Assembly: GCF_004216535.1 (NCBI RefSeq)
Contig: NZ_SGWX01000001.1
Span: 1,116,001 to 1,180,000 of the forward strand
Reading direction: 5' to 3'
Length of the DNA stretch: 64,000 nt
From: Xylanimonas ulmi
Lineage (GTDB): Bacteria; Actinomycetota; Actinomycetes; Actinomycetales; Cellulomonadaceae
Under the pieces are notes generated by a model. The model searched no databases. It was not told the DNA's origin and saw only the letters and a list, made by a program, of their open reading frames with translations. The stretch's first letter is position 1. Each line of letters starts with the position of its first letter. Both the position numbers and the translations under genes were made by a program. Of this stretch, positions 1 to 64,000 are shown piece after piece.

Positions 1-87
1 CAACCTGACAGCGCCCAGCCGAGGTGCGCGCTTGAGATCTGGTGCTGGTGTCCGCGCTGCTACGGGTGGGACTTGTTTGCGTAGTCG

Positions 88-771
88 TCACGCGCTTGCG
101 CCGGCGTCCGCCGTGCTGGACGCGCGCACGTATCTGACCAGGTAGGCCAACGCCGCGCCGTAGCCCGCCACGGCCACCGCCACGATGGCCTTGGCGCTGT
201 GCTCGCCGGCGTTGAGCGCGTCGTTGACGTGACCCAACACCGGCAGCGAGTACCAGACCCGCGCCCGCACCTGATAGTCGTGGACAGGGGCGTCGAGCAT
301 CGAGTTGTTGTCACCCTGGGTGACGAACACGGATCTGTCCTCACCCGTCGATGACGCATAGCTGCGCACCTCGCAAACTCGGTGCATGACGAGTGTGGCG
401 TCGTTGGGGTTGGGAGCGAAGAGGATCACATCCCCGACGCCCACGTGCGAGGTGTCGTTGACCTCGCGGATCTGGCCCGGGCTCAACGTCTCGAGCTCGT
501 GGGCGGACACGCTCAGCGGCATCGTCGGTCGAACGACCGCGAGCGACCCCACGGGCATGGCCGGCGCCATGGAGTTCGACAGCACCGTCAACGGCACCGC
601 GCCCGCCAGATGGGGGACCGCGATGGTCAACGCCGTGACCAGCAGGACGAGCAGGAGCGTCCCATAGGAGAGCCCACGCACCACCGCGCGCACCGCGCGC
701 ACCGGGTGCTCCTGCGTTCGTGCGTCTGCGCCTGTGCCTGTGCTAGTCGAGGCCTGGGCCTGAGTCGCCAT
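88..771 (-). CDS. SipW-like (archaeal/ER-type) signal peptidase I
   Basis: A 227-residue membrane signal peptidase that would cleave the exported proteins encoded just upstream. An N-terminal membrane segment (about residues 36-58) is followed by the SNSMAP box with catalytic Ser67. The second box is VMHRV with His130 where bacterial LepB has Lys, which marks the archaeal/ER/SipW type. A second hydrophobic segment lies near the C-terminus (about 197-219). The frame is open further upstream, but ATG at 771 has a good ribosome site (GGGAGGTGG) and matches the family start. The start lies 29 bp inside the end of the preceding gene, so the two are probably translationally coupled. Such peptidases are typically encoded beside TasA/camelysin-like substrates, as here. 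Confidence 0.85.
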   Translation of the reverse strand: MATQAQASTSTGTGADARTQEHPVRAVRAVVRGLSYGTLLLVLLVTALTIAVPHLAGAVPLTVLSNSMAPAMPVGSLAVVRPTMPLSVSAHELETLSPGQIREVNDTSHVGVGDVILFAPNPNDATLVMHRVCEVRSYASSTGEDRSVFVTQGDNNSMLDAPVHDYQVRARVWYSLPVLGHVNDALNAGEHSAKAIVAVAVAGYGAALAYLVRYVRASSTADAGASA

Positions 772-1930
772 CGACGTCCACCTCCCGCCTCGGCTCATCT
801 GCGGCCACATCTTGGCGATGCAGGAGCAGGTCATCACGGTCACCGTCGGCGTCACGGTGGAGGTCGCCTGGCGCAGTCCCAACGACGTCCACGCCAGCGG
901 GCTCCTCGACTGCTCCTGTCGATCGGGCGACGGCCTGGTCGTTGACCAGGACGCCGACGACATACGCGGCGAGGACGTTGTGCTGCTGTGGGTCCATCAG
1001 AGCGAGCGCGAACCAGCCGTCTCCTCCATCAACGACATGCTTGAAGAACTGCTCGGTGAAACGCCCGTTGACCGTGATCTTGTGGGTGTATTTCGGCTCG
1101 TCTTTCAACGGCGCCGTGCTGCCTTCGGCCTGGACGATCGACTTGGCGGGCAGAGACCGCGCCTCGTTGAAGGTCAGCGTCCATACGGGACGGCTCGCCC
1201 AGAAGTAGAACGGGTTGAGTGTGAACTCCCGTTCTTTGAGGCTCGTTGCTGACGTGTAGACCTCGCCGACGTAGACACAGGTGTCCCAAGGTCCCTTGAG
1301 GCCGTTGGAGACCTGCATCGTCGTGCCCGTGAGGTCCGCGCACTCGCGGGGGAGGAGGTCCTCATGCTCCGACGAGGCCCGGACCGTGACGTGGCCGAGG
1401 TCGAGCGCCCGCTCGTCGGTCCACGTGCGCCCTGAGTCGAGGCGGATGACCATTCCCGTCAGGTCGATGACGCCAGAGGTCTCCGTCGGCAGACTCTCGG
1501 ACACGTGGATCCGAAGGGCAATGGAGACCCTCTGGCCGCCGTCGTCCACTGCGACCGAGTGATCGCCGGTCACCGCGACGGACGCCAGACCCTTGAGGTC
1601 CGGCCCGACTACGGCGCCGACCATGTCAAGGGTCGGGCGCATCGTCGTCCCCGTGACCTTGACCGTCGTTGGGACCGTGACGGTCAGCTCGTCGCCCTGA
1701 CGCAGAGCATCCTGTGACGGGTCGAACGCGGCGCCTTGTCGGATCCAGGCCGGGCTGCCGACCTCGGCGATCCTCACATCGCCGGTGGAGACCGACCCCA
1801 ACGACACCGGGGAGGGAGATGACCAAGAGGCCCGCGCAGGCGTCGACGCGGTCACCAGCACAGCCGGCACGAGCAGTGCCGCCGCCCACGCGCGCAAGGC
1901 TGTGCGCGTCACGAGCATCCTCCTATCCAT
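743..1930 (-). CDS. Exported protein of the SipW cluster, function unknown
   Basis: A 395-residue secreted protein with a clear N-terminal signal (basic start, hydrophobic core about residues 12-27, cleavage near ARA-S at 32-35). The body is rich in beta-type alternation (VTVPTTVKVTG, SVAVTGDHSVAV, SIALRIHVSE), suggesting Ig-like or camelysin-like sandwich folds. I recognise no catalytic motif. It sits between a TasA-like gene and the signal peptidase and overlaps the latter by 29 bp. The last 45 or so residues are very polar and Asp/Arg-rich, and look less convincing than the rest. Likely a cell-surface or fibre-associated component; that role is inferred from context only. Confidence 0.65.
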   Translation of the reverse strand: MDRRMLVTRTALRAWAAALLVPAVLVTASTPARASWSSPSPVSLGSVSTGDVRIAEVGSPAWIRQGAAFDPSQDALRQGDELTVTVPTTVKVTGTTMRPTLDMVGAVVGPDLKGLASVAVTGDHSVAVDDGGQRVSIALRIHVSESLPTETSGVIDLTGMVIRLDSGRTWTDERALDLGHVTVRASSEHEDLLPRECADLTGTTMQVSNGLKGPWDTCVYVGEVYTSATSLKEREFTLNPFYFWASRPVWTLTFNEARSLPAKSIVQAEGSTAPLKDEPKYTHKITVNGRFTEQFFKHVVDGGDGWFALALMDPQQHNVLAAYVVGVLVNDQAVARSTGAVEEPAGVDVVGTAPGDLHRDADGDRDDLLLHRQDVAADEPRREVDVDGDSGPGLD

Positions 1931-1949
1931 GGTGGTTCAACGCGCATGT

Positions 1950-1990
1950 GACAGCCCCGCCGAGGACTGTTTGCTCGGTTCGGGGCTGTC
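1950..1990 (-). terminator. Intercistronic stem-loop after the TasA-like gene
   Basis: Perfect 10-bp arms GACAGCCCCG (1950-1959) and CGGGGCTGTC (1981-1990), with a smaller CCGAG/CTCGG stem nested inside. It lies between the TasA-like gene and the next gene of the operon. There is no U-tract, so it may act as an attenuator or mRNA-stabilising hairpin that keeps the first gene the most strongly expressed. Confidence 0.55.
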
Positions 1991-1999
1991 AGCCGCAGG

Positions 2000-2620
2000 T
2001 CAGGACTCAGTCTTCGAGGGAAGAGCCCCGTCGCGGCCGACCTGCTGGAGGTTCAGGACGATGTCCTCCGTCAGACGCACAGCGTTGGCGATGCCCTTGC
2101 CCTCGTTCGGCAGCTCACGTGAGAACGCGACAGTCACGGTCACGGCGACCTCATCGCCCGTGAACCCGGCTGCGCCGGAGATGACCCCGCGATCGTCTGC
2201 CCCGGTGACCGACGTCCTCACCGTCACGTAGTCCGCGATTTCGTTCTTGACAAGAGACTCACTGAACTTGTTCTGGACGTCGAGCCTGGCCCACAGGTCA
2301 GTGCCGGTGACCGTGATCTCCGCCGAGCCCGTCCACGTCAGGACGTCTCCAGGCGACGCCAAGAACTTGCCGATGTCATCAATCTCCTGGTTGACGGTGC
2401 CGTCAGCCTCGTCGGTGAGCGTCCATCCATTGCCGACGACATTGCTGATGGCCAGGTTGCCGGTGGCGAGAGAACCTCCCTGACTGGCGACTCTCCCCGT
2501 GTCGTTCCACAGGGCGAACGCCCCGAATCCCCCCATAAGGACCGCAGTGGCCGTAGCGGCGCAGATGGCGCCGCGCAACGCCAGACCCGAACGCCGATCG
2601 CTCTCAGTCTTGCTCATCAT
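2000..2620 (-). CDS. TasA/camelysin-like protein with alternate-type signal peptide
   Basis: A 206-residue exported protein (ATG at 2617 is an equally possible start). The N-terminus has a charged segment, a hydrophobic stretch (about residues 16-37) and the sequence FALWND, the hallmark of actinobacterial alternate-type signal peptides processed by SipW-like peptidases. The mature part begins with the GSLATGNLAIS pattern seen in TasA/camelysin relatives and continues as a beta-rich domain. It is the first gene of a three-gene operon (this gene, exported protein, signal peptidase). By family knowledge such proteins form surface fibres or matrix components; the role here is inferred. Confidence 0.75.
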   Translation of the reverse strand: MMSKTESDRRSGLALRGAICAATATAVLMGGFGAFALWNDTGRVASQGGSLATGNLAISNVVGNGWTLTDEADGTVNQEIDDIGKFLASPGDVLTWTGSAEITVTGTDLWARLDVQNKFSESLVKNEIADYVTVRTSVTGADDRGVISGAAGFTGDEVAVTVTVAFSRELPNEGKGIANAVRLTEDIVLNLQQVGRDGALPSKTES

Positions 2621-3084
2621 TCAGTCCGCCTTCATGTCTCGGTGGACAGCGGACCAAGAGATCCGCGCGCGCCCCGTCAACCCGGCATGGGGGAGGGATG
2701 CGAGTCCGGTCGGGGCGTGAGGCCGACTTCATGGTCAGCGAACGCTCAACAACGTCAAACAGTCCTGCCGCTTCTCTGGGTCAGAACGGTCGCGACTCTA
2801 CAAGGGCAGTTGTGACGAGGTCTCGCTGAGGTCACGTCGTTGGCGCACAGCGACCCAAAGTTCGGCGGATCCAGCCCCGGCGCGCGCGCCAGCGGCGAGG
2901 GCCGGCGTCGTCCTACTCGCCGTGGCGTCATCGGCCGTCTCGACCCTGACGCCCGGTACCAGGAGCCCCGAATCGGCGTCCGGGTGGACGGCGCGGCCGA
3001 GGGAGGCTGCGCAGGCAGTGTGTCCAGCCTGCCAGGTTGGGTCCTGCCGAACTCAATCCGGATTCCGCCTGACAGACGTCGTAT
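2621..3084. other. Non-coding stretch between SipW operon and relaxase remnant
   Basis: 464 bp without a convincing gene. It should contain the promoter of the leftward SipW operon. A rightward open frame crosses it, but it has no coding character until the relaxase-like sequence begins near 3085. Confidence 0.5.
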
Positions 3085-3884
3085 ATGGCTGATCTCGCTC
3101 CCCAGCCCGCAGACGTCAACGCCCGTACTGTGCTGTACGGGGTGCTGCGCAACACCGGGACCGAGTGTCCGCCCATCAGGCGATCGACGCCGAGGCCCAG
3201 CGGTGGGAGTCGGTGGCCCAACTCGCCGCGGAGTACGACGAAATCGCCGCAACCGCGCAACCCGGCCGCTGGGAGCAGGTCCTGCGCACCTCGGGCCTGA
3301 GCCAGCAGGAGGCCGACAGCGTGCTCTCCTCACCGGCGATGGGGCCATTGGCTGCGGCGGTGCGCCGCGCCGGGGCCCGCGGCCTGCGCGCCGAGGACCT
3401 CGTGCCCGACGACGTCGTGGCCGTCCTGGCGCACCGCGTCGAGGCGCGCACTACCCGCCACCGCGGCCGGGGCGGTGGCCAGGTCATCGCGGGGCTCCTC
3501 CCCGAAGCGCTGGGCGTCGACGCCCCGGAGATGGCCGAGGCGCTGCGGCGGCGCGGCGACCTGATCGAGGAGCGTGCGAGAGACCTGGCCGAGGCCGCCG
3601 TGGCGAGCCGTCCGCCCTGGACGCGGCCGTTCGGCCCGCCACCGGCCGACTGCGTCGAGCGGCGGCGGTGGCTGCCGCCCAGGCCGTCGTGGCCGCCTAC
3701 CGCGACCGGTACGCGACGGTCACCTCTGCCACCCCACTCGGCGCCAGGTCGGAGTCGGAGGCCCAGGCGCGTGACGCCGACCGAGCGGCGGCCGCGCTCG
3801 CCACACTCATCCAGCACGCGCCCGGCCGGCGGCCCTCCACGACAGGCGTCGCGCGCGGCGCCGGCCCAGAGCCTGGCCCGCTGA
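3085..3884 (+). pseudogene. MobF/TraA-type conjugative relaxase, C-terminal remnant with two frameshifts
   Basis: The conceptual protein can be followed through three frames. Frame 1 (3085 to about 3163) gives DVNARTVLYGVLRNTGTE. Frame 3 (3165 to about 3603) gives SAHQAIDAEAQRWESVAQLA and on to RDLAEAAVAS. Frame 2 (from about 3605) gives a continuation ending in AVVAAYRDRYATVTS and QARDADRAAAALATLIQHA. This helical pattern resembles the C-terminal region of actinobacterial MobF (TrwC/TraA) relaxases, which open conjugative transfer. The relaxase active site and helicase motifs are absent, so only a decayed tail survives. The exact end is uncertain. It fits the coupling-protein and ArdC-like genes a few kilobases away. 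Confidence 0.6.
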
Positions 3885-4015
3885 GGCGGGGGCCTGTGCT
3901 GCTGGCGGACAGGCGCGCGGCGTCGTCGCCGGTGAACGCGACCAGGCGCGGTGTGCCCGCCTCACCTTCCTCACGACGGGCCGCACGGGCCGGCCTCGGG
4001 ACAAGGAGGGCGACG

Positions 4016-4432
4016 ATGGTCGCGTTGGCAGTCATCGCGGGGATGTGGGTCGCGGCCTGGGCCGTGACGTGGGTGCGGGTCCTCTTGCGGGTCATCGGAC
4101 CAACGAACTGGCTCGACACGTACATCCACACCCGGCGTGGCATGAGGTGGGGCCTGGCCATCTGCTGGCCGGCCGCCGTCGCGTGCGCCATGGCCGGCCA
4201 CCTGATCGAGGTCAGCGGCACGCGCGGCGAGTACGCGACCTGGCAGATCCTGCTGTGGGCGCTGCTGTGGTACGACGCGCTCAAACTCGCGCGCATGGGC
4301 GTGGTGTCCGTCGTGCTGCTGATACGAGCACGGTTCCGCAAGTGGCATCAAGCCCGCGAGTGGCGCCAAGCCCGCTCGGCGCGCCGGGAGGCGGAGCGGC
4401 CGGGCGTCGAGGACGCACTTGGCGGCACGTAG
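4016..4432 (+). CDS. Small membrane protein of the conjugative region
   Basis: A 138-residue protein starting at an ATG preceded by AGGAGGG at ideal spacing. The frame runs open far upstream through the relaxase wreck, so the ribosome site decides the start. Two to three membrane segments are visible (about residues 2-24, 45-63, 75-105). A strongly basic C-terminal tail with KWHQAREWRQARSARREAE follows, probably cytoplasmic. I do not recognise a named family. Small proteins with this design occur next to relaxase genes in actinobacterial integrative elements, so a transfer-related role is plausible but unproven. Confidence 0.55.
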   Translation: MVALAVIAGMWVAAWAVTWVRVLLRVIGPTNWLDTYIHTRRGMRWGLAICWPAAVACAMAGHLIEVSGTRGEYATWQILLWALLWYDALKLARMGVVSVVLLIRARFRKWHQAREWRQARSARREAERPGVEDALGGT

Positions 4433-4544
4433 CGCGACCGGCATGGGGAGCGCGCAGACACGTCGGGCCGCGCTCCCGGAGCAGGTGGCTGACCGGGTTC
4501 ACGTGCTCAACGAAGCCGTCAGCGGCTTCTGACACCATCACCCC

Positions 4545-5162
4545 ATGAGTGCGCAGAGTCCAACTGGCGAGGTGCGGCGGGCGCTGCTCGCTCCAGAACG
4601 GGTGACGACGCGGGAGGAGGCGCTCGACCGTCCCTCGCCCGTACCGGCAGCGCCGGGCGTCTACGCCTGGTACTTCGACCGCGCGCCCGCGGGTGTGCCG
4701 TTGGCGGGGACGAGCGAGACCGAGTTCGGCCACCTTCTCTATGTGGGAATCTCCCCAAAAGGCGCCCCCGACCAACGGCAGCCCGCCGACACGAGTAGAC
4801 AGAGCCTCCGGACCCGAATCAGATATCACTTCCGCGGGAACGCCGCCGGCTCCACGTTGCGCCTCACGCTCGGATCGCTGCTCGCTGAGGAGATCGGCGT
4901 CGAGCTCCGGAGGGTCGGTTCGGGTGCGCGGTTCACGTTCGGCGTCGGCGAGGCAGCCATTTCGGATTGGATGGCGGAGCACGCCCGGGTGTGCTGGTTC
5001 GTCGACGACACGCCCTGGATCAGCGAGTCGAGACTCATCTCGGAACTGGTCCTGCCACTCAACCTCGACCAGAACCGGCACAGCGGCTTCCACACTGAGC
5101 TCTCGAAGGCCCGGCGCACGCAAAGAGATCAGGCTCGGGCACTGCCCATCGTGCCCCGCTAG
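4545..5162 (+). CDS. GIY-YIG nuclease-family protein
   Basis: A 205-residue protein whose N-terminal half has the signature PGVYAWYFDR (about residues 38-47) paired with HLLYVGISPK (about 63-72), the GIY...YIG pair of the family. A conserved-type arginine stretch SLRTRIRYHFRGN follows (about 88-100), then a C-terminal part with ESRLISELVLPLNLDQN. By family it would be a single-domain endonuclease of unknown target. The stop codon TAG at 5160-5162 coincides with the left edge of the IS630 insertion, yet the reading frame is unchanged by it. The gene is convergent with the XRE-like gene beyond the IS. Confidence 0.7.
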   Translation: MSAQSPTGEVRRALLAPERVTTREEALDRPSPVPAAPGVYAWYFDRAPAGVPLAGTSETEFGHLLYVGISPKGAPDQRQPADTSRQSLRTRIRYHFRGNAAGSTLRLTLGSLLAEEIGVELRRVGSGARFTFGVGEAAISDWMAEHARVCWFVDDTPWISESRLISELVLPLNLDQNRHSGFHTELSKARRTQRDQARALPIVPR

Positions 5163-6247
5163 TGGCCCGTCTCTGAAGTCTTCTGACGGTTGGCCTTCGT
5201 GAGGATCTCGTCGGCGGTCTTGGTCCAGATGAAGGGGTGGGAGCGGTCGTTCCATCCGTCGATGAAGGCGCGGATCTTCGCGTTGAGTTCCTTGACGGAC
5301 TTGAAGACGCCGCGGCGGATGGCCTGTCGTTCGACGATGCCGAACCAGACCTCGACCAGGTTCATCCAGGAGGCGTGCGTGGGCGTGAAGTGCACGGTGA
5401 CGCGCGGGTTGGCCTCCAGCCAGGCGCGCACCTCGGGGGTCTAGTGGGCGGCGTAGTTGTCCATCACCAGGTGCAGGTCCTGGTCGGGGTAGGCGCGGGC
5501 GACCTGGCGCAGGAACGCGAGGAACTCCTGGCGGCGGTGCCGCGGTTTGAGTGCGCCGGTCACCTTCCCGGTCGCGATGTCCAGCGCCGCGAACAGGGTC
5601 GTGGTGCCGTGGCGCACGTAGTCGTGCGAGCGGCGCTCAATCAACCCGGGCTGCATCGGCAAGATCGGCTGGGTGCGGTCCAACGGCTGGATCTGGCTTT
5701 TCTCGTCAACGCACAACACGACGGCGTTCTCGGGCGGGGCCAGGTAGAGGCCGACGACGTCGGTGACCTTCCCGACGAGCTCCGGGTCGGTGGAGAACCG
5801 GAACGACTCCGCCCGCCACGGCTGGACCCCGTACGAGCGCCACGCCCTGGCCACGGTCGCCGGGGACACCTTCAGCCGGGCGGCGAGCAGGCGCGAGGAC
5901 CAGTGCGTGACCCCGAGCCGCTTCGGCGGCGCGGTCAGCGTCGCCGTCACGATCGCCCGATGATCGATCCGCCGTGGCCGACCCGAACGAGGCGCATCAC
6001 CCAGCCCCGCGAGCCCCGACTCCTGGTACCGCTCACGCCACGTCAGCACCGTCGGGACCGACACTCCTACCATTGCAGCGATCCGCGAGTTCGCCACCCC
6101 CTCGCCCGCCAGAAGCACGATCTGGGCTCGCCGCACCAAACCCGCCGGCGCCGTCGTCGACCTCAACCACCGCTCCAACTCCGCCCTGTCACCAGCACGA
6201 AGAGTCAGGCCAGGAGCAGGTCGATTCGCCACACCCCATGGTCCCAA
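5159..6247 (-). pseudogene. IS630-family DDE transposase, interrupted by one in-frame amber codon
   Basis: The N-terminal part (from a TTG at 6247; a GTG at 6232 is another option) has a helix-turn-helix region (about residues 38-72), Asp181 in CVDEKSQ and Asp263 in VMDNYAAH. It then meets TAG at 5441-5443. Beyond it the same frame continues with TPEVRAWLEANPRV and MNLVEVWFG, which supplies the catalytic Glu, and ends at 5159. IS630 relatives usually have a Lys after DNYATH, so AAG to TAG is the simplest change. Without suppression the protein lacks the third catalytic residue and cannot transpose. Confidence 0.85.
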
Positions 6248-6284
6248 ACACGTACCATAAAGTCACTTACGACACGCGACACTA
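5160..6284. mobile_element. IS630-family insertion sequence, flanked by TA
   Basis: The element body is about 5162-6282 (1121 bp), flanked by TA dinucleotides at 5160-5161 and 6283-6284, the target duplication typical of IS630. Terminal inverted repeats read GTGGCCCGTCTCTGAAGT (left) and GTGTCGCGTGTCGTAAGT (right, complement), 13 of the first 18 positions matching. The single leftward transposase gene is interrupted by an amber codon. The target was the TA of a CTAG that served as stop codon for both flanking convergent genes. Confidence 0.85.
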
Positions 6285-6824
6285 GTCCGTGCTTGGAGTC
6301 CGTTCACGCTTGAACTGATCGACCGCCATTAGGTACTCCTCGTCCCGCTGCGCGATGAAACGGTGAGACGTGACAAGCAGGCAGACTGCCCCTGCGATCA
6401 TGCATAGGCCCGACAAGATGAAGAGGGCCGTGGAGTCGCGATCCGAGGGACCCCAAGAGTCGACAGCGGCTACGGCGGCGATCGTGCCTAAGACGAGGCC
6501 GGCGAGCGTCAGTATCCATCCTGCGGCCAGAGTTTCTGCCGCGCGCCCAACCGCTCGTGGCCAGTAGGGCGACGGTGATGGAGCCTCCCCTCGGCGGGCA
6601 GTTCCTTGCGGTCGAGGCGCTGCGCCGGACTCCGCGTTCGGCCAGAGCTCCTCCGCTCCTACGCCGAGTAGACGCGCTGCGGCGCCGCGGTTGCCTGGCG
6701 ACGGCGTCACGTTGGCTGAGATCCAGAGCACGACGGCCTGCGGAGCAGCTCCGATCAGGCGCGCGAACTCATCCACCGTGAGCCCCGTGCTCGCGATTGC
6801 CGCTCTCAGTCGATCGTTCGTCAT
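6282..6824 (-). CDS. XRE-like DNA-binding domain fused to membrane segments
   Basis: A 180-residue protein starting at ATG 6824 behind GGGAGGC. The open frame upstream is not coding. Residues 1-60 (RLRAAIASTGLTVDEFARLI, APQAVVLWISANVTPSPGNR, AARLLGV) look like an XRE/Cro helix-turn-helix of the kind found in phage and element regulators. A proline-rich linker and two hydrophobic segments (about 107-127 and 136-158) follow, so the DNA-binding part would be tethered to the membrane. Its TAG stop uses the TA duplicated by the IS630 insertion and was preserved by it. Confidence 0.6.
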   Translation of the reverse strand: MTNDRLRAAIASTGLTVDEFARLIGAAPQAVVLWISANVTPSPGNRGAAARLLGVGAEELWPNAESGAAPRPQGTARRGEAPSPSPYWPRAVGRAAETLAAGWILTLAGLVLGTIAAVAAVDSWGPSDRDSTALFILSGLCMIAGAVCLLVTSHRFIAQRDEEYLMAVDQFKRERTPSTD

Positions 6825-6921
6825 GCCGCCTCCCAGCAGTTCAGGTCCCGCCCAGATCGTAGGGATCGGGACCCGCCCCGAACGTGAGATGCGGCATTTG
6901 TGACCGGGTGAAACCCACTTC

Positions 6922-8769
6922 TCAGAGTCCACCGATACTGTCACCTGTGCCGCGGCGTCGGTATCCAGTCGAACCGACCGAGTTCGCGCGTGTTTCCGCC
7001 GTAGGCATGAGTTCCGCCTCGGTCGACTCGCGTGAGCAACGGAGGCTCGCGGCATCCGCTCGCCGAGTCCATGCCCTCAGGTCGGTGATCATCACCGGCG
7101 CCGAGCGAAGCAGTGCCACCGCCGTCCCGAACGGCAGCGTCCGCAGCGCCTCGGGCGGCATGATCGGAACCCGCCGTGTCGATCGCTGCGTCGACCGCAG
7201 CCCGTCGGCCCCTACGGACACGGAGTCGGTGACCTCGTCGCGTTCGCCGATGAGTGCCGACACGTCCTGGAGATCCTTCGCGACCGACCCACCCCCGAGA
7301 AGCACCTTGACGATCGAGGAGTCCCAGATCGTTCCGGCGTCGTCGATGCCCCACTTGGAGCGGGCCTGCGACATCGACTGCAGCACGGGCATGGTCGTGA
7401 TGCCGGACCCTCCGCCGTCGGACATGAGCTGCGGCAGGGACGGAAGCGGCGCGAGGTTGCCGATCTCGTCGAGCGCGAGCAGCAGCGGTGGATCGAGGCG
7501 CTGCTTCGGCAGCGTCGACGCGGTGCGGCGGGCGACCTCGACCAGATCCTCGATGAAGGCCGCGACGAGCGGCCCGGCGCCTGCGGCGCCGCCCGCGGTG
7601 CCGAGCAGGTACAGCGTGCCCCGCTGGGCGATGAACGCGGCGGGGTCGAAGTCCTCGCCGGGGCGGGGTGTGACCGCGTCCATGACCTGCGGGTCGGCGA
7701 GGCAGTCGAGGGCGAGGGAGACCCCCATCCACACGGAGTCGCGGGTGCGGGGGTCGGCGTGGATCTCGGTGGACAGGGCGTCTGCCCAGCCAGGTGCGGC
7801 GTCGCGGTGGGACGCGAGAATCTGGACGGCGGCCTCCGCGGCAGCGGGGGAGAGGGACCAGTCGTAGAGGTCTCGGGCTCCGAGCCCGGCGAGGGCGGCG
7901 GCGTGGAGCATCCCTTGCAGGGTGGTCTTCGTCTTCTTCTCCCAGAACCCGCCCGAGTCGGTCCCGCCGCCCTTCTGCAGCCCGGTCGACGCGGCGAACC
8001 CGTGCGCCCGGGCCATCGCGGTCTGCGCGCGTTCGCAGCCACGGACCGGCGACCACCGCATCGCCGACGTGATCCCGCCGGCGAGGCCCTGCGGGTCGAA
8101 GACGGCGACAGGGCCGACGCGCTCGCGCGCCGCGATGGTGATGGCGAGGTTGTCGGGGCGGGTCGAGGTGGTGACGACGGCGCCGGGGGCGTCGAGGATC
8201 GCGTTGATGACGAGGTGGAGGCCCTTGCCGGAGCGGGGTGGGCCGAGCACAAGGGTGGAGTCCTCGACGGAGGTCCAGATCTCGTGGCCGCGGCAGGTGC
8301 CGAGCAGGTAGCCGAGGTCGGTCGCCTTCGCGTGCTGGAGGGAAGGGCGCAGGTCTCGCGCCCGTTTGAGGAGCTGCCGCTTCGATGCGGCCTTGCGCAC
8401 GTCGGCGGCGGTCGCGGTCCCGGGCTGGTGGTGTGGGTCGCGGTGGGTCGTGCTGGCCTGCTCGTGGAGCAGCCGCCATGCGCCCCAGGCTACGCCGGCG
8501 GCCGCGAGAAGGAGGGCGACGACGATGGCCCAGTACGTGACGGCGCTCAGTGAGGGCGTGCCGAACGCCGCTCCCGGTCGCCCCGGTTGGCGGACGACGT
8601 CGATGGCCGCTTCCAGGCCGCCCGACGGCGAGGGCGCCCCGCTGAGGTGTGCGGCCATCGAGGCGGCACCGCGGAGCAGCCCCGCGAGCGCGACGGCGCC
8701 GACGAGGAGTCTGAGGCCGAGGTTGAGCAGGAGGTCGTTGCCGCCTGCGGTCGTGCGTGGGCCGGTCAT
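6922..8769 (-). CDS. TraG/VirD4-like type IV coupling protein
   Basis: A 615-residue ATPase that would link the relaxosome to a mating channel. Two N-terminal membrane segments (about residues 14-33 and 76-97) precede the nucleotide-binding domain. Walker A is GPPRSGKG at 176-183 and Walker B is LLLALDEIG at 429-437. DPQGLAGG and FDPAAFI also occur where VirD4-type proteins have them. ATG at 8769 overlaps the stop of the preceding gene (ATGA). It is the last gene of a three-gene leftward operon. With the relaxase wreck it identifies this region as a degraded integrative conjugative element; no mating-pore genes are in the window. Confidence 0.8.
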   Translation of the reverse strand: MTGPRTTAGGNDLLLNLGLRLLVGAVALAGLLRGAASMAAHLSGAPSPSGGLEAAIDVVRQPGRPGAAFGTPSLSAVTYWAIVVALLLAAAGVAWGAWRLLHEQASTTHRDPHHQPGTATAADVRKAASKRQLLKRARDLRPSLQHAKATDLGYLLGTCRGHEIWTSVEDSTLVLGPPRSGKGLHLVINAILDAPGAVVTTSTRPDNLAITIAARERVGPVAVFDPQGLAGGITSAMRWSPVRGCERAQTAMARAHGFAASTGLQKGGGTDSGGFWEKKTKTTLQGMLHAAALAGLGARDLYDWSLSPAAAEAAVQILASHRDAAPGWADALSTEIHADPRTRDSVWMGVSLALDCLADPQVMDAVTPRPGEDFDPAAFIAQRGTLYLLGTAGGAAGAGPLVAAFIEDLVEVARRTASTLPKQRLDPPLLLALDEIGNLAPLPSLPQLMSDGGGSGITTMPVLQSMSQARSKWGIDDAGTIWDSSIVKVLLGGGSVAKDLQDVSALIGERDEVTDSVSVGADGLRSTQRSTRRVPIMPPEALRTLPFGTAVALLRSAPVMITDLRAWTRRADAASLRCSRESTEAELMPTAETRANSVGSTGYRRRGTGDSIGGL

Positions 8770-9395
8770 CGTTGGTCGCCGCCGAACGGGTCGGCCAGGA
8801 CGAGGGTGCCCGACGTCTGGCCGAACAACACCAACGGTCCCGGGCGGTGGCTCAGGAGTCCGGTCGGCAGGCGTAGGGATGCGGTGCCGTCGTCGTCGGC
8901 GACGTGGCGCGTGACGATGACGGCGAACGCGACGTGCTCGCCCGGGAGGAAGCCGTCTCCGGTCAACCCGAGGACGACGCCGTCGTCGGAGACGTGGAAC
9001 GGTGTGGTCGCCGACGACGTCGGTGTGCCCGATGGTGTCCCCTCCTGGTGGTGGACCTGCCCTGCGGGCGGGACGGCGTCGCCCGCCGCGCCCGGTGCTG
9101 CGGACTCCGCAGGACCAGCCAGGCTCGGTGCGGTGTAGACGTCGTCGGGCGTGACGACGTCCGTGGACGACGGGAGGTCGCCCTCGGTGACCCGGACCTG
9201 GAGCGCAGTGTCGCGGGCTCGGGCGAGCTCGATGATCTGTGCGCGCAGGGTCGACCGGTCGAGCGGGGTCGTGGACTCGAGGCGGACGCCGTCGACGGTG
9301 ACGGTGAACTGTCCGTCGTCGGGGATCGTGACCTCGACCAGAGGCAGCGCGATCGGTGGCGGAGCGGGACGTTCGCGGGTCTCGTGGCGGATCAT
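8766..9395 (-). CDS. Hypothetical protein of the conjugative operon
   Basis: A 209-residue protein between the ArdC-like gene and traG, overlapping both by 4 bp (ATGA at each junction), so the three are translationally coupled. No signal peptide or membrane segment is evident. The N-terminal part (PLVEVTIPDDGQFTVTVDGV) looks beta-rich. A Ser/Thr/Pro/Gly-rich linker lies about residues 85-130, and a second beta-rich part follows (VVLGLTGDGFLPGEHVAFAV). I do not recognise the family; a role in transfer is suggested only by position. Confidence 0.6.
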   Translation of the reverse strand: MIRHETRERPAPPPIALPLVEVTIPDDGQFTVTVDGVRLESTTPLDRSTLRAQIIELARARDTALQVRVTEGDLPSSTDVVTPDDVYTAPSLAGPAESAAPGAAGDAVPPAGQVHHQEGTPSGTPTSSATTPFHVSDDGVVLGLTGDGFLPGEHVAFAVIVTRHVADDDGTASLRLPTGLLSHRPGPLVLFGQTSGTLVLADPFGGDQR

Positions 9396-10462
9396 CGGGA
9401 CACCACCTCACGGGTTCGGCCCGTCGCACGCTGCGTCGTCGGGCCGTTGCGGCTCGCGCCGCGCTGGCGGGTGTGTCCGTCGCGGTCCAGGCCGGGCGGG
9501 AGGCCGTTGCCGACCTGTGCCGTGTCGAGCTGGCCGAGGATCGTCGTCGCGGTCTTGGCGACGCGGTCAAAGGTGCGCATGACCGTCTCGACCTGGTCGC
9601 CCGGGACCGACGACGCCCACGTCGCGACGTACGGGACCGTGTACCGGGAGGTGTCGACACCGTGGGCCCCGAGCACGAGCGCGGCGGTCGACTCGGCCTC
9701 GACCTCGACGATGCCGCGATGCATGGTCGCGTCCTCGGCGGAGGGACCGTGAGCCAACAGGTGCGCGAGCTCGTGCGTCAACGTACGGGCAGCGGACAAG
9801 GGCTCGACATCCGTGCGGACCTGGACGGTCTTGGTCAGGTAGTTCGTCAGACCGTTCGCCCCACCGATCTCCGCTGCGGAGCCGACGAGCTGGAGGTCGA
9901 AGCCGTGGGCGGCGATCTGGGCGGCGATGCCGTCCCAAAGGCTCTCGGGTGCCTGACCCGTCAGGAGGACCGGTGCGGGGAGCGGTTCGACCGGTGCTCC
10001 TTCCGTCTGGCAGATGTCGAAGACCCGGCCAACCTTCGTGTTCACGAGCCTGCGCTTGAGTACCTCGCCGGGCGCGAGCCGCTCCCAGTTGCCGAGGCGA
10101 CGCCACGTCGCCTCGGGGGCATCGGGGTACTCGGCGGTGTAGCGGCCGAAGACGGGCAGGCGGATCACGAGGCCGTGCTGACCCTTGATGACGGTGCGGC
10201 CCAGCGAGTTCCACTGCTTGATGCCGGCGACCATCGTGGGGGTGTCCGTCGGGACGAGGCCCTGCGCGTGCTGCTCGGCGAGGCCCACGCAGATCAGCAC
10301 GCCGTTCATCGCCGAGTAGGCCCGGAGGCGAGCGCTCACCATCAGGGCGCGCATCCACTCCTCACCCGTGACCAGTGCGCCGACCGCGGTGGCCAACTTC
10401 TCGTGCAGGAGCTTCAGGTGGGATTCCTGCTCGATCCGCATGCTCTCATCGGTGGTGTACAT
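9392..10462 (-). CDS. ArdC-like antirestriction protein with zinc-metallopeptidase domain
   Basis: A 356-residue protein starting at ATG 10462, preceded by a GGAAGGGAA stretch. Residues about 10-160 (EWMRALMVSARLRAYSAMNGVL and following) resemble the ArdC/DUF1738 ssDNA-binding domain, which protects incoming conjugative DNA. The second half has HELAH at 230-234 with a downstream EVEAES (about 253-258), a standard HExxH...E gluzincin zinc site. The C-terminal tail is polar and probably disordered. It is the first gene of the ardC-hypothetical-traG operon. ArdC-type proteins help plasmids and ICEs evade host defence on entry, in keeping with the neighbours. Confidence 0.75.
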   Translation of the reverse strand: MYTTDESMRIEQESHLKLLHEKLATAVGALVTGEEWMRALMVSARLRAYSAMNGVLICVGLAEQHAQGLVPTDTPTMVAGIKQWNSLGRTVIKGQHGLVIRLPVFGRYTAEYPDAPEATWRRLGNWERLAPGEVLKRRLVNTKVGRVFDICQTEGAPVEPLPAPVLLTGQAPESLWDGIAAQIAAHGFDLQLVGSAAEIGGANGLTNYLTKTVQVRTDVEPLSAARTLTHELAHLLAHGPSAEDATMHRGIVEVEAESTAALVLGAHGVDTSRYTVPYVATWASSVPGDQVETVMRTFDRVAKTATTILGQLDTAQVGNGLPPGLDRDGHTRQRGASRNGPTTQRATGRTREVVSR

Positions 10463-10520
10463 CTCGCACTTCCCTTCCTGCGATGGGAGGTGCGAACTCG
10501 TCACCTGGATCGGTGTGCGG

Positions 10521-11438
10521 TCAGCGGTCGTCGCGCCGCCGGTACGCTCGGGGTGCCATGCCGTGGAGCTTGGCGAACTGCCGGGAGAAGTAGAGCGGGT
10601 CGGCGTACCCAACCAGGTGCGCGATGACGGAAACCGCCCTGTCGGTAGTGTCGAGGAGTTCGCGGGCGTGTCCCATGCGCACGCGGGTCTGGTACTCGAG
10701 TACGGAGAACCCCGTCGCGCGCCGGAAGAGTGTGGCGAAGTGGGACGCAGACAGGCCGGTCATTCCGGCGAGCTCTGCGACGGATGTGCGGCCTACCCAG
10801 TTGTCGCGCAGGTGCCTGAGCGCGGTCTCGACGGGGTCTGCCTTGGTGGACCGGGGCGTGCGTCGCTGCGCCCCCAGCAGGGCGAGGGCGTGCCACGCGG
10901 CACCCGACGCGGCGAGCAGCGAGGTCTCAGTCTCGTCACGCTCCATCTCATGCAGCACGGTCGCGAGGAGCGAGACGACGCGGGCGGGGTCGTCTAGATG
11001 CAGCACATGCCCGCCAGCGGCTGCGCGGACCGCCAACTCCAGGTCGGCGACGGCCCGGCCCGCGACATGCATCCACCAGATGGTCCACGGCTCGTCCCGC
11101 TCGGCGGCGTAGTCGTGCGGGGTCTGCGGCGGCAGGACGACGACGTCGCCGGGGCCTAGATCGTGCTTCCCGCTGGGCAGCGTGGCGGTGCCGTGGCCAG
11201 CCGTGCACACGATGACGACCAACTGTTCGGTGCCGGCGGGCCGGCGCCGCCGGTGGCGTACTGCGCGGGGGAAGAAGCCGGCGTCGGTGACCAGGAGCTG
11301 GCCCATGACCGGGCGGTCCAGGGCGCGGCGGACGAAGGGGCGGGGGAGCACCCGCATGCGTTGTCCGGGAAAGCCGTCGCGCACGGACCCGTCGGGAGTC
11401 TGTCCAGTGCTTCCATCGTCGATCATCGTTTCGTCCAT
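10521..11438 (-). CDS. AraC-family regulator of the sugar operon
   Basis: A 305-residue regulator with an N-terminal cupin-type sugar-sensing half (residues about 50-120, including TATLPSGKHDLGPGDVVVLP and PHDYAAE). The C-terminal AraC double helix-turn-helix (about 205-300) includes TSVAELAGMTGLSASHFATLF and the second-motif signature VGYADPLYFSRQFAKLHGM. It is transcribed divergently from the DUF5107/ABC operon with only 56 bp between starts, and a 19-bp palindrome in that gap is the likely operator. It probably activates the operon in response to the imported sugar, which I cannot identify with certainty. Confidence 0.85.
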   Translation of the reverse strand: MDETMIDDGSTGQTPDGSVRDGFPGQRMRVLPRPFVRRALDRPVMGQLLVTDAGFFPRAVRHRRRRPAGTEQLVVIVCTAGHGTATLPSGKHDLGPGDVVVLPPQTPHDYAAERDEPWTIWWMHVAGRAVADLELAVRAAAGGHVLHLDDPARVVSLLATVLHEMERDETETSLLAASGAAWHALALLGAQRRTPRSTKADPVETALRHLRDNWVGRTSVAELAGMTGLSASHFATLFRRATGFSVLEYQTRVRMGHARELLDTTDRAVSVIAHLVGYADPLYFSRQFAKLHGMAPRAYRRRDDR

Positions 11439-11451
11439 GAACGTCGTCGAT

Positions 11452-11470
11452 ACACCCCTGTCCGGGGTGT
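11452..11470. promoter_or_regulatory. Palindromic operator candidate between AraC regulator and DUF5107 gene
   Basis: Sequence ACACCCCTGTCCGGGGTGT: 7-bp perfect arms around a 5-bp centre, in the short divergent gap. Its position would let one bound dimer control both promoters. Confidence 0.5.
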
Positions 11471-11494
11471 CGCGGGAAGCCTACTGTCCCGACT

Positions 11495-14400
11495 GTGCTC
11501 AACGACGAGTCCTTCCTGGACCTCCCGGACCGACCAGCGTCGCTCGCAGCCGCACCTGTCGCGGCATGGCGGCGGCCGGTGACCATCGACACGTACCTGC
11601 CCGACCCGCCGGACCGGTACCCTGCCTACCTGGACCACCGCGTTTACCAGGGCTCGTCGGGACGCATCTACCCCCTGCCGTTCCACGAGCACGTGAGCCC
11701 GGCAAAGCGGCCGCACGCGTGGGACGCGATCCACCTGGAGAACGAGTACATCCGGCTCCTCGTGCTCCCGGAGCTCGGCGGCCGGATCCACGCGGGCGTC
11801 GACCGGACCAACGGCTACGACTTCTTCTACCGGAACAACGTCATCAAGCCTGCGCTCGTCGGGCTTGCGGGCCCGTGGATCTCTGGCGGTGTTGAGTTCA
11901 ACTGGCCGCAGCACCACCGCCCCGCCACGTTCCTGCCCACCGACGCGGCGATCGAGTACGAGGAGGACGGCTCGGTCACGGTGTGGTGCTCCGACCATGA
12001 CCCCTTCGCCCGCATGAAGGGCATGCACGGGGTGCGGCTGCGCCCAGGGTCGAACGTGGTCGAGGTCCGCGTGCGCCTCTTCAACCGTACCGAGGACGTG
12101 CAGACCTTCATGTGGTGGGCCAACGTTGCTGTAGCCACCGACGGCGACTATGAGTCGTTCTTTCCTACCGACGTCCGCATGGTCGCCGACCACGCCAAGC
12201 GGGCGGTGACCGCGTTCCCCCGCGCGGATCGTCCATACTACGGCGTGGACTATCCGGCACTCGCGGACGCTGAGCACCCGGACGCCGACCGAATCGACCG
12301 CTACCGGAACATCCCCGTGCCGACGTCGTACATGGCCCTGGGGACGTCGGACGACTTCTTCGGCGGGTATGACCACAGCCGGTCTGCGGGCCTCGTGCAC
12401 TGGGCGGACCACCAGATCGCTCCCGGCAAGAAGCAGTGGACGTGGGGCGACGCACCGTTCGGCCACGCGTGGGATGCCAACCTCACGGACACCGACGGGC
12501 CCTACGTCGAGCTCATGGCCGGCGTGTACACGGACAACCAGCCAGACTTCTCCTACCTCGCCCCCGGGGAGACCAAGACCTTCAGCCAGTATTGGTACCC
12601 CCTGCGGGACACGGGCCCGGTGCAGCAGGCGACGGTCGACGCCGCCGTCGCGCTCGACATCGCACCAGGGCGCGACGGGACGCACGTACGCATCGCGGTC
12701 GCCCTGACCCGCGACCGGGGTGTGGTCGACGTCGAGTTTCGCGGCCCCGAGGGGACCGGTGCCGTGTGGACTGTTGGCGGCGGCCCGGCCCAGCCGATCG
12801 TCATCGAGCACGACGTGCCCGCGACCCTCGCTCCGCAGGATGTCACCGTCGTCGTGCGCGACGGCGCGGCGGAGCTCGTGCGGTGGACGCCGCGACCAGT
12901 GCCCGACGACGTGCCGGACGCCGAGCCCGCCACTGAGCCGCCCGCACCGGAGGACATCGCGAGCGTCGAGGAGCTCTACCTCACCGGCCTGCATCTGGAG
13001 CAGTACCGGCATGCCACACGGGACCCGGAGCCGTACTGGCTCGCGGCTCTCGCTCGTGACCCGCAGGACGTGCGGACCAACGTCGCGCTCGCAACCCGCC
13101 GATACCGGGCCGCGCGGTACGGCGAGGCGGAGCAGCTGCTGCGCACGGCCGTCGGGCGCCTGACCCGGCGCAACCCGAACCCTTACGACGGCGAGGCGTA
13201 CTACCGCCTCGGGCAGGTGCTTGCCCGCCAGGGGCGGACGAGCGACGCGGACGAGGCGTACGGCAAGGCCGCGTGGAACGCCGCGTGGGTGGTTCCCGCC
13301 CGACTGGCGCAGGCGCGGCTGGCAGCCGCGCGCGGCGATGACGCGGTCGCTCTCGCACACGCGGAGTCCGTGCTCGCCCGTGACAACCAGCACCTGCAGG
13401 CCCGCGACCTGATGGCGCTGCTGCTGGCGAGGACGGGGAGAGCTGACGCCGCCGCGGCCCTGCTCGCGGCGACCGTGGCCCTCGACCCGCTGGACTGGTG
13501 GGCGCGCAGTCTCCGCGGGGAGCAGGTTGGTGCGGACGCTCCGACGGTGCTCGACGTGGCGCTCGAGCACATCGCCGCGGGGGACGACGAGGCCGGCCTC
13601 GACCTGCTTGCACGAGCGGCGTCGCAGCCTCGCGTGCCGGGCCAGGTGGGCGTCGCCCCGCTGGCGCACTACCACCGCGCGGACGTGCTGGCCCGGGTGG
13701 GCCGGACCGACGAGGCCGCGGTCGCGCTCCGTGCGGCGCACGACGCTGACCCGACGCACTGCCTCCCGTCGCGCCTGGACGACGTCGACATGCTGGAGCG
13801 CACGGTCGCCTCACACCCGGACGATGCGCGTGCTTGGGCGCTGCTCGGGCACTGGCGGTACGCGGCACGCCGGCACGCGGACGCGGTCGCTGCGTGGCAG
13901 CGCGCAGACGCGCTCGACGGTACGGATCCCGTTGTAGTGCGCAACCTCGCAGTGGCCGCCGTGAACGTGGCCGACGACCCGGACCTCGGCGCGCGCCTCT
14001 ACGCTCGGGCCCGGACGCTCGCGCCCGACGATGCGCGGCTGCTCTACGAGCAGGACCAGCTCTCGCGGCGTGCAGCCGTGCCCGCCGCCCAGCGGCTCGC
14101 AGCACTGCGGGAACGACCGGACCTCGTGCGGCAGCGTGACGACCTGTCCGTCCAGCTCGCCGTGCTGCTCACGGCCGAGGGTGAGGCCGAGGCCGCGCGC
14201 GACCTGCTCGCGGGCCGCCGGTTCCAGCCTTGGGAGGGTGGCGAGGGGCAGGTGCTCGCCGCCTGGGACGACGCCCAGCTCGCGCTGGCGCGCGACGCCC
14301 TGGTACGGGGCGACGCCGCGGCCGCCGTGGCGGCGGTCGACGCTGCACTGGCACCGCCCTCGTCGCTCGGCGAGGCCCGACACCCGCTGGCCAATGCGGC

Positions 14401-14926
14401 GCATCTGCTGCTCGCTTCGGGCGACGCCCGGGCGGCTGCTGGCGACCACGCTGGTGCGACTGCTGCGTGGCAGGCTGCGGCGTCCCGGGCCGGTGACTTC
14501 CAGGAAATGGCCGCAACCCCTTTCTCCGAGGCGACGTACTCCTCCGTGCTCGCTGCGCGGCGACTCGCAGCTGCCGACGGCTCGTACCGCGAGGTGATTG
14601 AGCGGCTCGTGCGCGGCCTCGACGAACACGTCGACCTGCTGGCCGCGTTGCCCGCCACGGTCGACTACTTCGCGACGTCGCTGCCGACCATGCTGCTTTT
14701 CACGGACGACGTCCAGGGGCGGCGCGACACCACGGTGTTGCTGCTGCGCGCCCAGCTGGCAGCGCTGCGCGACGATGATGCCGCGGCGTTGGACCTCGTG
14801 GCGCAGGTGCTGCGCCACGACCCCACGAACTCCACCGGTCTCGACCTGCTGCGGCAGGTGGGGGTGCCATCCTCCGCCCTCCGGACGGAGCACGCGCTGG
14901 AAGGGGGAGAGGTCGTCCTGCACTGA
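11495..14926 (+). CDS. DUF5107 domain protein with C-terminal TPR repeats
   Basis: A 1143-residue cytoplasmic protein from a GTG start. Residues about 30-350 form the DUF5107 domain, with characteristic stretches VYQGSSGRIYPLPF, LVLPELGGRIHAGVDRTNG, GVEFNWPQHHRP and FMWWANVA. This fold is related to aldose-1-epimerase/glycoside-binding beta-sandwiches. From about residue 470 to the end the protein is made of tetratricopeptide-like helical repeats (for example YRLGQVLARQGRTSDADEAY, ALLGHWRYAARRHADAVAAW). No signal peptide is present. DUF5107-TPR proteins occur in sugar-utilisation operons of Actinobacteria. The reaction is not established; sugar or sugar-lactone processing is a guess from the fold and the ABC transporter that follows. 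Confidence 0.85.
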   Translation: MLNDESFLDLPDRPASLAAAPVAAWRRPVTIDTYLPDPPDRYPAYLDHRVYQGSSGRIYPLPFHEHVSPAKRPHAWDAIHLENEYIRLLVLPELGGRIHAGVDRTNGYDFFYRNNVIKPALVGLAGPWISGGVEFNWPQHHRPATFLPTDAAIEYEEDGSVTVWCSDHDPFARMKGMHGVRLRPGSNVVEVRVRLFNRTEDVQTFMWWANVAVATDGDYESFFPTDVRMVADHAKRAVTAFPRADRPYYGVDYPALADAEHPDADRIDRYRNIPVPTSYMALGTSDDFFGGYDHSRSAGLVHWADHQIAPGKKQWTWGDAPFGHAWDANLTDTDGPYVELMAGVYTDNQPDFSYLAPGETKTFSQYWYPLRDTGPVQQATVDAAVALDIAPGRDGTHVRIAVALTRDRGVVDVEFRGPEGTGAVWTVGGGPAQPIVIEHDVPATLAPQDVTVVVRDGAAELVRWTPRPVPDDVPDAEPATEPPAPEDIASVEELYLTGLHLEQYRHATRDPEPYWLAALARDPQDVRTNVALATRRYRAARYGEAEQLLRTAVGRLTRRNPNPYDGEAYYRLGQVLARQGRTSDADEAYGKAAWNAAWVVPARLAQARLAAARGDDAVALAHAESVLARDNQHLQARDLMALLLARTGRADAAAALLAATVALDPLDWWARSLRGEQVGADAPTVLDVALEHIAAGDDEAGLDLLARAASQPRVPGQVGVAPLAHYHRADVLARVGRTDEAAVALRAAHDADPTHCLPSRLDDVDMLERTVASHPDDARAWALLGHWRYAARRHADAVAAWQRADALDGTDPVVVRNLAVAAVNVADDPDLGARLYARARTLAPDDARLLYEQDQLSRRAAVPAAQRLAALRERPDLVRQRDDLSVQLAVLLTAEGEAEAARDLLAGRRFQPWEGGEGQVLAAWDDAQLALARDALVRGDAAAAVAAVDAALAPPSSLGEARHPLANAAHLLLASGDARAAAGDHAGATAAWQAAASRAGDFQEMAATPFSEATYSSVLAARRLAAADGSYREVIERLVRGLDEHVDLLAALPATVDYFATSLPTMLLFTDDVQGRRDTTVLLLRAQLAALRDDDAAALDLVAQVLRHDPTNSTGLDLLRQVGVPSSALRTEHALEGGEVVLH

Positions 14927-15005
14927 CAACTACCGGCGGACGTCGACGTCCACCGGCCCACTCTCGGCCGCCGGCCGGGACTGCCCTGCACGAAGAGAGA
15001 CATCG

Positions 15006-16040
15006 ATGACACCAATGAAGTGGTCACGCGCCCGTCGCACCGCGGTGGGATTCCTGGGGGCGGCAGCCTTCGCGTTCTCGCTCGCCGCGTGCGACTCGGG
15101 CCAGGCGCCCGCGTCCGCCGACGCGCCGGCCGAGGTCGGCTCGGGTGAGACCGAGATCGTCTACCTGCAGAAGCAGGGCGACCAGCAGTACTTCGTCGAC
15201 CAGGCCGATGGCGCGAAGAAGAAGGCGGCCGAGCTCGGCGTCAAGGTGACCGTCGTCAACCTCGGCACCGACTCCAACAAGGCGATCAGCGAGCTGGACG
15301 CGGCCATCGCGCGCAACGTGTCCGGCATCATCATGGTCGCCCCCGATCAGGCGATCGGGCCGCAGGTGATCGACAAGGCGAAGGCCGCGGGCATCCCGTT
15401 CCTCGCCTCCGACGACGGACTCGTGGACGCGGACGGCGACGCCGCCCCGTTCGTCGGGTTCAACGGCACGCAGATGGGCGACTCGGTGGGCACCAAGGCC
15501 GCCGAACTCTACAACGACGCTGCCTGGACCGCTGCAGACACCAAGATCCTCGCCGTGGGCAAGCAGGACCTCTCGGTGTGCGTCCAGCGGATCGACGGCG
15601 CGAACGCGGCGTTCGAGAAGGGCGCGGCTGATGCACCCGAGGTCATCACCATCGGCACGGACAACTCCGTGACGGACGCCCTCAACAAGGCGGGCGCCGT
15701 GATCACGGCCAACCAGTCCGTCAAGAACTGGGTTGTCTACGGCTGCAATGACGAGTCCGAGACGGGTGCCGTCACGGCCCTTCAGAACGCGGGCGTCGCG
15801 CCGGCGAACATCCTCGGCGTCGGCCTCGGCGCCTACCTGACCTGCAAGGACTGGGCTGCGAGCCAGGACACCGGCAACAAGGCCGCCCTGTACATCTCGG
15901 GCGTCGACGTCGGCTCGGCCGCGATCGAGGAGATGGCCGCCGCGATCAAGAACGGGGCTGACCTGCCCGCCGAGACGATCGCCGACACCCACATGGTCGA
16001 CGCGTCCAACTTCGAGGCGGAGGGCGTCGTCTGCACGTGA
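15006..16040 (+). CDS. Sugar ABC transporter substrate-binding lipoprotein (CUT2, AraF-like)
   Basis: A 344-residue lipoprotein: basic N-terminus, hydrophobic core and lipobox LAAC with Cys29. The mature part is a periplasmic-binding-protein type 1 fold, with VSGIIMVAPDQAIGPQVID, KAAGIPFLASDDG and NWVVYGCNDESETGAV, the last close to the AraF pattern. The start is chosen at ATG 15006 (MTPMKW) behind GAAGAGAG; another ATG lies three codons on. It is followed by the ATPase and permease genes, completing a ribose/arabinose-type importer. An L-arabinose-like pentose or related aldose is the best guess. Confidence 0.88.
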   Translation: MTPMKWSRARRTAVGFLGAAAFAFSLAACDSGQAPASADAPAEVGSGETEIVYLQKQGDQQYFVDQADGAKKKAAELGVKVTVVNLGTDSNKAISELDAAIARNVSGIIMVAPDQAIGPQVIDKAKAAGIPFLASDDGLVDADGDAAPFVGFNGTQMGDSVGTKAAELYNDAAWTAADTKILAVGKQDLSVCVQRIDGANAAFEKGAADAPEVITIGTDNSVTDALNKAGAVITANQSVKNWVVYGCNDESETGAVTALQNAGVAPANILGVGLGAYLTCKDWAASQDTGNKAALYISGVDVGSAAIEEMAAAIKNGADLPAETIADTHMVDASNFEAEGVVCT

Positions 16041-16048
16041 TGCCGTTC

Positions 16049-16074
16049 GGCCCGGCCACTGCGGTGGCCGGGCC
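16049..16074 (+). other. Intercistronic stem-loop after the binding-protein gene
   Basis: Perfect 11-bp arms GGCCCGGCCAC and GTGGCCGGGCC with a 4-base loop, directly after the stop. It has no U-tract. Such hairpins commonly protect the 3' end of the binding-protein mRNA, so that it is made in excess over ATPase and permease. Confidence 0.6.
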
Positions 16075-16127
16075 GGTACCGCACCGTCCGAGCAGACACC
16101 CCGTTCGCCCAGCGGCAGGGAGTGAGC

Positions 16128-17648
16128 ATGAGCACCACCACCGACGCCACCGCAACGCTGCGGGGCATCTCAAAATCCTTCAGCGGGGTCCGCGCGCTCG
16201 TCGACGTCGACCTCGACCTCCCCGCGGGCAAGGTCACCGCGCTCATGGGTGAGAACGGGGCCGGCAAGTCCACGCTCCTGAAGATCCTTACGGGCGACTA
16301 CCGGCCCGACGCCGGGAGGGTTACCGTCAGCGGCGAGCCGGTGACCTTCACCACGCCGACCGACGCGCGGGCAGCCGGTGTGCGCGTCATCGTGCAGGAG
16401 CCCGAGATCGTGCCGCACGTGTCGGTCGCCGAGAACCTCTATCTCGGTGCCCTCCCCGCGCGCCGCGGCGTCGTCTCGCAGCGTGCGCTGCAAGCGCGCG
16501 CTCGCCAGGATCTGGCCCGGTTCGGGTTCGATGGGCTCTTGGACCCGGCGGCCCGCGGCGTCGACCTGTCTCCCGCCGAACGTCAGATCGTCGAGATCGT
16601 GCGGTGCCTTATCGACGAACCCAAGGTCGTGTGCTTCGACGAACCCACCTCGTCACTGTCCGGCGCCGAAACCGCGGTGTTGTTCGCGCTGATCGCGAAG
16701 TTGCGGGATGCCGGGCGCGCCGTGGGCTACGTCTCGCACCGCATGCGCGAGATCTTCGAAGTCGCCGACCGCGTCACCGTCCTGCGAGATGGCCACGTGA
16801 TCGGCACCCGTGACGTTGTGGAGACCAACGAGGCGGAGATCGTCCGCATGATGGTGGGCCGTGACCTGTCGTCCATGTTCGAACGCAGCCGGCGCTCGCC
16901 GGGCGAGGTCGCACTCCAACTCGATCACGTCACGACCGACGACGTCACCGACGTGTCCCTAGAGGTGCGGCGCGGCGAGATCGTCGCCCTCGCCGGTCTG
17001 GTCGGCGCCGGGCGCACGGAGCTCGCGCTCGCGATCTGCGGTGATCGCCCCGTCACGGGCGGCACACTCACGGTCGGCGGCACGGTGCGCCGCTTCCGGT
17101 CGCCGCAGGACGCGATCGGCGTTGGCGTCGCGCTAGCGCCCGAGGAACGCAAGGCGGACGCGCTCGTCATGGTCCGCAGCGTCAAGGACAACATCGCGCT
17201 CGCCGCCCTGCCGGGGATGACGCGGTTGGGCTTCGTGAGCGATCGGAGGGAGAAGGCGCTCGCGGCCCGGTACATCGAACAGCTGCGGATCCGGACGCCG
17301 TCCTCCGCGCAGGTGGTGCAGAACCTCTCCGGCGGCAACCAGCAGAAGGTGGTCCTCGCCCGCTGGTTGGCGAAGGAGCCGGAAGTCCTCATCCTCGACG
17401 AGCCCACGCGCGGCGTCGATGTCGGCGCGAAGGCGGAGATCTACGCGATCATCGACGACCTCGCGAGCCGGGGTGTCGCCGTGCTGGTCATCTCGTCCGA
17501 ACTGCCGGAGGTGCTCGGCCTCGCCGACCGCATCGTCGTCATGCAGGACGGTCGCGTCACCGGCGAGCTCGACCGTTCGGACGCCACCGAGGAAGCCATC
17601 CTCACCCTCGCCATCGCCGATCACATCTCCGAAGGAGCGCCGTCGTGA
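16128..17648 (+). CDS. Sugar ABC transporter ATP-binding protein (AraG/RbsA type)
   Basis: A 506-residue protein with two ABC domains in tandem, as in AraG/MglA/RbsA. The first has Walker A GENGAGKST (41-49), a modified signature (LSPAERQ) and Walker B VVCFDEP. The second has a degenerate Walker A (GLVGAGRTE) but a proper LSGGNQQK signature and LILDEP. This asymmetry is normal for the family. The ATG at 16128 follows AGGGAG and is preferred to the in-frame GTG at 16122. The stop overlaps the permease start (GTGA). Confidence 0.9.
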   Translation: MSTTTDATATLRGISKSFSGVRALVDVDLDLPAGKVTALMGENGAGKSTLLKILTGDYRPDAGRVTVSGEPVTFTTPTDARAAGVRVIVQEPEIVPHVSVAENLYLGALPARRGVVSQRALQARARQDLARFGFDGLLDPAARGVDLSPAERQIVEIVRCLIDEPKVVCFDEPTSSLSGAETAVLFALIAKLRDAGRAVGYVSHRMREIFEVADRVTVLRDGHVIGTRDVVETNEAEIVRMMVGRDLSSMFERSRRSPGEVALQLDHVTTDDVTDVSLEVRRGEIVALAGLVGAGRTELALAICGDRPVTGGTLTVGGTVRRFRSPQDAIGVGVALAPEERKADALVMVRSVKDNIALAALPGMTRLGFVSDRREKALAARYIEQLRIRTPSSAQVVQNLSGGNQQKVVLARWLAKEPEVLILDEPTRGVDVGAKAEIYAIIDDLASRGVAVLVISSELPEVLGLADRIVVMQDGRVTGELDRSDATEEAILTLAIADHISEGAPS

Positions 17649-18670
17649 GCACGACTGCCGTCCGCACCAGCACCACCTCGCCGGAGCCCACCCGCGTCTC
17701 GACGCTGCGCCGCGGCCTCCGCGCCATCGGCGCCCAGAACCTGAGCCTCGTCGCCGCGATCGTCGCGGTGATGCTCTTCATCGGCTCACAGAACTCGGCG
17801 TTCTACCTGACGTCGAACCTCAAGACGATCGGCATGGCCGTCACGATCTCCGGTCTGCTCGCCATCGTCCAGACCGTGGTCATCGTCATGGGCGGGATCG
17901 ACCTCTCGGTGGGTTCCGTCGCAGGGCTCGCATCGGTGTCATCCGCCATGCTGTTCACCCACTTCGGGGCCGGCGTGAGCATCCTGGGCGCCTTGGCTAT
18001 CGGGGCCGTTTGCGGCGTCGTCAGCGGCTGCATCGTGGTGTTCGGGCGCGTCACGCCAATGATCGCCACGCTCGCAGGGCTCATCGCCTTCAAGGGTGTC
18101 GCGCAACTCATCTCCGACGGCCGCGCTCAGGGCTACACGGGCGCCGACAACGTGTACATCTTCCTCGCCCGCGGCTCGATGATCGGTATCCCCACCCTGG
18201 TGTGGGTGCTCGCTGTGGTCGCGATGGCCGTGCATGTGCTCCTCCGGTACACGCGGGTGGGGCGCAACATCTACGCCGTGGGCGGCAACGACACGGCCGC
18301 CCGCCTCTCCGGCGTCAACATCAACCGGTACATCATCGGCGTCTTCGTCCTGGCCGGGGCCGTCGCGGCCCTGGCCGGGGTGCTCATCACCGCCCGCACA
18401 GGCTCGGGTCAGCCGATCTCCGGATCCGAAGGGCTGGAGTTCCAGTCGATCACGGCCGCAGCCCTCGGTGGGGTAGCGCTGCGCGGCGGCAAGGGCACCA
18501 TCGGGGGAACAATCCTTGCGGTTGTCCTCCTGGGCGTGCTCCTCAACGGGATGTCGCTTCTGGGCGTCAATCCGTTCTGGCAGAACGTCGCTCAGGGGAG
18601 CTTGCTCATCGCGGCCGTAGTGATCCAGCAGCTGCGCAACGGTGAGCGTCGGGTCGGGCTGCCCAAGTGA
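17645..18670 (+). CDS. Sugar ABC transporter permease (AraH/RbsC type)
   Basis: A 341-residue inner-membrane protein, GTG start overlapping the ATPase stop. Eight or more hydrophobic segments can be seen. Family hallmarks include GGIDLSVGSVAGLASV early, TRVGRNIYAVGGNDTAARLSGVN in the central cytoplasmic loop that contacts the ATPase, and ITAAALGGVALRGGKGTIGG near the end. It forms the channel of the CUT2 importer with the neighbouring genes. Confidence 0.9.
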   Translation: MSTTAVRTSTTSPEPTRVSTLRRGLRAIGAQNLSLVAAIVAVMLFIGSQNSAFYLTSNLKTIGMAVTISGLLAIVQTVVIVMGGIDLSVGSVAGLASVSSAMLFTHFGAGVSILGALAIGAVCGVVSGCIVVFGRVTPMIATLAGLIAFKGVAQLISDGRAQGYTGADNVYIFLARGSMIGIPTLVWVLAVVAMAVHVLLRYTRVGRNIYAVGGNDTAARLSGVNINRYIIGVFVLAGAVAALAGVLITARTGSGQPISGSEGLEFQSITAAALGGVALRGGKGTIGGTILAVVLLGVLLNGMSLLGVNPFWQNVAQGSLLIAAVVIQQLRNGERRVGLPK

Positions 18671-19608
18671 TCGAACCGCTCCAGCGGCTCGGGGAGCCGC
18701 AGGTCGAGTCGCCGCTGCGGACGGTCGGCCTGCGCGGCGCGTGCGGGTGGACGGCGGAGGTCGACCTGTGGGGCGGCGGGCTGCGCTCGCTGCGCCGCCG
18801 CGGCGTACCCCTCGTGGAGGAGTACGAGGTGACTGCGGGCGCGCGCCCGCCGCACTGCTCGGGGTCGGTCCTCTTCCCGTGGCCCAACCGTGTGCGCGAC
18901 GGGCTCTGGGTCCACCGTGGCCACCAGCTGGCTCTCGAACTCACGGAACCTAAGCGGTCCACCGCCAACCACGGCCTGGTTCTTGACGACGTGTTCGGCG
19001 TCGTCCGCCACGGGGTGGGCGACGTCGAGCTGGTCACTGACGTGCGCCACCGCCCCGGCTACCCGTTCACCCTGCGGCTCGCGACCAGGTACACCCTCTC
19101 TCCCGCGGGCTTGCGCGTGGAGCACCTCATCGAGAACCTCGGGGACGACACAGCACCGGTCGCGATCGGCGCGCACCCGTACGTGCGGGTTGGGGACGTG
19201 CCGACGAGTTCACTCTCGGTCCGGGTTGATGCCGAGGCGGCCTTGCGGGTCGATGGCCGGCTTCTCCCCGTGGGGTGGGACGTGCTCGATGGGCGACCGG
19301 TGCTCCCCTCCCCGCTGGGTGGTGCCGATGTCAACGCCTGCCTGCGCTTGCGTCCCGCACACGCGCAGGGGGCGAGGCACCACGTGGCCGCCCCGGACGG
19401 GCGTCAGGTGGTCGTCTGGACGGACCCGGATCTCGCGTACGTGCATGTGTACGTGTGCCCCGACCTGCCCTCCGACGGCGGACCCCGCCGTGCGCTCGCC
19501 ATCGAGCCGATGAGTGCTCCGCCCGACGCGCTGCGGTCAGGCGAGGGTCTACACCGGCTGGAGCCCGGCGCGACCTGGACCGTGGCTTGGGGGATCTCGG
19601 TCGGCTGA
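18667..19608 (+). CDS. Aldose 1-epimerase family protein
   Basis: A 313-residue GalM-like beta-sandwich enzyme, GTG start overlapping the permease stop. Expected motifs are in order: PWPNRVRDG near residues 78-86, NHGLVLDDVF (catalytic-type His, about 101), GAHPYVRVG (second His, about 171) and IEPMSAPPDAL near the end, carrying the catalytic Glu. It would interconvert the anomers of the imported aldose, and is the last gene of the operon. No kinase or isomerase for the sugar is present, so downstream metabolism must be encoded elsewhere. Confidence 0.85.
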   Translation: MIEPLQRLGEPQVESPLRTVGLRGACGWTAEVDLWGGGLRSLRRRGVPLVEEYEVTAGARPPHCSGSVLFPWPNRVRDGLWVHRGHQLALELTEPKRSTANHGLVLDDVFGVVRHGVGDVELVTDVRHRPGYPFTLRLATRYTLSPAGLRVEHLIENLGDDTAPVAIGAHPYVRVGDVPTSSLSVRVDAEAALRVDGRLLPVGWDVLDGRPVLPSPLGGADVNACLRLRPAHAQGARHHVAAPDGRQVVVWTDPDLAYVHVYVCPDLPSDGGPRRALAIEPMSAPPDALRSGEGLHRLEPGATWTVAWGISVG

Positions 19609-19976
19609 CGCTGGAATGCGGTAAGCCCCGCCAGGTGAGCGCCGCAGAACGGAGGATCACGGGTGCGCGGGCCGCTACGGCCTGGAGCATGGTGGCGCGC
19701 GCCTCCTCGCGCATGTCCAGGTGCATTCGTCCGGCCGGGGAACTGCGCTCACCACATCGCGGAGGAGGGATGTGAAGGCTCCAGATGAGTCACCAATCTC
19801 ACCAGACTGGGCCCACCTGGTTCCGCGATGCCCCGTCAGCAGCGCGCTCATCGGCGGCATCCACCCGTGTCCTCCGGCCTGCTGGCGGGCGGGACGCGGC
19901 AAGGACGGATCCGCGGTGTGCCGGTTGGAACGTTCGCTCGCCCCCTGTGGTGCTGGGGTCGAGTACGCGAGGGTCC
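19609..19976. other. No intact gene; decayed sequence
   Basis: 368 bp between the epimerase and a truncated-looking gene. Short open stretches exist on both strands but none has a ribosome site together with coding character. Probably element debris near the island end. Confidence 0.45.
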
Positions 19977-20423
19977 GTGGAGGACCGACTTCCTGACCTG
20001 TTACGACGGCTCGAGATCTACCGACTTCAGGCAGAGGCGGCCGAAGCGGCGGCAAAGCGGCGTGCGGCGGAGGAGCGACGGGAGTGGGAGGCGGCGATGG
20101 CCGTCGCCAGGTCCCGCTACGACGAGCACTCGCGGTGGGAGCACTTCGTCACGGCGTCGGACACGTGGATCGAGCACCGCGAGCGGCGAGCGTTCCTAGC
20201 CGAAGCGCGGCACGCGGCGTCGCAGTGCGACGACGAGACACGCCTCGCCGTGCTTACGCAACTCGACCTGGCGGCGCGTCTGCTCGACGAGCGGGACCCG
20301 TTTCTGAGACCGGAACTCTTGATTCCGGAGGTCCGAGCCCCCAAAGCCGACGAGCTGATTCCGTTCCTGGATGGCTGGGAGCCGTGGGGCCCAACTCGAC
20401 GATGGAACTGGAAGGCCCGGTAG
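19977..20423 (+). CDS. Hypothetical coiled-coil protein, probably a 3' fragment
   Basis: 148 residues from a GTG with only a weak ribosome site (GAGGG). The frame is open to 19785, but that part looks non-coding. It begins with a strongly helical charged segment (LLRRLEIYRLQAEAAEAAAK and the following Glu/Arg-rich stretch, about residues 5-45). A compact C-terminal part follows (WIEHRERRAFLAEARHAA, LTQLDLAARLLDERDPF). The pattern resembles the C-terminal ends of longer element-borne proteins of Actinobacteria, so I suspect 5' truncation. Function unknown. It lies 240 bp from the tRNA fragment that bounds the island. Confidence 0.45.
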   Translation: MEDRLPDLLRRLEIYRLQAEAAEAAAKRRAAEERREWEAAMAVARSRYDEHSRWEHFVTASDTWIEHRERRAFLAEARHAASQCDDETRLAVLTQLDLAARLLDERDPFLRPELLIPEVRAPKADELIPFLDGWEPWGPTRRWNWKAR

Positions 20424-20665
20424 CGATGCTTGGTCGGACCTGGGTCACGCCGCAAAATGGGTGGCAGGGTGGTGCGGGCGCTGGGTGTCCGTCAGCGTTT
20501 GGTGGGGGATCAAGACGCTGATCACTTAGGCATCAGATACTCGCGGCCTACGCCGTTCTCAGTCGGTACCACTGAGTACGCTGCTGAGGACGTTCACGCA
20601 GGTAGACCATTCTGGTCGGCCCAACTCGACTCGCGTCGGAACCTCCCGAAAGTGCCACGAGGTAC

Positions 20666-20701
20666 TCAAGGGGTCGCAGGTTCAAATCCTGTCAGCCCGA
20701 C
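20666..20701 (+). other. tRNA-Pro 3'-end fragment: attachment-site half of an integrated element
   Basis: TCAAGGGGTCGCAGG followed by the T-loop TTCAAAT, CCTGT and the acceptor strand CAGCCCG plus A. It gives the anticodon-stem 3' strand, variable loop, T-arm and 3' acceptor strand of a tRNA, with nothing of the 5' half upstream. The implied C1:G72 pair with A73 points to tRNA-Pro. A tRNA 3' end cut off from its 5' half and still followed by a terminator is the usual result of site-specific integration into a tRNA gene. Confidence 0.75.
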
Positions 20702-20708
20702 AGGCGGG

Positions 20709-20741
20709 AAGGCCGGAATCTCAACGATTCCGGCCTTCTTC
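20709..20741 (+). terminator. Rho-independent terminator of the original tRNA gene
   Basis: A 12-bp perfect stem AAGGCCGGAATC/GATTCCGGCCTT with a 5-base loop TCAAC, ending in CTTCTTC. It sits 8 bp after the tRNA fragment. Confidence 0.8.
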
Positions 20742-20888
20742 ACTTCCCGGCTTGACGTCGCGGTGCACACAGAGGTAGGCCATTCACCCCGCTCCTACGC
20801 CCGCCCCCACGGGTTAGCGGCCACGAGGTGGGACGGCGTCCAGGCGGTGGGTTCTGCGGCCGAATCGCTGTCCAGACGTGCGGCCGGC

Positions 20889-22373
20889 TCAGGCCTGCCG
20901 GGCCTCCTTCAGTGAGCCGGCGGGCGCCGCCGGTGCGGCGGCGGCAGCGGTTCGGCGTTCCACCACGGCGAGGAGCACCGCCGGGAGGGCGGCCGCGGCG
21001 CCGATGCCGAGCGTCCACCAGAAGGCCACGCCAAACCCGTTCGCTTGGTCGGCCGGCAAGTGGGCGGACTGGAGTTGCCGCTGGAGCACGACGGCGAGAA
21101 TCGCGGCAGCGAGCGAGCCGCCGATGCGCTGGCCCACGTTGAGTTGCACGGTGGCGTCTGGGATCTTCATCGGTGACACCGCGCGGAAGGCCGCCGTGAC
21201 CGCCGGGACCGCGCACGTGCCGATGCCAAAGCCGCGGACCACCATGGCGACGCCGATCCACCAGTACGACGTCGTGTCACCGATCAGGACGAACGGCACG
21301 GTCCCGACGATGCTGATCAGGCCGCCGACCAGCGCGACCGGGCCGCTGCCGAACTTGTCCACGAAGCGGGCCACCCGCAACAGAGCCACCGCGATGCCGA
21401 CGCCCTGCGGGATCAGCAGCAGACCCGTGGCGACCGCGTCCTCGCCGCGAACGGTCTGGAAGTAGAGCGGCATGAGGATGACGGCGCCCAGGCTCAGCGC
21501 GCCCATGAAGAAGTTGGTGAGCGAGGCGGCGCTGTAGGTCTGGTCCTTGAACAGCCGGAGGTCCAGGAGTGGCTTGGCGCGGCGTAGCGAGACGACGATG
21601 AAGGAGGCGAGGAGCAGGGCGCCTGAGACGAGTGGGACGAGCACCTTGGCGGAGGTGGCGTGGCCGGAGTTGCCGATCTCGGAGAGCCCGAAGGTCAGAC
21701 CGACGCTCGCCGCGACGATGGTGACCAGGCCGGGGACGTCGAGTTTGCCCGGGTGGGTGATCGTGTCGCCCGGCAGCAGCCGGACGGCCAGCAGCACGGT
21801 GATCATGCCGATCGGGATGTTCACCAGGAAGATGGACTCCCAGCCGACGTGCTGTAGGAGCAGACCGCCCAGTGTGGGGCCGATCACCGGGGCCATGATG
21901 ACCGGGATGCCGCTCACGCTCACGACCCTGGCCATCAGCCGGGGTCCGGCGGCGCGGACCAAGATCGCCTGGCTGACGGGGACGGCGATGCCGCCGATGC
22001 CCTGCAGTGCGCGGAAGGCGATCAGTTGCTCGACGGAGGTGGCCAGGGCGCAGGCCAGCGACGCAAGCGTGAACACGGCGATTGCGGCGATGAAGACCCG
22101 TTTGGCGCCCCATCGCGCGCCAAACCAGCCGCTGATGGGGATGACTGCGGTCATCGCCAGGAGGTAGGCGGTGACCAGCCACTGGATGGTGGACAGCGAG
22201 GTGTCCCACTCCTTCGTGAGCGTCTGGAGCGCGACGTTGACGACGGTGGAGTCGAGGAAGACCATGAACGCGCCGAGTGTGGTCACCGCGATCACCTTGC
22301 GGAGCGCGGGGGAGAACGGCTCCCTTCCGGCGTCCGGTGCGCTCGGAGGGCTGGTGGTGGTCTCCGCTGACAT
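20889..22373 (-). CDS. MFS drug-efflux transporter, DHA2/EmrB-QacA family
   Basis: A 494-residue membrane transporter with about 14 hydrophobic segments. DHA2 signatures are visible: GAFMVFLDSTVVNVALQTL (motif D1), RWGAKRVFIAAIAVFTLASL (motif A), RALQGIGGIAVPVSQAILV and GPTLGGLLLQHVGWESIFLV (motif C region). It would expel hydrophobic or cationic toxicants using the proton gradient. The ATG at 22373 lies behind AGGGAG; a TTG two codons upstream is less likely. Divergent from a TetR regulator with three operators between, so it is probably repressed until substrate binds that regulator. Confidence 0.88.
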   Translation of the reverse strand: MSAETTTSPPSAPDAGREPFSPALRKVIAVTTLGAFMVFLDSTVVNVALQTLTKEWDTSLSTIQWLVTAYLLAMTAVIPISGWFGARWGAKRVFIAAIAVFTLASLACALATSVEQLIAFRALQGIGGIAVPVSQAILVRAAGPRLMARVVSVSGIPVIMAPVIGPTLGGLLLQHVGWESIFLVNIPIGMITVLLAVRLLPGDTITHPGKLDVPGLVTIVAASVGLTFGLSEIGNSGHATSAKVLVPLVSGALLLASFIVVSLRRAKPLLDLRLFKDQTYSAASLTNFFMGALSLGAVILMPLYFQTVRGEDAVATGLLLIPQGVGIAVALLRVARFVDKFGSGPVALVGGLISIVGTVPFVLIGDTTSYWWIGVAMVVRGFGIGTCAVPAVTAAFRAVSPMKIPDATVQLNVGQRIGGSLAAAILAVVLQRQLQSAHLPADQANGFGVAFWWTLGIGAAAALPAVLLAVVERRTAAAAAPAAPAGSLKEARQA

Positions 22374-22427
22374 GGTCAATCTCCCTCAAGTGCGGACGTG
22401 GGCGGAACAAGGGGGCTCTGTACACTG

Positions 22428-22485
22428 GGAGCAGTGCTCCGAAAAAACGAAGCGGTGCTCCGATTACTGTACGGAGCGGTGCTCC
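22428..22485. promoter_or_regulatory. Three operator copies for the TetR regulator
   Basis: GGAGCAGTGCTCC (22428-22440), GAAGCGGTGCTCC (22449-22461) and GGAGCGGTGCTCC (22473-22485). The first and third are perfect GGAGC/GCTCC palindromes around 3 bp; the second has one arm mismatch. Start-to-start spacing is 21 and 24 bp. They fill the divergent gap between the efflux gene and its TetR neighbour. Confidence 0.75.
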
Positions 22486-22508
22486 AGATCTCAAGCAAGC
22501 GAGGCGCC

Positions 22509-23165
22509 ATGAGTGGACGAGACGGCGCGGTCGCCGGACCGGACGGGACAGCGGGACCGCCTGAGGGTGCGGCACGGACCGAGGCTGGCGGCGGTATGCG
22601 CGTCGACGCCCGCCGCAACCGCGACAACCTTGTCGCGGTGGCCCGCACCGTCATGGCCGAGGAGGGGCTGGACGCCTCCCTGCGTGACGTTGCGCGCCGC
22701 GCCGGCGTCGGCATCGCCACGCTCTATCGCCATTTCCCCACGCGGGACGCGCTGGTGCAGGCGGTGCTCAGCGACCGGCTCAACGCGCTCGCCGACGCCG
22801 CCGACGAGTCGCTGGCCGCTCCCTCTCCGGGTGAGGCGCTGGCCGGGTGGCTGCATCGGTTCGCCGCGGGCTCGGGCGCCTTCCACGGACTGCCCGGCTC
22901 GGTGCTGGCGGCACTTCACGACAGCCGGTCCGAGCTGCACGGCTCCTGCGTGGCGATGAACGAGTCCGCTTCCCGCCTCTTGCAGCGCGCCCAGGAGGCG
23001 GGCGAGGTACGGCCGGACGTCGACGCAGAGGACCTCTTCACCGCCGCCGCGGCGATCGGCTGGGCAGCGCAGTACTCCGCGACCGAGCGCGCCGAGCGCA
23101 TCCTGACGCTGCTTACAAATGGAATGCGCGCCGAGGCGCCAGAAACGGTAGGCCGCCGGGCGTAA
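22509..23165 (+). CDS. TetR-family repressor of the efflux pump
   Basis: A 218-residue regulator. The start at ATG 22509 is chosen because the upstream open frame overlaps the operators. The N-terminal helix-turn-helix (about residues 30-75) includes LDASLRDVARRAGVGIATLY and RHFPTRDALVQAV, standard TetR. The remaining helices form the ligand-binding dimer domain (LAGWLHRFAAGSGAFHG and onward). It most likely binds the three GGAGC-N3-GCTCC sites and represses both itself and the divergent DHA2 transporter. Confidence 0.85.
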   Translation: MSGRDGAVAGPDGTAGPPEGAARTEAGGGMRVDARRNRDNLVAVARTVMAEEGLDASLRDVARRAGVGIATLYRHFPTRDALVQAVLSDRLNALADAADESLAAPSPGEALAGWLHRFAAGSGAFHGLPGSVLAALHDSRSELHGSCVAMNESASRLLQRAQEAGEVRPDVDAEDLFTAAAAIGWAAQYSATERAERILTLLTNGMRAEAPETVGRRA

Positions 23166-23265
23166 CAGCCCGGTCCGACTGTGAGGCGGACACCACCCTC
23201 ACACCAGTGTCCCGGCCCAGGACCGGGTTCAGTCGCGTCCAGCAGGGGAGCCGTGTCGCCGCCGC

Positions 23266-23508
23266 GGGGCGCTGCGTCGTCACGAGAAGGCGGCGCTCTC
23301 GCTCGCCGACGTCGCCCCGCGAGGAGGCGGCATCCTGGTCAATGTCCTGCGCTCCCAGATCGGGATGGGCGAGGGCAGGTCGTCGCGGCCCAGGCGCGAC
23401 ACCGGCACGCTGCGACCCTCGCACAGCGCCACATCCGACCGGCCGACGCCATGGCGACGACGTCGTCGCGAGACCTGGGCGTGGCTGGCTATCGGCGCAG
23501 CGCTGTGA
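23266..23508 (+). pseudogene. Tyrosine recombinase (integrase) remnant, frameshifted and internally deleted
   Basis: In frame 1 (23266 to about 23372) the sequence reads GALRRHEKAALSLADVAPR and GGGILVNVLRSQIG. This is box I of tyrosine recombinases, including its catalytic Arg. In frame 3 (from 23376) it continues GQVVAAQARHRHAATLAQRH, then IRPADAMATTSSRDLGV, which matches the C-terminal end of these enzymes. The catalytic Tyr is replaced by His (RHIRP for RYIRP). The middle with the His-x-x-Arg box is gone. It is a dead integrase tail, a likely relic of an element that used a nearby attachment site. Confidence 0.6.
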
Positions 23509-24919
23509 GCGCGAGCGTGCCCGCGACGGCGGAGACGCGGCCCTGCGCCCGGCGATCCTCGGAGCGTTCACCGATGGCCCCGAGGATGGAGCCGGCAGTC
23601 CCGGCGTGGCGCAGTGATGCCCGGTCGACCGGCGAGCCGTCCGGCATCCGGTAGCCGATCTCGCCGAGATGCGCGCCGATCGCGGCCCACGGCAGCTGCT
23701 TGCCCATGCTTGTCGCGGCGTAGGCGAGGACGAGGAGGTTGGCGTCATCGGCAAAGGTGCGTCCGTCGCCAGGCTGCAGCGTCGAAGCCAGGTGCGCGAG
23801 CAGCGCCCGCGGCCGGCCTCGCGCGGCGGCTCCGGCCCGCGTGGGGAGCAGGTGGCCCCTGTACTTCCTCAGGAGCCCCAGAGGCCTGGTCATCAGGTCG
23901 CGGAACTCGGCCACGGGCCACGTCAGGTCCTCGCGGTTCGCCTTGCCGATCCAGCCGGCCATGGTCGGCAGGAGTGTGGCGAGGGCTTCGACGTCGGCGG
24001 GCTTGAGGTACCCGGCCGCGGTGAGCGGGATGCCGCCGTCCGATGCCCGGTCCAGCAACCACAGGTGCGGGAGCAGGGCGGCGGCGAGCTCGTCGTCCGA
24101 CGGCGTCTCGGGCGGATCCGGCAGCGCCGCCAGGTCGGCGGCGAGCGTCACGGTCGGGTCGTCGTACGCAAGCATGGCGAGCATGTTGATGAGGCGGCGC
24201 GGGTACGCGCGCCGACGCAGCTCGTAGAGCGGCCCCGCCAGGGCTGTGTTCACGGATGCGATGTCAAAGTGGGCCGGGTCGTCGAGTACCTCGGCGAGCT
24301 CCTCGGCGGTGCGGATCGAGCCCGAGTCGTCGGGCGGGGCCGTGCGGCGGCCGTCGACGCAGCGGGCCACGGCGTGGCCGTCGTCGGTGAGCGGTATGAC
24401 CTGTTCGAGACGGAGGGTGAGGTCCCAGTTGTCGCCGTAGTCGTAGAGGTAGGCGAGGGCGTCGCCGGGTGCGGCGAGCGCCTCGTCGAGCCGGATCTGC
24501 TCTTCGGGGAAGCGGGCGCCGTCGTCGTCCTCGAGGTTCTCGAGGTCACCCTCTTCGACGTCGTACGGGCACAGGTACCGCTCGGCGGCGTGGTCGTACG
24601 TCTCCGCGGAGAGCCAGAACGAGTGCAGGTGCGAGTCCGTCCATCCGAACGCGTCCTGGAGGACGTCATGGACGACGTCGAGGGTCAGGTCGGAGCGCAG
24701 GTCCAGGCGACGCCAGATGGGCGGCTTCGCCCGGTTGAGATCGACGCGCACCCGCAGGACGACGACGTCGTCGCGGCGCGGGTGCCGAGAGCGCGGGGGA
24801 GTCGTGGGGCGGTGTCGTCGGACGGGCCCGACGGCGAACGTGTCGAGGACGGCGCCGATGCCGACCTGGGCGACGAGGTCCTCCAGTGTGGCGCGGAACT
24901 CGTCCTCGTTCGTCGTCAT
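23489..24919 (-). CDS. Plasmid pRiA4b ORF-3-like protein
   Basis: A 476-residue cytoplasmic protein starting at ATG 24919 behind GAGGTGGGG. Residues about 48-210 form the pRiA4b ORF-3 domain, with recognisable VDLNRAKPPIWRRLDLRSDL, HVLQDAFGWTDSHLHSFWL-type sequence and YLYDYGDNWDLTLRLEQVI. The C-terminal 250 residues are helical and carry no motif I know. The family is found on plasmids and chromosomes with no established reaction. Its 3' end overlaps the oppositely oriented integrase debris, consistent with an accessory location. Confidence 0.75.
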   Translation of the reverse strand: MTTNEDEFRATLEDLVAQVGIGAVLDTFAVGPVRRHRPTTPPRSRHPRRDDVVVLRVRVDLNRAKPPIWRRLDLRSDLTLDVVHDVLQDAFGWTDSHLHSFWLSAETYDHAAERYLCPYDVEEGDLENLEDDDGARFPEEQIRLDEALAAPGDALAYLYDYGDNWDLTLRLEQVIPLTDDGHAVARCVDGRRTAPPDDSGSIRTAEELAEVLDDPAHFDIASVNTALAGPLYELRRRAYPRRLINMLAMLAYDDPTVTLAADLAALPDPPETPSDDELAAALLPHLWLLDRASDGGIPLTAAGYLKPADVEALATLLPTMAGWIGKANREDLTWPVAEFRDLMTRPLGLLRKYRGHLLPTRAGAAARGRPRALLAHLASTLQPGDGRTFADDANLLVLAYAATSMGKQLPWAAIGAHLGEIGYRMPDGSPVDRASLRHAGTAGSILGAIGERSEDRRAQGRVSAVAGTLALTALRR

Positions 24920-25248
24920 TCCCCACCTCGCTGTGTGATGGCCCGGCATGCTTGATCGAGACCGCGCCGCAGGCTTATGGCGTCCTGGAGTGGTCGCAGA
25001 CAGCGTACGCAACGCCGCGGTGGAGCAGCTCGGGACAATCCGCAGCGACGGGCTCCGCGTTGCCGTCGTGCGGGTCGAACGAAGTGGGGCGGCTGGGGAG
25101 ACAGGGGCGTGGTGGAACCGGTCGAGGTGTCTCGGGTCCGGACCGGGATCGCGCCGACCAGGCCTTTCGCCGCAGCCGCAGCCGCGGTCCGACTCCCGCC
25201 CCGCCACCCTGGACCACCGCGACCCCGCCGTGGGAGCGTCCGACCACG
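24920..25248. other. Gap without recognisable feature
   Basis: 329 bp between divergent genes. It must contain the promoter of the pRiA4b ORF-3-like gene. I see no convincing repeat, RNA or small gene in it. Confidence 0.4.
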
Positions 25249-25524
25249 ATGGGCATCCGTGACGAGCGCTCCGCCATGCTGGTGGGCGGGGTGCGCCGTG
25301 AGGCCGAGGCAGCCTGGGACGCGGGCCACGACCTGCACGCTCCGGTGCTGCCGTACCCGCCGAGCGGCCGCGCGATCCCCGGTGGGGGCGGCGACGTGGC
25401 GGCGATGGCTGAGGCGGTCCTGGCGGTCGGGTGGCGACTGCACACGTGGACGGTGGTCGCTGACGGGCGCGGGCGCATGAAGGCCGCGCCGCTGTTCGTC
25501 CGGCCTGGCGTCGAGGCCCGCTGA
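25249..25524 (+). CDS. Small hypothetical protein
   Basis: 91 residues from ATG 25249. A GGGAG lies 12 bp upstream, rather far. The sequence (SAMLVGGVRREAEAAWDAGH, VLPYPPSGRAIPGGGGDVAA, MAEAVLAVGWRLHTWTVVAD) shows helix-strand alternation and sensible amino-acid use. It resembles short conserved actinobacterial hypotheticals of no known function. It has no operon partner. Confidence 0.45.
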   Translation: MGIRDERSAMLVGGVRREAEAAWDAGHDLHAPVLPYPPSGRAIPGGGGDVAAMAEAVLAVGWRLHTWTVVADGRGRMKAAPLFVRPGVEAR

Positions 25525-25614
25525 CAGGCCAAACGCTCGAACCGTCTCCGGCCGGGCCCGGGCTGAGATCGGCCGTCTCGGTGACACCTCGAGCGACCCA
25601 CGAGAGCTCGGCCG

Positions 25615-26376
25615 TCACGGGCGCCGCCCGGTGAAGCGCCGACCCCACGCCGTCGGTGTGATCGACGTGGCCGTCACCGTCGGCGTAGGAGCCCGCAGGA
25701 GGAGCGCGGCCACGCCCAGCAGCCACAGGCACCACACCACGTAGCCCGCGAAGTTGCTCAGGCTGGCTGCCTCGACCAGCGGGATCACGACTCCGGTGGC
25801 GATGAGAGCCGCCGCCGCGACGCCGATCACGGCCATCCAGCGCGGCAGGATCGTGCGGCCCAGGGCGACCACCACCAGCACGGTGAACGTCGCGGTCAAG
25901 GCGTAGCCGAAGGTCTCGCCGATGAGTCTGCCCAGCAGGTTGTGCAGCAACTCGAAACGCGCTTCGGCGTCGGCGCGCCGCGTGGGGTCGAGAGCCTCCT
26001 GGCTGACACCGGGGACGACGGTGGCCCAGCGCAGCAGCCCAATCACCTGGACGGCCGCTGCGGCGATGCCGACGCGAGCGATCCAGGCTCCGAGGGTCCC
26101 CCCGACCAGACGTCCCAGGAACACCCCGGCCGGAGCCATCAGGGCGGCGCTGAGGGCCAAGACGAGGAACCAGGTGACAACGGCGCCCTGGCGCTCGCGG
26201 AACAGGGCGAGGATCTGCGATGTCGGCTCCTCCAGGATCTGCGGGTACTGGAAGATCGAGCCGAGGACCGTGAACCCGGCGATGGCGAGCACGGACGCCA
26301 GGGCCAGCGCGGCGGCGGCGAGACGGGCGGCGCTGCGGTGGGTGACGGGTTCTTGGGTGATGGTCTGGGCGCCCAT
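25615..26376 (-). CDS. DUF4386-family membrane protein
   Basis: A 253-residue integral membrane protein; ATG 26376 has GGAGG upstream. Six hydrophobic segments are visible (about residues 18-40, 65-88, 98-118, 165-188, 195-216, 220-240). The loop between segments three and four contains EALDPTRRADAEARFELLHN and GRLIGETFG, typical of DUF4386 proteins. Function unknown. It follows the NAD(P)-binding protein gene in the same direction after 56 bp and may belong to that operon. Confidence 0.65.
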   Translation of the reverse strand: MGAQTITQEPVTHRSAARLAAAALALASVLAIAGFTVLGSIFQYPQILEEPTSQILALFRERQGAVVTWFLVLALSAALMAPAGVFLGRLVGGTLGAWIARVGIAAAAVQVIGLLRWATVVPGVSQEALDPTRRADAEARFELLHNLLGRLIGETFGYALTATFTVLVVVALGRTILPRWMAVIGVAAAALIATGVVIPLVEAASLSNFAGYVVWCLWLLGVAALLLRAPTPTVTATSITPTAWGRRFTGRRP

Positions 26377-26432
26377 GTGCGGCCTCCGAGTCGTGATGCG
26401 CGGTGTCTGGCGTGGAGGTACGGGGTGACGGG

Positions 26433-27380
26433 TCACGCGATGGCGGGAGCGGACGCGGTGGCGCCGTACCAGGCGAGGGTGGCGTCGAGCGCCTCGTCGA
26501 GCGGGGTGGCGCTGACGCCGAACGCGGTGCGGAACTTGGAGTCGTCGACGACCCACGGGTCGGTGAACTGGTAGAGGGTGTGCAGGTACTCCCGCATCGC
26601 CGGCCTCACGAGGCCGAGGGCGCGCAGTGTGGCTCGACTCGCGGCAAGGATGCGTGGCCGGTGGCCGCCCGCCGTATAGAGGCGCTCGATGATCTCGCGG
26701 GTCGTGTGCGCCGGGGCCACGGGCAGATGCCAGATCTGTCCCGTGGCTCCCGCTGCGGTGCCCAAGACCAGGAGTGCCGCTGCGACGTCGGGGGTGTAGG
26801 AGTAGCTGTGCGGTTGGTCGGGATCTCCCAGGACCTGCGCTCGCCGACCGCTCAGGGCGTTCGCGAAGACAGTCTCGCCGAGGGCGCTGCGGCGTGCGCC
26901 CGGCCCGAAGTAGTCGGAGGCGCGGCCGATGGCGACCGCGACGCGCCCGGAGGCGTGGGCTCGCAAGAGGTCCTCGGTCATCGCCGCTCGGGTGGCCGAC
27001 TTCCTCGACGTCGGCTTCGCGGCCATTGTCTCGACCAGCGGGCGGCCGTCCGGCGGTCCGTAGGAGTAGAGGTTGTCGAGGACGACGAGCCGGGCGTCGG
27101 CGTGGGTCGCTCCCGCGAGGACTGCGCGTTGCAGGGGCGGGAACTCCTCGTCCCAGCGCCGATAGTCCGGCGCGTTGAGGCAGAAGTAGACGGCGTCGGC
27201 TCCGAGGCAGACGCGGCTCGTGAAGGCCGGGTCGGTCGCGTCGCCCCCGACAACCTCGGCGCCAGGCAACGGACCACGTCCGTTGCGGCTCACCGCGACG
27301 ACGTCGTGCCCGTCTGCGAGGAGGCGCTCGACGAGCGGTCGGCCGACCTGGCCGGCGCCGAAGACGACGTGGCGGCTCAT
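26433..27380 (-). CDS. NAD(P)-dependent epimerase/dehydratase-like protein
   Basis: A 315-residue Rossmann-fold protein. The N-terminal nucleotide motif is VVFGAGQVGRPLVERLL (GxGxxG, residues about 5-21). The SYGPPDGRPLVETM region and YFGPGARRSALGE follow the extended-SDR pattern, and YTPDVAAALLVLG resembles the C-terminal substrate part. The usual YxxxK catalytic pair is not obvious, so it may be an atypical SDR that binds rather than oxidises. ATG overlaps the stop of the membrane-protein gene upstream (ATGA), so the two are coupled. Confidence 0.75.
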   Translation of the reverse strand: MSRHVVFGAGQVGRPLVERLLADGHDVVAVSRNGRGPLPGAEVVGGDATDPAFTSRVCLGADAVYFCLNAPDYRRWDEEFPPLQRAVLAGATHADARLVVLDNLYSYGPPDGRPLVETMAAKPTSRKSATRAAMTEDLLRAHASGRVAVAIGRASDYFGPGARRSALGETVFANALSGRRAQVLGDPDQPHSYSYTPDVAAALLVLGTAAGATGQIWHLPVAPAHTTREIIERLYTAGGHRPRILAASRATLRALGLVRPAMREYLHTLYQFTDPWVVDDSKFRTAFGVSATPLDEALDATLAWYGATASAPAIA

Positions 27381-27976
27381 GACGTGCGCTCCTCGGCGCC
27401 GCGACGGACGCCCAGGACCAGGGGCAGGACCGTGGTCAGGACGACGACGACGAGGGCGCCGGAGGCCCCGAAGACCGTGAACTGTCGGTCGACGTCGATC
27501 CCGGCGGACGTCGTGACCGCCCAGCCGATGGCGTAGGCGCCGCCGAGGTAGGGCGGCCAGAGGAGGGCCCGGGCGCCGAGACGCGGGACGAGGACGACCG
27601 CTTGGACGATGCCGGTCAGCGTGCCGGCTACCGCGCCCTGGACGACCAGCGAGCCGAGGTCGGTCCGGTAGTCGACCAGGGCGGCGCCCGCGGCCACACC
27701 GACCATCAGGCCGACCGCGGTGGCGAGGACCCACGCCCACGGATGAGGCCTCGCCCTCCCCAGGGCCCAGACCTGAATGGCGCCGAGGATGGCGCCTGTG
27801 AGCAGGCCGCCGGCGAGTGCGGGAGCGGGGCCGTCGACACGCCCGGTGAGCAGGAGGGCGGCATAGCCGCCCAGCGGGTAGCCGGCGAACGACACCATCC
27901 AACGTCCGATGGCTCGTCCTCTCCTCGGTGGTGGCGCACGGCGGGCGACGGGCGCCTTCGTGTGGAGGTCTGACAT
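27377..27976 (-). CDS. Membrane protein, function unknown
   Basis: A 199-residue protein with four to five hydrophobic segments (about residues 28-50, 54-72, 80-102, 109-130, 165-188). ATG 27976 is preceded by AGGAG at 7 bp; an ATG eight codons upstream lacks this. The glycine-rich helices (GYPLGGYAALLLTGR, GGLLTGAILGAIQVWALG, GAVAGTLTGIVQAVVL) suggest a small-solute or packing-type membrane protein, but no family is recognised. Coupled by ATGA to the epimerase-like gene. Confidence 0.6.
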   Translation of the reverse strand: MSDLHTKAPVARRAPPPRRGRAIGRWMVSFAGYPLGGYAALLLTGRVDGPAPALAGGLLTGAILGAIQVWALGRARPHPWAWVLATAVGLMVGVAAGAALVDYRTDLGSLVVQGAVAGTLTGIVQAVVLVPRLGARALLWPPYLGGAYAIGWAVTTSAGIDVDRQFTVFGASGALVVVVLTTVLPLVLGVRRGAEERTS

Positions 27977-28034
27977 GACGTTCTCCTGTTCGTTGGCCAT
28001 GCGGATGATGTGACGCTGATGGCGGCCGACGGCC

Positions 28035-28358
28035 TCATGGGGTGGGTGGCGTCCGCCCGGCGATCCAGGCCGCGAGGAGGTTGTCCGGATAGTCGGACAG
28101 GTGGTCGCGAACGAGCGCGTGAAACAGGTCGGCGTCGCCGCGCAGGTGCGCCTGCGCCAGCGCGACCAGTTGTCGGTCACGCGTCGTCGTGGCGTGCTGG
28201 GCGGCTCGCGTGAGGAGCCCGGCGTCGCCGACCAGGAGCGCGGCGGCCACCAAGAGTGGCGTCGAGGTCGAGTCAGCGGCGTGCGCGAGCACGTCGGCGG
28301 ACGCGTCGGGCTGGTCGCCGATCAGTTTGAGAAGGAGCGCGGTGTCGTCGTCTGGCAC
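28035..28358 (-). CDS. Small helical hypothetical protein
   Basis: 107 residues from a GTG start with a weak ribosome site. All-helical in appearance, with TPR-like pieces (TPLLVAAALLVGDAGLLTRA, RDRQLVALAQAHLRGDADLF, DNLLAAWIAG). It is the first gene of the leftward operon that leads into the membrane and epimerase genes, and is divergent from the BTAD regulator. Its resemblance to the C-terminal repeats of AfsR-type proteins is only general. Confidence 0.5.
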   Translation of the reverse strand: MPDDDTALLLKLIGDQPDASADVLAHAADSTSTPLLVAAALLVGDAGLLTRAAQHATTTRDRQLVALAQAHLRGDADLFHALVRDHLSDYPDNLLAAWIAGRTPPTP

Positions 28359-28377
28359 ACCTGAACGGTGGCCCTCG

Positions 28378-28418
28378 GCACTGACGAGGCACTGACGAGG
28401 CGCTGACGGGCGCTGACG
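28378..28418 (+). promoter_or_regulatory. Four tandem GCRCTGACG repeats, candidate BTAD/SARP binding site
   Basis: GCACTGACG at 28378 and 28389, GCGCTGACG at 28400 and 28410: spacings of 11, 11 and 10 bp, about one helical turn. They lie 33 bp upstream of the regulator's start and in the divergent promoter region. SARP/AfsR-type proteins are known to bind direct repeats spaced by one turn upstream of the -10 element. Confidence 0.6.
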
Positions 28419-28450
28419 TCGGGCGCGCGGTCGGCGCGTAGTCTCGAAGG

Positions 28451-31438
28451 ATGCTCACTGTCGCCGTGCTCGGCGCGGTCGAAGCACGCAGGGATGGGGA
28501 CCGGCTCGCGGTGCCGACAGGCAAGACCACCGAACTGCTCGTCCGGCTCGCCCTCGACGCGGGCTCCAGCGTGCGCGTGGACACCCTGCTCGATGACCTG
28601 TGGACCTCCGGCGCGGGTCGCAACACCCTGCAGTCGAAGGTCTCCCAGTTGCGTCGTGCTCTCGGCGGCAAGGCCCTCGTCGTCGGCGCGGACGACGCCT
28701 ACAGACTCGTCGTCGAACCGGGCGGTGTGGACGCCGTCCGCGTGCTCGACCTCGCCGGCCAAGCGTCCGCGGCCCGCCATGCGGGAGACGCGACGACGGC
28801 GCTCGACAAGGCCAGCGAAGGGCTGCGGCTGTTTCGTGGCGAGGCCTTGGCCGACGCCGGCGACTGGGCCGCGCCCCACCGCGCTCGTCTCGAGGACGTC
28901 CGACTGGGTCTCCTTGAGGACTTGATGGCCTCCCGCGTCGACCTCGGCTCCGGAGGGGAGCTGGTCGGTGAGCTAGAGCGGTTGGTGGCCGAGCACCCGT
29001 TCCGCGAGCGCCTGTGGGCCTCGCTCATGACGGCGCTGTTCCGAGGCGGCAGACAGGCCGAGGCGCTCGCGGCGTACGCCCGTGTGAGGAGGCTGATGAT
29101 CGAGGAGCTCGGCGTCGAACCCGGACAGGACCTGCGCGCGCTCGAGGGGCAGGTCCTGCGGCACGGCGCCGTGCTGGGAGGGGCGCCGGTGGACCCGGTC
29201 GCAGCTCCTGGCAACCTGCCGCGCAGCCTGGCCCCGATGGTGGGACGTGGCAGCGAGCTGCGAGCGCTGGGCGAGCTCATCGTCGAGCACCGGCTCGTGA
29301 ACGTCGTCGGCCCGGCCGGGGTGGGCAAGACCAGACTTCTGCTCGAGGCGGCGCGATCCGTGGCAGCCCCCGGCGGGGTGTGGCTGGTCAGACTCGACGC
29401 CGTGGACCGCTCAGCCGATCTGGAGCAGGTCATCGCCGAGACCCTGCACGTGCCGGGAGGCGCCCCGCTGCGGCCGCGACTCTTGGGCGCGCAGACAGTG
29501 CTGCTGCTCGACAACTGTGAGCATGTCGTGGAGACCATCAGCGTCCTCGTCGAGAGCCTCCTCGACGACGTGCCGGGCTTGCGCATCATCGCGACAAGCC
29601 AGGCGCCGCTGGGCGTCGAACACGAGTGGGCCTTTCACCTTGAGCCGCTCTCGATCCAGGACTCGGTGGCGCTGTTCTTGGCCCGGGCACGTCAGATGCG
29701 GCGGCGGCTCGTCGTCGATGACGACACGACCCGCGTGGTCGAAGAGGTCTGCCGCTCTCTCGACGGACTGCCGCTGGCCATCGAACTCGCCGCCGCCCGG
29801 GCCCGCTCCCTGTCCGTGCGTGACATCGCTCGACGCATCGACGACCGCTTCGCTCTGCTCCGCGACCCCAGCAGTCACCGACCCGAGCGGAGGCGGGCGC
29901 TCGCCGGCGCCATCGGGTGGAGCTACGACCTGCTGTTCCCCGACGACCAACGTGGGCTGTGGGCGCTGTCCTGCTTTGCCGCGAGCGCACCCTTGGAGGC
30001 GTTGGAGCACGTCCTGGTGACTCTCGGGGTCCCCGCGGACGCCGTCGTGGACACCCTGACCCGCCTCGTCGACCGGTCGCTGATCAGCCTCGACGTCTCC
30101 CCGGACGGCCTGGTGCGCTACCGGATGCTGGACAGCATCCGTGCCTACGCCGCACAGCGCCTCACTGACGCAGGGCTCGCCGAGACCGCCAAGCGCGCGC
30201 ATGCGGCCTGGTACGCCCGCACGGCCGCGTGGTGCGAGGCCAATGTCCGGGGCCGGGGGCAATCCGCCTGCCTGACCATCGCACGTGCCGAGAGGGCGAA
30301 CATCGACGCCGCGCTCGCCTGGTGCGGGACGAACGCGCCGGACCTCGGCCTGAGCATCACGACCGGGTTCGGGTGGACCTGGGTTGTCCTGGGCGACGGC
30401 ACGGCCGCCGCCGCAAGGATCCGGCGGGCGCTCAGGTCGACCACTGGGTCCGCGGCGCGGGCCTCGGCGCTCCTGCTCGCCGGATGGCTCGAAGCGTCCG
30501 CGGGCGATGTCGCTCTCGCCTGGCGCGACCTCGATGAGGCCGACCGCATCGCGGAGTCGATCGATGCCGAGGGGCTTGGTGCGGATGTGGCGCGCCACCG
30601 AGCCTTCGTCGCCCTCCAGCAGGGCCGTTCCCCGCAGGCCTTGGTCTACGCCACCGCCAGCGTCGCGTCGTATCGACGCCTGGGTCTGGCGTGGGAGACG
30701 GCGGCCAGCCTTGTGCTCGCTGCGTACGGAGCCCTGGCGCTGGGGGACACCGCGGCCGCGGCCCGCCACAGCGCCGAGGCGATCGACCTGCTGACCCCCA
30801 TCGGTGACTCGTGGGGATTGGTGCACGCCAAGGCGGTGGTGGGTGGCGTCGCCCAGGCTGAGCATCGTTTCGAGGACGCCATCCAGGCCCTGTCTGGCGC
30901 AGCACAGGAGTCCACGGCGCTCGGCCTGCTCGGACAGGCGGCCCTCCATCGGGCCTCGCTGGCGCGCGCGCAGCAGCGCGCCGGACGTCCTGCGGACGCC
31001 GCTGCGTCGTTCCGCCAGGCTCTCGCCGCCGCGACCGCCAGTGGTGACGGCCGGATGGCGTCGACGGCCCGGTTGAACCTTGCGCGTCTGCTGCGCAGCA
31101 CGGGAAACGGGCCTGCGGGGGTGTCGCTGTTGAGGCAGAACGTGGAGTGGTACGCCAGCGCGGGAGGCGGCGACGGGGACCTGCTGTCGCGTTGTGTGCT
31201 GGCTGCCGAGACCCGTGACCGGGACGCGCTTGAGGTCGTGCTCGCCCTCGCTCGCGCCACGGCGAGCCAGGAGGCCGCCATCCTCGCGCTTGACGGGCTT
31301 GCGCGGCTGAGTGCGCAGGAGGGCGACCGGCAACGCGCGACGGCGCTCGTCGCGGAGGCGGACGCGCTCCACCGGCCCCTCGCTCACCTGCTCGACGACG
31401 CTGACCGTCCTGACCGCGCGGCCGCGCTGGCGGTCTGA
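28451..31438 (+). CDS. AfsR-like transcriptional regulator: winged helix, BTAD, NB-ARC ATPase, TPR
   Basis: A 995-residue signalling ATPase and activator. Residues 1-95 are an OmpR-type winged helix (RNTLQSKVSQLRRALGGKAL). About 96-240 is the bacterial transcriptional activation domain (AEHPFRERLWASLMTALFRG, EALAAYARVRRLMIEELGVE). The STAND/NB-ARC ATPase has Walker A GPAGVGKT (287-294), Walker B LLLDNCEHV (about 351-359) and GLPLAIELAAAR. The C-terminal 400 residues are TPR-like. Family members integrate signals by nucleotide-driven oligomerisation and activate specialised genes. It is divergent from the small membrane/epimerase operon, which with itself is the likely target through the 11-bp repeats. 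Confidence 0.85.
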   Translation: MLTVAVLGAVEARRDGDRLAVPTGKTTELLVRLALDAGSSVRVDTLLDDLWTSGAGRNTLQSKVSQLRRALGGKALVVGADDAYRLVVEPGGVDAVRVLDLAGQASAARHAGDATTALDKASEGLRLFRGEALADAGDWAAPHRARLEDVRLGLLEDLMASRVDLGSGGELVGELERLVAEHPFRERLWASLMTALFRGGRQAEALAAYARVRRLMIEELGVEPGQDLRALEGQVLRHGAVLGGAPVDPVAAPGNLPRSLAPMVGRGSELRALGELIVEHRLVNVVGPAGVGKTRLLLEAARSVAAPGGVWLVRLDAVDRSADLEQVIAETLHVPGGAPLRPRLLGAQTVLLLDNCEHVVETISVLVESLLDDVPGLRIIATSQAPLGVEHEWAFHLEPLSIQDSVALFLARARQMRRRLVVDDDTTRVVEEVCRSLDGLPLAIELAAARARSLSVRDIARRIDDRFALLRDPSSHRPERRRALAGAIGWSYDLLFPDDQRGLWALSCFAASAPLEALEHVLVTLGVPADAVVDTLTRLVDRSLISLDVSPDGLVRYRMLDSIRAYAAQRLTDAGLAETAKRAHAAWYARTAAWCEANVRGRGQSACLTIARAERANIDAALAWCGTNAPDLGLSITTGFGWTWVVLGDGTAAAARIRRALRSTTGSAARASALLLAGWLEASAGDVALAWRDLDEADRIAESIDAEGLGADVARHRAFVALQQGRSPQALVYATASVASYRRLGLAWETAASLVLAAYGALALGDTAAAARHSAEAIDLLTPIGDSWGLVHAKAVVGGVAQAEHRFEDAIQALSGAAQESTALGLLGQAALHRASLARAQQRAGRPADAAASFRQALAAATASGDGRMASTARLNLARLLRSTGNGPAGVSLLRQNVEWYASAGGGDGDLLSRCVLAAETRDRDALEVVLALARATASQEAAILALDGLARLSAQEGDRQRATALVAEADALHRPLAHLLDDADRPDRAAALAV

Positions 31439-31472
31439 GCCCATTGTGCGGCGGGGGCGAACGCGTCCTAGT

Positions 31473-31487
31473 TGAGAATCGTTCTCG
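31473..31487. promoter_or_regulatory. Zur-like box 1
   Basis: TGAGAATCGTTCTCG: GAGAA/TTCTC arms around a 3-base centre, 67 bp before the first ribosomal gene. It fits the AT-core palindromes bound by Zur/Fur-family repressors. Confidence 0.65.
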
Positions 31488-31509
31488 AACGTGGTTCACT
31501 GGGATCTAC

Positions 31510-31524
31510 TGAGAACGGTTCTCA
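31510..31524. promoter_or_regulatory. Zur-like box 2
   Basis: TGAGAACGGTTCTCA: a perfect palindrome of 7-bp arms around one G. Its centre is 37 bp from that of box 1, so two repressor dimers could cover the promoter. Confidence 0.7.
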
Positions 31525-31553
31525 GAGGCCCGGCCGACGACGAAGGAGGCGCG

Positions 31554-31790
31554 GTGTCCGCCCGCTGCCAGGTGCTCGGAACTGTCCCCGGTTTCGGCCA
31601 TTCGATATCCCACTCCCACGTGCGCACGAAGCGCCGGTGGTCACCGAACATCCAGAGGAAGCACTACTGGGTGCCCTCGCTCGGCCGCAAGGTCACGCTC
31701 CGGGTCAGCGCCCAGGGGATCAAGACCATCGACCGCAAGGGCATCGACGTCGTGGTCGCCGCGATCCTGGCGCGAGGGGAGAGGGTCTGA
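31554..31790 (+). CDS. rpmB: Ribosomal protein L28, zinc-independent paralogue
   Basis: 78 residues from GTG 31554 behind AAGGAGG. The sequence ([40 protein letters not shown]) is L28. Only one Cys remains, so the CxxC pairs that hold zinc in the primary form are missing. It leads an operon of such C-minus proteins behind two Zur-like boxes. These are made under zinc shortage to replace zinc-containing versions and free zinc. Confidence 0.9.
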
Positions 31791-32095
31791 TGGCCAAGAA
31801 GTCCAAGATCGCGGCCAACGAGCGACGGCGGGCGGCCGTCGCGCGATACGCGGCGCGGCGGGCCGAGCTCAAGCGCGTCGTCGCCGCCCCCGCCACGACA
31901 CCGAAGGAGCGAGCCGCCGCGGTGCTGGAACTGCAGCGCCAGCCGCGTGACGCCAGCCCCACCCGGGTGCGCAACCGCGACGTCGCCGACGGCCGCCCGC
32001 GCGCCTACCTGCGCAAGTTCGGGCTCTCGCGCATCAACCTGCGCGATCTCGCCCATCGGGGTGAGTTGCCCGGCGTGACCAAGTCCAGCTGGTGA
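31790..32095 (+). CDS. rpsN: Ribosomal protein S14, zinc-independent paralogue
   Basis: 101 residues, ATG sharing one base with the L28 stop (TGATG). It is the long form of S14 ([61 protein letters not shown]) without the CxxC-CxxC zinc site of the short S14 used by Actinobacteria under normal zinc. No L33 gene lies between it and L28, unlike many such operons. Confidence 0.92.
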
Positions 32096-32119
32096 GCCAC
32101 TCGTGACTCGAGGAGAGCG

Positions 32120-32401
32120 ATGAAGAAGAACATCCACCCCACCTACGGACCCGTCGTGTTCCGTGACGCGAGCGCCGGGTTCGCGATTCTGACGCGGTCC
32201 ACGCTGGCCGGCGACCCGTCCGGGGGCCCAGGGCGCCCCGCCAAGACCGTCGAATGGGAGGACGGCAACACCTACCCCGTCATCGACGTCGAGATCTCCG
32301 CCGCGTCACATCCGTTCTGGACCGGGAGCGCTCGCGTGGTGGACACCGCCGGCCGCGTGGAGAGGTTCCGCCAGCGGTATGGCGATCGGGCGGCGCGATG
32401 A
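32120..32401 (+). CDS. rpmE2: Ribosomal protein L31 type B
   Basis: 93 residues with a GAGGAGAG ribosome site. Type B L31 signature ([40 protein letters not shown]) and no CxxC zinc motif, so the zinc-free paralogue. The insert [20 protein letters not shown] is somewhat longer than usual. The stop overlaps the L36 start. Confidence 0.92.
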
Positions 32402-32520
32402 GAGTCCGCGCCTCACTACGCTCGCTGAGGCTGGCGCCCGGGTCCGCGGTGGTGCGCCGCCGCGGCAAGACGTACGTGATCAACAGGCAGAACCCCCGAT
32501 TCAAGGCCCGTCAGGGCTGA
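32398..32520 (+). CDS. rpmJ: Ribosomal protein L36, zinc-independent paralogue
   Basis: 40 residues, ATGA overlap with L31. Sequence [20 protein letters not shown] ending NPRFKARQG is L36. It lacks the Cys/His zinc ligands of the primary form. Too short for usual ORF cut-offs but unmistakable. Confidence 0.92.
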
Positions 32521-32541
32521 CGTCGATCAGGAAGGGCCGTC

Positions 32542-32709
32542 ATGGCAGTACCGAAGCGAAAGACCTCGCGCTCGCGCACCCGGTCCCGGCGCGCGCAGTG
32601 GAAGGCGGCGGAGTCGGCGCTCGTCGACGTGGTCGCCCACGGCCGCACCGTCCGGGTTCCGCCGCGCCTGGTGCGCGCCGTCCGGCGTGGGCTGATTGAC
32701 GTGCCCTGA
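32542..32709 (+). CDS. rpmF: Ribosomal protein L32
   Basis: 55 residues from ATG 32542, with GGAAGGG upstream. The start [20 protein letters not shown] is diagnostic of L32. The remainder ([20 protein letters not shown]) has no Cys, so the zinc-binding C-terminal half of the standard protein has been replaced. Last gene of the zinc-independent ribosomal operon. Confidence 0.88.
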
Positions 32710-32774
32710 GCCCACGGAGTGCTCGGCGACAGGTCCTTGGGCCCTCAGCGGGCGCGGGCGCCAGGCCGTGGGCG

Positions 32775-33137
32775 TCACGCGCTCGTCAGGACGGCGTCGG
32801 CGCAGCCTGCGAGCAGGGCGCGGGCTGCGGGGGCGACCGCGTAGTGCGCCCACTTGCCACGCTGCTCGCGGGTGACCAGGCCGGCCTCGGTCAACAGCCT
32901 CATGTGGTGCGAGACGGTGGGCTGCGACAGCCCGACGGGCTCGGTGAGGTCGCAGACGCAGGCTTGCCCGTCGGGCGCGGCCGCGATGATCGACAGCAGT
33001 CGCACGCGGGCCGGATCGCCGAGCGCCTTGAACGTCCGGGCGACGTCCGCGGCCTGCTGGGCGTCGAGTCCGCCGCCCGACGGCGCGCAGCAGCCCGCGG
33101 TCGGGGTGGCGTCGACGGCGGGCGGCAGTGTGGTCAT
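32775..33137 (-). CDS. arsR: ArsR-family arsenic-responsive repressor
   Basis: A 120-residue winged-helix repressor from ATG 33137. The metal motif CVCDL (Cys60, Cys62) sits at the recognition-helix entrance, as in arsenite sensors. The DNA-binding helix follows (VGLSQPTVSHHMRLLTEAGL). A further Cys pair (16-17) at the N-terminus could supply a third thiolate. Divergent from arsM, with two candidate operators between. It should release DNA when As(III) binds. Confidence 0.85.
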   Translation of the reverse strand: MTTLPPAVDATPTAGCCAPSGGGLDAQQAADVARTFKALGDPARVRLLSIIAAAPDGQACVCDLTEPVGLSQPTVSHHMRLLTEAGLVTREQRGKWAHYAVAPAARALLAGCADAVLTSA

Positions 33138-33158
33138 GTCGCGGATCCTCCCACACGT

Positions 33159-33211
33159 ATTGACAGATGTCGATGGAACCTGCAAGGTCGCATCTATTGA
33201 CGATCTTCGAT
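33159..33211. promoter_or_regulatory. Two ArsR operator candidates
   Basis: ATTGACAGATGTCGAT (33159-33174) and ATTGACGATCTTCGAT (33196-33211): the same 16-bp ATTGAC-N4-TCGAT-type pattern twice, 37 bp apart, in the gap between divergent arsR and arsM. Confidence 0.65.
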
Positions 33212-33228
33212 CCGAAAGGAAGTCAGCG

Positions 33229-34017
33229 ATGACGACGGAGCAGGACCAGGTGCGTGCGCAGGTTCGCGAGCGGTACGCGGCGGCGGCCAACGCGGCGGCC
33301 TCGGGGCTGGTCGCCGAAGGTGAGATCTCCCCGAACGCCGACTGCTGCGGTGGGGGCGGCTGTGGGCCTTCCGGCGCGCAGCCGGTGATCTTCGGATCGG
33401 GGCTGTACGGAGCTGACGCGGCGGCGCTGCCCGAGACGGCGCTGCTGGCCTCCCTGGGCTGCGGGAACCCGACGGCGGTGGCCGAGCTGCGGGCAGGGGA
33501 GCGTGTGCTGGACCTGGGCTCGGGTGGCGGGATCGACGTGCTGCTGTCCGCGCGCCGGGTCGGGCCGACCGGGTTCGTCTACGGGGTGGACATGACCGAC
33601 GAGATGCTCGACTTGGCGCGCCGCAATGCGGCCGAGGCCGGGGCGCGCAATGTGGAGTTCCGCAAGGGGACGATCGAGGCCCTGCCGATCGACGACGGCG
33701 CAGTCGACGTGGTGATCTCCAACTGCGTCATCAACCTCTCCGCGGACAAGCCGGCCGTGCTCGCCGAGATGTTCCGCGTCCTGGCTCCAGGCGGACGGGT
33801 CGGTGTGTCCGACGTCGTCGCGGAGGACCACCTGACCCCGGCCCAGCGCGCCGAGCGCGGCTCCTACGTCGGTTGCGTCGCCGGCGCACTGTCGAAGGCC
33901 GAGTACCTCCAGGGCCTGGCCGCAGCCGGGTTCGCCGACGCTGAGGTCACCTTCACCCATGAGGTCGCAGACGGCATGCACGGCGCGATCGTGCGGGCCG
34001 TCAAGCCCGCGAGGTGA
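33229..34017 (+). CDS. arsM: Arsenite S-adenosylmethionine methyltransferase
   Basis: A 262-residue methyltransferase starting at ATG 33229 after AAAGGAAG. SAM motif I is VLDLGSGGGID (93-103). Arsenic-binding cysteines characteristic of ArsM are present: Cys39/Cys40 and Cys45 in ADCCGGGGCG, Cys78 in LGCGNPT, Cys166 in ISNCVINL and Cys216 in YVGCVAGA. It would convert As(III) to methylated, partly volatile arsenicals. No arsenite efflux or arsenate reductase gene is next to it, so this locus detoxifies by methylation alone. Confidence 0.92.
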   Translation: MTTEQDQVRAQVRERYAAAANAAASGLVAEGEISPNADCCGGGGCGPSGAQPVIFGSGLYGADAAALPETALLASLGCGNPTAVAELRAGERVLDLGSGGGIDVLLSARRVGPTGFVYGVDMTDEMLDLARRNAAEAGARNVEFRKGTIEALPIDDGAVDVVISNCVINLSADKPAVLAEMFRVLAPGGRVGVSDVVAEDHLTPAQRAERGSYVGCVAGALSKAEYLQGLAAAGFADAEVTFTHEVADGMHGAIVRAVKPAR

Positions 34018-34050
34018 CGTGCGGCGCCGATCCACGCGGCGCCGCACGCG

Positions 34051-34090
34051 CGACGAGGGGGCCGACCCGCCAGGGTCGGCCCCCTCGTCG
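34051..34090. terminator. Bidirectional terminator hairpin between arsM and cold-shock gene
   Basis: An 18-bp perfect stem (34051-34068 with 34073-34090) around a 4-base loop GCCA. It separates two convergent genes. Confidence 0.8.
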
Positions 34091-34127
34091 TGCGACTACC
34101 CGCCGCGCGCGGCGGGTGACGTTCGTG

Positions 34128-34331
34128 TCAGAGCACGCGAATGTTCGTCGCCTGCGGGCCCTTCGGGCCCTGGGCGACGTCGAACTCGACGTTCTGGCTC
34201 TCCTCGAGCGTGCGGAAGCCCGACGACGCGATCTCGCTGAAGTGGGCGAACACGTCGGCGCTGCCGTCGGAGGGGGCGATGAAGCCAAAGCCCTTCTCCG
34301 CGTTGAACCATTTGACGGTTCCGGTGGTCAT
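34128..34331 (-). CDS. cspA: Cold-shock-domain protein
   Basis: A 67-residue OB-fold nucleic-acid chaperone with the RNP1 motif KGFGFI (residues 13-18) and RNP2 VFAHF (27-31), start ATG 34331. The length is standard for CspA-type proteins. It binds single-stranded RNA/DNA and prevents secondary structure. A 376-bp gap upstream probably contains the promoter and a leader. Confidence 0.92.
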
Positions 34332-34707
34332 GATGACTTCTCTCTTTCGGGTGCGAGCCCGCGGATGCGGTCCCGCGTTCCGTGCGATCCATCGCGCGGA
34401 AGGGTCTGTGGTGATCCTGCGCCGGCTGCGGCTTCCAGGGTGCGAAGAGGTGGCGGTATGGGCCGTTGATGGACCGGGGCCAGGTCTCTTTCGGTCGGTG
34501 TGCGTGCGTTCGCCGTGGCGGGGCGAACGGGTTGGCCCTCGTGGTGGGCGGGACGGTGGGTCCTGCATCCCAACAGAGGGTCAGGAGGGTCGAGCGGCGC
34601 GAGGAACGGCCTGCCGACACCAACGCGGCCTCAAGCCTACACGAGTCGCCGTGGACGTGGGGCCCTCGGGGCGCCGCGGGTGGCTCGCGCGGGCGTCGTC
34701 AGGACAC
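34332..34707. other. Upstream region of the cold-shock gene, no gene seen
   Basis: 376 bp between the cold-shock gene and the end of the desaturase gene, both leftward. Probably the cold-shock promoter and 5' leader. I see no conserved RNA element that I can name and no coding sequence. Confidence 0.4.
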
Positions 34708-35784
34708 TCAGACTCCGCGCAACTGGTGGTAGGCGGGGCAGTCGAACGGGTCCCGGGCGGCCAGTCCCACCTCGTTCAGGTAGCGCACGACGATTGCGTA
34801 GGAGCGCATGAGGCTCGTCTCGGTGTAGGGCACCCCATTCGAGGCGCAGTGCGCGCGGACGAGTTCGCGCGCACGGACCAGGTGCGGGCGCGGCATGCTC
34901 GGGAACAGGTGGTGTTCGATCTGAAAGTTGAGGCCGCCCATCAGCACGCTCATGACGTGACCCCCGCGGATATTGCGCGAGGTGAGCACCTGCTTGGAGA
35001 AGAAGTCGATCCGACTGTCGGCGGGGATGATGGCCATGCCCTTGTGGTTGGGCGCGAAGGAGGCGCCCATGTAGACCCCGAAGACGGCGAGCTGGACGCC
35101 GAGGAACGCCGCAGCCAGCCCTGGTGGCAGGAGCCACACCAGCGCTCCGACGTATAGCGTCAGCCGCAGTGCGATCGTGGTGAGCTCTCGCGCTCGCGAG
35201 TGCCGTTCGGCGCGCGCGCCGGTCAGGAGCGAGCGGATCGAGGTCGCGTGCAGGTTGAGGCCCTCAAGGGTCAGCAGCGGGAAGAACGCCCACCCCTGGA
35301 CGCGTTGGAGGGGGCGCAGCCAGCGGCGCTGGGAGCGCGCGCCGTCCACGGTGAACACGAGGGTGTCGTTTTCGATGTCCGGGTCCTTGTCGACCCGGTT
35401 GGGGTTGGCGTGGTGGCGTGAGTGCTTGGCCATCCACCACGAGTAGCTGATTCCGACGACGCCGTTTGCGAGCACGCGCCCGAGCCGGTCGTTGGCCCGC
35501 CCCGAGCTGAGCACCTGGCGGTGCGCCGCCTCGTGTGCGAGGAAGGCGGTCTGGGTCAGCAGCACGCCGAGTGCGGCGGCCAGGAGGAGTTGCCACCACG
35601 AGTCACCGAGGAGGACGACGGAGGCGACCACGCCGCCGAGGGCGAGCGCGAGCACGCCGCCAGTCCAGGCGTAGTAGCCGTGGGCGCGGCGCAGCAGGCC
35701 CATGTCGCGCACCGTTCGCGACAGCGCGGCGTAGGACGTGGTGGAGCGCACCCCGCGGCGGGCGTCCTGTGTGGTCGGGGGCAT
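34708..35784 (-). CDS. Membrane fatty-acid desaturase
   Basis: A 358-residue acyl-lipid/acyl-CoA desaturase with all three histidine boxes: HEAAH, HSRHH and QIEHHLFP. These hold the di-iron centre. Hydrophobic segments flank them (about residues 40-80, 205-245). The C-terminal QIEHH box is the front-end/delta-6-like variant common in actinobacterial desaturases. Start ATG 35784 (GAGG 5 bp upstream) is preferred; ATG 35841 would add 19 residues. A long palindrome upstream is a likely operator. The enzyme adjusts membrane fluidity. Confidence 0.85.
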   Translation of the reverse strand: MPPTTQDARRGVRSTTSYAALSRTVRDMGLLRRAHGYYAWTGGVLALALGGVVASVVLLGDSWWQLLLAAALGVLLTQTAFLAHEAAHRQVLSSGRANDRLGRVLANGVVGISYSWWMAKHSRHHANPNRVDKDPDIENDTLVFTVDGARSQRRWLRPLQRVQGWAFFPLLTLEGLNLHATSIRSLLTGARAERHSRARELTTIALRLTLYVGALVWLLPPGLAAAFLGVQLAVFGVYMGASFAPNHKGMAIIPADSRIDFFSKQVLTSRNIRGGHVMSVLMGGLNFQIEHHLFPSMPRPHLVRARELVRAHCASNGVPYTETSLMRSYAIVVRYLNEVGLAARDPFDCPAYHQLRGV

Positions 35785-35854
35785 CGTGCCTCGCAACTGT
35801 CGGCGTCGACTTCCCAGCCGTGGGAGGGCGGGTGTGCCCATGGTGCGGATACTC

Positions 35855-35880
35855 CGACCCTACGGGACCGTAGGTTCGGC
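35855..35880. promoter_or_regulatory. 26-bp palindrome upstream of the desaturase gene
   Basis: Arms CCGACCCTACGG and CCGTAGGTTCGG around a 2-bp centre; 11 of 12 positions pair. Size and symmetry suit a TetR-type repressor. It lies 70 bp before the desaturase start and 134 bp before the divergent siderophore-interacting protein gene. Confidence 0.55.
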
Positions 35881-35960
35881 CGGGGCGTCGCGGTGTGGAC
35901 GTCCTGCGCAGATCCGGGCGCGCCGTCCGCGTCCACGTGGCGGGCGCCGCGACGCAGCGA

Positions 35961-35979
35961 CGAGGCAAGGCTTACCTAA
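35961..35979. promoter_or_regulatory. DtxR/IdeR-like iron box
   Basis: CGAGGCAAGGCTTACCTAA matches 14 of 19 positions of the TTAGGTTAGGCTAACCTAA consensus (DtxR/IdeR). It lies 35 bp upstream of the siderophore-interacting protein start. Confidence 0.6.
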
Positions 35980-36013
35980 CATCTCCGCCGAGATCTCCGC
36001 TAGGCTCCCGGCC

Positions 36014-36847
36014 ATGCCTTGCGCCACGGAGCTCACGAACACCACAGGCCACGTCACCCGCGCCCGGATCGAGCCGGTCGGACGCCGCTTGCTGACCGTC
36101 GTCCGGGTCGAGGACGTCACCCCGCACTACCGGCGCATCGTGTTGGGCGGCCCAGAGGTGGAGGGCTTCTCCTTCGCACGCTTCGCGTGCGGCGACCACG
36201 TCAAGGTCGTGGTCCCTGACGAGGCGACCGGCGACATCGTGCTTCCGCAGCCGACGCCGCAGGGACCCCGCCTGCCCGACGGCTCGCGCCCGGTCATGCG
36301 CGACTACACCGTGCGCGCGTGGGACGGCGAGCGGTGCGAGCTGACGCTCGACTTCGTCGTCCACGAGCACGGTCCGGCGGGGCGCTGGGCGGCCCGAGCC
36401 GCCGCCGGCGATCGCATCGGCGTGCTCGGACCGCGCGGACACGTGCTGTTCCCGCAGAATTACCCTGTCTACCTCGCGGTGGGCGACGCGACGGCACTGC
36501 CCGCGATCGCGCGTCTGCTCGAGGAGCTTCCCGAGGGCGCACGAGCGGTGGCGTTCGTCGCGGTCGCCGACGGCGAGGAGCAGGACCTCGCGGTGCGCGC
36601 CGGGTCCGAGTTGACCTGGGTTCCTCAGGCGTCCGGGGCGCTCGAGGCGGCGGTGCGCTCCTGGCGGGCCCCGCACGACGGCGACTGGTTCGCGTTCGCC
36701 GCCGGCGAGGCCGGGGTGATGACCGCGATCCGCCGCTACCTGCGACACGAGGTCGGGCTGCCCAAGGAGCAGGTCGACGTCGACGGCTACTGGAAGGCGG
36801 GTGTGGCGGGCCTCGACCACCACACGGTGACCGTCGGGGACGACTGA
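36014..36847 (+). CDS. Siderophore-interacting protein (FAD-dependent ferric-siderophore reductase)
   Basis: A 277-residue cytoplasmic flavoprotein starting at ATG 36014; the frame is open upstream but overlaps regulatory DNA. The FAD domain has MRDYTVRAWD (RxYT/S-type motif, about residues 96-105) and HGPAGRWA. The NAD(P)H-like domain has YLAVGDATALPAIARLLEEL (about 154-173), typical of the SIP family. A C-terminal WKAGVAGLDHH completes the family pattern. It would reduce ferric siderophores to release iron. The DtxR-like box upstream predicts induction on iron starvation. Confidence 0.9.
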   Translation: MPCATELTNTTGHVTRARIEPVGRRLLTVVRVEDVTPHYRRIVLGGPEVEGFSFARFACGDHVKVVVPDEATGDIVLPQPTPQGPRLPDGSRPVMRDYTVRAWDGERCELTLDFVVHEHGPAGRWAARAAAGDRIGVLGPRGHVLFPQNYPVYLAVGDATALPAIARLLEELPEGARAVAFVAVADGEEQDLAVRAGSELTWVPQASGALEAAVRSWRAPHDGDWFAFAAGEAGVMTAIRRYLRHEVGLPKEQVDVDGYWKAGVAGLDHHTVTVGDD

Positions 36848-36856
36848 GAGGTGGTC

Positions 36857-36887
36857 GGTCCGGGTCCGCCCCGAAGGGCGGTCCGGG
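36857..36887. terminator. Terminator hairpin between convergent SIP and cupin genes
   Basis: Arms GGTCCGCCC and GGGCGGTCC with loop CGAA; one T-T mismatch in a 9-bp stem. Confidence 0.55.
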
Positions 36888-36904
36888 CGCGCCAGCCCTA
36901 CGGG

Positions 36905-37342
36905 CTAGTCGACGAAGTCGATCTCGATGTCGGCGACGTCCTGGTCCCGCAGGTTGACCACGATGTTGTCCGGGTTGCGCGTCGTCATCCAGATGAGCTC
37001 CTTGGTGTGGCTGAGGTTGCCCTCGATGTGCGGCACGAACGGGGGCACGTAGACGAAGTCACCTTCCTCCAGGTAGACGATCTGCTCGTATCGCTCGCCG
37101 AAGCGGATGAAGCCCTGGCCTTGGAACACGTAGCCGCCCGTTTCGGCCTCACCGTGATGGTGCGGGTCGGACACCTCGCCCGGACCCGTGTAGACCTTGC
37201 CGAACCAGAGGTCCTTCACCTCCGTGTTCTCTTTGCTGACCCCGGAGACGCGGCGGGCGTTCGCGGTCTGGCCGGGCGCCTCGGGGAGCGCGTCGCGGCG
37301 CTGGACGGAGAGACGCTTCAGGGTGGTCGGTGCGTTCGTCAT
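36905..37342 (-). CDS. Cupin-domain protein of the catabolic cluster
   Basis: A 145-residue single-domain cupin. Metal-binding motif one is SDPHHHGEAETGGYVFQG with two to three His and a Glu, and motif two is VYVPPFVPHIEGN with the last His. The start is ATG 37342. Many such cupins are dioxygenases or metal-dependent isomerases, but the substrate is not readable from sequence. It lies 62 bp downstream of the oxidoreductase pair in the same orientation, so it probably acts in the same pathway. Confidence 0.75.
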   Translation of the reverse strand: MTNAPTTLKRLSVQRRDALPEAPGQTANARRVSGVSKENTEVKDLWFGKVYTGPGEVSDPHHHGEAETGGYVFQGQGFIRFGERYEQIVYLEEGDFVYVPPFVPHIEGNLSHTKELIWMTTRNPDNIVVNLRDQDVADIEIDFVD

Positions 37343-37404
37343 GGTGTCGGTCCTCTCTCGGTGAGTCGTGCGTGGTGCGCTATCCATGGGGGAGCGCGGT
37401 CGGA

Positions 37405-39057
37405 TCAGCGTGCGGGGCTGGCGAGGGCGGTGGGCGCGGCGAGCTCGGCGCACGCTCGTCGCAAGGTGGCGCCGTCCTCGTCGGCCAGCGCAGCCTCGCG
37501 CAGGCGGGCGAGAGTCGCCGCCGCGTCGTCGCGACCCAGAAGGGCGTCAGCCTGTTCCAGGAGGGTGGTGAAGCTCTCGCGGCCGTGTTGATGGGTGGCG
37601 CCATAGCCCTTGAGCACCCGCTGGCACCCGACGATCTCGCGGGCGAGTTCGACGTCGGTCGCGGCTGCGGCCAGCAGCTGGTCGAGCCACGCGTCGATGG
37701 CCTCCTGCTCACGGACGAAGCGCAACGAACGTGGCCGCAGCGGGCGGAACATCGCTATGGCCCACAGCGCAGTGAAGCCGACGAGGCCCGTGGTGTTGAC
37801 CACCATGCCGTTGTGCGTCAGCTTGCCGACGAGTTGTGCGAACCACGTCGAGCGCGCCACTCGGCGCCCGAGCCCGGCTGGCAACGTGTCGGCGATCTCC
37901 TCGAGTTGCGGGTGAAGGTATTCACGCACGTTCAGGAGTTGGCCGGGGGCGGCCTTCGCCTCCGCGCGAACCCCGTCGAGCCGGCGACGACGGATCTTCT
38001 GCAGCGCGACCTGGATGGTGTCCTGGTAGCACATCCACAGCGCGATGTGGCGGGCTGCCTCGGTGGTCAGTCTCGCTGCCTCGTCCGCCGTGTCGAACGC
38101 GGCGACTCGGGCGACGCGGTCGAGGTAGGAGTCGGCGTACGCCGGGCCTTGATACGTCGCGGTGCGGACCACCCCGTGCAAGAGCATCGACCGAGCGGGC
38201 GCCGGGAAGTGGTCGGCGACGCGGGCGGCGTGGCGCCGCAGCGCCGGGCCGACGAGCGACGCGGGATCGCTGATCGCGAGCTGTTCGCGCCGCGCCTGCG
38301 CCGCCGCGGCCGCCTCCTCGGCGGGGTCGATCGGCCGGCGCAGGCCGATGGCGACCGGCACAGGTCCGTTGCCTGTCGGCGCCGGCGTGCGCAGCGGCTG
38401 CGGCGCTGGCTGTTGGGCCGCGTCGAATCCTGAGGCGAACGCGGCGAGCGAGGCGCCCACGCCCTTGCCGCTGGCGCGGATCGCGTCCTCGAACGCGCTG
38501 CGCTCGAAGGGCAGCGTCGCCGAGCCTGCGAGCGCCCCGAAGAGCGAGGCGCTGATCACGCTGCCCGAGCGCAGCGCGAGGTCCATGAAGTCGGCGCCGA
38601 TGAAGCGCCGCGATCCGAGATGTGCCGCCTCAAGAAGTGTGTTGCTGTCCACGCGTCCGTCACCCAGTGCGAGCCTCTCGTCCATCGAGTAGACCCGGTT
38701 GGTCGACGCGATGAGCGTGGTGCGGTCCGGCGTCGAGAAGCCACGCTGGATTGCGCGACCGGCCTCCATCAGCTCCGAGGCGATGACGACGTCGACCTCT
38801 CCGGGCGTCGGGAAGAGGCTCAGCACGGGCTCGGAGCGCGTGTTGTCTGTGCGGGCGTGTCCCGGCGGGTAGAGCTCGACGTAGTACACGGTCGCTCCGG
38901 TGCGCTGGGCGACGCCGGCGACCGAAGTGTTCTGTGCGTGGTGGCCCGCCTGCTCGCCGACTGCGACGATCCAGTCGGCGAGGACTCCGCCGCCCTCGCC
39001 GCCCATGGCGAGGATCGCGATCGTGATGGGCCGTTGGCCCGATCCCCAACTGCTCAT
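37405..39057 (-). CDS. Indolepyruvate-type oxidoreductase, beta/gamma subunit with C-terminal extension
   Basis: A 550-residue protein; ATG overlaps the large-subunit stop (ATGA). Residues about 10-190 form the pyruvate:ferredoxin oxidoreductase gamma domain (AILAMGGEGGGVLADWIVAV, AQRTGATVYYVELYPPGHAR, DVVIASELMEAGRAIQRGFS). The rest (about 270-530) is the helical extension (DUF6537-like) found in fused arylpyruvate oxidoreductases. With its partner it would oxidatively decarboxylate an arylpyruvate such as indolepyruvate to the aryl-acetyl-CoA, passing electrons to ferredoxin. Confidence 0.8.
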   Translation of the reverse strand: MSSWGSGQRPITIAILAMGGEGGGVLADWIVAVGEQAGHHAQNTSVAGVAQRTGATVYYVELYPPGHARTDNTRSEPVLSLFPTPGEVDVVIASELMEAGRAIQRGFSTPDRTTLIASTNRVYSMDERLALGDGRVDSNTLLEAAHLGSRRFIGADFMDLALRSGSVISASLFGALAGSATLPFERSAFEDAIRASGKGVGASLAAFASGFDAAQQPAPQPLRTPAPTGNGPVPVAIGLRRPIDPAEEAAAAAQARREQLAISDPASLVGPALRRHAARVADHFPAPARSMLLHGVVRTATYQGPAYADSYLDRVARVAAFDTADEAARLTTEAARHIALWMCYQDTIQVALQKIRRRRLDGVRAEAKAAPGQLLNVREYLHPQLEEIADTLPAGLGRRVARSTWFAQLVGKLTHNGMVVNTTGLVGFTALWAIAMFRPLRPRSLRFVREQEAIDAWLDQLLAAAATDVELAREIVGCQRVLKGYGATHQHGRESFTTLLEQADALLGRDDAAATLARLREAALADEDGATLRRACAELAAPTALASPAR

Positions 39058-41231
39058 GCGGGCACCTCCATGGCTTCGAATCGTGCGGCGCGGCGTTCCA
39101 CACCCGAGGAGAGGACGGCGATCCAGCCCCGGCGCAGCCGCGCGAGCGCCTTGTCGCGCCAGTGGGGGTTGTAGACCAGGTCGCTGCGGTAGAACGACGG
39201 GCACAGCGCGGCAGCGTGCGCGTTGGCGCCGCAGGTGCCGCATCCGACACACGAGTCGAGCACCGTCGCGACCGGATCGGTCCGCATCGGATCAGGGTTC
39301 GCCTTGATGGTGAGCGAGGGACAGCCGGAGACACGGATGCAGGCGTGGTCACCTGTGCACGTGTCGGCGTCGACGCCGAAGCGCTCCTTGACGGCGCGCT
39401 TGCCGTCCCGAATGGCCTGCGCCTTGAGCGGACGCTCGCGCCGCTGCCGGTTCAGCGAGCACTCGCTCTGCGCGATGATCACCTTGGGCCCGGGCTCCTT
39501 GGTCGTCAACGCCTTGACGAACAGGTCCCGAAGCTCGCCGATTCGATAGGTGTTCTTGACGGTTCTCGCCCAGGTGACGCCGACGCCTCGGACCGCCTTC
39601 TCAATGGGGTGCTTGGTCGACCGCAGGGGACTGTCGTTCCGGGACGAGAGGATGTCCTGCCCGCCGGTCGCCGCGGAATAGGCGTTGTCGACGACGAGGA
39701 GGAGCTGGTCGCTCTGGTTGAAGACGGCGTTGCCGACGCCGCTGGTCAGACCGTTGTGCCAGAAGCCGCCGTCGCCCATCACGGCGATCGTTCGTCGGTC
39801 GGCGCCCTTCGGGCTCAAGGCTGCGGCGCCCGCAGAACCGAGGCCGTAGCCCATGGTGGTGGCGCCGAGGTTGAACGGCTCGTTGATCGCGAACAGGTGG
39901 CAGCCGATGTCGGCGCTGACGTGGTGCTGTTTCCCGGTCTCCCGCTCGGCGAGTTTGAGCGCCGAGAAGATCGGTCGCTCAGGGCAGCCGGTGCACAGGC
40001 CGGGCGGGCGTGTGCGGACCACGGAGGGGTCCACTCGTGGCGCGAACGGGCTGCGGGGGTCGCCCACGGGCAGCAGCAGCGCCGGCTTGGCGGCGGCCGC
40101 GTCGGGCAGGTACCTGCTGAGAAAGGCGTGCAGGCCGCGCGTCACCTCGGTCGCGGTGTACTCACCCGCGACGGGCAGAAGGTCCTTGCCGTGCAACGCC
40201 ACATCGGACGCGGCGCGCCGCAAGATGGTGTTGAGGTTCTGCTCGATGTAGTCGGGCTGGCCCTCCTCGACCAGCAGCACGGCGCGCTTGTCCTTGACGA
40301 AGTCAAGGATCTCGGCGTCCACGACCGGATAGGTGACGTTCATGACGTAGGTCGGGATCCGGGTGTTGCCATAGGCGTCCGAGACGCCGAGCAACTCCAT
40401 CGCACGGTTGAGGGTGTTGTAGACGCCGCCCTGGACAATGACGCCGACGTCGGCGGCTCCCGCGCCGAGCACCTCGTTGAGGCCGTGGTTCGTGATGTAC
40501 TCGACGGCGGCCGGCCAGCGTTCCTCGACCTTCTCCCGCTCGTGGACGAAGCTCGCGGGCGGCAGCACGATCCGATCGACCTGGCGCGAGGGGTTCTCCG
40601 CCGCGTCCTTGACCGTCATCGGCGGGCGTACATTGTCCTTCGCGGTGAAGCTGCCATGCAGGTGGCACGAGCGCAGGCGCAGTTGCAGCATCACCGGAGT
40701 TGAGCTCGCCTCGGACAGCTCGAAGCCCGCTTCGACCGCGTTGACGATCGCGGCGACATTGGGGCGGGGGTCGAGGAGCCACATCTGGGATTTCATCGCG
40801 AAGGCGTGCGAGCGCTCCTGCATGATGCTGGATCCCTCGCCGTAGTCCTCGCCGACGATGATCAGGGCGCCACCCTGGACCCCGCCGCTCGCGAGGTTCG
40901 CCAGAGCGTCGGAGGCGACATTCGTGCCCACGGTCGACTTGAACGTGATGGCGCCCCGCAACGGGTAGTTCACCGATGCTGCGAGCATGGCGGCAGCCGT
41001 CGCCTCCGACGCGCTGTTCTCGAAGTAGACCCCCAACTCCTCCAGGATCTCGTGCGCGTCCCCGAGCACGTCCATCAGGTGAGAGATCGGGGCGCCCTGG
41101 TATCCGCCCACGTAGGCGACTCCTGACTGAAGCAGCGCCTTCGTCACGGCGAGGATTCCCTCGCCCGAGACGGTGCTCCCCTCGCCCGCCCGGAGCTTGC
41201 GCACCTCGTGCGCGAATGAACGTTCGGCCAT
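39054..41231 (-). CDS. Indolepyruvate-type ferredoxin oxidoreductase, large (alpha) subunit
   Basis: A 725-residue subunit. The N-terminal pyrimidine-binding/transketolase-like part has GEGILAVTKALLQSGVAYVG and SEATAAAMLAASVNYPLRGA. The thiamine-diphosphate motif is VMGDGGFWHNGLTSGVGNAV. Further motifs are CTGCPERP and a C-terminal ferredoxin-like part with CTGDHACIRVSGCP and CVGCGTCG for iron-sulphur clusters. The architecture matches IorA. Substrate could be indolepyruvate, phenylpyruvate or a related arylpyruvate; the neighbouring isatin-hydrolase-like and aminobenzoyl-CoA genes favour an indolic one. Confidence 0.85.
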   Translation of the reverse strand: MAERSFAHEVRKLRAGEGSTVSGEGILAVTKALLQSGVAYVGGYQGAPISHLMDVLGDAHEILEELGVYFENSASEATAAAMLAASVNYPLRGAITFKSTVGTNVASDALANLASGGVQGGALIIVGEDYGEGSSIMQERSHAFAMKSQMWLLDPRPNVAAIVNAVEAGFELSEASSTPVMLQLRLRSCHLHGSFTAKDNVRPPMTVKDAAENPSRQVDRIVLPPASFVHEREKVEERWPAAVEYITNHGLNEVLGAGAADVGVIVQGGVYNTLNRAMELLGVSDAYGNTRIPTYVMNVTYPVVDAEILDFVKDKRAVLLVEEGQPDYIEQNLNTILRRAASDVALHGKDLLPVAGEYTATEVTRGLHAFLSRYLPDAAAAKPALLLPVGDPRSPFAPRVDPSVVRTRPPGLCTGCPERPIFSALKLAERETGKQHHVSADIGCHLFAINEPFNLGATTMGYGLGSAGAAALSPKGADRRTIAVMGDGGFWHNGLTSGVGNAVFNQSDQLLLVVDNAYSAATGGQDILSSRNDSPLRSTKHPIEKAVRGVGVTWARTVKNTYRIGELRDLFVKALTTKEPGPKVIIAQSECSLNRQRRERPLKAQAIRDGKRAVKERFGVDADTCTGDHACIRVSGCPSLTIKANPDPMRTDPVATVLDSCVGCGTCGANAHAAALCPSFYRSDLVYNPHWRDKALARLRRGWIAVLSSGVERRAARFEAMEVPA

Positions 41232-41286
41232 CGGCCTTGCTCCTTACCTGATCGCGACTGGTCGTGTGGGTTGAGCTCGCGACGGG

Positions 41287-42057
41287 TCAGGCCGAGACGA
41301 ACGCCAGTGCTCGGGCCGGCGAGCCGGTTCCGCCGACGATCGGCAGCGGTGCGGCGACGATCACGGCGCCTGTCGCCGGCAGCCGATCCAGGTTCTGCAG
41401 CTGGGTGAGGCCGAACTTGTTGGCGCCCAAGAGGTAGTGGTGCGCGGGGAACGGCGGCTCCATCCCGCCAGCCTGTCCCGCGTCGATGCCGACCGTCTCA
41501 ACCGCGAGGCCGGTGATGGGCGAGGCGGCCAGCCACCGCGCGGCGGCGGGGGAGACGCCCGGGGTGTGCGGACCGGCGTCGTCGGCGTTGGCGAAGGCGT
41601 CGGCGTCCTGGTTGAACGCGCTCCAGCCGGTGCGGAGCACCAGCCAGGCGCCCTCGGGGAGAGGGCCGTGCTCGGCAGTGTGCTTGTCGAGGTGCACCGG
41701 CTCGAGGAGGAAGTCCGGGTTCTCGGCCACCTCGTCGCGCACATCGAGCACGACCGCGGGGCCGACCAGGCGCGAGGGCTCGATCGCGTCGACCGAGAGC
41801 CCGTCGCGGCCGGTTGCCCAGTGCACGGGCGCGTCGAGGTGGGTGCCCGTGTGCTCACCTGTGTGGATGTTGTTCCATCCCCACGCGGGACCCCTCTCGT
41901 CGAAGTCGCTGACGGCCTCCAGCGAGAGCGGGATCGTGTTCGCGAAGGGGGCTGGCAGACGCAGGACCGGGGTCTGGGGGGACAGCGGTGCGGTGAGATC
42001 GACGATCTCGACCTCTCCCGACGACAGACCGGCCAGCAGGGCTTCGATGACAGACAT
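41287..42057 (-). CDS. Cyclase-family metal hydrolase (isatin hydrolase/kynurenine formamidase-like)
   Basis: A 256-residue hydrolase with the Mn/Zn motif HTGEHTGTHLDAPVHW (HxGTHxDxPxH) at about residues 66-81. The family pattern GAWLVLRTGWSAF follows, then EPPFPAHHYLLGANKFG near the end. Families with this fold open amide rings or formamides: isatin to isatinate, N-formylkynurenine to kynurenine, or cyclic amides generally. First gene of the leftward group that continues to the oxidoreductase and cupin. Isatin hydrolase is attractive given the aminobenzoyl-CoA enzyme nearby, but homology alone does not settle it. Confidence 0.8.
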   Translation of the reverse strand: MSVIEALLAGLSSGEVEIVDLTAPLSPQTPVLRLPAPFANTIPLSLEAVSDFDERGPAWGWNNIHTGEHTGTHLDAPVHWATGRDGLSVDAIEPSRLVGPAVVLDVRDEVAENPDFLLEPVHLDKHTAEHGPLPEGAWLVLRTGWSAFNQDADAFANADDAGPHTPGVSPAAARWLAASPITGLAVETVGIDAGQAGGMEPPFPAHHYLLGANKFGLTQLQNLDRLPATGAVIVAAPLPIVGGTGSPARALAFVSA

Positions 42058-42193
42058 GGGTGCAGCCTTTCGGTGAGCGGAGCGTGAGCGCGATCACGTA
42101 TTGGCGTCAGAACCTAGGTCTCCCGGACGCGATCGGCTATCCGCTGGGCGCATCGATGAGCCGGATCGCGCGGTGGGCTCGCCGTCACTCCTG

Positions 42194-43165
42194 TCAGCGC
42201 GAGCGGCCGAGGGTCTCGCTGGGCGACTCGCCGAACGCCGCACGGTAGTCGGCTGAGAATCGCCCGAGGTGCCCCACCCCCCAGCGGTGCGCGGCCTGCG
42301 CGACGGACTGCGCGCTGCCGTCGATGAGGCACTCCCGGACGCGCTGCAGCCGGGCGTGGCGCATGTGAGCCATCGGTGTGGTGCCGAGATGGGTTCGAAA
42401 GCCCTCCTGGAGCGTTCGCACGGACACTCCCACCGTCTCGGCGATATCGGGGGTGCGCAGCGGCTCGGCGCAGTGATCCTCGATCAGGCGGGCCGCACGG
42501 CGGATGATCCGACCGGAGGCCATGGCGCCGGCCGGCGCAGTTCGGCCCGCTTCGGCGAGTGATGCGATGAGCCCGTCGACGACTGCGAGCTGGAGCGCGC
42601 GGGTCGTGACGGGGGAGCGGCTCAGCCCGTCGTCGCGGTCGAGGTCGCTCACGACGAGGCTGACAAGGCTGCGCCAGGTGCGGCCAGCGCCGCTGCCTGT
42701 GTCGAACACGCTCGCCGACCAGCGTGGCAGCGCCGTCCCGCACGCCGCCGCGACCGCAAGTCGCTCGTGCAGCAACGGCGTCGCGATGCGGACCATGAGG
42801 CGGGGATTGCCCGCGGAGTAGCGCATACGGACGGTCTCTCCCGGCGCCGTGACGACGGCGCTGCGCGCGGTGGCCTTGACGGCGCGCACTCCCGTCTGGA
42901 CCACCGTCAAGCCTGCGAGGGGGAGTTGCACCAAGCAGAACCCCAGGTGCTCGGCGGTGACCTCGACCTCGGTTCCGTAGTCGATGTAGTGCAGGCTGAC
43001 CTGGTCGAGCCCTGCCGCGTTGTGCTGAGCCTGGAACGCCCCCGGATCGCGAAGCGCGGTCAGGCGATGCGGGGCCAATGACGCGGCGACCGAGGCGCGA
43101 GCGTCATCGAGGTCTGTGGTTCGCAGCAGTCCGTGCGATCCGAGCGGTGTCGCGACTCTCGCCAT
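42194..43165 (-). CDS. AraC-family regulator of the catabolic cluster
   Basis: A 323-residue regulator from ATG 43165 behind AAGGAGG; the open frame upstream is not coding. N-terminal AraC-binding-like domain (about residues 20-190). C-terminal double helix-turn-helix (about 220-320) with LRTPDIAETVGVSVRTLQEG and the second-motif region AQAAHRWGVGHLGRFSADYR. This type (AraC_binding_2) is common in regulators of aromatic catabolism. It is divergent from the flavin reductase/monooxygenase pair and upstream of the leftward cyclase group, so it could control both. Confidence 0.82.
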   Translation of the reverse strand: MARVATPLGSHGLLRTTDLDDARASVAASLAPHRLTALRDPGAFQAQHNAAGLDQVSLHYIDYGTEVEVTAEHLGFCLVQLPLAGLTVVQTGVRAVKATARSAVVTAPGETVRMRYSAGNPRLMVRIATPLLHERLAVAAACGTALPRWSASVFDTGSGAGRTWRSLVSLVVSDLDRDDGLSRSPVTTRALQLAVVDGLIASLAEAGRTAPAGAMASGRIIRRAARLIEDHCAEPLRTPDIAETVGVSVRTLQEGFRTHLGTTPMAHMRHARLQRVRECLIDGSAQSVAQAAHRWGVGHLGRFSADYRAAFGESPSETLGRSR

Positions 43166-43325
43166 GGTGCCTCCTTGGTCGACTTCGGCACGTCTCTGGC
43201 CACTCCTCGCCGGCGTGTCGGCGAGGCGACGATCGTCACGATACTGCAAGGTCTGCGCGTGCTGGACAGGCCGCGACTCTCGACGGATAGCCCGGGGCGG
43301 GCAGTCGAGTCGAATATCTGGATCC

Positions 43326-43802
43326 ATGAGTTGTGTGACACCCGCCACAATCGAGGTGACGCCCGCGACACTTCGTGGCCAGTTGGCCCGTTGGCCCACG
43401 GGCGTCGCGATCATCACGGCCAATGGCCTCAGCCGCCCGCTCGGAAAGACCGTCAACAGTTTCCACTCAGCGTCACTTGAGCCGGCGATGGTCGGCTGGT
43501 GCATCGACAAGAAGTCGAGTCGGTTTGACGAGTGGGTCGCGGTGACCGGGTATGTCGTCCATGTGATGGCGAGCCATCAGGCCGAGCTCGTCTCGCGGTT
43601 CGCAGCGTCGAGGTCCGATCGGTTCGACGGAGTCGAGACGACACCCGGGCTCGACGGCATCCCCATGCTGACGGGCGAGGTTCCGCTGCGACTCGAATGC
43701 CGGGTCGCCGGGACCTTCGACGTCGGAGACCACGTCTACCTGATCGGCCAGGTCGTCACGATGGCCGCCACCGCGCACGTCCCCATGACCCTGCAGCGTT
43801 GA
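43326..43802 (+). CDS. Flavin reductase (RutF/HpaC-like)
   Basis: A 158-residue flavin:NAD(P)H reductase-like split-barrel protein. Residues about 20-60 (WPTGVAIITANGLSRPLGKT, VNSFHSASLEPAMVGWCIDK) follow the family pattern. FDVGDHVYLIGQVV replaces the usual GDHxxxxGxV with a good match. It should supply reduced FMN to the monooxygenase encoded 36 bp downstream. The ribosome site is weak. It is transcribed divergently from the AraC regulator. Confidence 0.82.
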   Translation: MSCVTPATIEVTPATLRGQLARWPTGVAIITANGLSRPLGKTVNSFHSASLEPAMVGWCIDKKSSRFDEWVAVTGYVVHVMASHQAELVSRFAASRSDRFDGVETTPGLDGIPMLTGEVPLRLECRVAGTFDVGDHVYLIGQVVTMAATAHVPMTLQR

Positions 43803-43838
43803 CCTTTCGCTCTCGAACCAACATCTGGAGGCACCCTC

Positions 43839-44942
43839 ATGAGCATCCCCATCCTCGAGTCGGAGCACTTCCGGCTCGGCCTGTTCTCGTCGAACTGTTC
43901 CGGCGGCCTCGCGGTCACCACGATCCCCGAGCGGTGGTCGGCGTCATGGGACGACAACCTGCGTCTGGCTCGGCTGGCGGACCAGACGGGCATTGACTTC
44001 ATGCTCCCGATCGCGCGGTGGATCGGATACGGAGGCGAGACGAACTTCCATGAGGGCGTGCTCGAGCCGATTCCGTGGGCGACGGCGATCCTCGCCAACA
44101 CTGAGCGACTGACCGCCTTCAGCACGATCCACACCGCGTTCAACCACCCCGCGGTCACCGCGAAGCAGCTGGCCACCATGGACCAGATGGCCCCGGGACG
44201 GGTGGGCGTCAACGTCGTCGCCGGCTGGAACCAACCCGAGTACGTCGCGATGGGATCCGACCTGCCCCAGGACCACGACTCGCGTTACGCGCTGGCTCAG
44301 GAGTGGGTCGACATCCTGACCACCCTGTGGTCGCGCGACGGCCGTTACGACCTCAACGGCAGATTCTGGGATCTGCGAGGCATCGAAGCGGTTCCCAAGC
44401 CCGCGGCTCGACGCCTGCCGATCCTCAACGCCGGCTCCTCGCCGCAGGGCAAGGCGTACGCCGCGCGCAACGCCGACTTCGTCTTCACGATCGTCAGCGG
44501 CCCGCAGGAGGGCGCCGCAGTCGTCAAGGAGCTCACGGCCGCATCGGCTGCCCAGGGACGCGCGGCGGGTGTGCTCAGTCCGACGCACGTGGTCTGCCGC
44601 CCCACCCGCAAGGAGGCGCAGGAGTACCTGCACTACTACGCCGAGGAGAACGCCGACTGGGACGCGGTCGACAACCTGATGCGGTTGCAGGGCCTGCACG
44701 CGCAGTCGTTCAGCAAGGATCTGCTGGCGAACTTCCGCAGCCGGTTCGCCGCGGGTCACGGCACGTGCCCCCTCATCGGGTCACCCGACGATGTCGCGGA
44801 CGAGATCGAGCGGTTCGCCAAGGCGGGATTCGGCGGCATCACGATGGCCTTCGTCGACTACGTGGGTGAGTTGGAGTACTTCGCCCAGGAGGTCATGCCG
44901 CGGCTTGTCAAGAAGGGCCTGCGTCCCGAGAGCCCCGCCTGA
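43839..44942 (+). CDS. RutA/DszA-like FMNH2-dependent monooxygenase (bacterial luciferase fold)
   Basis: A 367-residue LLM-class enzyme with GGAGG before the ATG. Several stretches follow RutA closely: WIGYGGETNFHEGVLEPIPW, TAFSTIHTAFNHPAVTAKQL and MAPGRVGVNVVAGWNQPEYV. RutA opens the uracil ring by adding oxygen next to the ring nitrogen, and DszA acts on sulfones; both use the two-component system with a separate reductase, as here. The substrate is unknown, but an N-heterocycle is the reasonable guess in this cluster. Confidence 0.85.
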   Translation: MSIPILESEHFRLGLFSSNCSGGLAVTTIPERWSASWDDNLRLARLADQTGIDFMLPIARWIGYGGETNFHEGVLEPIPWATAILANTERLTAFSTIHTAFNHPAVTAKQLATMDQMAPGRVGVNVVAGWNQPEYVAMGSDLPQDHDSRYALAQEWVDILTTLWSRDGRYDLNGRFWDLRGIEAVPKPAARRLPILNAGSSPQGKAYAARNADFVFTIVSGPQEGAAVVKELTAASAAQGRAAGVLSPTHVVCRPTRKEAQEYLHYYAEENADWDAVDNLMRLQGLHAQSFSKDLLANFRSRFAAGHGTCPLIGSPDDVADEIERFAKAGFGGITMAFVDYVGELEYFAQEVMPRLVKKGLRPESPA

Positions 44943-44967
44943 TCGACCCGCTCGAACCACGGTCCTC

Positions 44968-44996
44968 GCGGTGGCGGGCATCCCGTCCGCCACCGC
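44968..44996. terminator. Terminator hairpin between convergent monooxygenase and paaX-like genes
   Basis: A perfect 10-bp stem GCGGTGGCGG/CCGCCACCGC with a 9-base loop. No U-run. Confidence 0.6.
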
Positions 44997-45014
44997 AGGC
45001 CGCTGAGGCGTCGA

Positions 45015-45869
45015 TCAAGCCTGCGGCCAGAAGAGGCCCGCGTGTGAGAGCGCCGGAGGCTCCAGCGCTGTGACGAGTCGTTGGAACACCCGCGCGGCGC
45101 CGGGACCGGGCCAGTCCGGCGCCAGAACCTCCGTGGGCAGGCCCGGGTCCGCGAACGGCAGACGCCGCCACGCGTCGATCGCCTCCAAGTAGCTCGTGAA
45201 CGCAGGTGCGCCGTGCGGCGTCTCGCTCTCGACGAGATCGGCGAGCGCCTCGTAGTGGTCCAGGAAGCCGCGGTAGCCCTGCGCGATCGATGCCAGGTCC
45301 CAACTCGCGTAGACGAGATCTCGCAGGTCCTGGGGGCCGTGATAGTCACCGGTGAAGATGGTCGCGAACTCGTCAAGGCCAAGGTCCGAGATGGCTCGGG
45401 CTGCTGCCGCGCGACGCCGCGCGGGAGCGATCCACATGGCCGTGCCGATGTTCCCGAAGCCCTGCGCCGCAAGGTGGGAGCGCAGTTGGTGGCGCTGTGC
45501 GCGCCGCGACTCCGGCACGCTGAAGTTGACGACGCACCACCCGTCCTCAAGAGCGGGAGCGGTCGGTGCGTCCCAGATGACGCTGTCTCCCGCCGCGAGT
45601 GTCGCCTCGGCGAGCTTGGTCAGTGAGTAGCCCCGCACGCCGCCACGGGTCTGTGGCGTCAGCCACCCCTTGCGCTTGAGCCTGTGGATGGCGGTGCGGA
45701 CGCCGGGATCGTCCAGGCCGCACAGCGCGAGCAGCTCAACCGCGGCCGCGACGGGCGTCCAGGCGCCCAGCGGACGCACGACGGCGCCGAGGTAGGTCAC
45801 GACGGTGCTGCGAGACTGTCGCACCGCCAGGGCGCTCGCGCTCGGATCGAGCGTCTCCACCGTCGTCAC
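45015..45869 (-). CDS. PaaX-family transcriptional repressor
   Basis: A 284-residue regulator from a GTG overlapping the upstream thioesterase stop (GTGA). The N-terminal winged helix (about residues 25-95: LLALCGLDDPGVRTAIHRLK, RKGWLTPQTRGGVRGYSLTK) and the long C-terminal domain (GNIGTAMWIAP, LVYASWDLASIAQGYRGFLD) match PaaX. That protein senses phenylacetyl-CoA. By analogy this one should sense an aryl-CoA made by the operon it closes, providing feedback induction. Confidence 0.88.
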   Translation of the reverse strand: MTTVETLDPSASALAVRQSRSTVVTYLGAVVRPLGAWTPVAAAVELLALCGLDDPGVRTAIHRLKRKGWLTPQTRGGVRGYSLTKLAEATLAAGDSVIWDAPTAPALEDGWCVVNFSVPESRRAQRHQLRSHLAAQGFGNIGTAMWIAPARRRAAAARAISDLGLDEFATIFTGDYHGPQDLRDLVYASWDLASIAQGYRGFLDHYEALADLVESETPHGAPAFTSYLEAIDAWRRLPFADPGLPTEVLAPDWPGPGAARVFQRLVTALEPPALSHAGLFWPQA

Positions 45870-46339
45870 GTGACCTGCTCCGTGGCGCTCGGCGTGCGCG
45901 GCTCTCCCGCCAGATCGGTCAGGGCGCGTCGCCACGCTTCTGGCCACGGCACGCTGGCCGGGTCGTGGCCGGGTCGGCGGCCCACGCCGATGTGAACTGT
46001 CACGTACCGTCCCCGAGCCGCGCGTCGCCGGGGACGGCCCTGGAACGACTCGCCCCACACCTCGAACTCCCAGTGCATCGAGGACGTGCCGATGCGCGTG
46101 AGCGCGACCTGCGTGGTGACGTCCTGAGTGAAGGAGAGCGGGGCCTCGAAGTCCGCCTCGAAGCGCACCCGTGGACTCGTCGGGAAGTAGTCGGACAGGC
46201 CCCGCTCGACCATGAGGCGGGATTCGGCGGCCTCGACGAACCGGATGACCGTGCTGTTGTGGTAGATGCCCGCCGCGTCGGTGTCGATCCACTCCACGCG
46301 GGCGCGGGCGACACCGACGGCAATGGGGCGTTGACTCAC
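45866..46339 (-). CDS. 4-hydroxybenzoyl-CoA thioesterase-like hotdog protein
   Basis: 157 residues from GTG 46339, overlapping both neighbours by 4 bp. Hotdog signature VEWIDTDAAGIYHNSTVIRFVEAAE (read as VEWIDTDAAGIYHNS then VIRFVEAAE) around residues 15-39, with the catalytic-type Asp and Tyr-His of 4HBT thioesterases. It would release an aromatic acid from CoA, or recycle CoA from dead-end intermediates of the adjacent aminobenzoyl-CoA enzyme. Confidence 0.8.
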   Translation of the reverse strand: MSQRPIAVGVARARVEWIDTDAAGIYHNSTVIRFVEAAESRLMVERGLSDYFPTSPRVRFEADFEAPLSFTQDVTTQVALTRIGTSSMHWEFEVWGESFQGRPRRRAARGRYVTVHIGVGRRPGHDPASVPWPEAWRRALTDLAGEPRTPSATEQVT

Positions 46340-48708
46340 GCGGGCACCGTAGCACCAGCGCGCCAGCGCAGGTGGGGCGACGGTTCGTCTGCGGCCAACA
46401 GCAGCCGCAGACGCGGGGGGACCTTGTCGGTGCGCGACGTCGGCGGCTTGCGTCGCCCTGCCGCCCACGGGACCGGCCACGCGGCGGCGGGCCCCGAGTA
46501 GGACTGTTCGGCCGCGGCGTGAAGCGTCCAACTCGGGTCGTACAGGTGCGTGCGACCCAGAGCGCACAGGTCCGCGCGACCGGCGAGGAGGATCGAGTTG
46601 ACGTCGTCGTGCGAGGAGATCGCGCCGACGGCGATGACCGCGACGCCCGCCGGGGCGGCGACCTCCTGGCGGATCCGGTCCGCGAACGGTGTCTGATACG
46701 AGCGGCCGAACGCCGGCCGCTCGGCCTTGGTGACTTGGCCTGAGGAGACGTCGATCGCCGCGGCCCCCGCCGTGATGAACGCGCGGGCGATCTCGACGGC
46801 GTCGTCCGCCGTGTTGCCCTCGGGCGCCCAGTCAGTGGCCGAGATGCGCACCGTGACGGGGATGTGATCGGGCACGACGGCGCGCACCGCGGTGAAGACC
46901 TCGAGCGGGAAGCGCAACCGGTTGTGAAGGCTGCCGCCGTACTCGTCGAGGCGGTGGTTGGAGACCGGGGAGAGGAACGAGCTGAGGAGGTATCCATGGG
47001 CCGCGTGCACCTCGACGAGGTCGAAGCCAGCCTCGACGGCCCGGGCGGCCGCGGCGACGAAGTCGGCGACGACCTTGTCGAGGTCGGCGCGGGTGGCCTC
47101 GCGCGGCACATGGCAGCCCGGGCCGTATGGCACGGCGGAGGGTGCGACGACCTCCCAGTTGCCGTCGTCGAGCGGCTCGTCGATGCCCTCCCACATCAGC
47201 TTGGTGGAGCCCTTGCGCCCGGAGTGGCCGAGCTGGACGCCGATCTTCGCCGTCGAACGCGTGTGGACGAAGTCGGTGGTCCGTCGCCACGCGGCGGCCT
47301 GGGCGTCGGACCACAGACCGGGACAGCCGGGGGTGATCCGTCCTTCGGGGGACACGCACGTCATCTCGGTCATGACCAGTCCCGCGCCGCCGAGGGCCCG
47401 TGAGCCGAGGTGGACGAGGTGGAACTCGCCGATGACCCCGTCGGTGGCGCAGTACATGTCCATCGGCGAGAGCACAACGCGGTTCTTCAGCTCAAGCTGG
47501 CCGATCCGCGCCGGCTGGAACATCGCAGGAGCGTCCTCGTGCCCACCGTGGCGGTGCGCGAACGCCGACTGGATCCGCGCGGCGAAAGCGGCGTCGCGCT
47601 CCTTGAGGTTCTCGAAGGTGATACGGCGCGATCGTGTCAGCAGGTTGAACACGAACTGCGCGGGGTCCTGGTCGGCGTACATGCCAATGCTCTCGAACCA
47701 CTCGAGCGAGGCCTGCGCCGCGCGCTGGGTCGACTCGACGACGGGCTTGCGCTCGGTCTCGTAGGCCTCGAGCGCCTCAGCGAGGGTTGGGTGCTCGTGC
47801 AGGCACGCCGCCAGAGCGAGCGCGTCCTCCATCGCCAATTTGGTGCCCGAGCCGATCGAGAAGTGCGCGGTGTGCGCGCTGTCGCCCAACAGCACGACAT
47901 TGTCGTGGTGCCAACGCTCGTTGCGCACCGTGTGGAAGTTGATCCACTTGGAGTTGTTGGTGAGGATCGCGTGTCCTTGGAGCTCGTCCGCGAAGATCTG
48001 CGCGATCCGCTCGACGGCGTACTCGTCGCTGGCCCCAGGCGGGAGGTCGTCGCCCTCTGTCTTGTCAAGGCCCGCCCGGCGCCAGACCTCCTCGCGCATC
48101 TCGACGATGAAGGTCGAGCCCTCGGCCGAGTAGGGGTAGCCGTGGACCTGCATGACACCCCACGGTGTCTGCTTGACGAAGAACTGGAACGCCTCGAACA
48201 CGAGATCGGTGCCGAGCCAGATGTACTTGTTGGCGCGGCGGTCCAAGGAAGGCCCGAAGTGGTCCGAGTGCTTGGTGCGGATCGCCGAGTGCAGCCCATC
48301 GGCCGCGACCACGAGGTCATGCGTCGACTGCAGCAGGTCCAGATCGGGTCCCGGGGTGCGGTAATGGACGGTGACGCCCAGCTCGTGGGCCCGCTCCTGC
48401 AGGATGCGCAGCAGCACCCGGCGCGACATGGCGGCGAAGCCTTGGCCGCCCACGGTGAACTGGTGACCGTTGAAGGTGACGTCGATGTCGCTCCACCGGG
48501 CGAACGTGGCCTCCATCCGCTCGTGGATCACGGGATCGGCGCCATCGATCCCGCCGAGGGTCTCGTCCGAGAAGACGACCCCGAACCCGAATGTGTCGTC
48601 GTCGGCGTTCCGCTCCCAGACGGTGACTTCGTGGGCGGGGTCGAGGGTCTTGAGGAGGGTGGCGAGGTACAGGCCTCCGGGGCCGCCACCGACGATCGCG
48701 GTCTTCAT
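46336..48708 (-). CDS. Fused 2-aminobenzoyl-CoA (salicylyl-CoA) monooxygenase/reductase
   Basis: A 790-residue bifunctional flavoenzyme. Residues 1-380 are a class A flavin monooxygenase: GGGPGGLY (7-14), the DGLHSAI motif and VLLGDSAHTAHFSIGSGTKL for FAD. From about 395 to the end is an old-yellow-enzyme type reductase (LKNRVVLSPMDMYCA, VQLGHSGRKGS, HAAHGYLLSSFLSPVSN, RLDEYGGSLHNRLRF). This fusion is the known architecture of 2-aminobenzoyl-CoA monooxygenase/reductase of the aerobic CoA-dependent anthranilate pathway, and of proteins annotated salicylyl-CoA 5-hydroxylase. No CoA ligase is in the window, so the thioester must be formed elsewhere. Overlaps its neighbours on both sides. Confidence 0.9.
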   Translation of the reverse strand: MKTAIVGGGPGGLYLATLLKTLDPAHEVTVWERNADDDTFGFGVVFSDETLGGIDGADPVIHERMEATFARWSDIDVTFNGHQFTVGGQGFAAMSRRVLLRILQERAHELGVTVHYRTPGPDLDLLQSTHDLVVAADGLHSAIRTKHSDHFGPSLDRRANKYIWLGTDLVFEAFQFFVKQTPWGVMQVHGYPYSAEGSTFIVEMREEVWRRAGLDKTEGDDLPPGASDEYAVERIAQIFADELQGHAILTNNSKWINFHTVRNERWHHDNVVLLGDSAHTAHFSIGSGTKLAMEDALALAACLHEHPTLAEALEAYETERKPVVESTQRAAQASLEWFESIGMYADQDPAQFVFNLLTRSRRITFENLKERDAAFAARIQSAFAHRHGGHEDAPAMFQPARIGQLELKNRVVLSPMDMYCATDGVIGEFHLVHLGSRALGGAGLVMTEMTCVSPEGRITPGCPGLWSDAQAAAWRRTTDFVHTRSTAKIGVQLGHSGRKGSTKLMWEGIDEPLDDGNWEVVAPSAVPYGPGCHVPREATRADLDKVVADFVAAAARAVEAGFDLVEVHAAHGYLLSSFLSPVSNHRLDEYGGSLHNRLRFPLEVFTAVRAVVPDHIPVTVRISATDWAPEGNTADDAVEIARAFITAGAAAIDVSSGQVTKAERPAFGRSYQTPFADRIRQEVAAPAGVAVIAVGAISSHDDVNSILLAGRADLCALGRTHLYDPSWTLHAAAEQSYSGPAAAWPVPWAAGRRKPPTSRTDKVPPRLRLLLAADEPSPHLRWRAGATVPA

Positions 48709-49652
48709 TCCTGGTCTCCCTTCGCGGGCGCAGTGGCCCGGATCATGCCTTCCTGGACGACGGTCGCCACATGGACGCCGTCGGCGGTGAAGAAACGGCC
48801 GGTGGCGCTTCCGCGGCCGTCGGCCACCGAGAGCGCCTCCTGGGTGTAGAGAAGCCAGCCGCCCAGCGTCGCGGGCCGGTGGAACCACATGGCGTGGTCG
48901 AGGCTCGCGGTGACGAGCCCCTCATCGGCCCACGCCAGTCCGAGCACTCGCAGGACGGGCTCGAGGATCGTGTAGTCGCACACGTAAGCGAGGGCGGCCG
49001 CGTCACGCTGTGTCTGGCTGAGTCCGTCGACCGGACGCAGCGCGTCGAAGGGTCGGATCCACACCGCCTGGTGGGGCGTGCGCCGGCCGTCCGCCGTGAG
49101 GTAGACGGGGTCGGGAGCGTGGCGGATGTCGAAGCCTCGCCCGAGGGCCCAGTAGGTCAGTGCGTCGTCGCGGACCGCGCCCGCGTCTCGTGACGCGAGG
49201 TGCGCCTGTGACGTCGAGACCGAGTCGGGTCCCGGGGCGGGAGGCATCGCCGGCTGGAAGCCGCCGCCGGGAGCTGCGGTGGCGAAGCTCGCCAGGCACA
49301 CGAACACGGGCTTGCCGTGCTGGAAGCCGCGCACGTGGCGTGCGCTGTAGCCACGCCCGTCGCGCAGCAGTTCGACCTCGTAGCGGACCTGGGCGCCGAT
49401 GTCGACAGGCCGCAGGAAGTAGGCGTGCGTCGAGTGGATCGACTTGCCGTCGGTGACCGTGCGCGTCGCGGCGACCAGCGCCTGCGCGACCATGTCCCCG
49501 CCGTAAGCCTTGGGCCATGGGCACCGGCCCGTCGTGGCGGTGAACGCGACGTCGAACACCTCCGCGTCGGCCGGCGTGAGCGTGAGGGCGTTCGTCACGA
49601 GCGTCGACGTCGGTGTGCGGGCGGAGACGGTCGCGGCGGGGAAGGGGGGCAT
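48705..49652 (-). CDS. Acyl-CoA thioesterase II (TesB-like)
   Basis: A 315-residue double-hotdog thioesterase. Family stretches include CPWPKAYGGDMVAQALVAAT, SIHSTHAYFLRPVDIGAQVR near the N-terminus and TASLDHAMWFHRP with the catalytic-type Asp region in the second half. ATG 49652 behind AAGGAAG is preferred; ATG 49676, overlapping the preceding stop, would add eight residues. The 3' end overlaps the start of the fused monooxygenase/reductase. Together with the small hotdog protein it gives this operon two thioesterases. Confidence 0.85.
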   Translation of the reverse strand: MPPFPAATVSARTPTSTLVTNALTLTPADAEVFDVAFTATTGRCPWPKAYGGDMVAQALVAATRTVTDGKSIHSTHAYFLRPVDIGAQVRYEVELLRDGRGYSARHVRGFQHGKPVFVCLASFATAAPGGGFQPAMPPAPGPDSVSTSQAHLASRDAGAVRDDALTYWALGRGFDIRHAPDPVYLTADGRRTPHQAVWIRPFDALRPVDGLSQTQRDAAALAYVCDYTILEPVLRVLGLAWADEGLVTASLDHAMWFHRPATLGGWLLYTQEALSVADGRGSATGRFFTADGVHVATVVQEGMIRATAPAKGDQE

Positions 49653-49672
49653 CGGCGTCTTCCTTCGGAGCG

Positions 49673-50473
49673 TCATGCGAGCCGGATGGTGTTGGTCAGG
49701 ACGCCGATGCCGGTGACCTCGGTCTCGACGACGTCGCCGTCGGCGAGCAGCGCGGGAGGCGTCATCCCGATGCCGACTCCGCCGGGAGTCCCGGTCAGGA
49801 GCACGTCGCCTGGCCTGAGCGTGGTGAAGGTGGACACATAGGCCAGGAGCGTCGCGCAGGGGAACACGAGCGCTTTGGTGTCGCCTCGCTGTCGCTCGAT
49901 GCCGTTGACGCGGCAGATCACCTCGACACCGGCCTCCGGGTCGAGCTCGTCGGGGGTGACGACGACCGGACCGAGGGGGGTGGTCGCGTCCCAGGCCTTC
50001 CCCTGGAACCACTGCGGAGTGCGGCGCTGCCAGTCGCGCACGGAGATGTCGTTGGCGACCGTGTAGCCCGCGATTGCTCCGCGCGCCTGCGCCTGGTCGG
50101 CATTGCGCAGTTCGCGCCCGACGACCACGGCCAACTCGGCCTCCCAGTCGACCTCGACGCCGGCCGGGAGCCGGATGTCTTGGCCGTCGCCCGTCAGCGT
50201 GTCCGCATATTTGGCGAAGAGCGTCGGGTGGGAGGGGGTGTCGCGTCCGGTCTCGGCGATGTGGTCGCCGTAGTTGAGGCCGCAGCAGATGACCTTGCCC
50301 GGACGTGGCAGCGGCAGTGTCGGCGTGGCGTCGGCGAGCCGCGCGCCGGGCTGCCAGGCGACGTCGGCGGCCAGGAGGGCTGAGAGGTCAGCGGCGGGCA
50401 GCGCCCGCCAGGTCGTGCCGTCCTGGACCGCGGCGGTCGTGCCGTGGGGTGTGATGACTGTCGCAGCTCGCAT
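49673..50473 (-). CDS. Fumarylacetoacetate-hydrolase-family protein
   Basis: A 266-residue FAH-fold protein with the metal ligands in VDWEAELAVVVGRE and ANDISVRDWQ, plus GKAWDATTPLGPVVV, VNGIERQRGDTK and VLLTGTPGGVGIGM, all family landmarks. Members cleave or decarboxylate beta-diketo acids such as acylpyruvates and oxalocrotonate, the late ring-cleavage products. First gene of a tightly packed leftward operon (FAH, tesB, fused oxygenase, thioesterase, paaX). It is divergent from the RidA-like gene across a short gap with a palindrome. Confidence 0.85.
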   Translation of the reverse strand: MRAATVITPHGTTAAVQDGTTWRALPAADLSALLAADVAWQPGARLADATPTLPLPRPGKVICCGLNYGDHIAETGRDTPSHPTLFAKYADTLTGDGQDIRLPAGVEVDWEAELAVVVGRELRNADQAQARGAIAGYTVANDISVRDWQRRTPQWFQGKAWDATTPLGPVVVTPDELDPEAGVEVICRVNGIERQRGDTKALVFPCATLLAYVSTFTTLRPGDVLLTGTPGGVGIGMTPPALLADGDVVETEVTGIGVLTNTIRLA

Positions 50474-50499
50474 ATTGCAGTTCTCGCACGAACGTTGCA

Positions 50500-50515
50500 C
50501 ATCTGTCAATAGATG
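50500..50515. promoter_or_regulatory. Palindrome in the FAH/RidA divergent promoter
   Basis: CATCTGTCAATAGATG: CATCT/AGATG arms, with a nearly symmetric core. It is a candidate operator for the cluster's PaaX or AraC regulator. Confidence 0.4.
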
Positions 50516-50530
50516 GTTAGCCTGCGGCGC

Positions 50531-50956
50531 ATGAGCTCAGAGTTGACGCCACTGGCGGTGAACCCGGACACGCTGCCCGCGCCCCGTGGGTACTCCCACG
50601 GCACACTGAGCGGGAACACGCTCTACCTCGGCGGCCAGACCGCGCTCGACGCCGAGATGCGGATCGTCCCCGGCGGGATCGTCGCGCAGTTCCGCCAGGC
50701 GTTCGGCAACGTCCTGACCACGCTGCGGGCCTGCGGGGGTGTTCCCGGCGACCTCGTGTCGATCACGATCTTCCTGACGGACATCCCCGACTACCAGGCG
50801 CACGGACGCGAGATCGGCGCGGTGTGGCGTGAGCTGGCGGGGCCGGTCTACCCGGCGATGGCGGGCATCGGCGCCACGGGCCTGTGGCAGGCCGAGGCCC
50901 TCATCGAGATCATGGGGGTCGCCGTCATCCCCGACGAGCGGCTGATCCGCTCATGA
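50531..50956 (+). CDS. RidA/RutC-superfamily protein
   Basis: A 141-residue YjgF/RidA-fold protein: SHGTLSGNTLYLGGQTALDA, QFRQAFGNVLTTLRACGGVP, DIPDYQAHGREIGAVWREL and YPAMAGIGATGLWQAEALIE. The position that holds the catalytic Arg in classic RidA (PARSCVEV) is PAMAGIGA here. It is therefore unlikely to deaminate 2-aminoacrylate and fits the Rid subfamilies associated with catabolic operons. RutC, a relative, assists hydrolysis after RutA action, and a RutA-like enzyme is encoded 6 kb away. Confidence 0.8.
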   Translation: MSSELTPLAVNPDTLPAPRGYSHGTLSGNTLYLGGQTALDAEMRIVPGGIVAQFRQAFGNVLTTLRACGGVPGDLVSITIFLTDIPDYQAHGREIGAVWRELAGPVYPAMAGIGATGLWQAEALIEIMGVAVIPDERLIRS

Positions 50957-50966
50957 CGCCGGGCTG

Positions 50967-51374
50967 TCAGTCCCGGCACAACTGCACGGGCGTGCGGGCG
51001 AGCCGCGCCCCGAGCGCCTGACACGCCGAGTCGACCGCGGGGCTGGCGGCGAATCCGACCCACATGGCGATGGCGCCCGCGTCGCGCGGCGCCTGGCCGC
51101 TCGCCCACTCCGCGACCCAGCCGGTCAGCGCCCGGGCCAGCAGCTCGCCCGGGGCGCTCGCGGCGCCGCGGGGGCGGAGCAGGAGCGTCAGGCAGACGCC
51201 ATCCGGCAGCTCGTCCAGCAGGAGCGCGCGGGCGACGGGGAGGTCGCGGTCGTCGACTTCGAGGTAGATCTGGCCGTACACCCACGGCGACGAGTGCTCC
51301 AGGACCATCACGATCCGCGGGATGTCGTGGAGGTCGCCTGCGAGCAGGACGTGGCGGTCGCCGGTGGGGGGCAT
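50967..51374 (-). CDS. Stand-alone SIP C-terminal-domain-like protein
   Basis: 135 residues. The start RHVLLAGDLHDIPRIVMVLE followed by VYGQIYLEVDDRDLP resembles the NAD(P)H-binding half of siderophore-interacting proteins (compare YLAVGDATALPAIARLLE in the full-length SIP of this window). The FAD half is entirely absent. The C-terminal part (AIAMWVGFAASPAVDSACQA) is also comparable to SIP ends. It may be a partner reductase fragment or an independent small family. Convergent with the RidA-like gene. Confidence 0.55.
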   Translation of the reverse strand: MPPTGDRHVLLAGDLHDIPRIVMVLEHSSPWVYGQIYLEVDDRDLPVARALLLDELPDGVCLTLLLRPRGAASAPGELLARALTGWVAEWASGQAPRDAGAIAMWVGFAASPAVDSACQALGARLARTPVQLCRD

Positions 51375-51532
51375 GCGTTCCTTCGTCGAGCGCGGGCGCT
51401 GCGGGGCGGTGGTTCGCCCCGGGCTCGGACGCTCGTTCGTGCTGAGGTGTGCCTCACCTCAACACGGCGCGAGCCGTGGGCGCAAACTGCGCGGGCTGCT
51501 GGCGCGATCGGAGCGCCCCTATCATCGTCGGC

Positions 51533-52030
51533 ATGTCGCTCGACGTGGCCGCCGCCCATCTCGCTCGCTTCGACATGGCCGACCGGATCCGGGTGACGCC
51601 GCAGTCGTCGGCGACGGTCGAGCTCGCCGCGGCGGCGTTCGGCGTCGAGCCGGCGCGCATCGCCAAGACTCTCAGCTTCCGCGGCGCCGAGCCGGGCACG
51701 GCGATCCTCGTGGTGCTGGCAGGCGACGCCCGGACACAGAACGCGGCCTTCCGCACGGCGTTCGGCGTCAAGGCGCGCATGCTCGGCGGCGACGAGGTCG
51801 AGGCGTTGACCGGCCACGCGCCGGGCGGCGTCTGCCCGTTCGGCAACCCGCCGTCGGCCGCCGTGTACCTCGACGAGTCACTGCGCCGGTACGAGACGGT
51901 CTTTCCCGCGTGCGGCAGCGCCAACTCGGCGATCGAGGTCACGCCCGACGAGCTCGAGCGCGTCACGGGCCACCACGGCTGGGTGTCTGTCGCCCAGTAT
52001 CCGGGGCAGGCGGAGCACCCGGCGCCCTGA
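51533..52030 (+). CDS. YbaK/ProX-type aminoacyl-tRNA deacylase-like protein
   Basis: 165 residues from ATG 51533. The YbaK fold is recognisable from TVELAAAAFGVEPARIAKTL (Lys of the active site), LVVLAGDARTQNAAF, RMLGGDEVEALTGHAPGGVC (GxxxGxxxPxG-type motif) and ACGSANSAIEVTPDEL. Family members remove misacylated amino acids from tRNA(Pro) and others. It is probably a housekeeping or accessory quality-control gene rather than part of the catabolic cluster. Confidence 0.85.
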   Translation: MSLDVAAAHLARFDMADRIRVTPQSSATVELAAAAFGVEPARIAKTLSFRGAEPGTAILVVLAGDARTQNAAFRTAFGVKARMLGGDEVEALTGHAPGGVCPFGNPPSAAVYLDESLRRYETVFPACGSANSAIEVTPDELERVTGHHGWVSVAQYPGQAEHPAP

Positions 52031-52345
52031 CCAGCAGGCTGTCCGACGGCGGGCGCGAGGTGGGTGCCCGACGCGATCAGCGACGAGTGAGCGCGGCGGC
52101 GGCGAGCCCTCCTGGCGCGGTCACCCGTCGGCGCGGATCTCGCCCGGCGACCGATCGTTGCCTGCCACGCTCGTGGGTCTTGGGCGGGGCGGGTCGCGTC
52201 CGCCGTAACGTCGGCGTCGGGACCGCGGCGTGAGCGGCGGGCGGGCAGGAGGGACTGCCCGGTCCGGCGTGCGCCCGCGCGGCGCGTCCTGTTCTCGCAC
52301 CTGGGTGCGGCGCGCGCGGGTGCTCTGCCGTCTGGAGGTAGCAGG
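52031..52345. other. Gap before the SDR gene
   Basis: 315 very GC-rich bases. No gene or clear repeat is seen; it should include the SDR promoter. Confidence 0.4.
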
Positions 52346-53092
52346 ATGAGGTTCGAAGGCAAGACCGCGCTGGTCACCGGGGCGGGATCAGGCATCGGCC
52401 GCGCTGTGGCGATCCGACTGGCCGCGGACGGCGCGACCGTCGCGGCGACCGACCTGGACCTCGAGGCGGCCCAGGCCACGCTCGCCATGGTCGAGCAGGC
52501 CGGGGGAGCGGGCATCGCGTTGCGACAGGACGTGGCCGACCCGGACGACGACCGCGACGTCGTCGAGGCCGTGGTGACCGCGTTCGGCGGCCTGCACCTG
52601 GCGGTCAACAACGCGGGCATCCCGGGCCCGAACCTGCCGATCGCCGACCTGCCGATCGCCGACTGGGACCGGGTCATCGGGATCGACCTGTCCGGGACCG
52701 CGTACTGCCTGCACTACGAGCTGCCGGCGATCATCGCCTCGGGCGGCGGCGCCATCGTGAACATGGCGTCAATCGCCGGGACGATCGCCGTGCCGCAGAA
52801 CCCCGCCTACACGGCCGCCAAGCACGGCCTGGTGGGGCTCACCAAGGCCGTCGGGTCCGACTACGGGCGCTCGGGCGTGCGGGTCAACGCCGTCGGGCCG
52901 GGGTATATCGCGACGCCGCTGCTGACCGCGCTGCCGCAGGAGATCACGGCGGACGTCGCCGCGAAGCACGCGATGGGGCGGCTCGGCGAGCCCGAGGAGG
53001 TGGCCGACCTCGTGTCCTTCCTGTTGAGCGACGAGGCGTCGTTCATCACGGGCAGCTACCACCTGATCGACGGCGGGTACACGGCCGTGTGA
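52346..53092 (+). CDS. Short-chain dehydrogenase/reductase
   Basis: A 248-residue classical SDR with GGAGG before the ATG. The cofactor motif is TGAGSGIG (11-18), then NNAG, and a catalytic set with Ser in NMASIAGTI plus Tyr and Lys in PAYTAAKHG. The C-terminal part (GRLGEPEEVADLVSFLLSDE, SFITGSYHLIDGGYTAV) is standard. It uses NAD(P)H on an alcohol/ketone that cannot be named. It may belong to the catabolic cluster but stands alone. Confidence 0.88.
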   Translation: MRFEGKTALVTGAGSGIGRAVAIRLAADGATVAATDLDLEAAQATLAMVEQAGGAGIALRQDVADPDDDRDVVEAVVTAFGGLHLAVNNAGIPGPNLPIADLPIADWDRVIGIDLSGTAYCLHYELPAIIASGGGAIVNMASIAGTIAVPQNPAYTAAKHGLVGLTKAVGSDYGRSGVRVNAVGPGYIATPLLTALPQEITADVAAKHAMGRLGEPEEVADLVSFLLSDEASFITGSYHLIDGGYTAV

Positions 53093-53099
53093 CGGCAGG

Positions 53100-53127
53100 G
53101 CGCGGCGGTCGGCCCCGACCGCCGCGC
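53100..53127. terminator. Terminator hairpin between convergent SDR and rpiR-like genes
   Basis: A perfect 11-bp stem GCGCGGCGGTC/GACCGCCGCGC with a 6-base loop. Confidence 0.65.
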
Positions 53128-53145
53128 AACGTCGGCTGTGGCGGG

Positions 53146-54009
53146 TCAGTCGCCGAGGCTCTCACCGAGCACCCGCAGGACGGCGTCGCGCGCCCGCGCC
53201 GAGCGTCCGGAGCGCCGCTGGGCCACGAGCTCCACGAGCTGCTCGACGACGAGCGCCAGGGCCGCGCGCGAGGTGTGCAGCAGCTCGTCGCGGAAGGTGC
53301 CTCCCACCGGAGGAACGACCAGGGCCGTGTCCGCCAGGCGCACCAGCGGCGCGTCGGCGAACGACGTCACGGCGAGCACCTGGGCGCCCGCGTCCCGCGC
53401 GTCCGCCGCGGCCGCGAGCGTGGGCCGGCTCGACCCGGAGCCCGACAACACCAGGCAGACCGACGACGCCGTGAGCTGGCGGGCCGCGATCTGCTGCGCG
53501 AGCGGGTCGGGCACGAACTCGCACGGCCGGCCTGCCGCGCCGAGCCGCATTGCGGCGTCGTACCCCAGCGGCATCGACAGCCCCGCCGCGACGACGACGA
53601 CACGTTCGGCCTCGTCAAGCGCGGCGACCGCGGCGGTCACCTGCTGCTCGGTCAGCACCGACGTCACGCGCGACAGCCCACGCGCGAACTCCTCGACCGC
53701 CGCGCGCAGCGCGCCGACAGCCGTGCCATCGCCGGTCGAGGCCTCGGCCGGCGGAGCGAAAGCGAGCTCGCGGGCGACGGCGACGCGCAACTGCGGGTAG
53801 CCGTCGTACCCGAGCGTGCGCGCGGTGCGCACGACCGACGCGCGCCCGACGCCCGCGTGGTCGGCGAGCTGCTGCGCGGTGCGCTCGACGGCCCCGGCCA
53901 GGTCCGCTGCGATCGCGTCGGCCACGCGCCGCTCGCTGGGCTGCAGCGCGGGCGCCAGCGCGGCGATGCGCGCCGACGGCGGGGCGTCATCCGGTCCGTT
54001 CCACGACAC
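53146..54009 (-). CDS. RpiR/MurR-family regulator with SIS domain
   Basis: A 287-residue regulator from GTG 54009 inside the end of the second permease gene (23-bp overlap). N-terminal helix-turn-helix (QQLADHAGVGRASVVRTART, LGYDGYPQLRVAVAREL, about residues 45-80). C-terminal SIS domain (about 115-260: RVVVVAAGLSMPLGYDAAM, VCLVLSGSGSSRPTLAAA) that would bind a phosphosugar. A phosphosugar sensor closing a PhnD-type import operon with a phosphatase suggests the imported compound is a sugar phosphate or similar ester. Confidence 0.85.
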   Translation of the reverse strand: MSWNGPDDAPPSARIAALAPALQPSERRVADAIAADLAGAVERTAQQLADHAGVGRASVVRTARTLGYDGYPQLRVAVARELAFAPPAEASTGDGTAVGALRAAVEEFARGLSRVTSVLTEQQVTAAVAALDEAERVVVVAAGLSMPLGYDAAMRLGAAGRPCEFVPDPLAQQIAARQLTASSVCLVLSGSGSSRPTLAAAADARDAGAQVLAVTSFADAPLVRLADTALVVPPVGGTFRDELLHTSRAALALVVEQLVELVAQRRSGRSARARDAVLRVLGESLGD

Positions 54010-54829
54010 GTGCGCGGGCCCCCTTCGTGATCCGTCGGCGGATGGCGCCGGAGACGGCGTCGATCGCCATGGTCACCACGACGACCACGACGACCAGCAC
54101 GCCCACGGCGTCCCACTGACGGTACTGGGTGTACCCCGTCAGCAGGTCGCCGACGCCGCCCACACCGATGACCCCGAGGATCGCCGAGGTGCGCACGTTG
54201 ATCTCGAACCGGTACAGCGCGAGCGACGCGAGCTCGGGCGCGGCGGCGGGCCACAGGCCCCAGCGCACGATCGCGGAGCGCGTCCCCCCGGCGGCGCGCA
54301 CGGCCTCGGCGACGCCGTCGGGCAGGGCCTCGATCGTCTCGAAGGTCCATTTGGCATGCGTGCCGACCCCGCCGATCGCGAGGGCGAGCGCGCCGGTGAA
54401 CGGCGTCAGGCCGGTGACCGTGAGGATGACGATCGCGATGACCACCTCGGGCACCGCGCGCAGCACGGCGAACAGCGCGCGCAGCGGCAGGCGCAGCCAC
54501 CCCGGTCCGACCCCGCGGGCCGCGGCGAGGCCGAGCGCCGTCGCCACGACGACGCCGGCCAGCGCCCCGGCCCACGCCATCTGGACCGACACCCAGGTCT
54601 GCGCCAGCGCGTAGGGCAGACGCGACCAGTCGGGGTCGGCGAACATCAGCCACAGGTAGTGCGCCACCGCGCTCGGCAGCCCCGGCAAAGCCGACCAGTC
54701 CAGGCGCAGGTGCAGCGCCGCGCCGAGCACCACAGCCGCGGTGGCGGCCTGCGCGGCCCGCACGCCGCGTCGGCGCGGGCGCGGCGGGGCGGCGACGTCG
54801 GCGCCGGTGGGCGCAAGGACGGCGGTCAC
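53987..54829 (-). CDS. Phosphonate-type ABC transporter permease (PhnE-like), second copy
   Basis: A 280-residue permease, GTG overlapping the first permease stop. About six membrane segments. The ABC permease EAA region reads AEAVRAAGGTRSAIVRWGLW, and PEVVIAIVILTVTGL and GVGGVGDLLTGYTQYRQWDA match PhnE. Forms a heterodimeric channel with the preceding gene. Confidence 0.88.
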   Translation of the reverse strand: MTAVLAPTGADVAAPPRPRRRGVRAAQAATAAVVLGAALHLRLDWSALPGLPSAVAHYLWLMFADPDWSRLPYALAQTWVSVQMAWAGALAGVVVATALGLAAARGVGPGWLRLPLRALFAVLRAVPEVVIAIVILTVTGLTPFTGALALAIGGVGTHAKWTFETIEALPDGVAEAVRAAGGTRSAIVRWGLWPAAAPELASLALYRFEINVRTSAILGVIGVGGVGDLLTGYTQYRQWDAVGVLVVVVVVVTMAIDAVSGAIRRRITKGARARVVERTG

Positions 54830-55623
54830 CGCAGCCTCGCGCGCAGCGCGCTGGAGGCCGCCTCGATGAGCACGACGACGACCAGGATCTCAAGGATGAC
54901 CGTCGCGAGGGCGTCGTAGCGGTAGAAGCCGCGCAGCTCGTCGATGAGCCGGCCGATCCCACCCGCGCCCACGAGCCCGAGCACCGACGAGACACGGACG
55001 TTGAGCTCAAGGGAGTACAGGACCTGGCTCGCGTAGGCGGGCCAGGTCTGTGGCACGGCGAGCAGACGGTTGACCTGCGCCTGCGTGCCGCCCGCGGCGT
55101 GCCCGGCCTCCAGGTAGGCGGCGTCGGCCGCCTCGATCGCCTCCGAGACGAGCTTGACGACGACGCCCAGGTCGAACAGCACGAGGGTGATCACCCCGGG
55201 CAGGGCGCCGACGCCGACCATGGCCACCAGGAGGGTCGCGTACACCAGGTCGGGCACGGCGCGCACGACGTTGAGGGCCGCGCGCACCACGTGCCGCGCC
55301 CGGCCAGGGTGGGTCGGGCGCGCGGCCCACATCGCGATCGGCAGGGCGAGGGCGGCGGCCACCGCCGCGCCGAGGACGGCGACCTCGAGCGTCTCGAGCA
55401 GCGGGCGGACGGTGCGCGGCAGGATCGACAGGTCGGGGCGCAGCAGGGCGGCCACGCGGCTGGCCCCGAAGTGCCAGTTGCGCGCGATCGCGCCCAGGTC
55501 CACGTCGATGCCGCCCAGCGCGGGGGTCAAGGCGACCACGGTGACCGCGCCGACGACGCCCAGCGCCGCGAGCGTGCGCGGCCAGGTGCGTGGGCGCGGT
55601 GGGACGGCGAGACGCGCCGTCAT
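54826..55623 (-). CDS. Phosphonate-type ABC transporter permease (PhnE-like), first copy
   Basis: A 265-residue permease coupled by overlaps to phnC-like and the second permease gene. About six membrane segments. The EAA loop is [20 protein letters not shown] and the end [20 protein letters not shown], a clear PhnE pattern. Two consecutive PhnE-type genes are a known arrangement for phosphonate/phosphite importers. Confidence 0.88.
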
Positions 55624-56447
55624 CGGATCCGCCCCAACCGGTCGCGCGCCTGGATGGGGCGGCCGTAGATCTCCTCGAACACGGTGTCGTCGGCGCTCGC
55701 CGAGGGGCCGTCATAGACCAGCTCGCCGCCGCGCAGCCCGATCATGCGCGTCGTGTACTGCCGGGCCAGGTCCATCAGGTGCAGGTTGACCAGCACCGTC
55801 AGCCCGCGCTCGGTGTTGATGCGCCGCAGGTCCGCCATGACCGCGTGGGCGGTGGGCGGGTCGAGGCTCGCCACGGGCTCGTCGGCGAGCATGACGCGCG
55901 GGCGTTGGCTCAGCGCCCGCGCGATGGCGACGCGCTGCTTCTGCCCGCCCGACAGGGCGCCAGCCCGGCCCCAGACCCGCTCCAGCATGCCGACCGAGTC
56001 GAGCGCGGCCAGCACCGTGTCGCGGTCGGCGCGTGTGGGCGCGCCCAGCAGGGTCCGCCACGTCGGGGTGTGGGCGACCCGGCCGACGAGCACGTTCTGG
56101 TAGACGCTCGCGCGGTCGGCGAGGTTGAAGGACTGGAAGATCATGCCGACCTCGCCGCGCAGCCGCCGCAGCCCCCGCCCCCGCAGCGCGCCGACGTCGT
56201 AGGGGCCGACCCGGACGGCGCCCTCGGTCGGGGCGACGAGCCCGTTGACGGTGCGCACCAGGGTCGACTTGCCCGAGCCCGACAGCCCGACGACGGCGAT
56301 CATCTCGCCCGCCTCGACGGCCAAGGACACGTCGCGCAGCGCCGTCGTGCCCGTGGGGTAGCGGACGGTGACGTGGTCGAGTCGTACGGGCCAGGGCCCG
56401 GAGGCGGCCGGCGCCGCCTCCGGGCCCGGGGCTGGGGTGGCCGTCAC
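55620..56447 (-). CDS. Phosphonate-type ABC transporter ATPase (PhnC-like)
   Basis: A 275-residue ATPase, GTG start overlapping the binding-protein stop. Walker [11 protein letters not shown]-loop MIFQSFN, signature [15 protein letters not shown] and Walker [12 protein letters not shown] followed by a switch His (NLHLMD). PhnC-specific sequence around [18 protein letters not shown] supports the assignment. Confidence 0.9.
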
Positions 56448-57460
56448 TTGCCCGCGAACCGGGCCGTGACCTTGCGGGCGAGGTCGATCTGGTCGGGGTC
56501 GGCGGGAGTCCAGCCGGTCTGGTCGAAGATGCTCTGGAGCGTGTCCGGGTCGACCTTGTCGTATCCGCCCATGAGCGTGGTGATCTGGTCACGCAGGTCG
56601 GCGGGCACGTCAGGGCCGAGCACGACGCCGCCGTTGGGGTACATCTCCGACAGGCCGAAGACGACGACCTTCTGCCCGAGGTCAGGGACCTCGGCCGTGT
56701 CGATGGCCGAGCGCGCGTCCCAGTACGCGAAGCCCACCTCGGCGTCGCCGTTGTAGACCGCCATGACGAGGTTGTCGTTGCCGGTCACGGGCACCTGCTG
56801 GAGCGTGTCGACGTCGACGCCGGCCGCCTCCAGGTCGAGGACCGGAAGCTGATAGCCGGCAGGCGACGTCGTGTTGCCGAACGCGACTTTCGTGCCGGGG
56901 GTGATCTTGGCGAGGGCGTCGAGCCCGACCGGGCCGACACCCGTGTTGGTCTCGCCGTTCGCCACGCCGTTGCAGTACAGGTACGAGGCGCCGTTGGCGG
57001 CGTAGGTCGCCTCGACCGGGGTGTCGGTGCAGTACTTGTCGGCGTTGTCGACGCTCGTGAAGAACTGCGCGGCGTAGGAGGACGCGCCGAAGCGCACGTC
57101 CTGGAGCACGGGGAACGCGCCGCACTGGTCCTGGGCGGCGGCGAGCGAGCCGGCGTCGGCGATGGCGATCTGGGCCTGGCCCGAGCAGATGGCCTCGACC
57201 GCGGCGGCGTAGTCCTTGGTGACGACGCCGCGCACGGGGATGCCGAGCTGGTCCGAGAGGTAGTCGGTGAGCGGCTTGGCCGAGGTGACCAGGTCGCCCA
57301 CCTGCTCGTTGGGGATGAGGGCGAGGGTCAGCTCCGCGGGCGGCTCGGCGTCGGAGTCTGCGTCGGCGGTGGCGGAGGGGCTGCAGCCCGCCAGGGTCAG
57401 GGCCAGGGCTGCGATGGCGAGCGCACCCGGCGCGAACAGGGTCTTGCGCATGTCCGTCAT
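56444..57460 (-). CDS. Phosphonate-type ABC transporter substrate-binding lipoprotein (PhnD-like)
   Basis: A 338-residue lipoprotein with lipobox LAGC (Cys about 26). The ATG at 57460 overlaps the phosphatase stop and follows GAAAGGC. PhnD-family features are [53 protein letters not shown] and [14 protein letters not shown]. It captures a phosphonate, phosphite or phosphate-ester; the exact ligand is unknown. Confidence 0.88.
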
Positions 57461-58164
57461 GCCTTTCGGTCAAGGGGGTCGACGTCGGCGGGCGCCGACG
57501 GTCCTTCGGCCGCGGTCGCGGCCCAAGAGTGGAGGTCGCCGTACAGGGCGGCGAGGCTCGGCCCGCGCAGTGTCGCGGGGACGGCGGCGTGCGCCGCCGT
57601 CGGGCCGACCAGCGCGGTGTCGGCGCCGAGCGCTCGGGCGGGCTCCAGGTCGTAGGCCCACACGTCGCCCACGCTGAGCACGGGGCCGGCGGTCAGGTGG
57701 TGGGCGACGACGGCGGCCAATCCGGCGGGCTTGCCGACCGCGAAGTGGCGCTCGGCCAGGTGAGGGGCCGCGCCGATGGCGTCGAGCACGCGCTCGACGC
57801 CGGTGGGCGGGGCATTGGTCGCGAGCACGAGGCGGGCGTGGGAGCGCAGGGCGGCCAGGAAGTCGGCGAGCCCGGGCGGGCCGGAGACGGGCGCCGCGTC
57901 AGTGCCGAGGTCGTCGCGGCTGGCGAGGTAGGCGTCGGTGAGCACCGACTCGGGCACGGCGTGGGCGAGCGCGACCTGCCGGACGGCGTCGTACCCGTCC
58001 CAGAAGGCCTCGTCGCCGACCGCGGCGCGCTCGACGGCCGTCCGCGCCTGGACGAGCAGGCGCGGGTCGGCGACGGCGGCGGCCACGCGCCGCGCGTAGG
58101 CGAGCGCCGGGCCGGGCCCGAGGGCGAGGGTCCCGTCGAAGTCGAGGACGACGGTCGGCAGCAT
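57457..58164 (-). CDS. HAD-family phosphatase heading the phn-like operon
   Basis: A 235-residue HAD hydrolase: motif I VVLDFDGTL with the nucleophilic Asp near residue 8, motif II VLATNAPP, a Lys in AVGKPAGL and motif IV SVGDVWAYDLEPAR. It lacks the features of PhnX that I would look for, so a general phosphatase acting on the imported compound is more likely than a phosphonatase. First gene of a six-gene operon in which every junction overlaps. Confidence 0.82.
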   Translation of the reverse strand: MLPTVVLDFDGTLALGPGPALAYARRVAAAVADPRLLVQARTAVERAAVGDEAFWDGYDAVRQVALAHAVPESVLTDAYLASRDDLGTDAAPVSGPPGLADFLAALRSHARLVLATNAPPTGVERVLDAIGAAPHLAERHFAVGKPAGLAAVVAHHLTAGPVLSVGDVWAYDLEPARALGADTALVGPTAAHAAVPATLRGPSLAALYGDLHSWAATAAEGPSAPADVDPLDRKA

Positions 58165-58293
58165 CTGCCCGCCTCTCGTGTGGACGATGCGGCCAAGGTA
58201 GTGGAGGCATGTGGACGGATAGGCCACAGGCGCGTGAACTTCTGATGTCGTCGCGGTCACGACTGTCGCCGAGAGAAACCCATTTCGCCCCGA

Positions 58294-58378
58294 TTGGTTC
58301 TGCTTGAAACCGATTGAACGCGCCATCGATGCGACATGGAGATGACACCAGGCATAACCGGGCGTAGAACAGAACCAA
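58294..58378. promoter_or_regulatory. Inverted TTGGTTCTG boxes upstream of the fructose operon
   Basis: TTGGTTCTG (58294-58302) and its exact complement CAGAACCAA (58370-58378), 76 bp start to start. They lie in the gap between the divergent phn-like and fructose operons, the second 37 bp before the DeoR start. Possible paired operators for the DeoR regulator. Confidence 0.45.
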
Positions 58379-58414
58379 GCAAAAGAGATCACCGCCTCGG
58401 CGGAGAAGCGCGGA

Positions 58415-59182
58415 GTGGACGTGTACGCACAGGAGCGGTTAAGGGCGATCGCCGACCGGGCTCGCGAGCACGGGCGCGTCGAAGTCGCGGCCCTCGCGGC
58501 CGAGCTCGACGTGACCCCCGAGACGGTGCGCCGGGACCTGACCCAGTTGGAGCGGCGCGGCCTGCTGCGTCGCGTGCACGGCGGGGCCATCGCGATCGAG
58601 CGGTTCGGGTTCGAACCCGGACTGGACACGCGCCAGGGCCTGTTCGCCCCGCAGAAGCAGGCCATCGCCGAGGCTGCGTTGGCCGAGCTGCCCGACGGCG
58701 GCTCGATCATCCTGGACGCCGGCACGACCACCTACCGCCTGGCCGAGCTGCTGCCCCCCGACCGCGAGCTGAGCGTGGTCACGCACTCGCTGCCGATCGC
58801 CATCCTGCTGTCCGGGCGCCCCCACATCACGCTGCACCTGGTCGGGGGCACGATCCGGGGGCGCACGCTCGCGGCCGTCGGCGCCTGGGCGGAGCGGTCC
58901 CTGGCCGACGTGCGAGCCGACGTCGCGTTCCTCGGCGCCAACGGACTGACGGTCGAGGACGGGCTGACGACCCCCGACCTGTCCGAGGCCGTCGTCAAGC
59001 GCGCGCTCATCCGTGCGGGCAAGCGCGTCGTGGTGCTCGCCGACCACTCCAAGGTCGGCCGCACGGACCTGGGCCTTGTGGCGCCGATCGGCGACGTCGA
59101 CACGCTCGTCAGCGACCGGGACCTGGACCCCGCGCTGAGCGAGGAGCTGGAGTCCGCCGGTGTGCGGGTGGTGCTCGCATGA
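58415..59182 (+). CDS. DeoR-family regulator of the fructose operon
   Basis: A 255-residue regulator from GTG 58415. N-terminal DeoR helix-turn-helix (VEVAALAAELDVTPETVRRD, LTQLERRGLLRRVHGGA, about residues 21-58). C-terminal sugar-phosphate sensor with DAGTTTYRLAELLP, FLGANGLTVEDGLTTPDLSE and VVLADHSKVGR, standard for GlpR/FruR-type members. First gene of the fructose operon and coupled to fruK (ATGA). Fructose-1-phosphate is the probable inducer. Confidence 0.88.
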   Translation: MDVYAQERLRAIADRAREHGRVEVAALAAELDVTPETVRRDLTQLERRGLLRRVHGGAIAIERFGFEPGLDTRQGLFAPQKQAIAEAALAELPDGGSIILDAGTTTYRLAELLPPDRELSVVTHSLPIAILLSGRPHITLHLVGGTIRGRTLAAVGAWAERSLADVRADVAFLGANGLTVEDGLTTPDLSEAVVKRALIRAGKRVVVLADHSKVGRTDLGLVAPIGDVDTLVSDRDLDPALSEELESAGVRVVLA

Positions 59183-60135
59183 TCCTCACCCTCACCCCCA
59201 ACCCGAGCCTCGACCGCACCTTCGAGGTCGACGACCTCGCTGTCGGCGAGGTCGTGCGCGCCACCGCGACCCGGAAGGACCCGGGCGGCAAAGGCGTCAA
59301 CGTCGCGCGGGCCCTGGGCGCGAACGCCGTGCCCGCCACCGCGGTGCTGCCCGTGGGCGGGGCCGACGGCGCGCAGCTCGTGGACCTGCTCGCGACCTCG
59401 GGCATCACCGTGGCGCCCGTGAGGGTCGGCGGCGAGACGCGCTCCAACGTGACGGTCGTCGACGCCGCGGGGCGCACCACCAAGCTCAACGCGCCCGGCA
59501 CGGCGCTGACCGAGGCGGAGGCCACGGCGCTGCTCGACGCCGTCGCCGCGGCGCTCGGCGCGCAGCCGGACGATCGCGTCGTCGTCGGCGCCGGGAGCCT
59601 GCCGGCGGGCGCGGGCGACGACTTCTACGTGCGGCTCGGCCAGGTGTGCGCGCGGGCGGGGGCGCGGCTCGCCCTCGACACCTCGGGCGCGCCACTCGCC
59701 GCGGCCGTCGCGGCGGGCGTCGCGAGCCTCGTCAAGCCCAACGACGAGGAGCTCGCCGAGCTGGCCGGGCGAGAGCTGCGCACGGTCGGCGACGTCGTCG
59801 CCGCCGCCCGCGACGTCATGCGCGCCGGCGTCGCACAGGCGTTGGTCTCGCTCGGCTCCCACGGCGCGCTGCTCGTCACCCCCGAGCGGACCTGGTGGGC
59901 CGGCGGCCCGCCGCTGGTCCCGCTGTCGACCGTCGGCGCGGGCGACTCGACGCTCGCCGGATACCTGTCCGCAGCGCACCTCGGTCCCCGCCAGGCGCTG
60001 CGCACGGCCGTCGCGTGGGGCCGCGCCGCGGTGCTGCTGCCCGGCAGCGGCGTGCCCGCACCCGCCCAGATCCATCCGGACGACGTTCAGGTCGTCGCGG
60101 AGCCCGACCCCACCACCGCTGTTGAGGAGTTGTAG
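59179..60135 (+). CDS. fruK: 1-phosphofructokinase
   Basis: A 318-residue PfkB-family kinase. N-terminal substrate motif MILTLTPNPSLDRTFEV and DPGGKGVNVARALG; C-terminal anion-hole motif STVGAGDSTLAGYLSA with the catalytic Asp. It phosphorylates fructose-1-phosphate made by the PTS to fructose-1,6-bisphosphate. ATG overlaps the DeoR stop; the open frame further upstream is a shadow of deoR. Confidence 0.93.
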   Translation: MILTLTPNPSLDRTFEVDDLAVGEVVRATATRKDPGGKGVNVARALGANAVPATAVLPVGGADGAQLVDLLATSGITVAPVRVGGETRSNVTVVDAAGRTTKLNAPGTALTEAEATALLDAVAAALGAQPDDRVVVGAGSLPAGAGDDFYVRLGQVCARAGARLALDTSGAPLAAAVAAGVASLVKPNDEELAELAGRELRTVGDVVAAARDVMRAGVAQALVSLGSHGALLVTPERTWWAGGPPLVPLSTVGAGDSTLAGYLSAAHLGPRQALRTAVAWGRAAVLLPGSGVPAPAQIHPDDVQVVAEPDPTTAVEEL

Positions 60136-60138
60136 GAC

Positions 60139-60591
60139 ATGCCTGCCCTGACCACCCCTGATCTTGTCGCGCTCGACGCCGCGGGCGGCGACCGCGAGGC
60201 CGTCATCCGTGAGCTCGCGTCGCTGCTGGCCGACGCCGGGCGCGTGAGCGACCTCGACGGCTTCGTCGCCGACGTCCTGGCGCGGGAGGCGCAGACCTCC
60301 ACGGGCATGCCCGGCCGCGTCGGACTGCCGCACGCCAAGTCGGCCCACGTGAGCGTCCCGTCGCTCGCCGTCGGACGCGTGCCCGCGGGCGTCGACTTCG
60401 GCGGGCCCGACGGCGCGGCGACCCTCGTGTTCCTCATCGCGGCGCCCGCCGAGGGTGACCTGGCCCACCTGCGCATCCTCGCCGCGCTGGCGCGGCGGCT
60501 GGTGCACGAGAGCTTCCGGGACGCGATCCGCACGGCGCCCGACGCGGCGGGGGTCGCCCGCATCATCTCCGAGGAGGTCGTGACGGCATGA
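60139..60591 (+). CDS. Fructose PTS EIIA component
   Basis: A 150-residue cytoplasmic EIIA of the fructose/mannitol family. The phosphorylated His is His65 in GRVGLPHAKSAHV. Family ends (AAPAEGDLAHLRILAALARR) fit. It takes phosphate from HPr and passes it to the EIIB domain of the next gene, whose ATG overlaps its stop. Confidence 0.92.
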   Translation: MPALTTPDLVALDAAGGDREAVIRELASLLADAGRVSDLDGFVADVLAREAQTSTGMPGRVGLPHAKSAHVSVPSLAVGRVPAGVDFGGPDGAATLVFLIAAPAEGDLAHLRILAALARRLVHESFRDAIRTAPDAAGVARIISEEVVTA

Positions 60592-62093
60592 GGTTCGTCG
60601 CCGTGACGTCATGCCCCACGGGCATCGCGCACACCTACATGGCCGCCGAGGCGCTGGAGCAGACCGGGAAGGCCGCCGGGCACGAGGTCGTCGTCGAGAC
60701 ACAGGGCGCCGCGGGCTCGGTCCCGCTCGACCCTGAGGTCATCGCGGCCGCCGACGGCGTCATCTTCGCCGCCGACCTCGAGGTGCAGAACCGGGGCCGG
60801 TTCGCCGGCAAGCCGACGGTCGACGTCGGGGTCAAGGCCGCGGTGCACGACGCCGCCGCCGTCCTCGCCCAGGCCGTCGCCGCCGTCGAGGCGGGGCCCG
60901 CGCCCGCGCCCCCGTCCGCCGACGAGTCCGTGCCCACCGCGGCCCCGGCCACCAAGGTCGAGGCCGGCGCCTCGACGGCGACCCGCGTGCGCCAGTGGCT
61001 CATGACAGGCATCTCGTACATGATCCCGTTCGTCGCGGCGGGTGGCATCCTCATCGCGTTGTCGTTCATCCTCGCGCAGGCGGCCTGGGGCGAGCACGGC
61101 GCCGTCGAGGTCACCCAGGTCAGCGCCGACACGCTCATCCACGAGTTCTCCGTCGTCTCGGCCCAGCACTGGGCGGCGCTGCTGTTCGTCGTCGGCGGCG
61201 CGGCGTTCGGGTTCCTGGTCCCCGTGCTCGCCGGGTTCATCGCCTACGCGATCGCCGACCGGCCCGGCATCGTGCCCGGCTTCGTCGGCGGCGCCATCGC
61301 CGTCACGGTCGGCGCCGGATTCCTCGGCGGCCTCGCCGCGGGCTTCCTCGGCGGCTTCCTCGCCCTGTGGATCAGCCGCTGGCCCGTGCCCAAGGGCGTG
61401 CGCGGTGTGATGCCCGTCGTCGTGATCCCGCTGCTGTCGACGCTCGTGACCGGTGGACTCATGCTCGTGGTGCTCGGCCGACCGATCGCCGCGCTCATGG
61501 ACGCCCTGACGAGCTGGCTCGGCGGCCTGTCGGGCCAGAGCGCGATCCTGCTGGGCGTCATCCTCGGCGCCATGATGGGCTTCGACCTCGGCGGACCCGT
61601 CAACAAGGTCGCCTACGTGTTCGCGACCACCGGCCTGGCGACGCCCGGCTTGGCCGCCGACGCCGCCCAGCTCAAGATCATGGCGGCCGTCATGGCCGCG
61701 GGCATGGTCGCCCCCCTGGGCATGGCCCTGGCCACCGTGGTGCGCAAGGCGCTGTTCTCGCAGGCCGAGCGCGAGAACGGCAAGGCCGCGTGGCTGCTGG
61801 GCGCCTCGTTCATCTCGGAGGGCGCCATCCCGTTCGCCGCACTCGACCCGTGGCGCGTGCTCGCCTCCTCGATCGTCGGCTCGGCCGTCACGGGCGGCCT
61901 GGTCATGGCGTTCGGATCGACGCTGCGCGCCCCGCACGGCGGAGTCTGGGTCGCGCCGCTGATCGGCAACCCGTTCGCGTTCGTCGCCGCGGTCGTCATC
62001 GGCGCGGCGGTGTGCGCCGGCGTCGTCATCGTCCTGAAGTCCCTGCGCCGCGCCCCCGTCGAGGCGGCCGAGCCCGCGGCCGCCCACGCCTGA
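60588..62093 (+). CDS. fruA: Fructose PTS EIIBC component
   Basis: A 501-residue transporter. EIIB domain first (about 1-100) with the phospho-Cys9 in VTSCPTGIAHTYMAAEAL. A Pro/Ala linker follows, then the EIIC membrane domain (from about 135; eight or more segments), with ISYMIPFVAAGGILIALSFI, GFDLGGPVNKVAY and FISEGAIPFAALDPWRVL. It transports and phosphorylates fructose to fructose-1-phosphate. Confidence 0.93.
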   Translation: MRFVAVTSCPTGIAHTYMAAEALEQTGKAAGHEVVVETQGAAGSVPLDPEVIAAADGVIFAADLEVQNRGRFAGKPTVDVGVKAAVHDAAAVLAQAVAAVEAGPAPAPPSADESVPTAAPATKVEAGASTATRVRQWLMTGISYMIPFVAAGGILIALSFILAQAAWGEHGAVEVTQVSADTLIHEFSVVSAQHWAALLFVVGGAAFGFLVPVLAGFIAYAIADRPGIVPGFVGGAIAVTVGAGFLGGLAAGFLGGFLALWISRWPVPKGVRGVMPVVVIPLLSTLVTGGLMLVVLGRPIAALMDALTSWLGGLSGQSAILLGVILGAMMGFDLGGPVNKVAYVFATTGLATPGLAADAAQLKIMAAVMAAGMVAPLGMALATVVRKALFSQAERENGKAAWLLGASFISEGAIPFAALDPWRVLASSIVGSAVTGGLVMAFGSTLRAPHGGVWVAPLIGNPFAFVAAVVIGAAVCAGVVIVLKSLRRAPVEAAEPAAAHA

Positions 62094-62114
62094 CCCGCAC
62101 GAAGGAGAACCACC

Positions 62115-62396
62115 ATGCCCACCCGCCACGCCGTCATCGCATCGAGCTCCGGTCTGCACGCGCGCCCCGCGGCGCTGTTCACCCAGGCGGTCGCCGCCAG
62201 CGGTGTCCCGGTGACCCTCACGGTCGGCGACGGCGCGCCCATCGACGCGTCGAGCATCCTCATGGTCATGGCGCTCGGCGTGGCGCAGGGCGCGCACGTG
62301 CGTCTCGACGCCGACGGCCCGGACGCCGAGCGCGTGCTCGACGAGCTGGTCGCGCTGCTGGAGACCGACCTCGACGCGCCGCAGGCCACCCCGTGA
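62115..62396 (+). CDS. ptsH: Phosphocarrier protein HPr
   Basis: 93 residues with AAGGAG upstream. Active-site GLHARPA with phospho-His15, and SSILMVMALGVAQGAHVRL. The regulatory Ser region reads SSIL as in other HPr proteins. It shuttles phosphate from Enzyme I to EIIA. The stop overlaps the Enzyme I start. Confidence 0.93.
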   Translation: MPTRHAVIASSSGLHARPAALFTQAVAASGVPVTLTVGDGAPIDASSILMVMALGVAQGAHVRLDADGPDAERVLDELVALLETDLDAPQATP

Positions 62397-64000
62397 CGGC
62401 ACTCGCCACCCCCACCCTCGCGCCTCTGGTGGGCGTGGGGGTGGGGCGCGGGGCCGCGATCGGCCCCGTCGTGGCGGTCGCCCCGGCTCCGGCCGTCCCG
62501 GCCGACGAGCCAGCCCCCGCGGACAGCGCGGCCGCGGCCGCGCGCGCGACACAGGCGTTCGACGAGGTCGCGGCAGCCCTGAGCTCCCGGGCCGCCCACC
62601 TGACCGGCGCCGGCGCCGCGATCCTGGGGGCCAGCGCGGCGATGGCGTCGGATCCGGGCCTGCGCGGCCAGACGGCCGCCAAGATCGCGGCCGGGACCGG
62701 CCCGGTCACGGCGCTGACCCAGGTCGTCGACGAGTTCGCCCAGACGTTCGCCGCCGCGGGCGGCTACCTCGCCGAGCGCGTCACCGACCTGCGCTCGGTG
62801 CGCGACCGTGTCGCGGCCCGCCTGCTCGGTCAGCCCGAGCCCGGCGTGCCGGCGCTCACACGTCCCAGCGTCGTCGTCGCCGAGGATCTGTCGCCGGTCG
62901 ACACCGCGGCCCTCGACATGTCGCTCGTGCTGGCCATCGCCACCGACCGCGGCGGGCCCACGTCGCACACCGCGATCATCGCCGGCCAGCACGGCATCCC
63001 CTGCGTCATGCGGGCCGAGGGCGCCAGCGGTCTGCCGGCGGGCGCGGTCGTGGCGGTCGACGCCGCCGCCGGCACCGTCATCCCCGAGCCGGGACCGCAG
63101 GTCGCCGAGGCGTTCCGCCGCCGCGGCGAGGTGGCCCGCGCCCTCGCGCAGGACTCCTCGCCCGGCGCGCTCGCCGACGGCAACCCGCTCGCGCTGCTGG
63201 CCAACGTGGGCACGCCCGGCGCCGCAGCCCACGCCGCCGGCCAGTCGGTCGAGGGCGTCGGGCTGCTGCGCACCGAGGCGCTGTTCCTCGGACGGGCGAC
63301 GCCCCCCTCACACGCCGAGCAGGCGGCGGCCTATGCCGCGGTGCTCACCTCGTTCGGGGAGCGCAAGGTCGTCATCCGCACCCTCGACGCCGGGGCCGAC
63401 AAGCCGCTGGCGTTCGCGGCCATGCCCGCGGAGGAGAACCCCGCCCTCGGGGTGCGGGCCTACCGGCTCGTGCGCACCCGCCCGAGCCTGCTCGACACGC
63501 AGTTGGGCGCCATCGCCGACGCCGCGGCGATGACCGGTCGCATGCCGTGGGTCATGGCGCCGATGATCGCCACGCCCGCCGAGGCGCGCGACTTCGCGCG
63601 TCGCGCCCGCTCCCACGGGCTGCCCACCGTGGGCGTCATGGTCGAGGTCCCCGCGGCCGCATTGCGCGCCGACGCGATCCTGGCCGAGGTCGACTTCGTC
63701 TCGATCGGCGTTGACGACCTGGCCCAGTACACGATGGCGGCCGACCGTCTGCGCGATGAGCTCGCCGACCTGGTCGACCCGTTCTGGCCGCCCGTGCTCG
63801 ACCTCGTCGCCGCGACCGCCGCAGCGGGGGAGCGGTGCGGCAAGCCCGTGGGGGTGTGCGGTGAGTCGGCGTCTGACCCGGTCATGGCGGTGGTGCTCGC
63901 CGGGCTCGGCGTCACCTCGCTGTCGATGGGACCGACCGCGGTTCCCGCGGTGCGTTACGCGCTCTCGCGGCACACCGAGCAGGAGGTCCGCGACGTCGCC
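62393..64000 (+). CDS. ptsI: PTS Enzyme I (phosphoenolpyruvate-protein phosphotransferase), 3' end outside window
   Basis: 536 codons are visible from GTG 62393 (GTGA overlap with ptsH); the frame is open to the window edge. The phospho-His is His192 in GGPTSHTAIIAGQHG. The PEP-binding C-terminal domain shows VGLLRTEALFLGR, VIRTLDAGADKPL, PWVMAPMIATPAEARDF and the catalytic Cys near 489 in GVCGESASDP. The usual IGTNDLTQY is IGVDDLAQY here (about residues 435-443). It starts the phosphorelay for the fructose transporter. About 15-30 residues are probably missing. Confidence 0.92.
   Translation, partial: MTALATPTLAPLVGVGVGRGAAIGPVVAVAPAPAVPADEPAPADSAAAAARATQAFDEVAAALSSRAAHLTGAGAAILGASAAMASDPGLRGQTAAKIAAGTGPVTALTQVVDEFAQTFAAAGGYLAERVTDLRSVRDRVAARLLGQPEPGVPALTRPSVVVAEDLSPVDTAALDMSLVLAIATDRGGPTSHTAIIAGQHGIPCVMRAEGASGLPAGAVVAVDAAAGTVIPEPGPQVAEAFRRRGEVARALAQDSSPGALADGNPLALLANVGTPGAAAHAAGQSVEGVGLLRTEALFLGRATPPSHAEQAAAYAAVLTSFGERKVVIRTLDAGADKPLAFAAMPAEENPALGVRAYRLVRTRPSLLDTQLGAIADAAAMTGRMPWVMAPMIATPAEARDFARRARSHGLPTVGVMVEVPAAALRADAILAEVDFVSIGVDDLAQYTMAADRLRDELADLVDPFWPPVLDLVAATAAAGERCGKPVGVCGESASDPVMAVVLAGLGVTSLSMGPTAVPAVRYALSRHTEQEVRDVA

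Follow-up and report, generated by a model that had tools for sequence, protein, structure and literature searches.

A two-module gene cluster of Xylanimonas ulmi most likely serves isatin breakdown via 2-aminobenzoyl-CoA

Introduction

Which compound is attacked by a bacterium that encodes, close to each other, an LLM (group C flavin) oxygenase, a flavin reductase and a Rid protein devoid of its catalytic arginine? This question is raised by a stretch of 64,000 nt from Xylanimonas ulmi (contig NZ_SGWX01000001.1, 1,116,001-1,180,000), hereafter the window, to which all coordinates refer. The initial annotation had read positions 43326-50956 as a Rut-like trio with a cyclase in place of RutB, redirected to another N-heterocycle. 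A related question comes from indole degradation, for which a review lists the status of isatin as a true intermediate as open, the iif cluster lacking a gene for isatin (PMC6221969). We propose that the locus comprises two neighbouring operons whose most likely function is the breakdown of isatin (oxidised indole) via 2-aminobenzoyl-CoA. With a probability of about 0.6, the region 37.4-51.0 kb would encode, in two modules, the catabolism of isatin and of the oxindoles from which it is formed.

Results and Discussion

Organization of the cluster

The flavin reductase, LLM and RidA-family genes are real coding sequences, as initially annotated. In the first module, the gene of an isatin hydrolase homologue (41287..42057, minus strand) is grouped with those of an IorA-type ThDP/[4Fe-4S] subunit (39054..41231, minus strand), an IorB-type subunit carrying a POR gamma domain and DUF6537 (37405..39057, minus strand) and an AraC/XylS-type regulator (42194..43165, minus strand; PF14525+PF12833). 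The latter is divergent from the pair formed by the flavin reductase (43326..43802, plus strand; PF01613) and its partner, the LLM oxygenase (43839..44942, plus strand; PF00296, 194 bits). The IorB ATG at 39057 and the IorA stop overlap by 4 nt, and a small cupin-domain protein is encoded at 36905..37342 (minus strand; PF07883/PF00190). The isatin hydrolase homologue is the cyclase that had been placed within 43326-50956, and it actually lies outside this interval.

The lower operon, on the minus strand, starts with the gene of a fumarylacetoacetate-hydrolase (FAH)-family enzyme (49673..50473; FAH-family models, below cut-off), for which an alternative upstream start is possible at 50509. It continues with a TesB-type acyl-CoA thioesterase (48705..49676; PF02551/PF20789/PF13622), a fusion of an FAD monooxygenase with an old-yellow-enzyme reductase, of the type of 2-aminobenzoyl-CoA monooxygenase/reductase (ACMR; 46336..48708; PF01494 + PF00724) and a 4HBT-type thioesterase (45866..46339; PF13279/PF03061), and ends with a PaaX-family regulator (45015..45869; PF07848/PF20803/PF08223), with 4-nt overlaps at all four junctions (TesB/FAH, ACMR/TesB, 4HBT/ACMR and PaaX/4HBT). 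The Rid gene (50513..50956, plus strand) stands beside this operon in the separate module centred on ACMR, 5.6 kb from the LLM/reductase pair; we saw no RutC-like role for its product. Promoter and terminator scans gave no signal above chance.

The LLM oxygenase and its flavin reductase

The likeness of the LLM protein to RutA that had first drawn attention does exist, the two aligning over 354 aa at 28.5% identity and 126 bits. However, SfnG is slightly closer (32.0% identity, 145 bits) and both family cut-offs are failed, with 157.6 bits against 498.3 for RutA (TIGR03612) and 195.5 bits against 382.95, about half, for SfnG (TIGR04021). A separate, true SfnG (607 bits) is encoded elsewhere in the same genome. 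In a first tree, RutA formed a group of its own (100/99) and the LLM orthologues another (100/95), outside the RutA and SfnG clades and on the RutA side of the 100/99 branch. Two later trees rooted with same-genome paralogues, in which branches were very long and some sequences were misread in frame (one remaining in the last), did not confine the orthologues to one side of a single branch; in the last of them, most LLM orthologues stood apart from both families. A grouping with sulfone monooxygenases, named in the initial annotation as an outcome that would count against it, was not observed.

Alignment places T96, N125 and W130 of the LLM protein at RutA Thr105, Asn134 and Trp139. The O2-pocket Thr is kept in 85 of 86 orthologue rows (the remaining one being a gap) and the Asn and Trp in all 86, whereas SfnG has an Ala at the Thr site. 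The predicted LLM model (pLDDT 88.6) matches RutA at TM 0.84; among solved structures, SfnG comes closest both in sequence and in fold (TM about 0.8), and Foldseek searches with the model did not separate the two. As for the flavin reductase, the models it fits best are those of FerA (120 bits) and of the HPAH-reductase (101 bits), and it reached 44 bits against a RutF cut-off of 255. Since the Rid protein also falls short of RutC (34.5 bits, cut-off 169) and belongs to the other module, we rejected the Rut-like trio. Judged on sequence evidence, the LLM protein is a member of a conserved orphan subfamily, neither RutA nor SfnG, travelling with isatin-degradation genes in many bacteria. We found no published link between such an enzyme and isatin in the literature searched. 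Oxindole or dioxindole may be its substrate, a proposal to which we give somewhat less than even odds.

An isatin hydrolase homologue and an atypical IorAB

The cyclase matches isatin hydrolase B (PDB 4j0n) over its full length (phmmer E 4.8e-75). Isatin hydrolases are by far its best solved relatives (E 1e-73 to 1e-75), the next family appearing at E 1e-31 and kynurenine formamidases at E 1e-6 or weaker. We rejected kynurenine formamidase as an identity, since the protein scores 42 bits where the cut-off is 223 and isatin hydrolases match at E 1e-75. Like the isatin hydrolases of Labrenzia (IHA/IHB) and Ralstonia (IHA), the protein has intact HxxxHxD metal (Mn) and WxW pocket motifs and the following His. 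Its loop differs: in work on the key residues of these enzymes, GLAS/GLQC was called the signature loop (PMC6117287), whereas the X. ulmi protein has GLTQ and those of its LLM-linked relatives whose loop we read have GLTQ, GLTS, GITS, GVTQ or GLAQ. A related lactam could thus be the substrate. Altogether, the cyclase is an isatin hydrolase homologue, and hydrolysis of isatin is predicted. The suggestion that it performs the amide step of RutB holds insofar as its family cleaves a cyclic amide, but it is an isatin hydrolase homologue in its own right and no RutB stand-in.

The IorA-type subunit scores 267.7 bits with TIGR03336, against an IOR-alpha cut-off of 650.9, which argues that it is not the canonical indolepyruvate enzyme. 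Only the beta subunit of the pair exceeds its cut-off (subfamily model NF006179, 697 bits against 348). We propose that IorAB is an isatinate (2-aminophenylglyoxylate):ferredoxin oxidoreductase.

The ACMR module and the Rid protein

A fusion of monooxygenase and reductase is the known layout of 2-aminobenzoyl-CoA monooxygenase/reductase. The fused enzyme scores above the cut-off of NF006101 (1207 bits against 1078), a model named 'bifunctional salicylyl-CoA 5-hydroxylase/oxidoreductase'; genomic context favours 2-aminobenzoyl-CoA rather than salicylyl-CoA as its probable substrate.

The RidA-family protein does lack the classic Arg, as first noticed: Arg105 is replaced by Met ('YPAMAG' instead of 'YPARAA' in PDB 3k0t). 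Among 25 homologues of the window type, Rhizobiaceae included, 24 have Met and one Ala at this position, and three unrelated Rid hits have Ser. Rid proteins without Arg105 are not expected to have the deaminase activity typical of the family (PMC5619798), so that the Rid step proposed below contradicts a common rule; in the literature searched, we found no such protein acting on a CoA-bound cyclic enamine.

Conserved linkage among relatives

Relatives of the LLM gene occur in Actinomycetota, Bacillota and Pseudomonadota; two plasmid relatives are without annotation. We compared 80 named LLM loci, counting genes within the examined flanks. Isatin hydrolase was found in 35 and ACMR in 30 of them, together with homologues of the AraC-type regulator (32), of IorA (19) and of the cupin (15), the last often adjoining FAH/TesB or IorB in related clusters. 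When isatin hydrolase was missing from the LLM flanks, an intact copy was present elsewhere in 26 of 31 genomes, against a class-wide background of 47 in 297; the exceptions are three Saccharopolyspora and two Georgenia. The flavin reductase lies 450-565 nt upstream of LLM on the same strand in 22 loci, and a FAH-family gene accompanies 17 of the 25 long ACMR loci. No other rut genes were recognised among the neighbours of the X. ulmi LLM gene; comparison locus L141 contains a true rut operon.

The co-occurrence tests, in which loci are not phylogenetically independent, associate RidA with ACMR (Fisher P 1e-7) and show IorA and a ThDP decarboxylase to be mutually exclusive: of the loci with isatin hydrolase or ACMR, 17 have IorA and none of these has the decarboxylase (P 2.5e-4). 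They also yield a benzoate-CoA-ligase-like gene in all seven loci with both ThDP decarboxylase and ACMR (P 8e-4). Such a pattern is expected if free anthranilate is the end product of the ThDP route but not of the IorAB route, and it fits a conversion of isatinate to 2-aminobenzoyl-CoA by two routes. In addition, eight loci encode near LLM a flavoprotein of the indole-monooxygenase type, which matches PDB 7z4x at 610 bits.

Proposed pathway and alternatives

The flavin reductase would supply FMNH2 to the LLM enzyme, which would form isatin by oxidising an oxindole, dioxindole and 2-oxindole being the likeliest candidates. The isatin hydrolase homologue would then open the lactam to give isatinate (2-aminophenylglyoxylate), and IorAB would carry out its oxidative decarboxylation with CoA and ferredoxin to 2-aminobenzoyl-CoA, making a CoA ligase unnecessary. 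ACMR would convert this thioester to the enamine 2-amino-5-oxocyclohex-1-ene-carboxyl-CoA, from which the Arg-less Rid protein would release ammonia by hydrolysis, before the FAH-family and thioesterase enzymes open the ring and free CoA. A CoA ester, possibly cyclohexanedione-carboxyl-CoA, has been described in anthranilate-grown Arthrobacter (PMC3534580); this being the expected Rid product, we count it in favour of the pathway. The isatin pathway as a whole is well supported by enzyme families, gene overlaps, conserved linkage and residue conservation, all of which can be read in the sequences; from these we infer each reaction in X. ulmi, above all the LLM and Rid steps, as well as the LLM substrate. 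Only tentatively, and at less than even odds, do we advance three points jointly: the LLM pair would be a new class of two-component oxindole oxygenase with isatin on-pathway, IorAB would yield 2-aminobenzoyl-CoA directly, and the Arg-less Rid protein would deaminate a CoA-bound cyclic enamine.

One would also wonder whether the LLM enzyme could itself open the lactam of dioxindole or another N-heterocycle in the manner of RutA, with a flavin-N5-peroxide attacking the amide carbonyl, the ring-opened acid entering beside isatin hydrolase. The O2-pocket Thr and Asn, the former an Ala in SfnG, and the fold match to RutA speak for it. However, the LLM protein lies outside the RutA clade, and isatin hydrolase, which most LLM-bearing genomes encode, would become redundant; we consider this reading unlikely. 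Slightly more doubtful is a role in degrading an auxin-derived oxindole (oxindole-3-acetate or dioxindole-3-acetate), with LLM generating isatin by removal or oxidation of the C3 side chain. Indeed, the iad loci of Variovorax and Bradyrhizobium degrade indole-3-acetate via dioxindole-3-acetate, dioxindole, isatin and isatinate, and iorA/iorB are exclusive markers of that pathway (PMC9613470). Side-chain removal in iad has tentatively been attributed to three enzymes, IadF, IadG and IadH (CoA ligase, thiolase and dehydrogenase; PMC12633357); neither a CoA ligase nor a thiolase was recognised in the X. ulmi cluster. Moreover, no ring-hydroxylating dioxygenase (PF00848) was found in the X. ulmi genome, control genomes being positive. 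The same held for molybdenum hydroxylases; searches of the genome for an indole monooxygenase and a CrtO-like oxidase found no match, weak negatives as the controls were silent too. The lack of a dioxygenase, a molybdenum hydroxylase and an indole monooxygenase also counts against the isatin pathway proposed above, which would need a supply of the oxindole.

The name of NF006101 could suggest instead that the lower module belongs to a salicylyl-CoA/gentisate pathway, the cyclase and LLM acting on an unrelated compound. Gentisate pathways also include FAH-family and cupin genes. Nevertheless, the cluster genes that we examined include no recognisable gentisate 1,2-dioxygenase or salicylate-CoA ligase, the fusion has the layout of 2-aminobenzoyl-CoA monooxygenase/reductase, a Rid protein travelling with it fits an amino compound, and this reading would not explain why isatin hydrolase and IorAB are linked to the module, all of which makes it improbable. 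Most improbable of all is that the LLM pair scavenges sulfur as a sulfone or sulfonate monooxygenase and is present here by chance, although SfnG is the nearest solved structure. The half-cut-off score, the linkage of LLM to isatin genes and a cluster in which no sulfur genes were recognised speak against it, and with a true SfnG elsewhere in the genome and separate clades we rejected it for LLM. Returning to the isatin pathway, the presence of IorAB and the fused ACMR as neighbours, decisive genes of which the initial annotation made no use, narrows its "other N-heterocycle" to a specific candidate, isatin. What appears to stand of that idea is its direction, the catabolism of an N-heterocyclic lactam, and the LLM protein does keep RutA O2-pocket residues; the Rut trio itself does not stand.

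Comparison with known systems

A parallel can be drawn with RutA/RutF of the E. coli rutABCDEFG system, RutA, too, being a group C LLM oxygenase that uses FMN and is served by a separate flavin reductase; the fold and the pocket Thr/Asn and Trp are shared. They differ by the low identity, a score one third of the RutA cut-off, another clade, a reductase far under the RutF cut-off, and a RidA gene in another module without other recognised rut genes nearby. SfnG differs by its pocket Ala, its clade and a sulfur context that is absent here. With iad, the X. ulmi cluster shares IorAB and the isatin/isatinate route, and one of the iad proteins, IadI, carries a kynurenine formamidase annotation (PMC9613470, PMC12633357). 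On the other hand, iad relies on the Rieske oxygenase IadDE, in place of which X. ulmi has the LLM/flavin-reductase pair, and the product of the X. ulmi cluster would, unlike that of iad, feed into the ACMR route in the form of a CoA thioester. The iif/ind pathway of Acinetobacter and Burkholderia oxidises indole (PMC12538310), a likeness lying in the indole-monooxygenase-type protein near LLM in eight relatives; iif differs in making anthranilate with a cofactor-independent oxygenase. Finally, the aerobic 2-aminobenzoyl-CoA pathway of Azoarcus evansii and Arthrobacter sp. Rue61a shares the monooxygenase/reductase, and PaaX-related regulators lie near the corresponding Arthrobacter genes (PMC3534580). 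It differs in that no CoA ligase was recognised in the X. ulmi cluster, where the thioester would come from IorAB, and in the conserved association with an Arg-less Rid protein seen here.

Conclusions

The cluster provides candidate genes for each step, by which the question of isatin as a true intermediate becomes testable. Possible roles also emerge for a family of RutA-related oxygenases previously without one and for Rid proteins devoid of the catalytic Arg, and the cluster may explain why IorAB marks isatin-based auxin degradation.

Gene organization of the cluster

We propose, with a probability of about 0.6, that the cluster degrades oxindole/isatin via 2-aminobenzoyl-CoA. The initial annotation had described a Rut-like trio at 43326-50956, with a cyclase replacing RutB. 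Its flavin reductase (43326-43802, +), LLM oxygenase (43839-44942, +) and Rid (50513-50956, +) genes are all real, each being a confirmed coding sequence; the cyclase gene falls outside that range, at 41287-42057 on the minus strand. On the plus strand, the reductase and LLM genes make up a short pair that diverges from an AraC-type regulator. Gene starts and overlaps indicate two groups on the minus strand. The lower one runs from 50473 to 45015 in the order FAH-TesB-ACMR-4HBT-PaaX, with a 4-nt overlap at each junction, and its FAH gene is divergently oriented from the Rid gene. In the upper one, the cyclase gene lies directly upstream of IorA (39054-41231, -), which overlaps IorB (37405-39057, -) by 4 nt.

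At about 50.5-51.0 kb, third-position GC rises from ~0.88 in genes on the left to ~0.95 right of the cluster, a possible edge of an acquired region. Outside the isatin cluster, at 53146-57460 (-), ORF translations alone suggest an RpiR-type regulator together with an apparent phosphonate-type ABC transporter, made up of an ATPase, two permeases and a binding protein.

A probable route from isatin to 2-aminobenzoyl-CoA

The closest solved relatives of the cyclase are isatin hydrolases, matched over the full length (E 4.8e-75 to 3.8e-73), as against 1.6e-31 for another cyclase and 1.7e-6 or weaker for kynurenine formamidases. Isatin hydrolases are characterized by two His and an Asp for Mn, a following His, a WxW pocket and a GLAS/GLQC signature (PMC6117287). 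The cyclase keeps both Mn His, the Asp, the following His and the WxW pocket, but reads GLTQ at the signature position; the LLM-linked copies whose loop was read likewise show GL/GI/GV-T/A-Q/S. Because the residues are kept but the loop differs, the enzyme is best described as a homologue of isatin hydrolase, for which isatin is the likeliest candidate substrate.

IorB scores above the NF006179 cut-off, and IorA resembles the canonical indolepyruvate oxidoreductase alpha subunit with a score under that model's cut-off. ACMR (46336-48708, -) exceeds the NF006101 cut-off and joins an FAD monooxygenase to an old-yellow-enzyme domain, which is the layout of 2-aminobenzoyl-CoA monooxygenase/reductase. 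Conversion of isatin to 2-aminobenzoyl-CoA followed by ring reduction is quite probable.

Scanning genome contigs for LLM relatives gave 80 named loci from Actinomycetota, Bacillota and Pseudomonadota, whose fetched flanks contain isatin hydrolase (35), AraC (32), ACMR (30), flavin reductase (23) and IorA (19) genes; in 22 of the 80, the reductase gene precedes LLM by 450-565 nt in the same orientation. Among 31 genomes whose LLM gene lacks isatin hydrolase in these flanks, 27 have a match elsewhere, intact in 26, the one excluded being a fragment with a stop. Class-wide, isatin hydrolase occurs in 47/297 genomes; for the five orthologue-bearing genomes of the class sample, the query genome left out, the hypergeometric P is 0.002, this and all other P values being guides only since the loci are not phylogenetically independent.

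IorA and a ThDP-dependent decarboxylase never occur together in isatin-hydrolase or ACMR loci (0/17, P 2.5e-4), and all seven loci with ThDP enzyme and ACMR carry a benzoate-CoA-ligase-like gene (7/7, P 8e-4). This exclusion and the ligase gene that accompanies the ThDP type fit two routes for isatinate: directly to the CoA thioester by IorAB, or by decarboxylation to 2-aminobenzaldehyde, followed by oxidation of the aldehyde to anthranilate and CoA ligation. A C7H7NO compound was detected for the Variovorax iad pathway (PMC12633357); in our own reading, 2-aminobenzaldehyde is a fitting identity for it. A Bacillota form of the cluster (loci L069-L071, Neobacillus and Alkalihalobacillus) combines LLM and isatin hydrolase with an aldehyde dehydrogenase and two ~217-aa ORFs, and its ThDP enzyme is of another kind.

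The Rid protein

Rid genes are present in 18/25 long ACMR loci versus 2/34 other loci (P 1e-7), and at every locus that has both, no more than ~1.1 kb separates Rid from FAH. The catalytic Arg is replaced by Met in the X. ulmi protein and in 24 of 25 homologues of its type, divergent Rhizobiaceae ones included (Ala in the remaining one). The ACMR product is reported as an enamine carboxyl-CoA, and anthranilate-grown Arthrobacter showed a CoA ester that might be its deamination product (PMC3534580). The Rid protein would deaminate this enamine without the carboxylate-binding Arg, which we infer to be dispensable because the carboxylate is masked as a thioester. Against this proposal, deaminase activity in the Rid family is considered predictable from the presence of Arg105 (PMC5619798).

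The LLM oxygenase and the source of its substrate

The RutA-like character first attributed to the LLM protein survives in part. The Thr105 and Asn134 of the RutA O2 pocket (PMC10005588) correspond to T96 (85/86 orthologue rows, one gap) and N125 (86/86), whereas SfnG has Ala at the Thr position in 12/12 rows. However, the protein misses the RutA cut-off (158 bits against 498), as well as that of SfnG (196 against 383), and in a first tree its orthologues form a group of their own (100/95), apart from both RutA (100/99) and SfnG (100/99). A second tree with distant paralogues again separated RutA and SfnG, leaving the deep branching order open. The AlphaFold model (pLDDT 88.6) matches SfnG and RutA about equally. 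Given this fold and the conserved pocket residues, RutA-like flavin-N5 chemistry is plausible; that the LLM pair would make isatin is a tentative assignment, at slightly below even odds.

An indole-monooxygenase-type flavoprotein in 8 LLM loci (610 bits to 7z4x; next matches named as styrene/indole monooxygenase family) connects LLM with the oxidation of indole. In 26/80 loci (e.g. L075:6820-8442), a ~540-aa FAD enzyme resembling CrtO/phytoene desaturase lies near LLM; a search of the X. ulmi genome, whose control gave no signal, did not find it. In the Georgenia loci L050, L051 and L057 such an oxidase adjoins the LLM orthologue, L051 also having a molybdenum-hydroxylase large subunit (with related ORFs in L050 and L057) that could convert indole to 2-oxindole. 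On a Variovorax sp. RA8 plasmid (L140), an LLM relative at 36% is clustered with an isochorismatase-family hydrolase, an SDR, a PEP-mutase-family enzyme, a LeuCD-like pair and a flavin reductase, and may belong to another N-heterocycle pathway.

Searches of the X. ulmi genome found neither ring-hydroxylating dioxygenase nor molybdenum hydroxylase, with control genomes positive, and no indole monooxygenase, for which the control gave no signal. As far as sequence matches tell, the upper module has no recognised oxygenase other than the LLM pair. This suggests either uptake of oxindoles from the surroundings or their formation by an enzyme without a recognised match.
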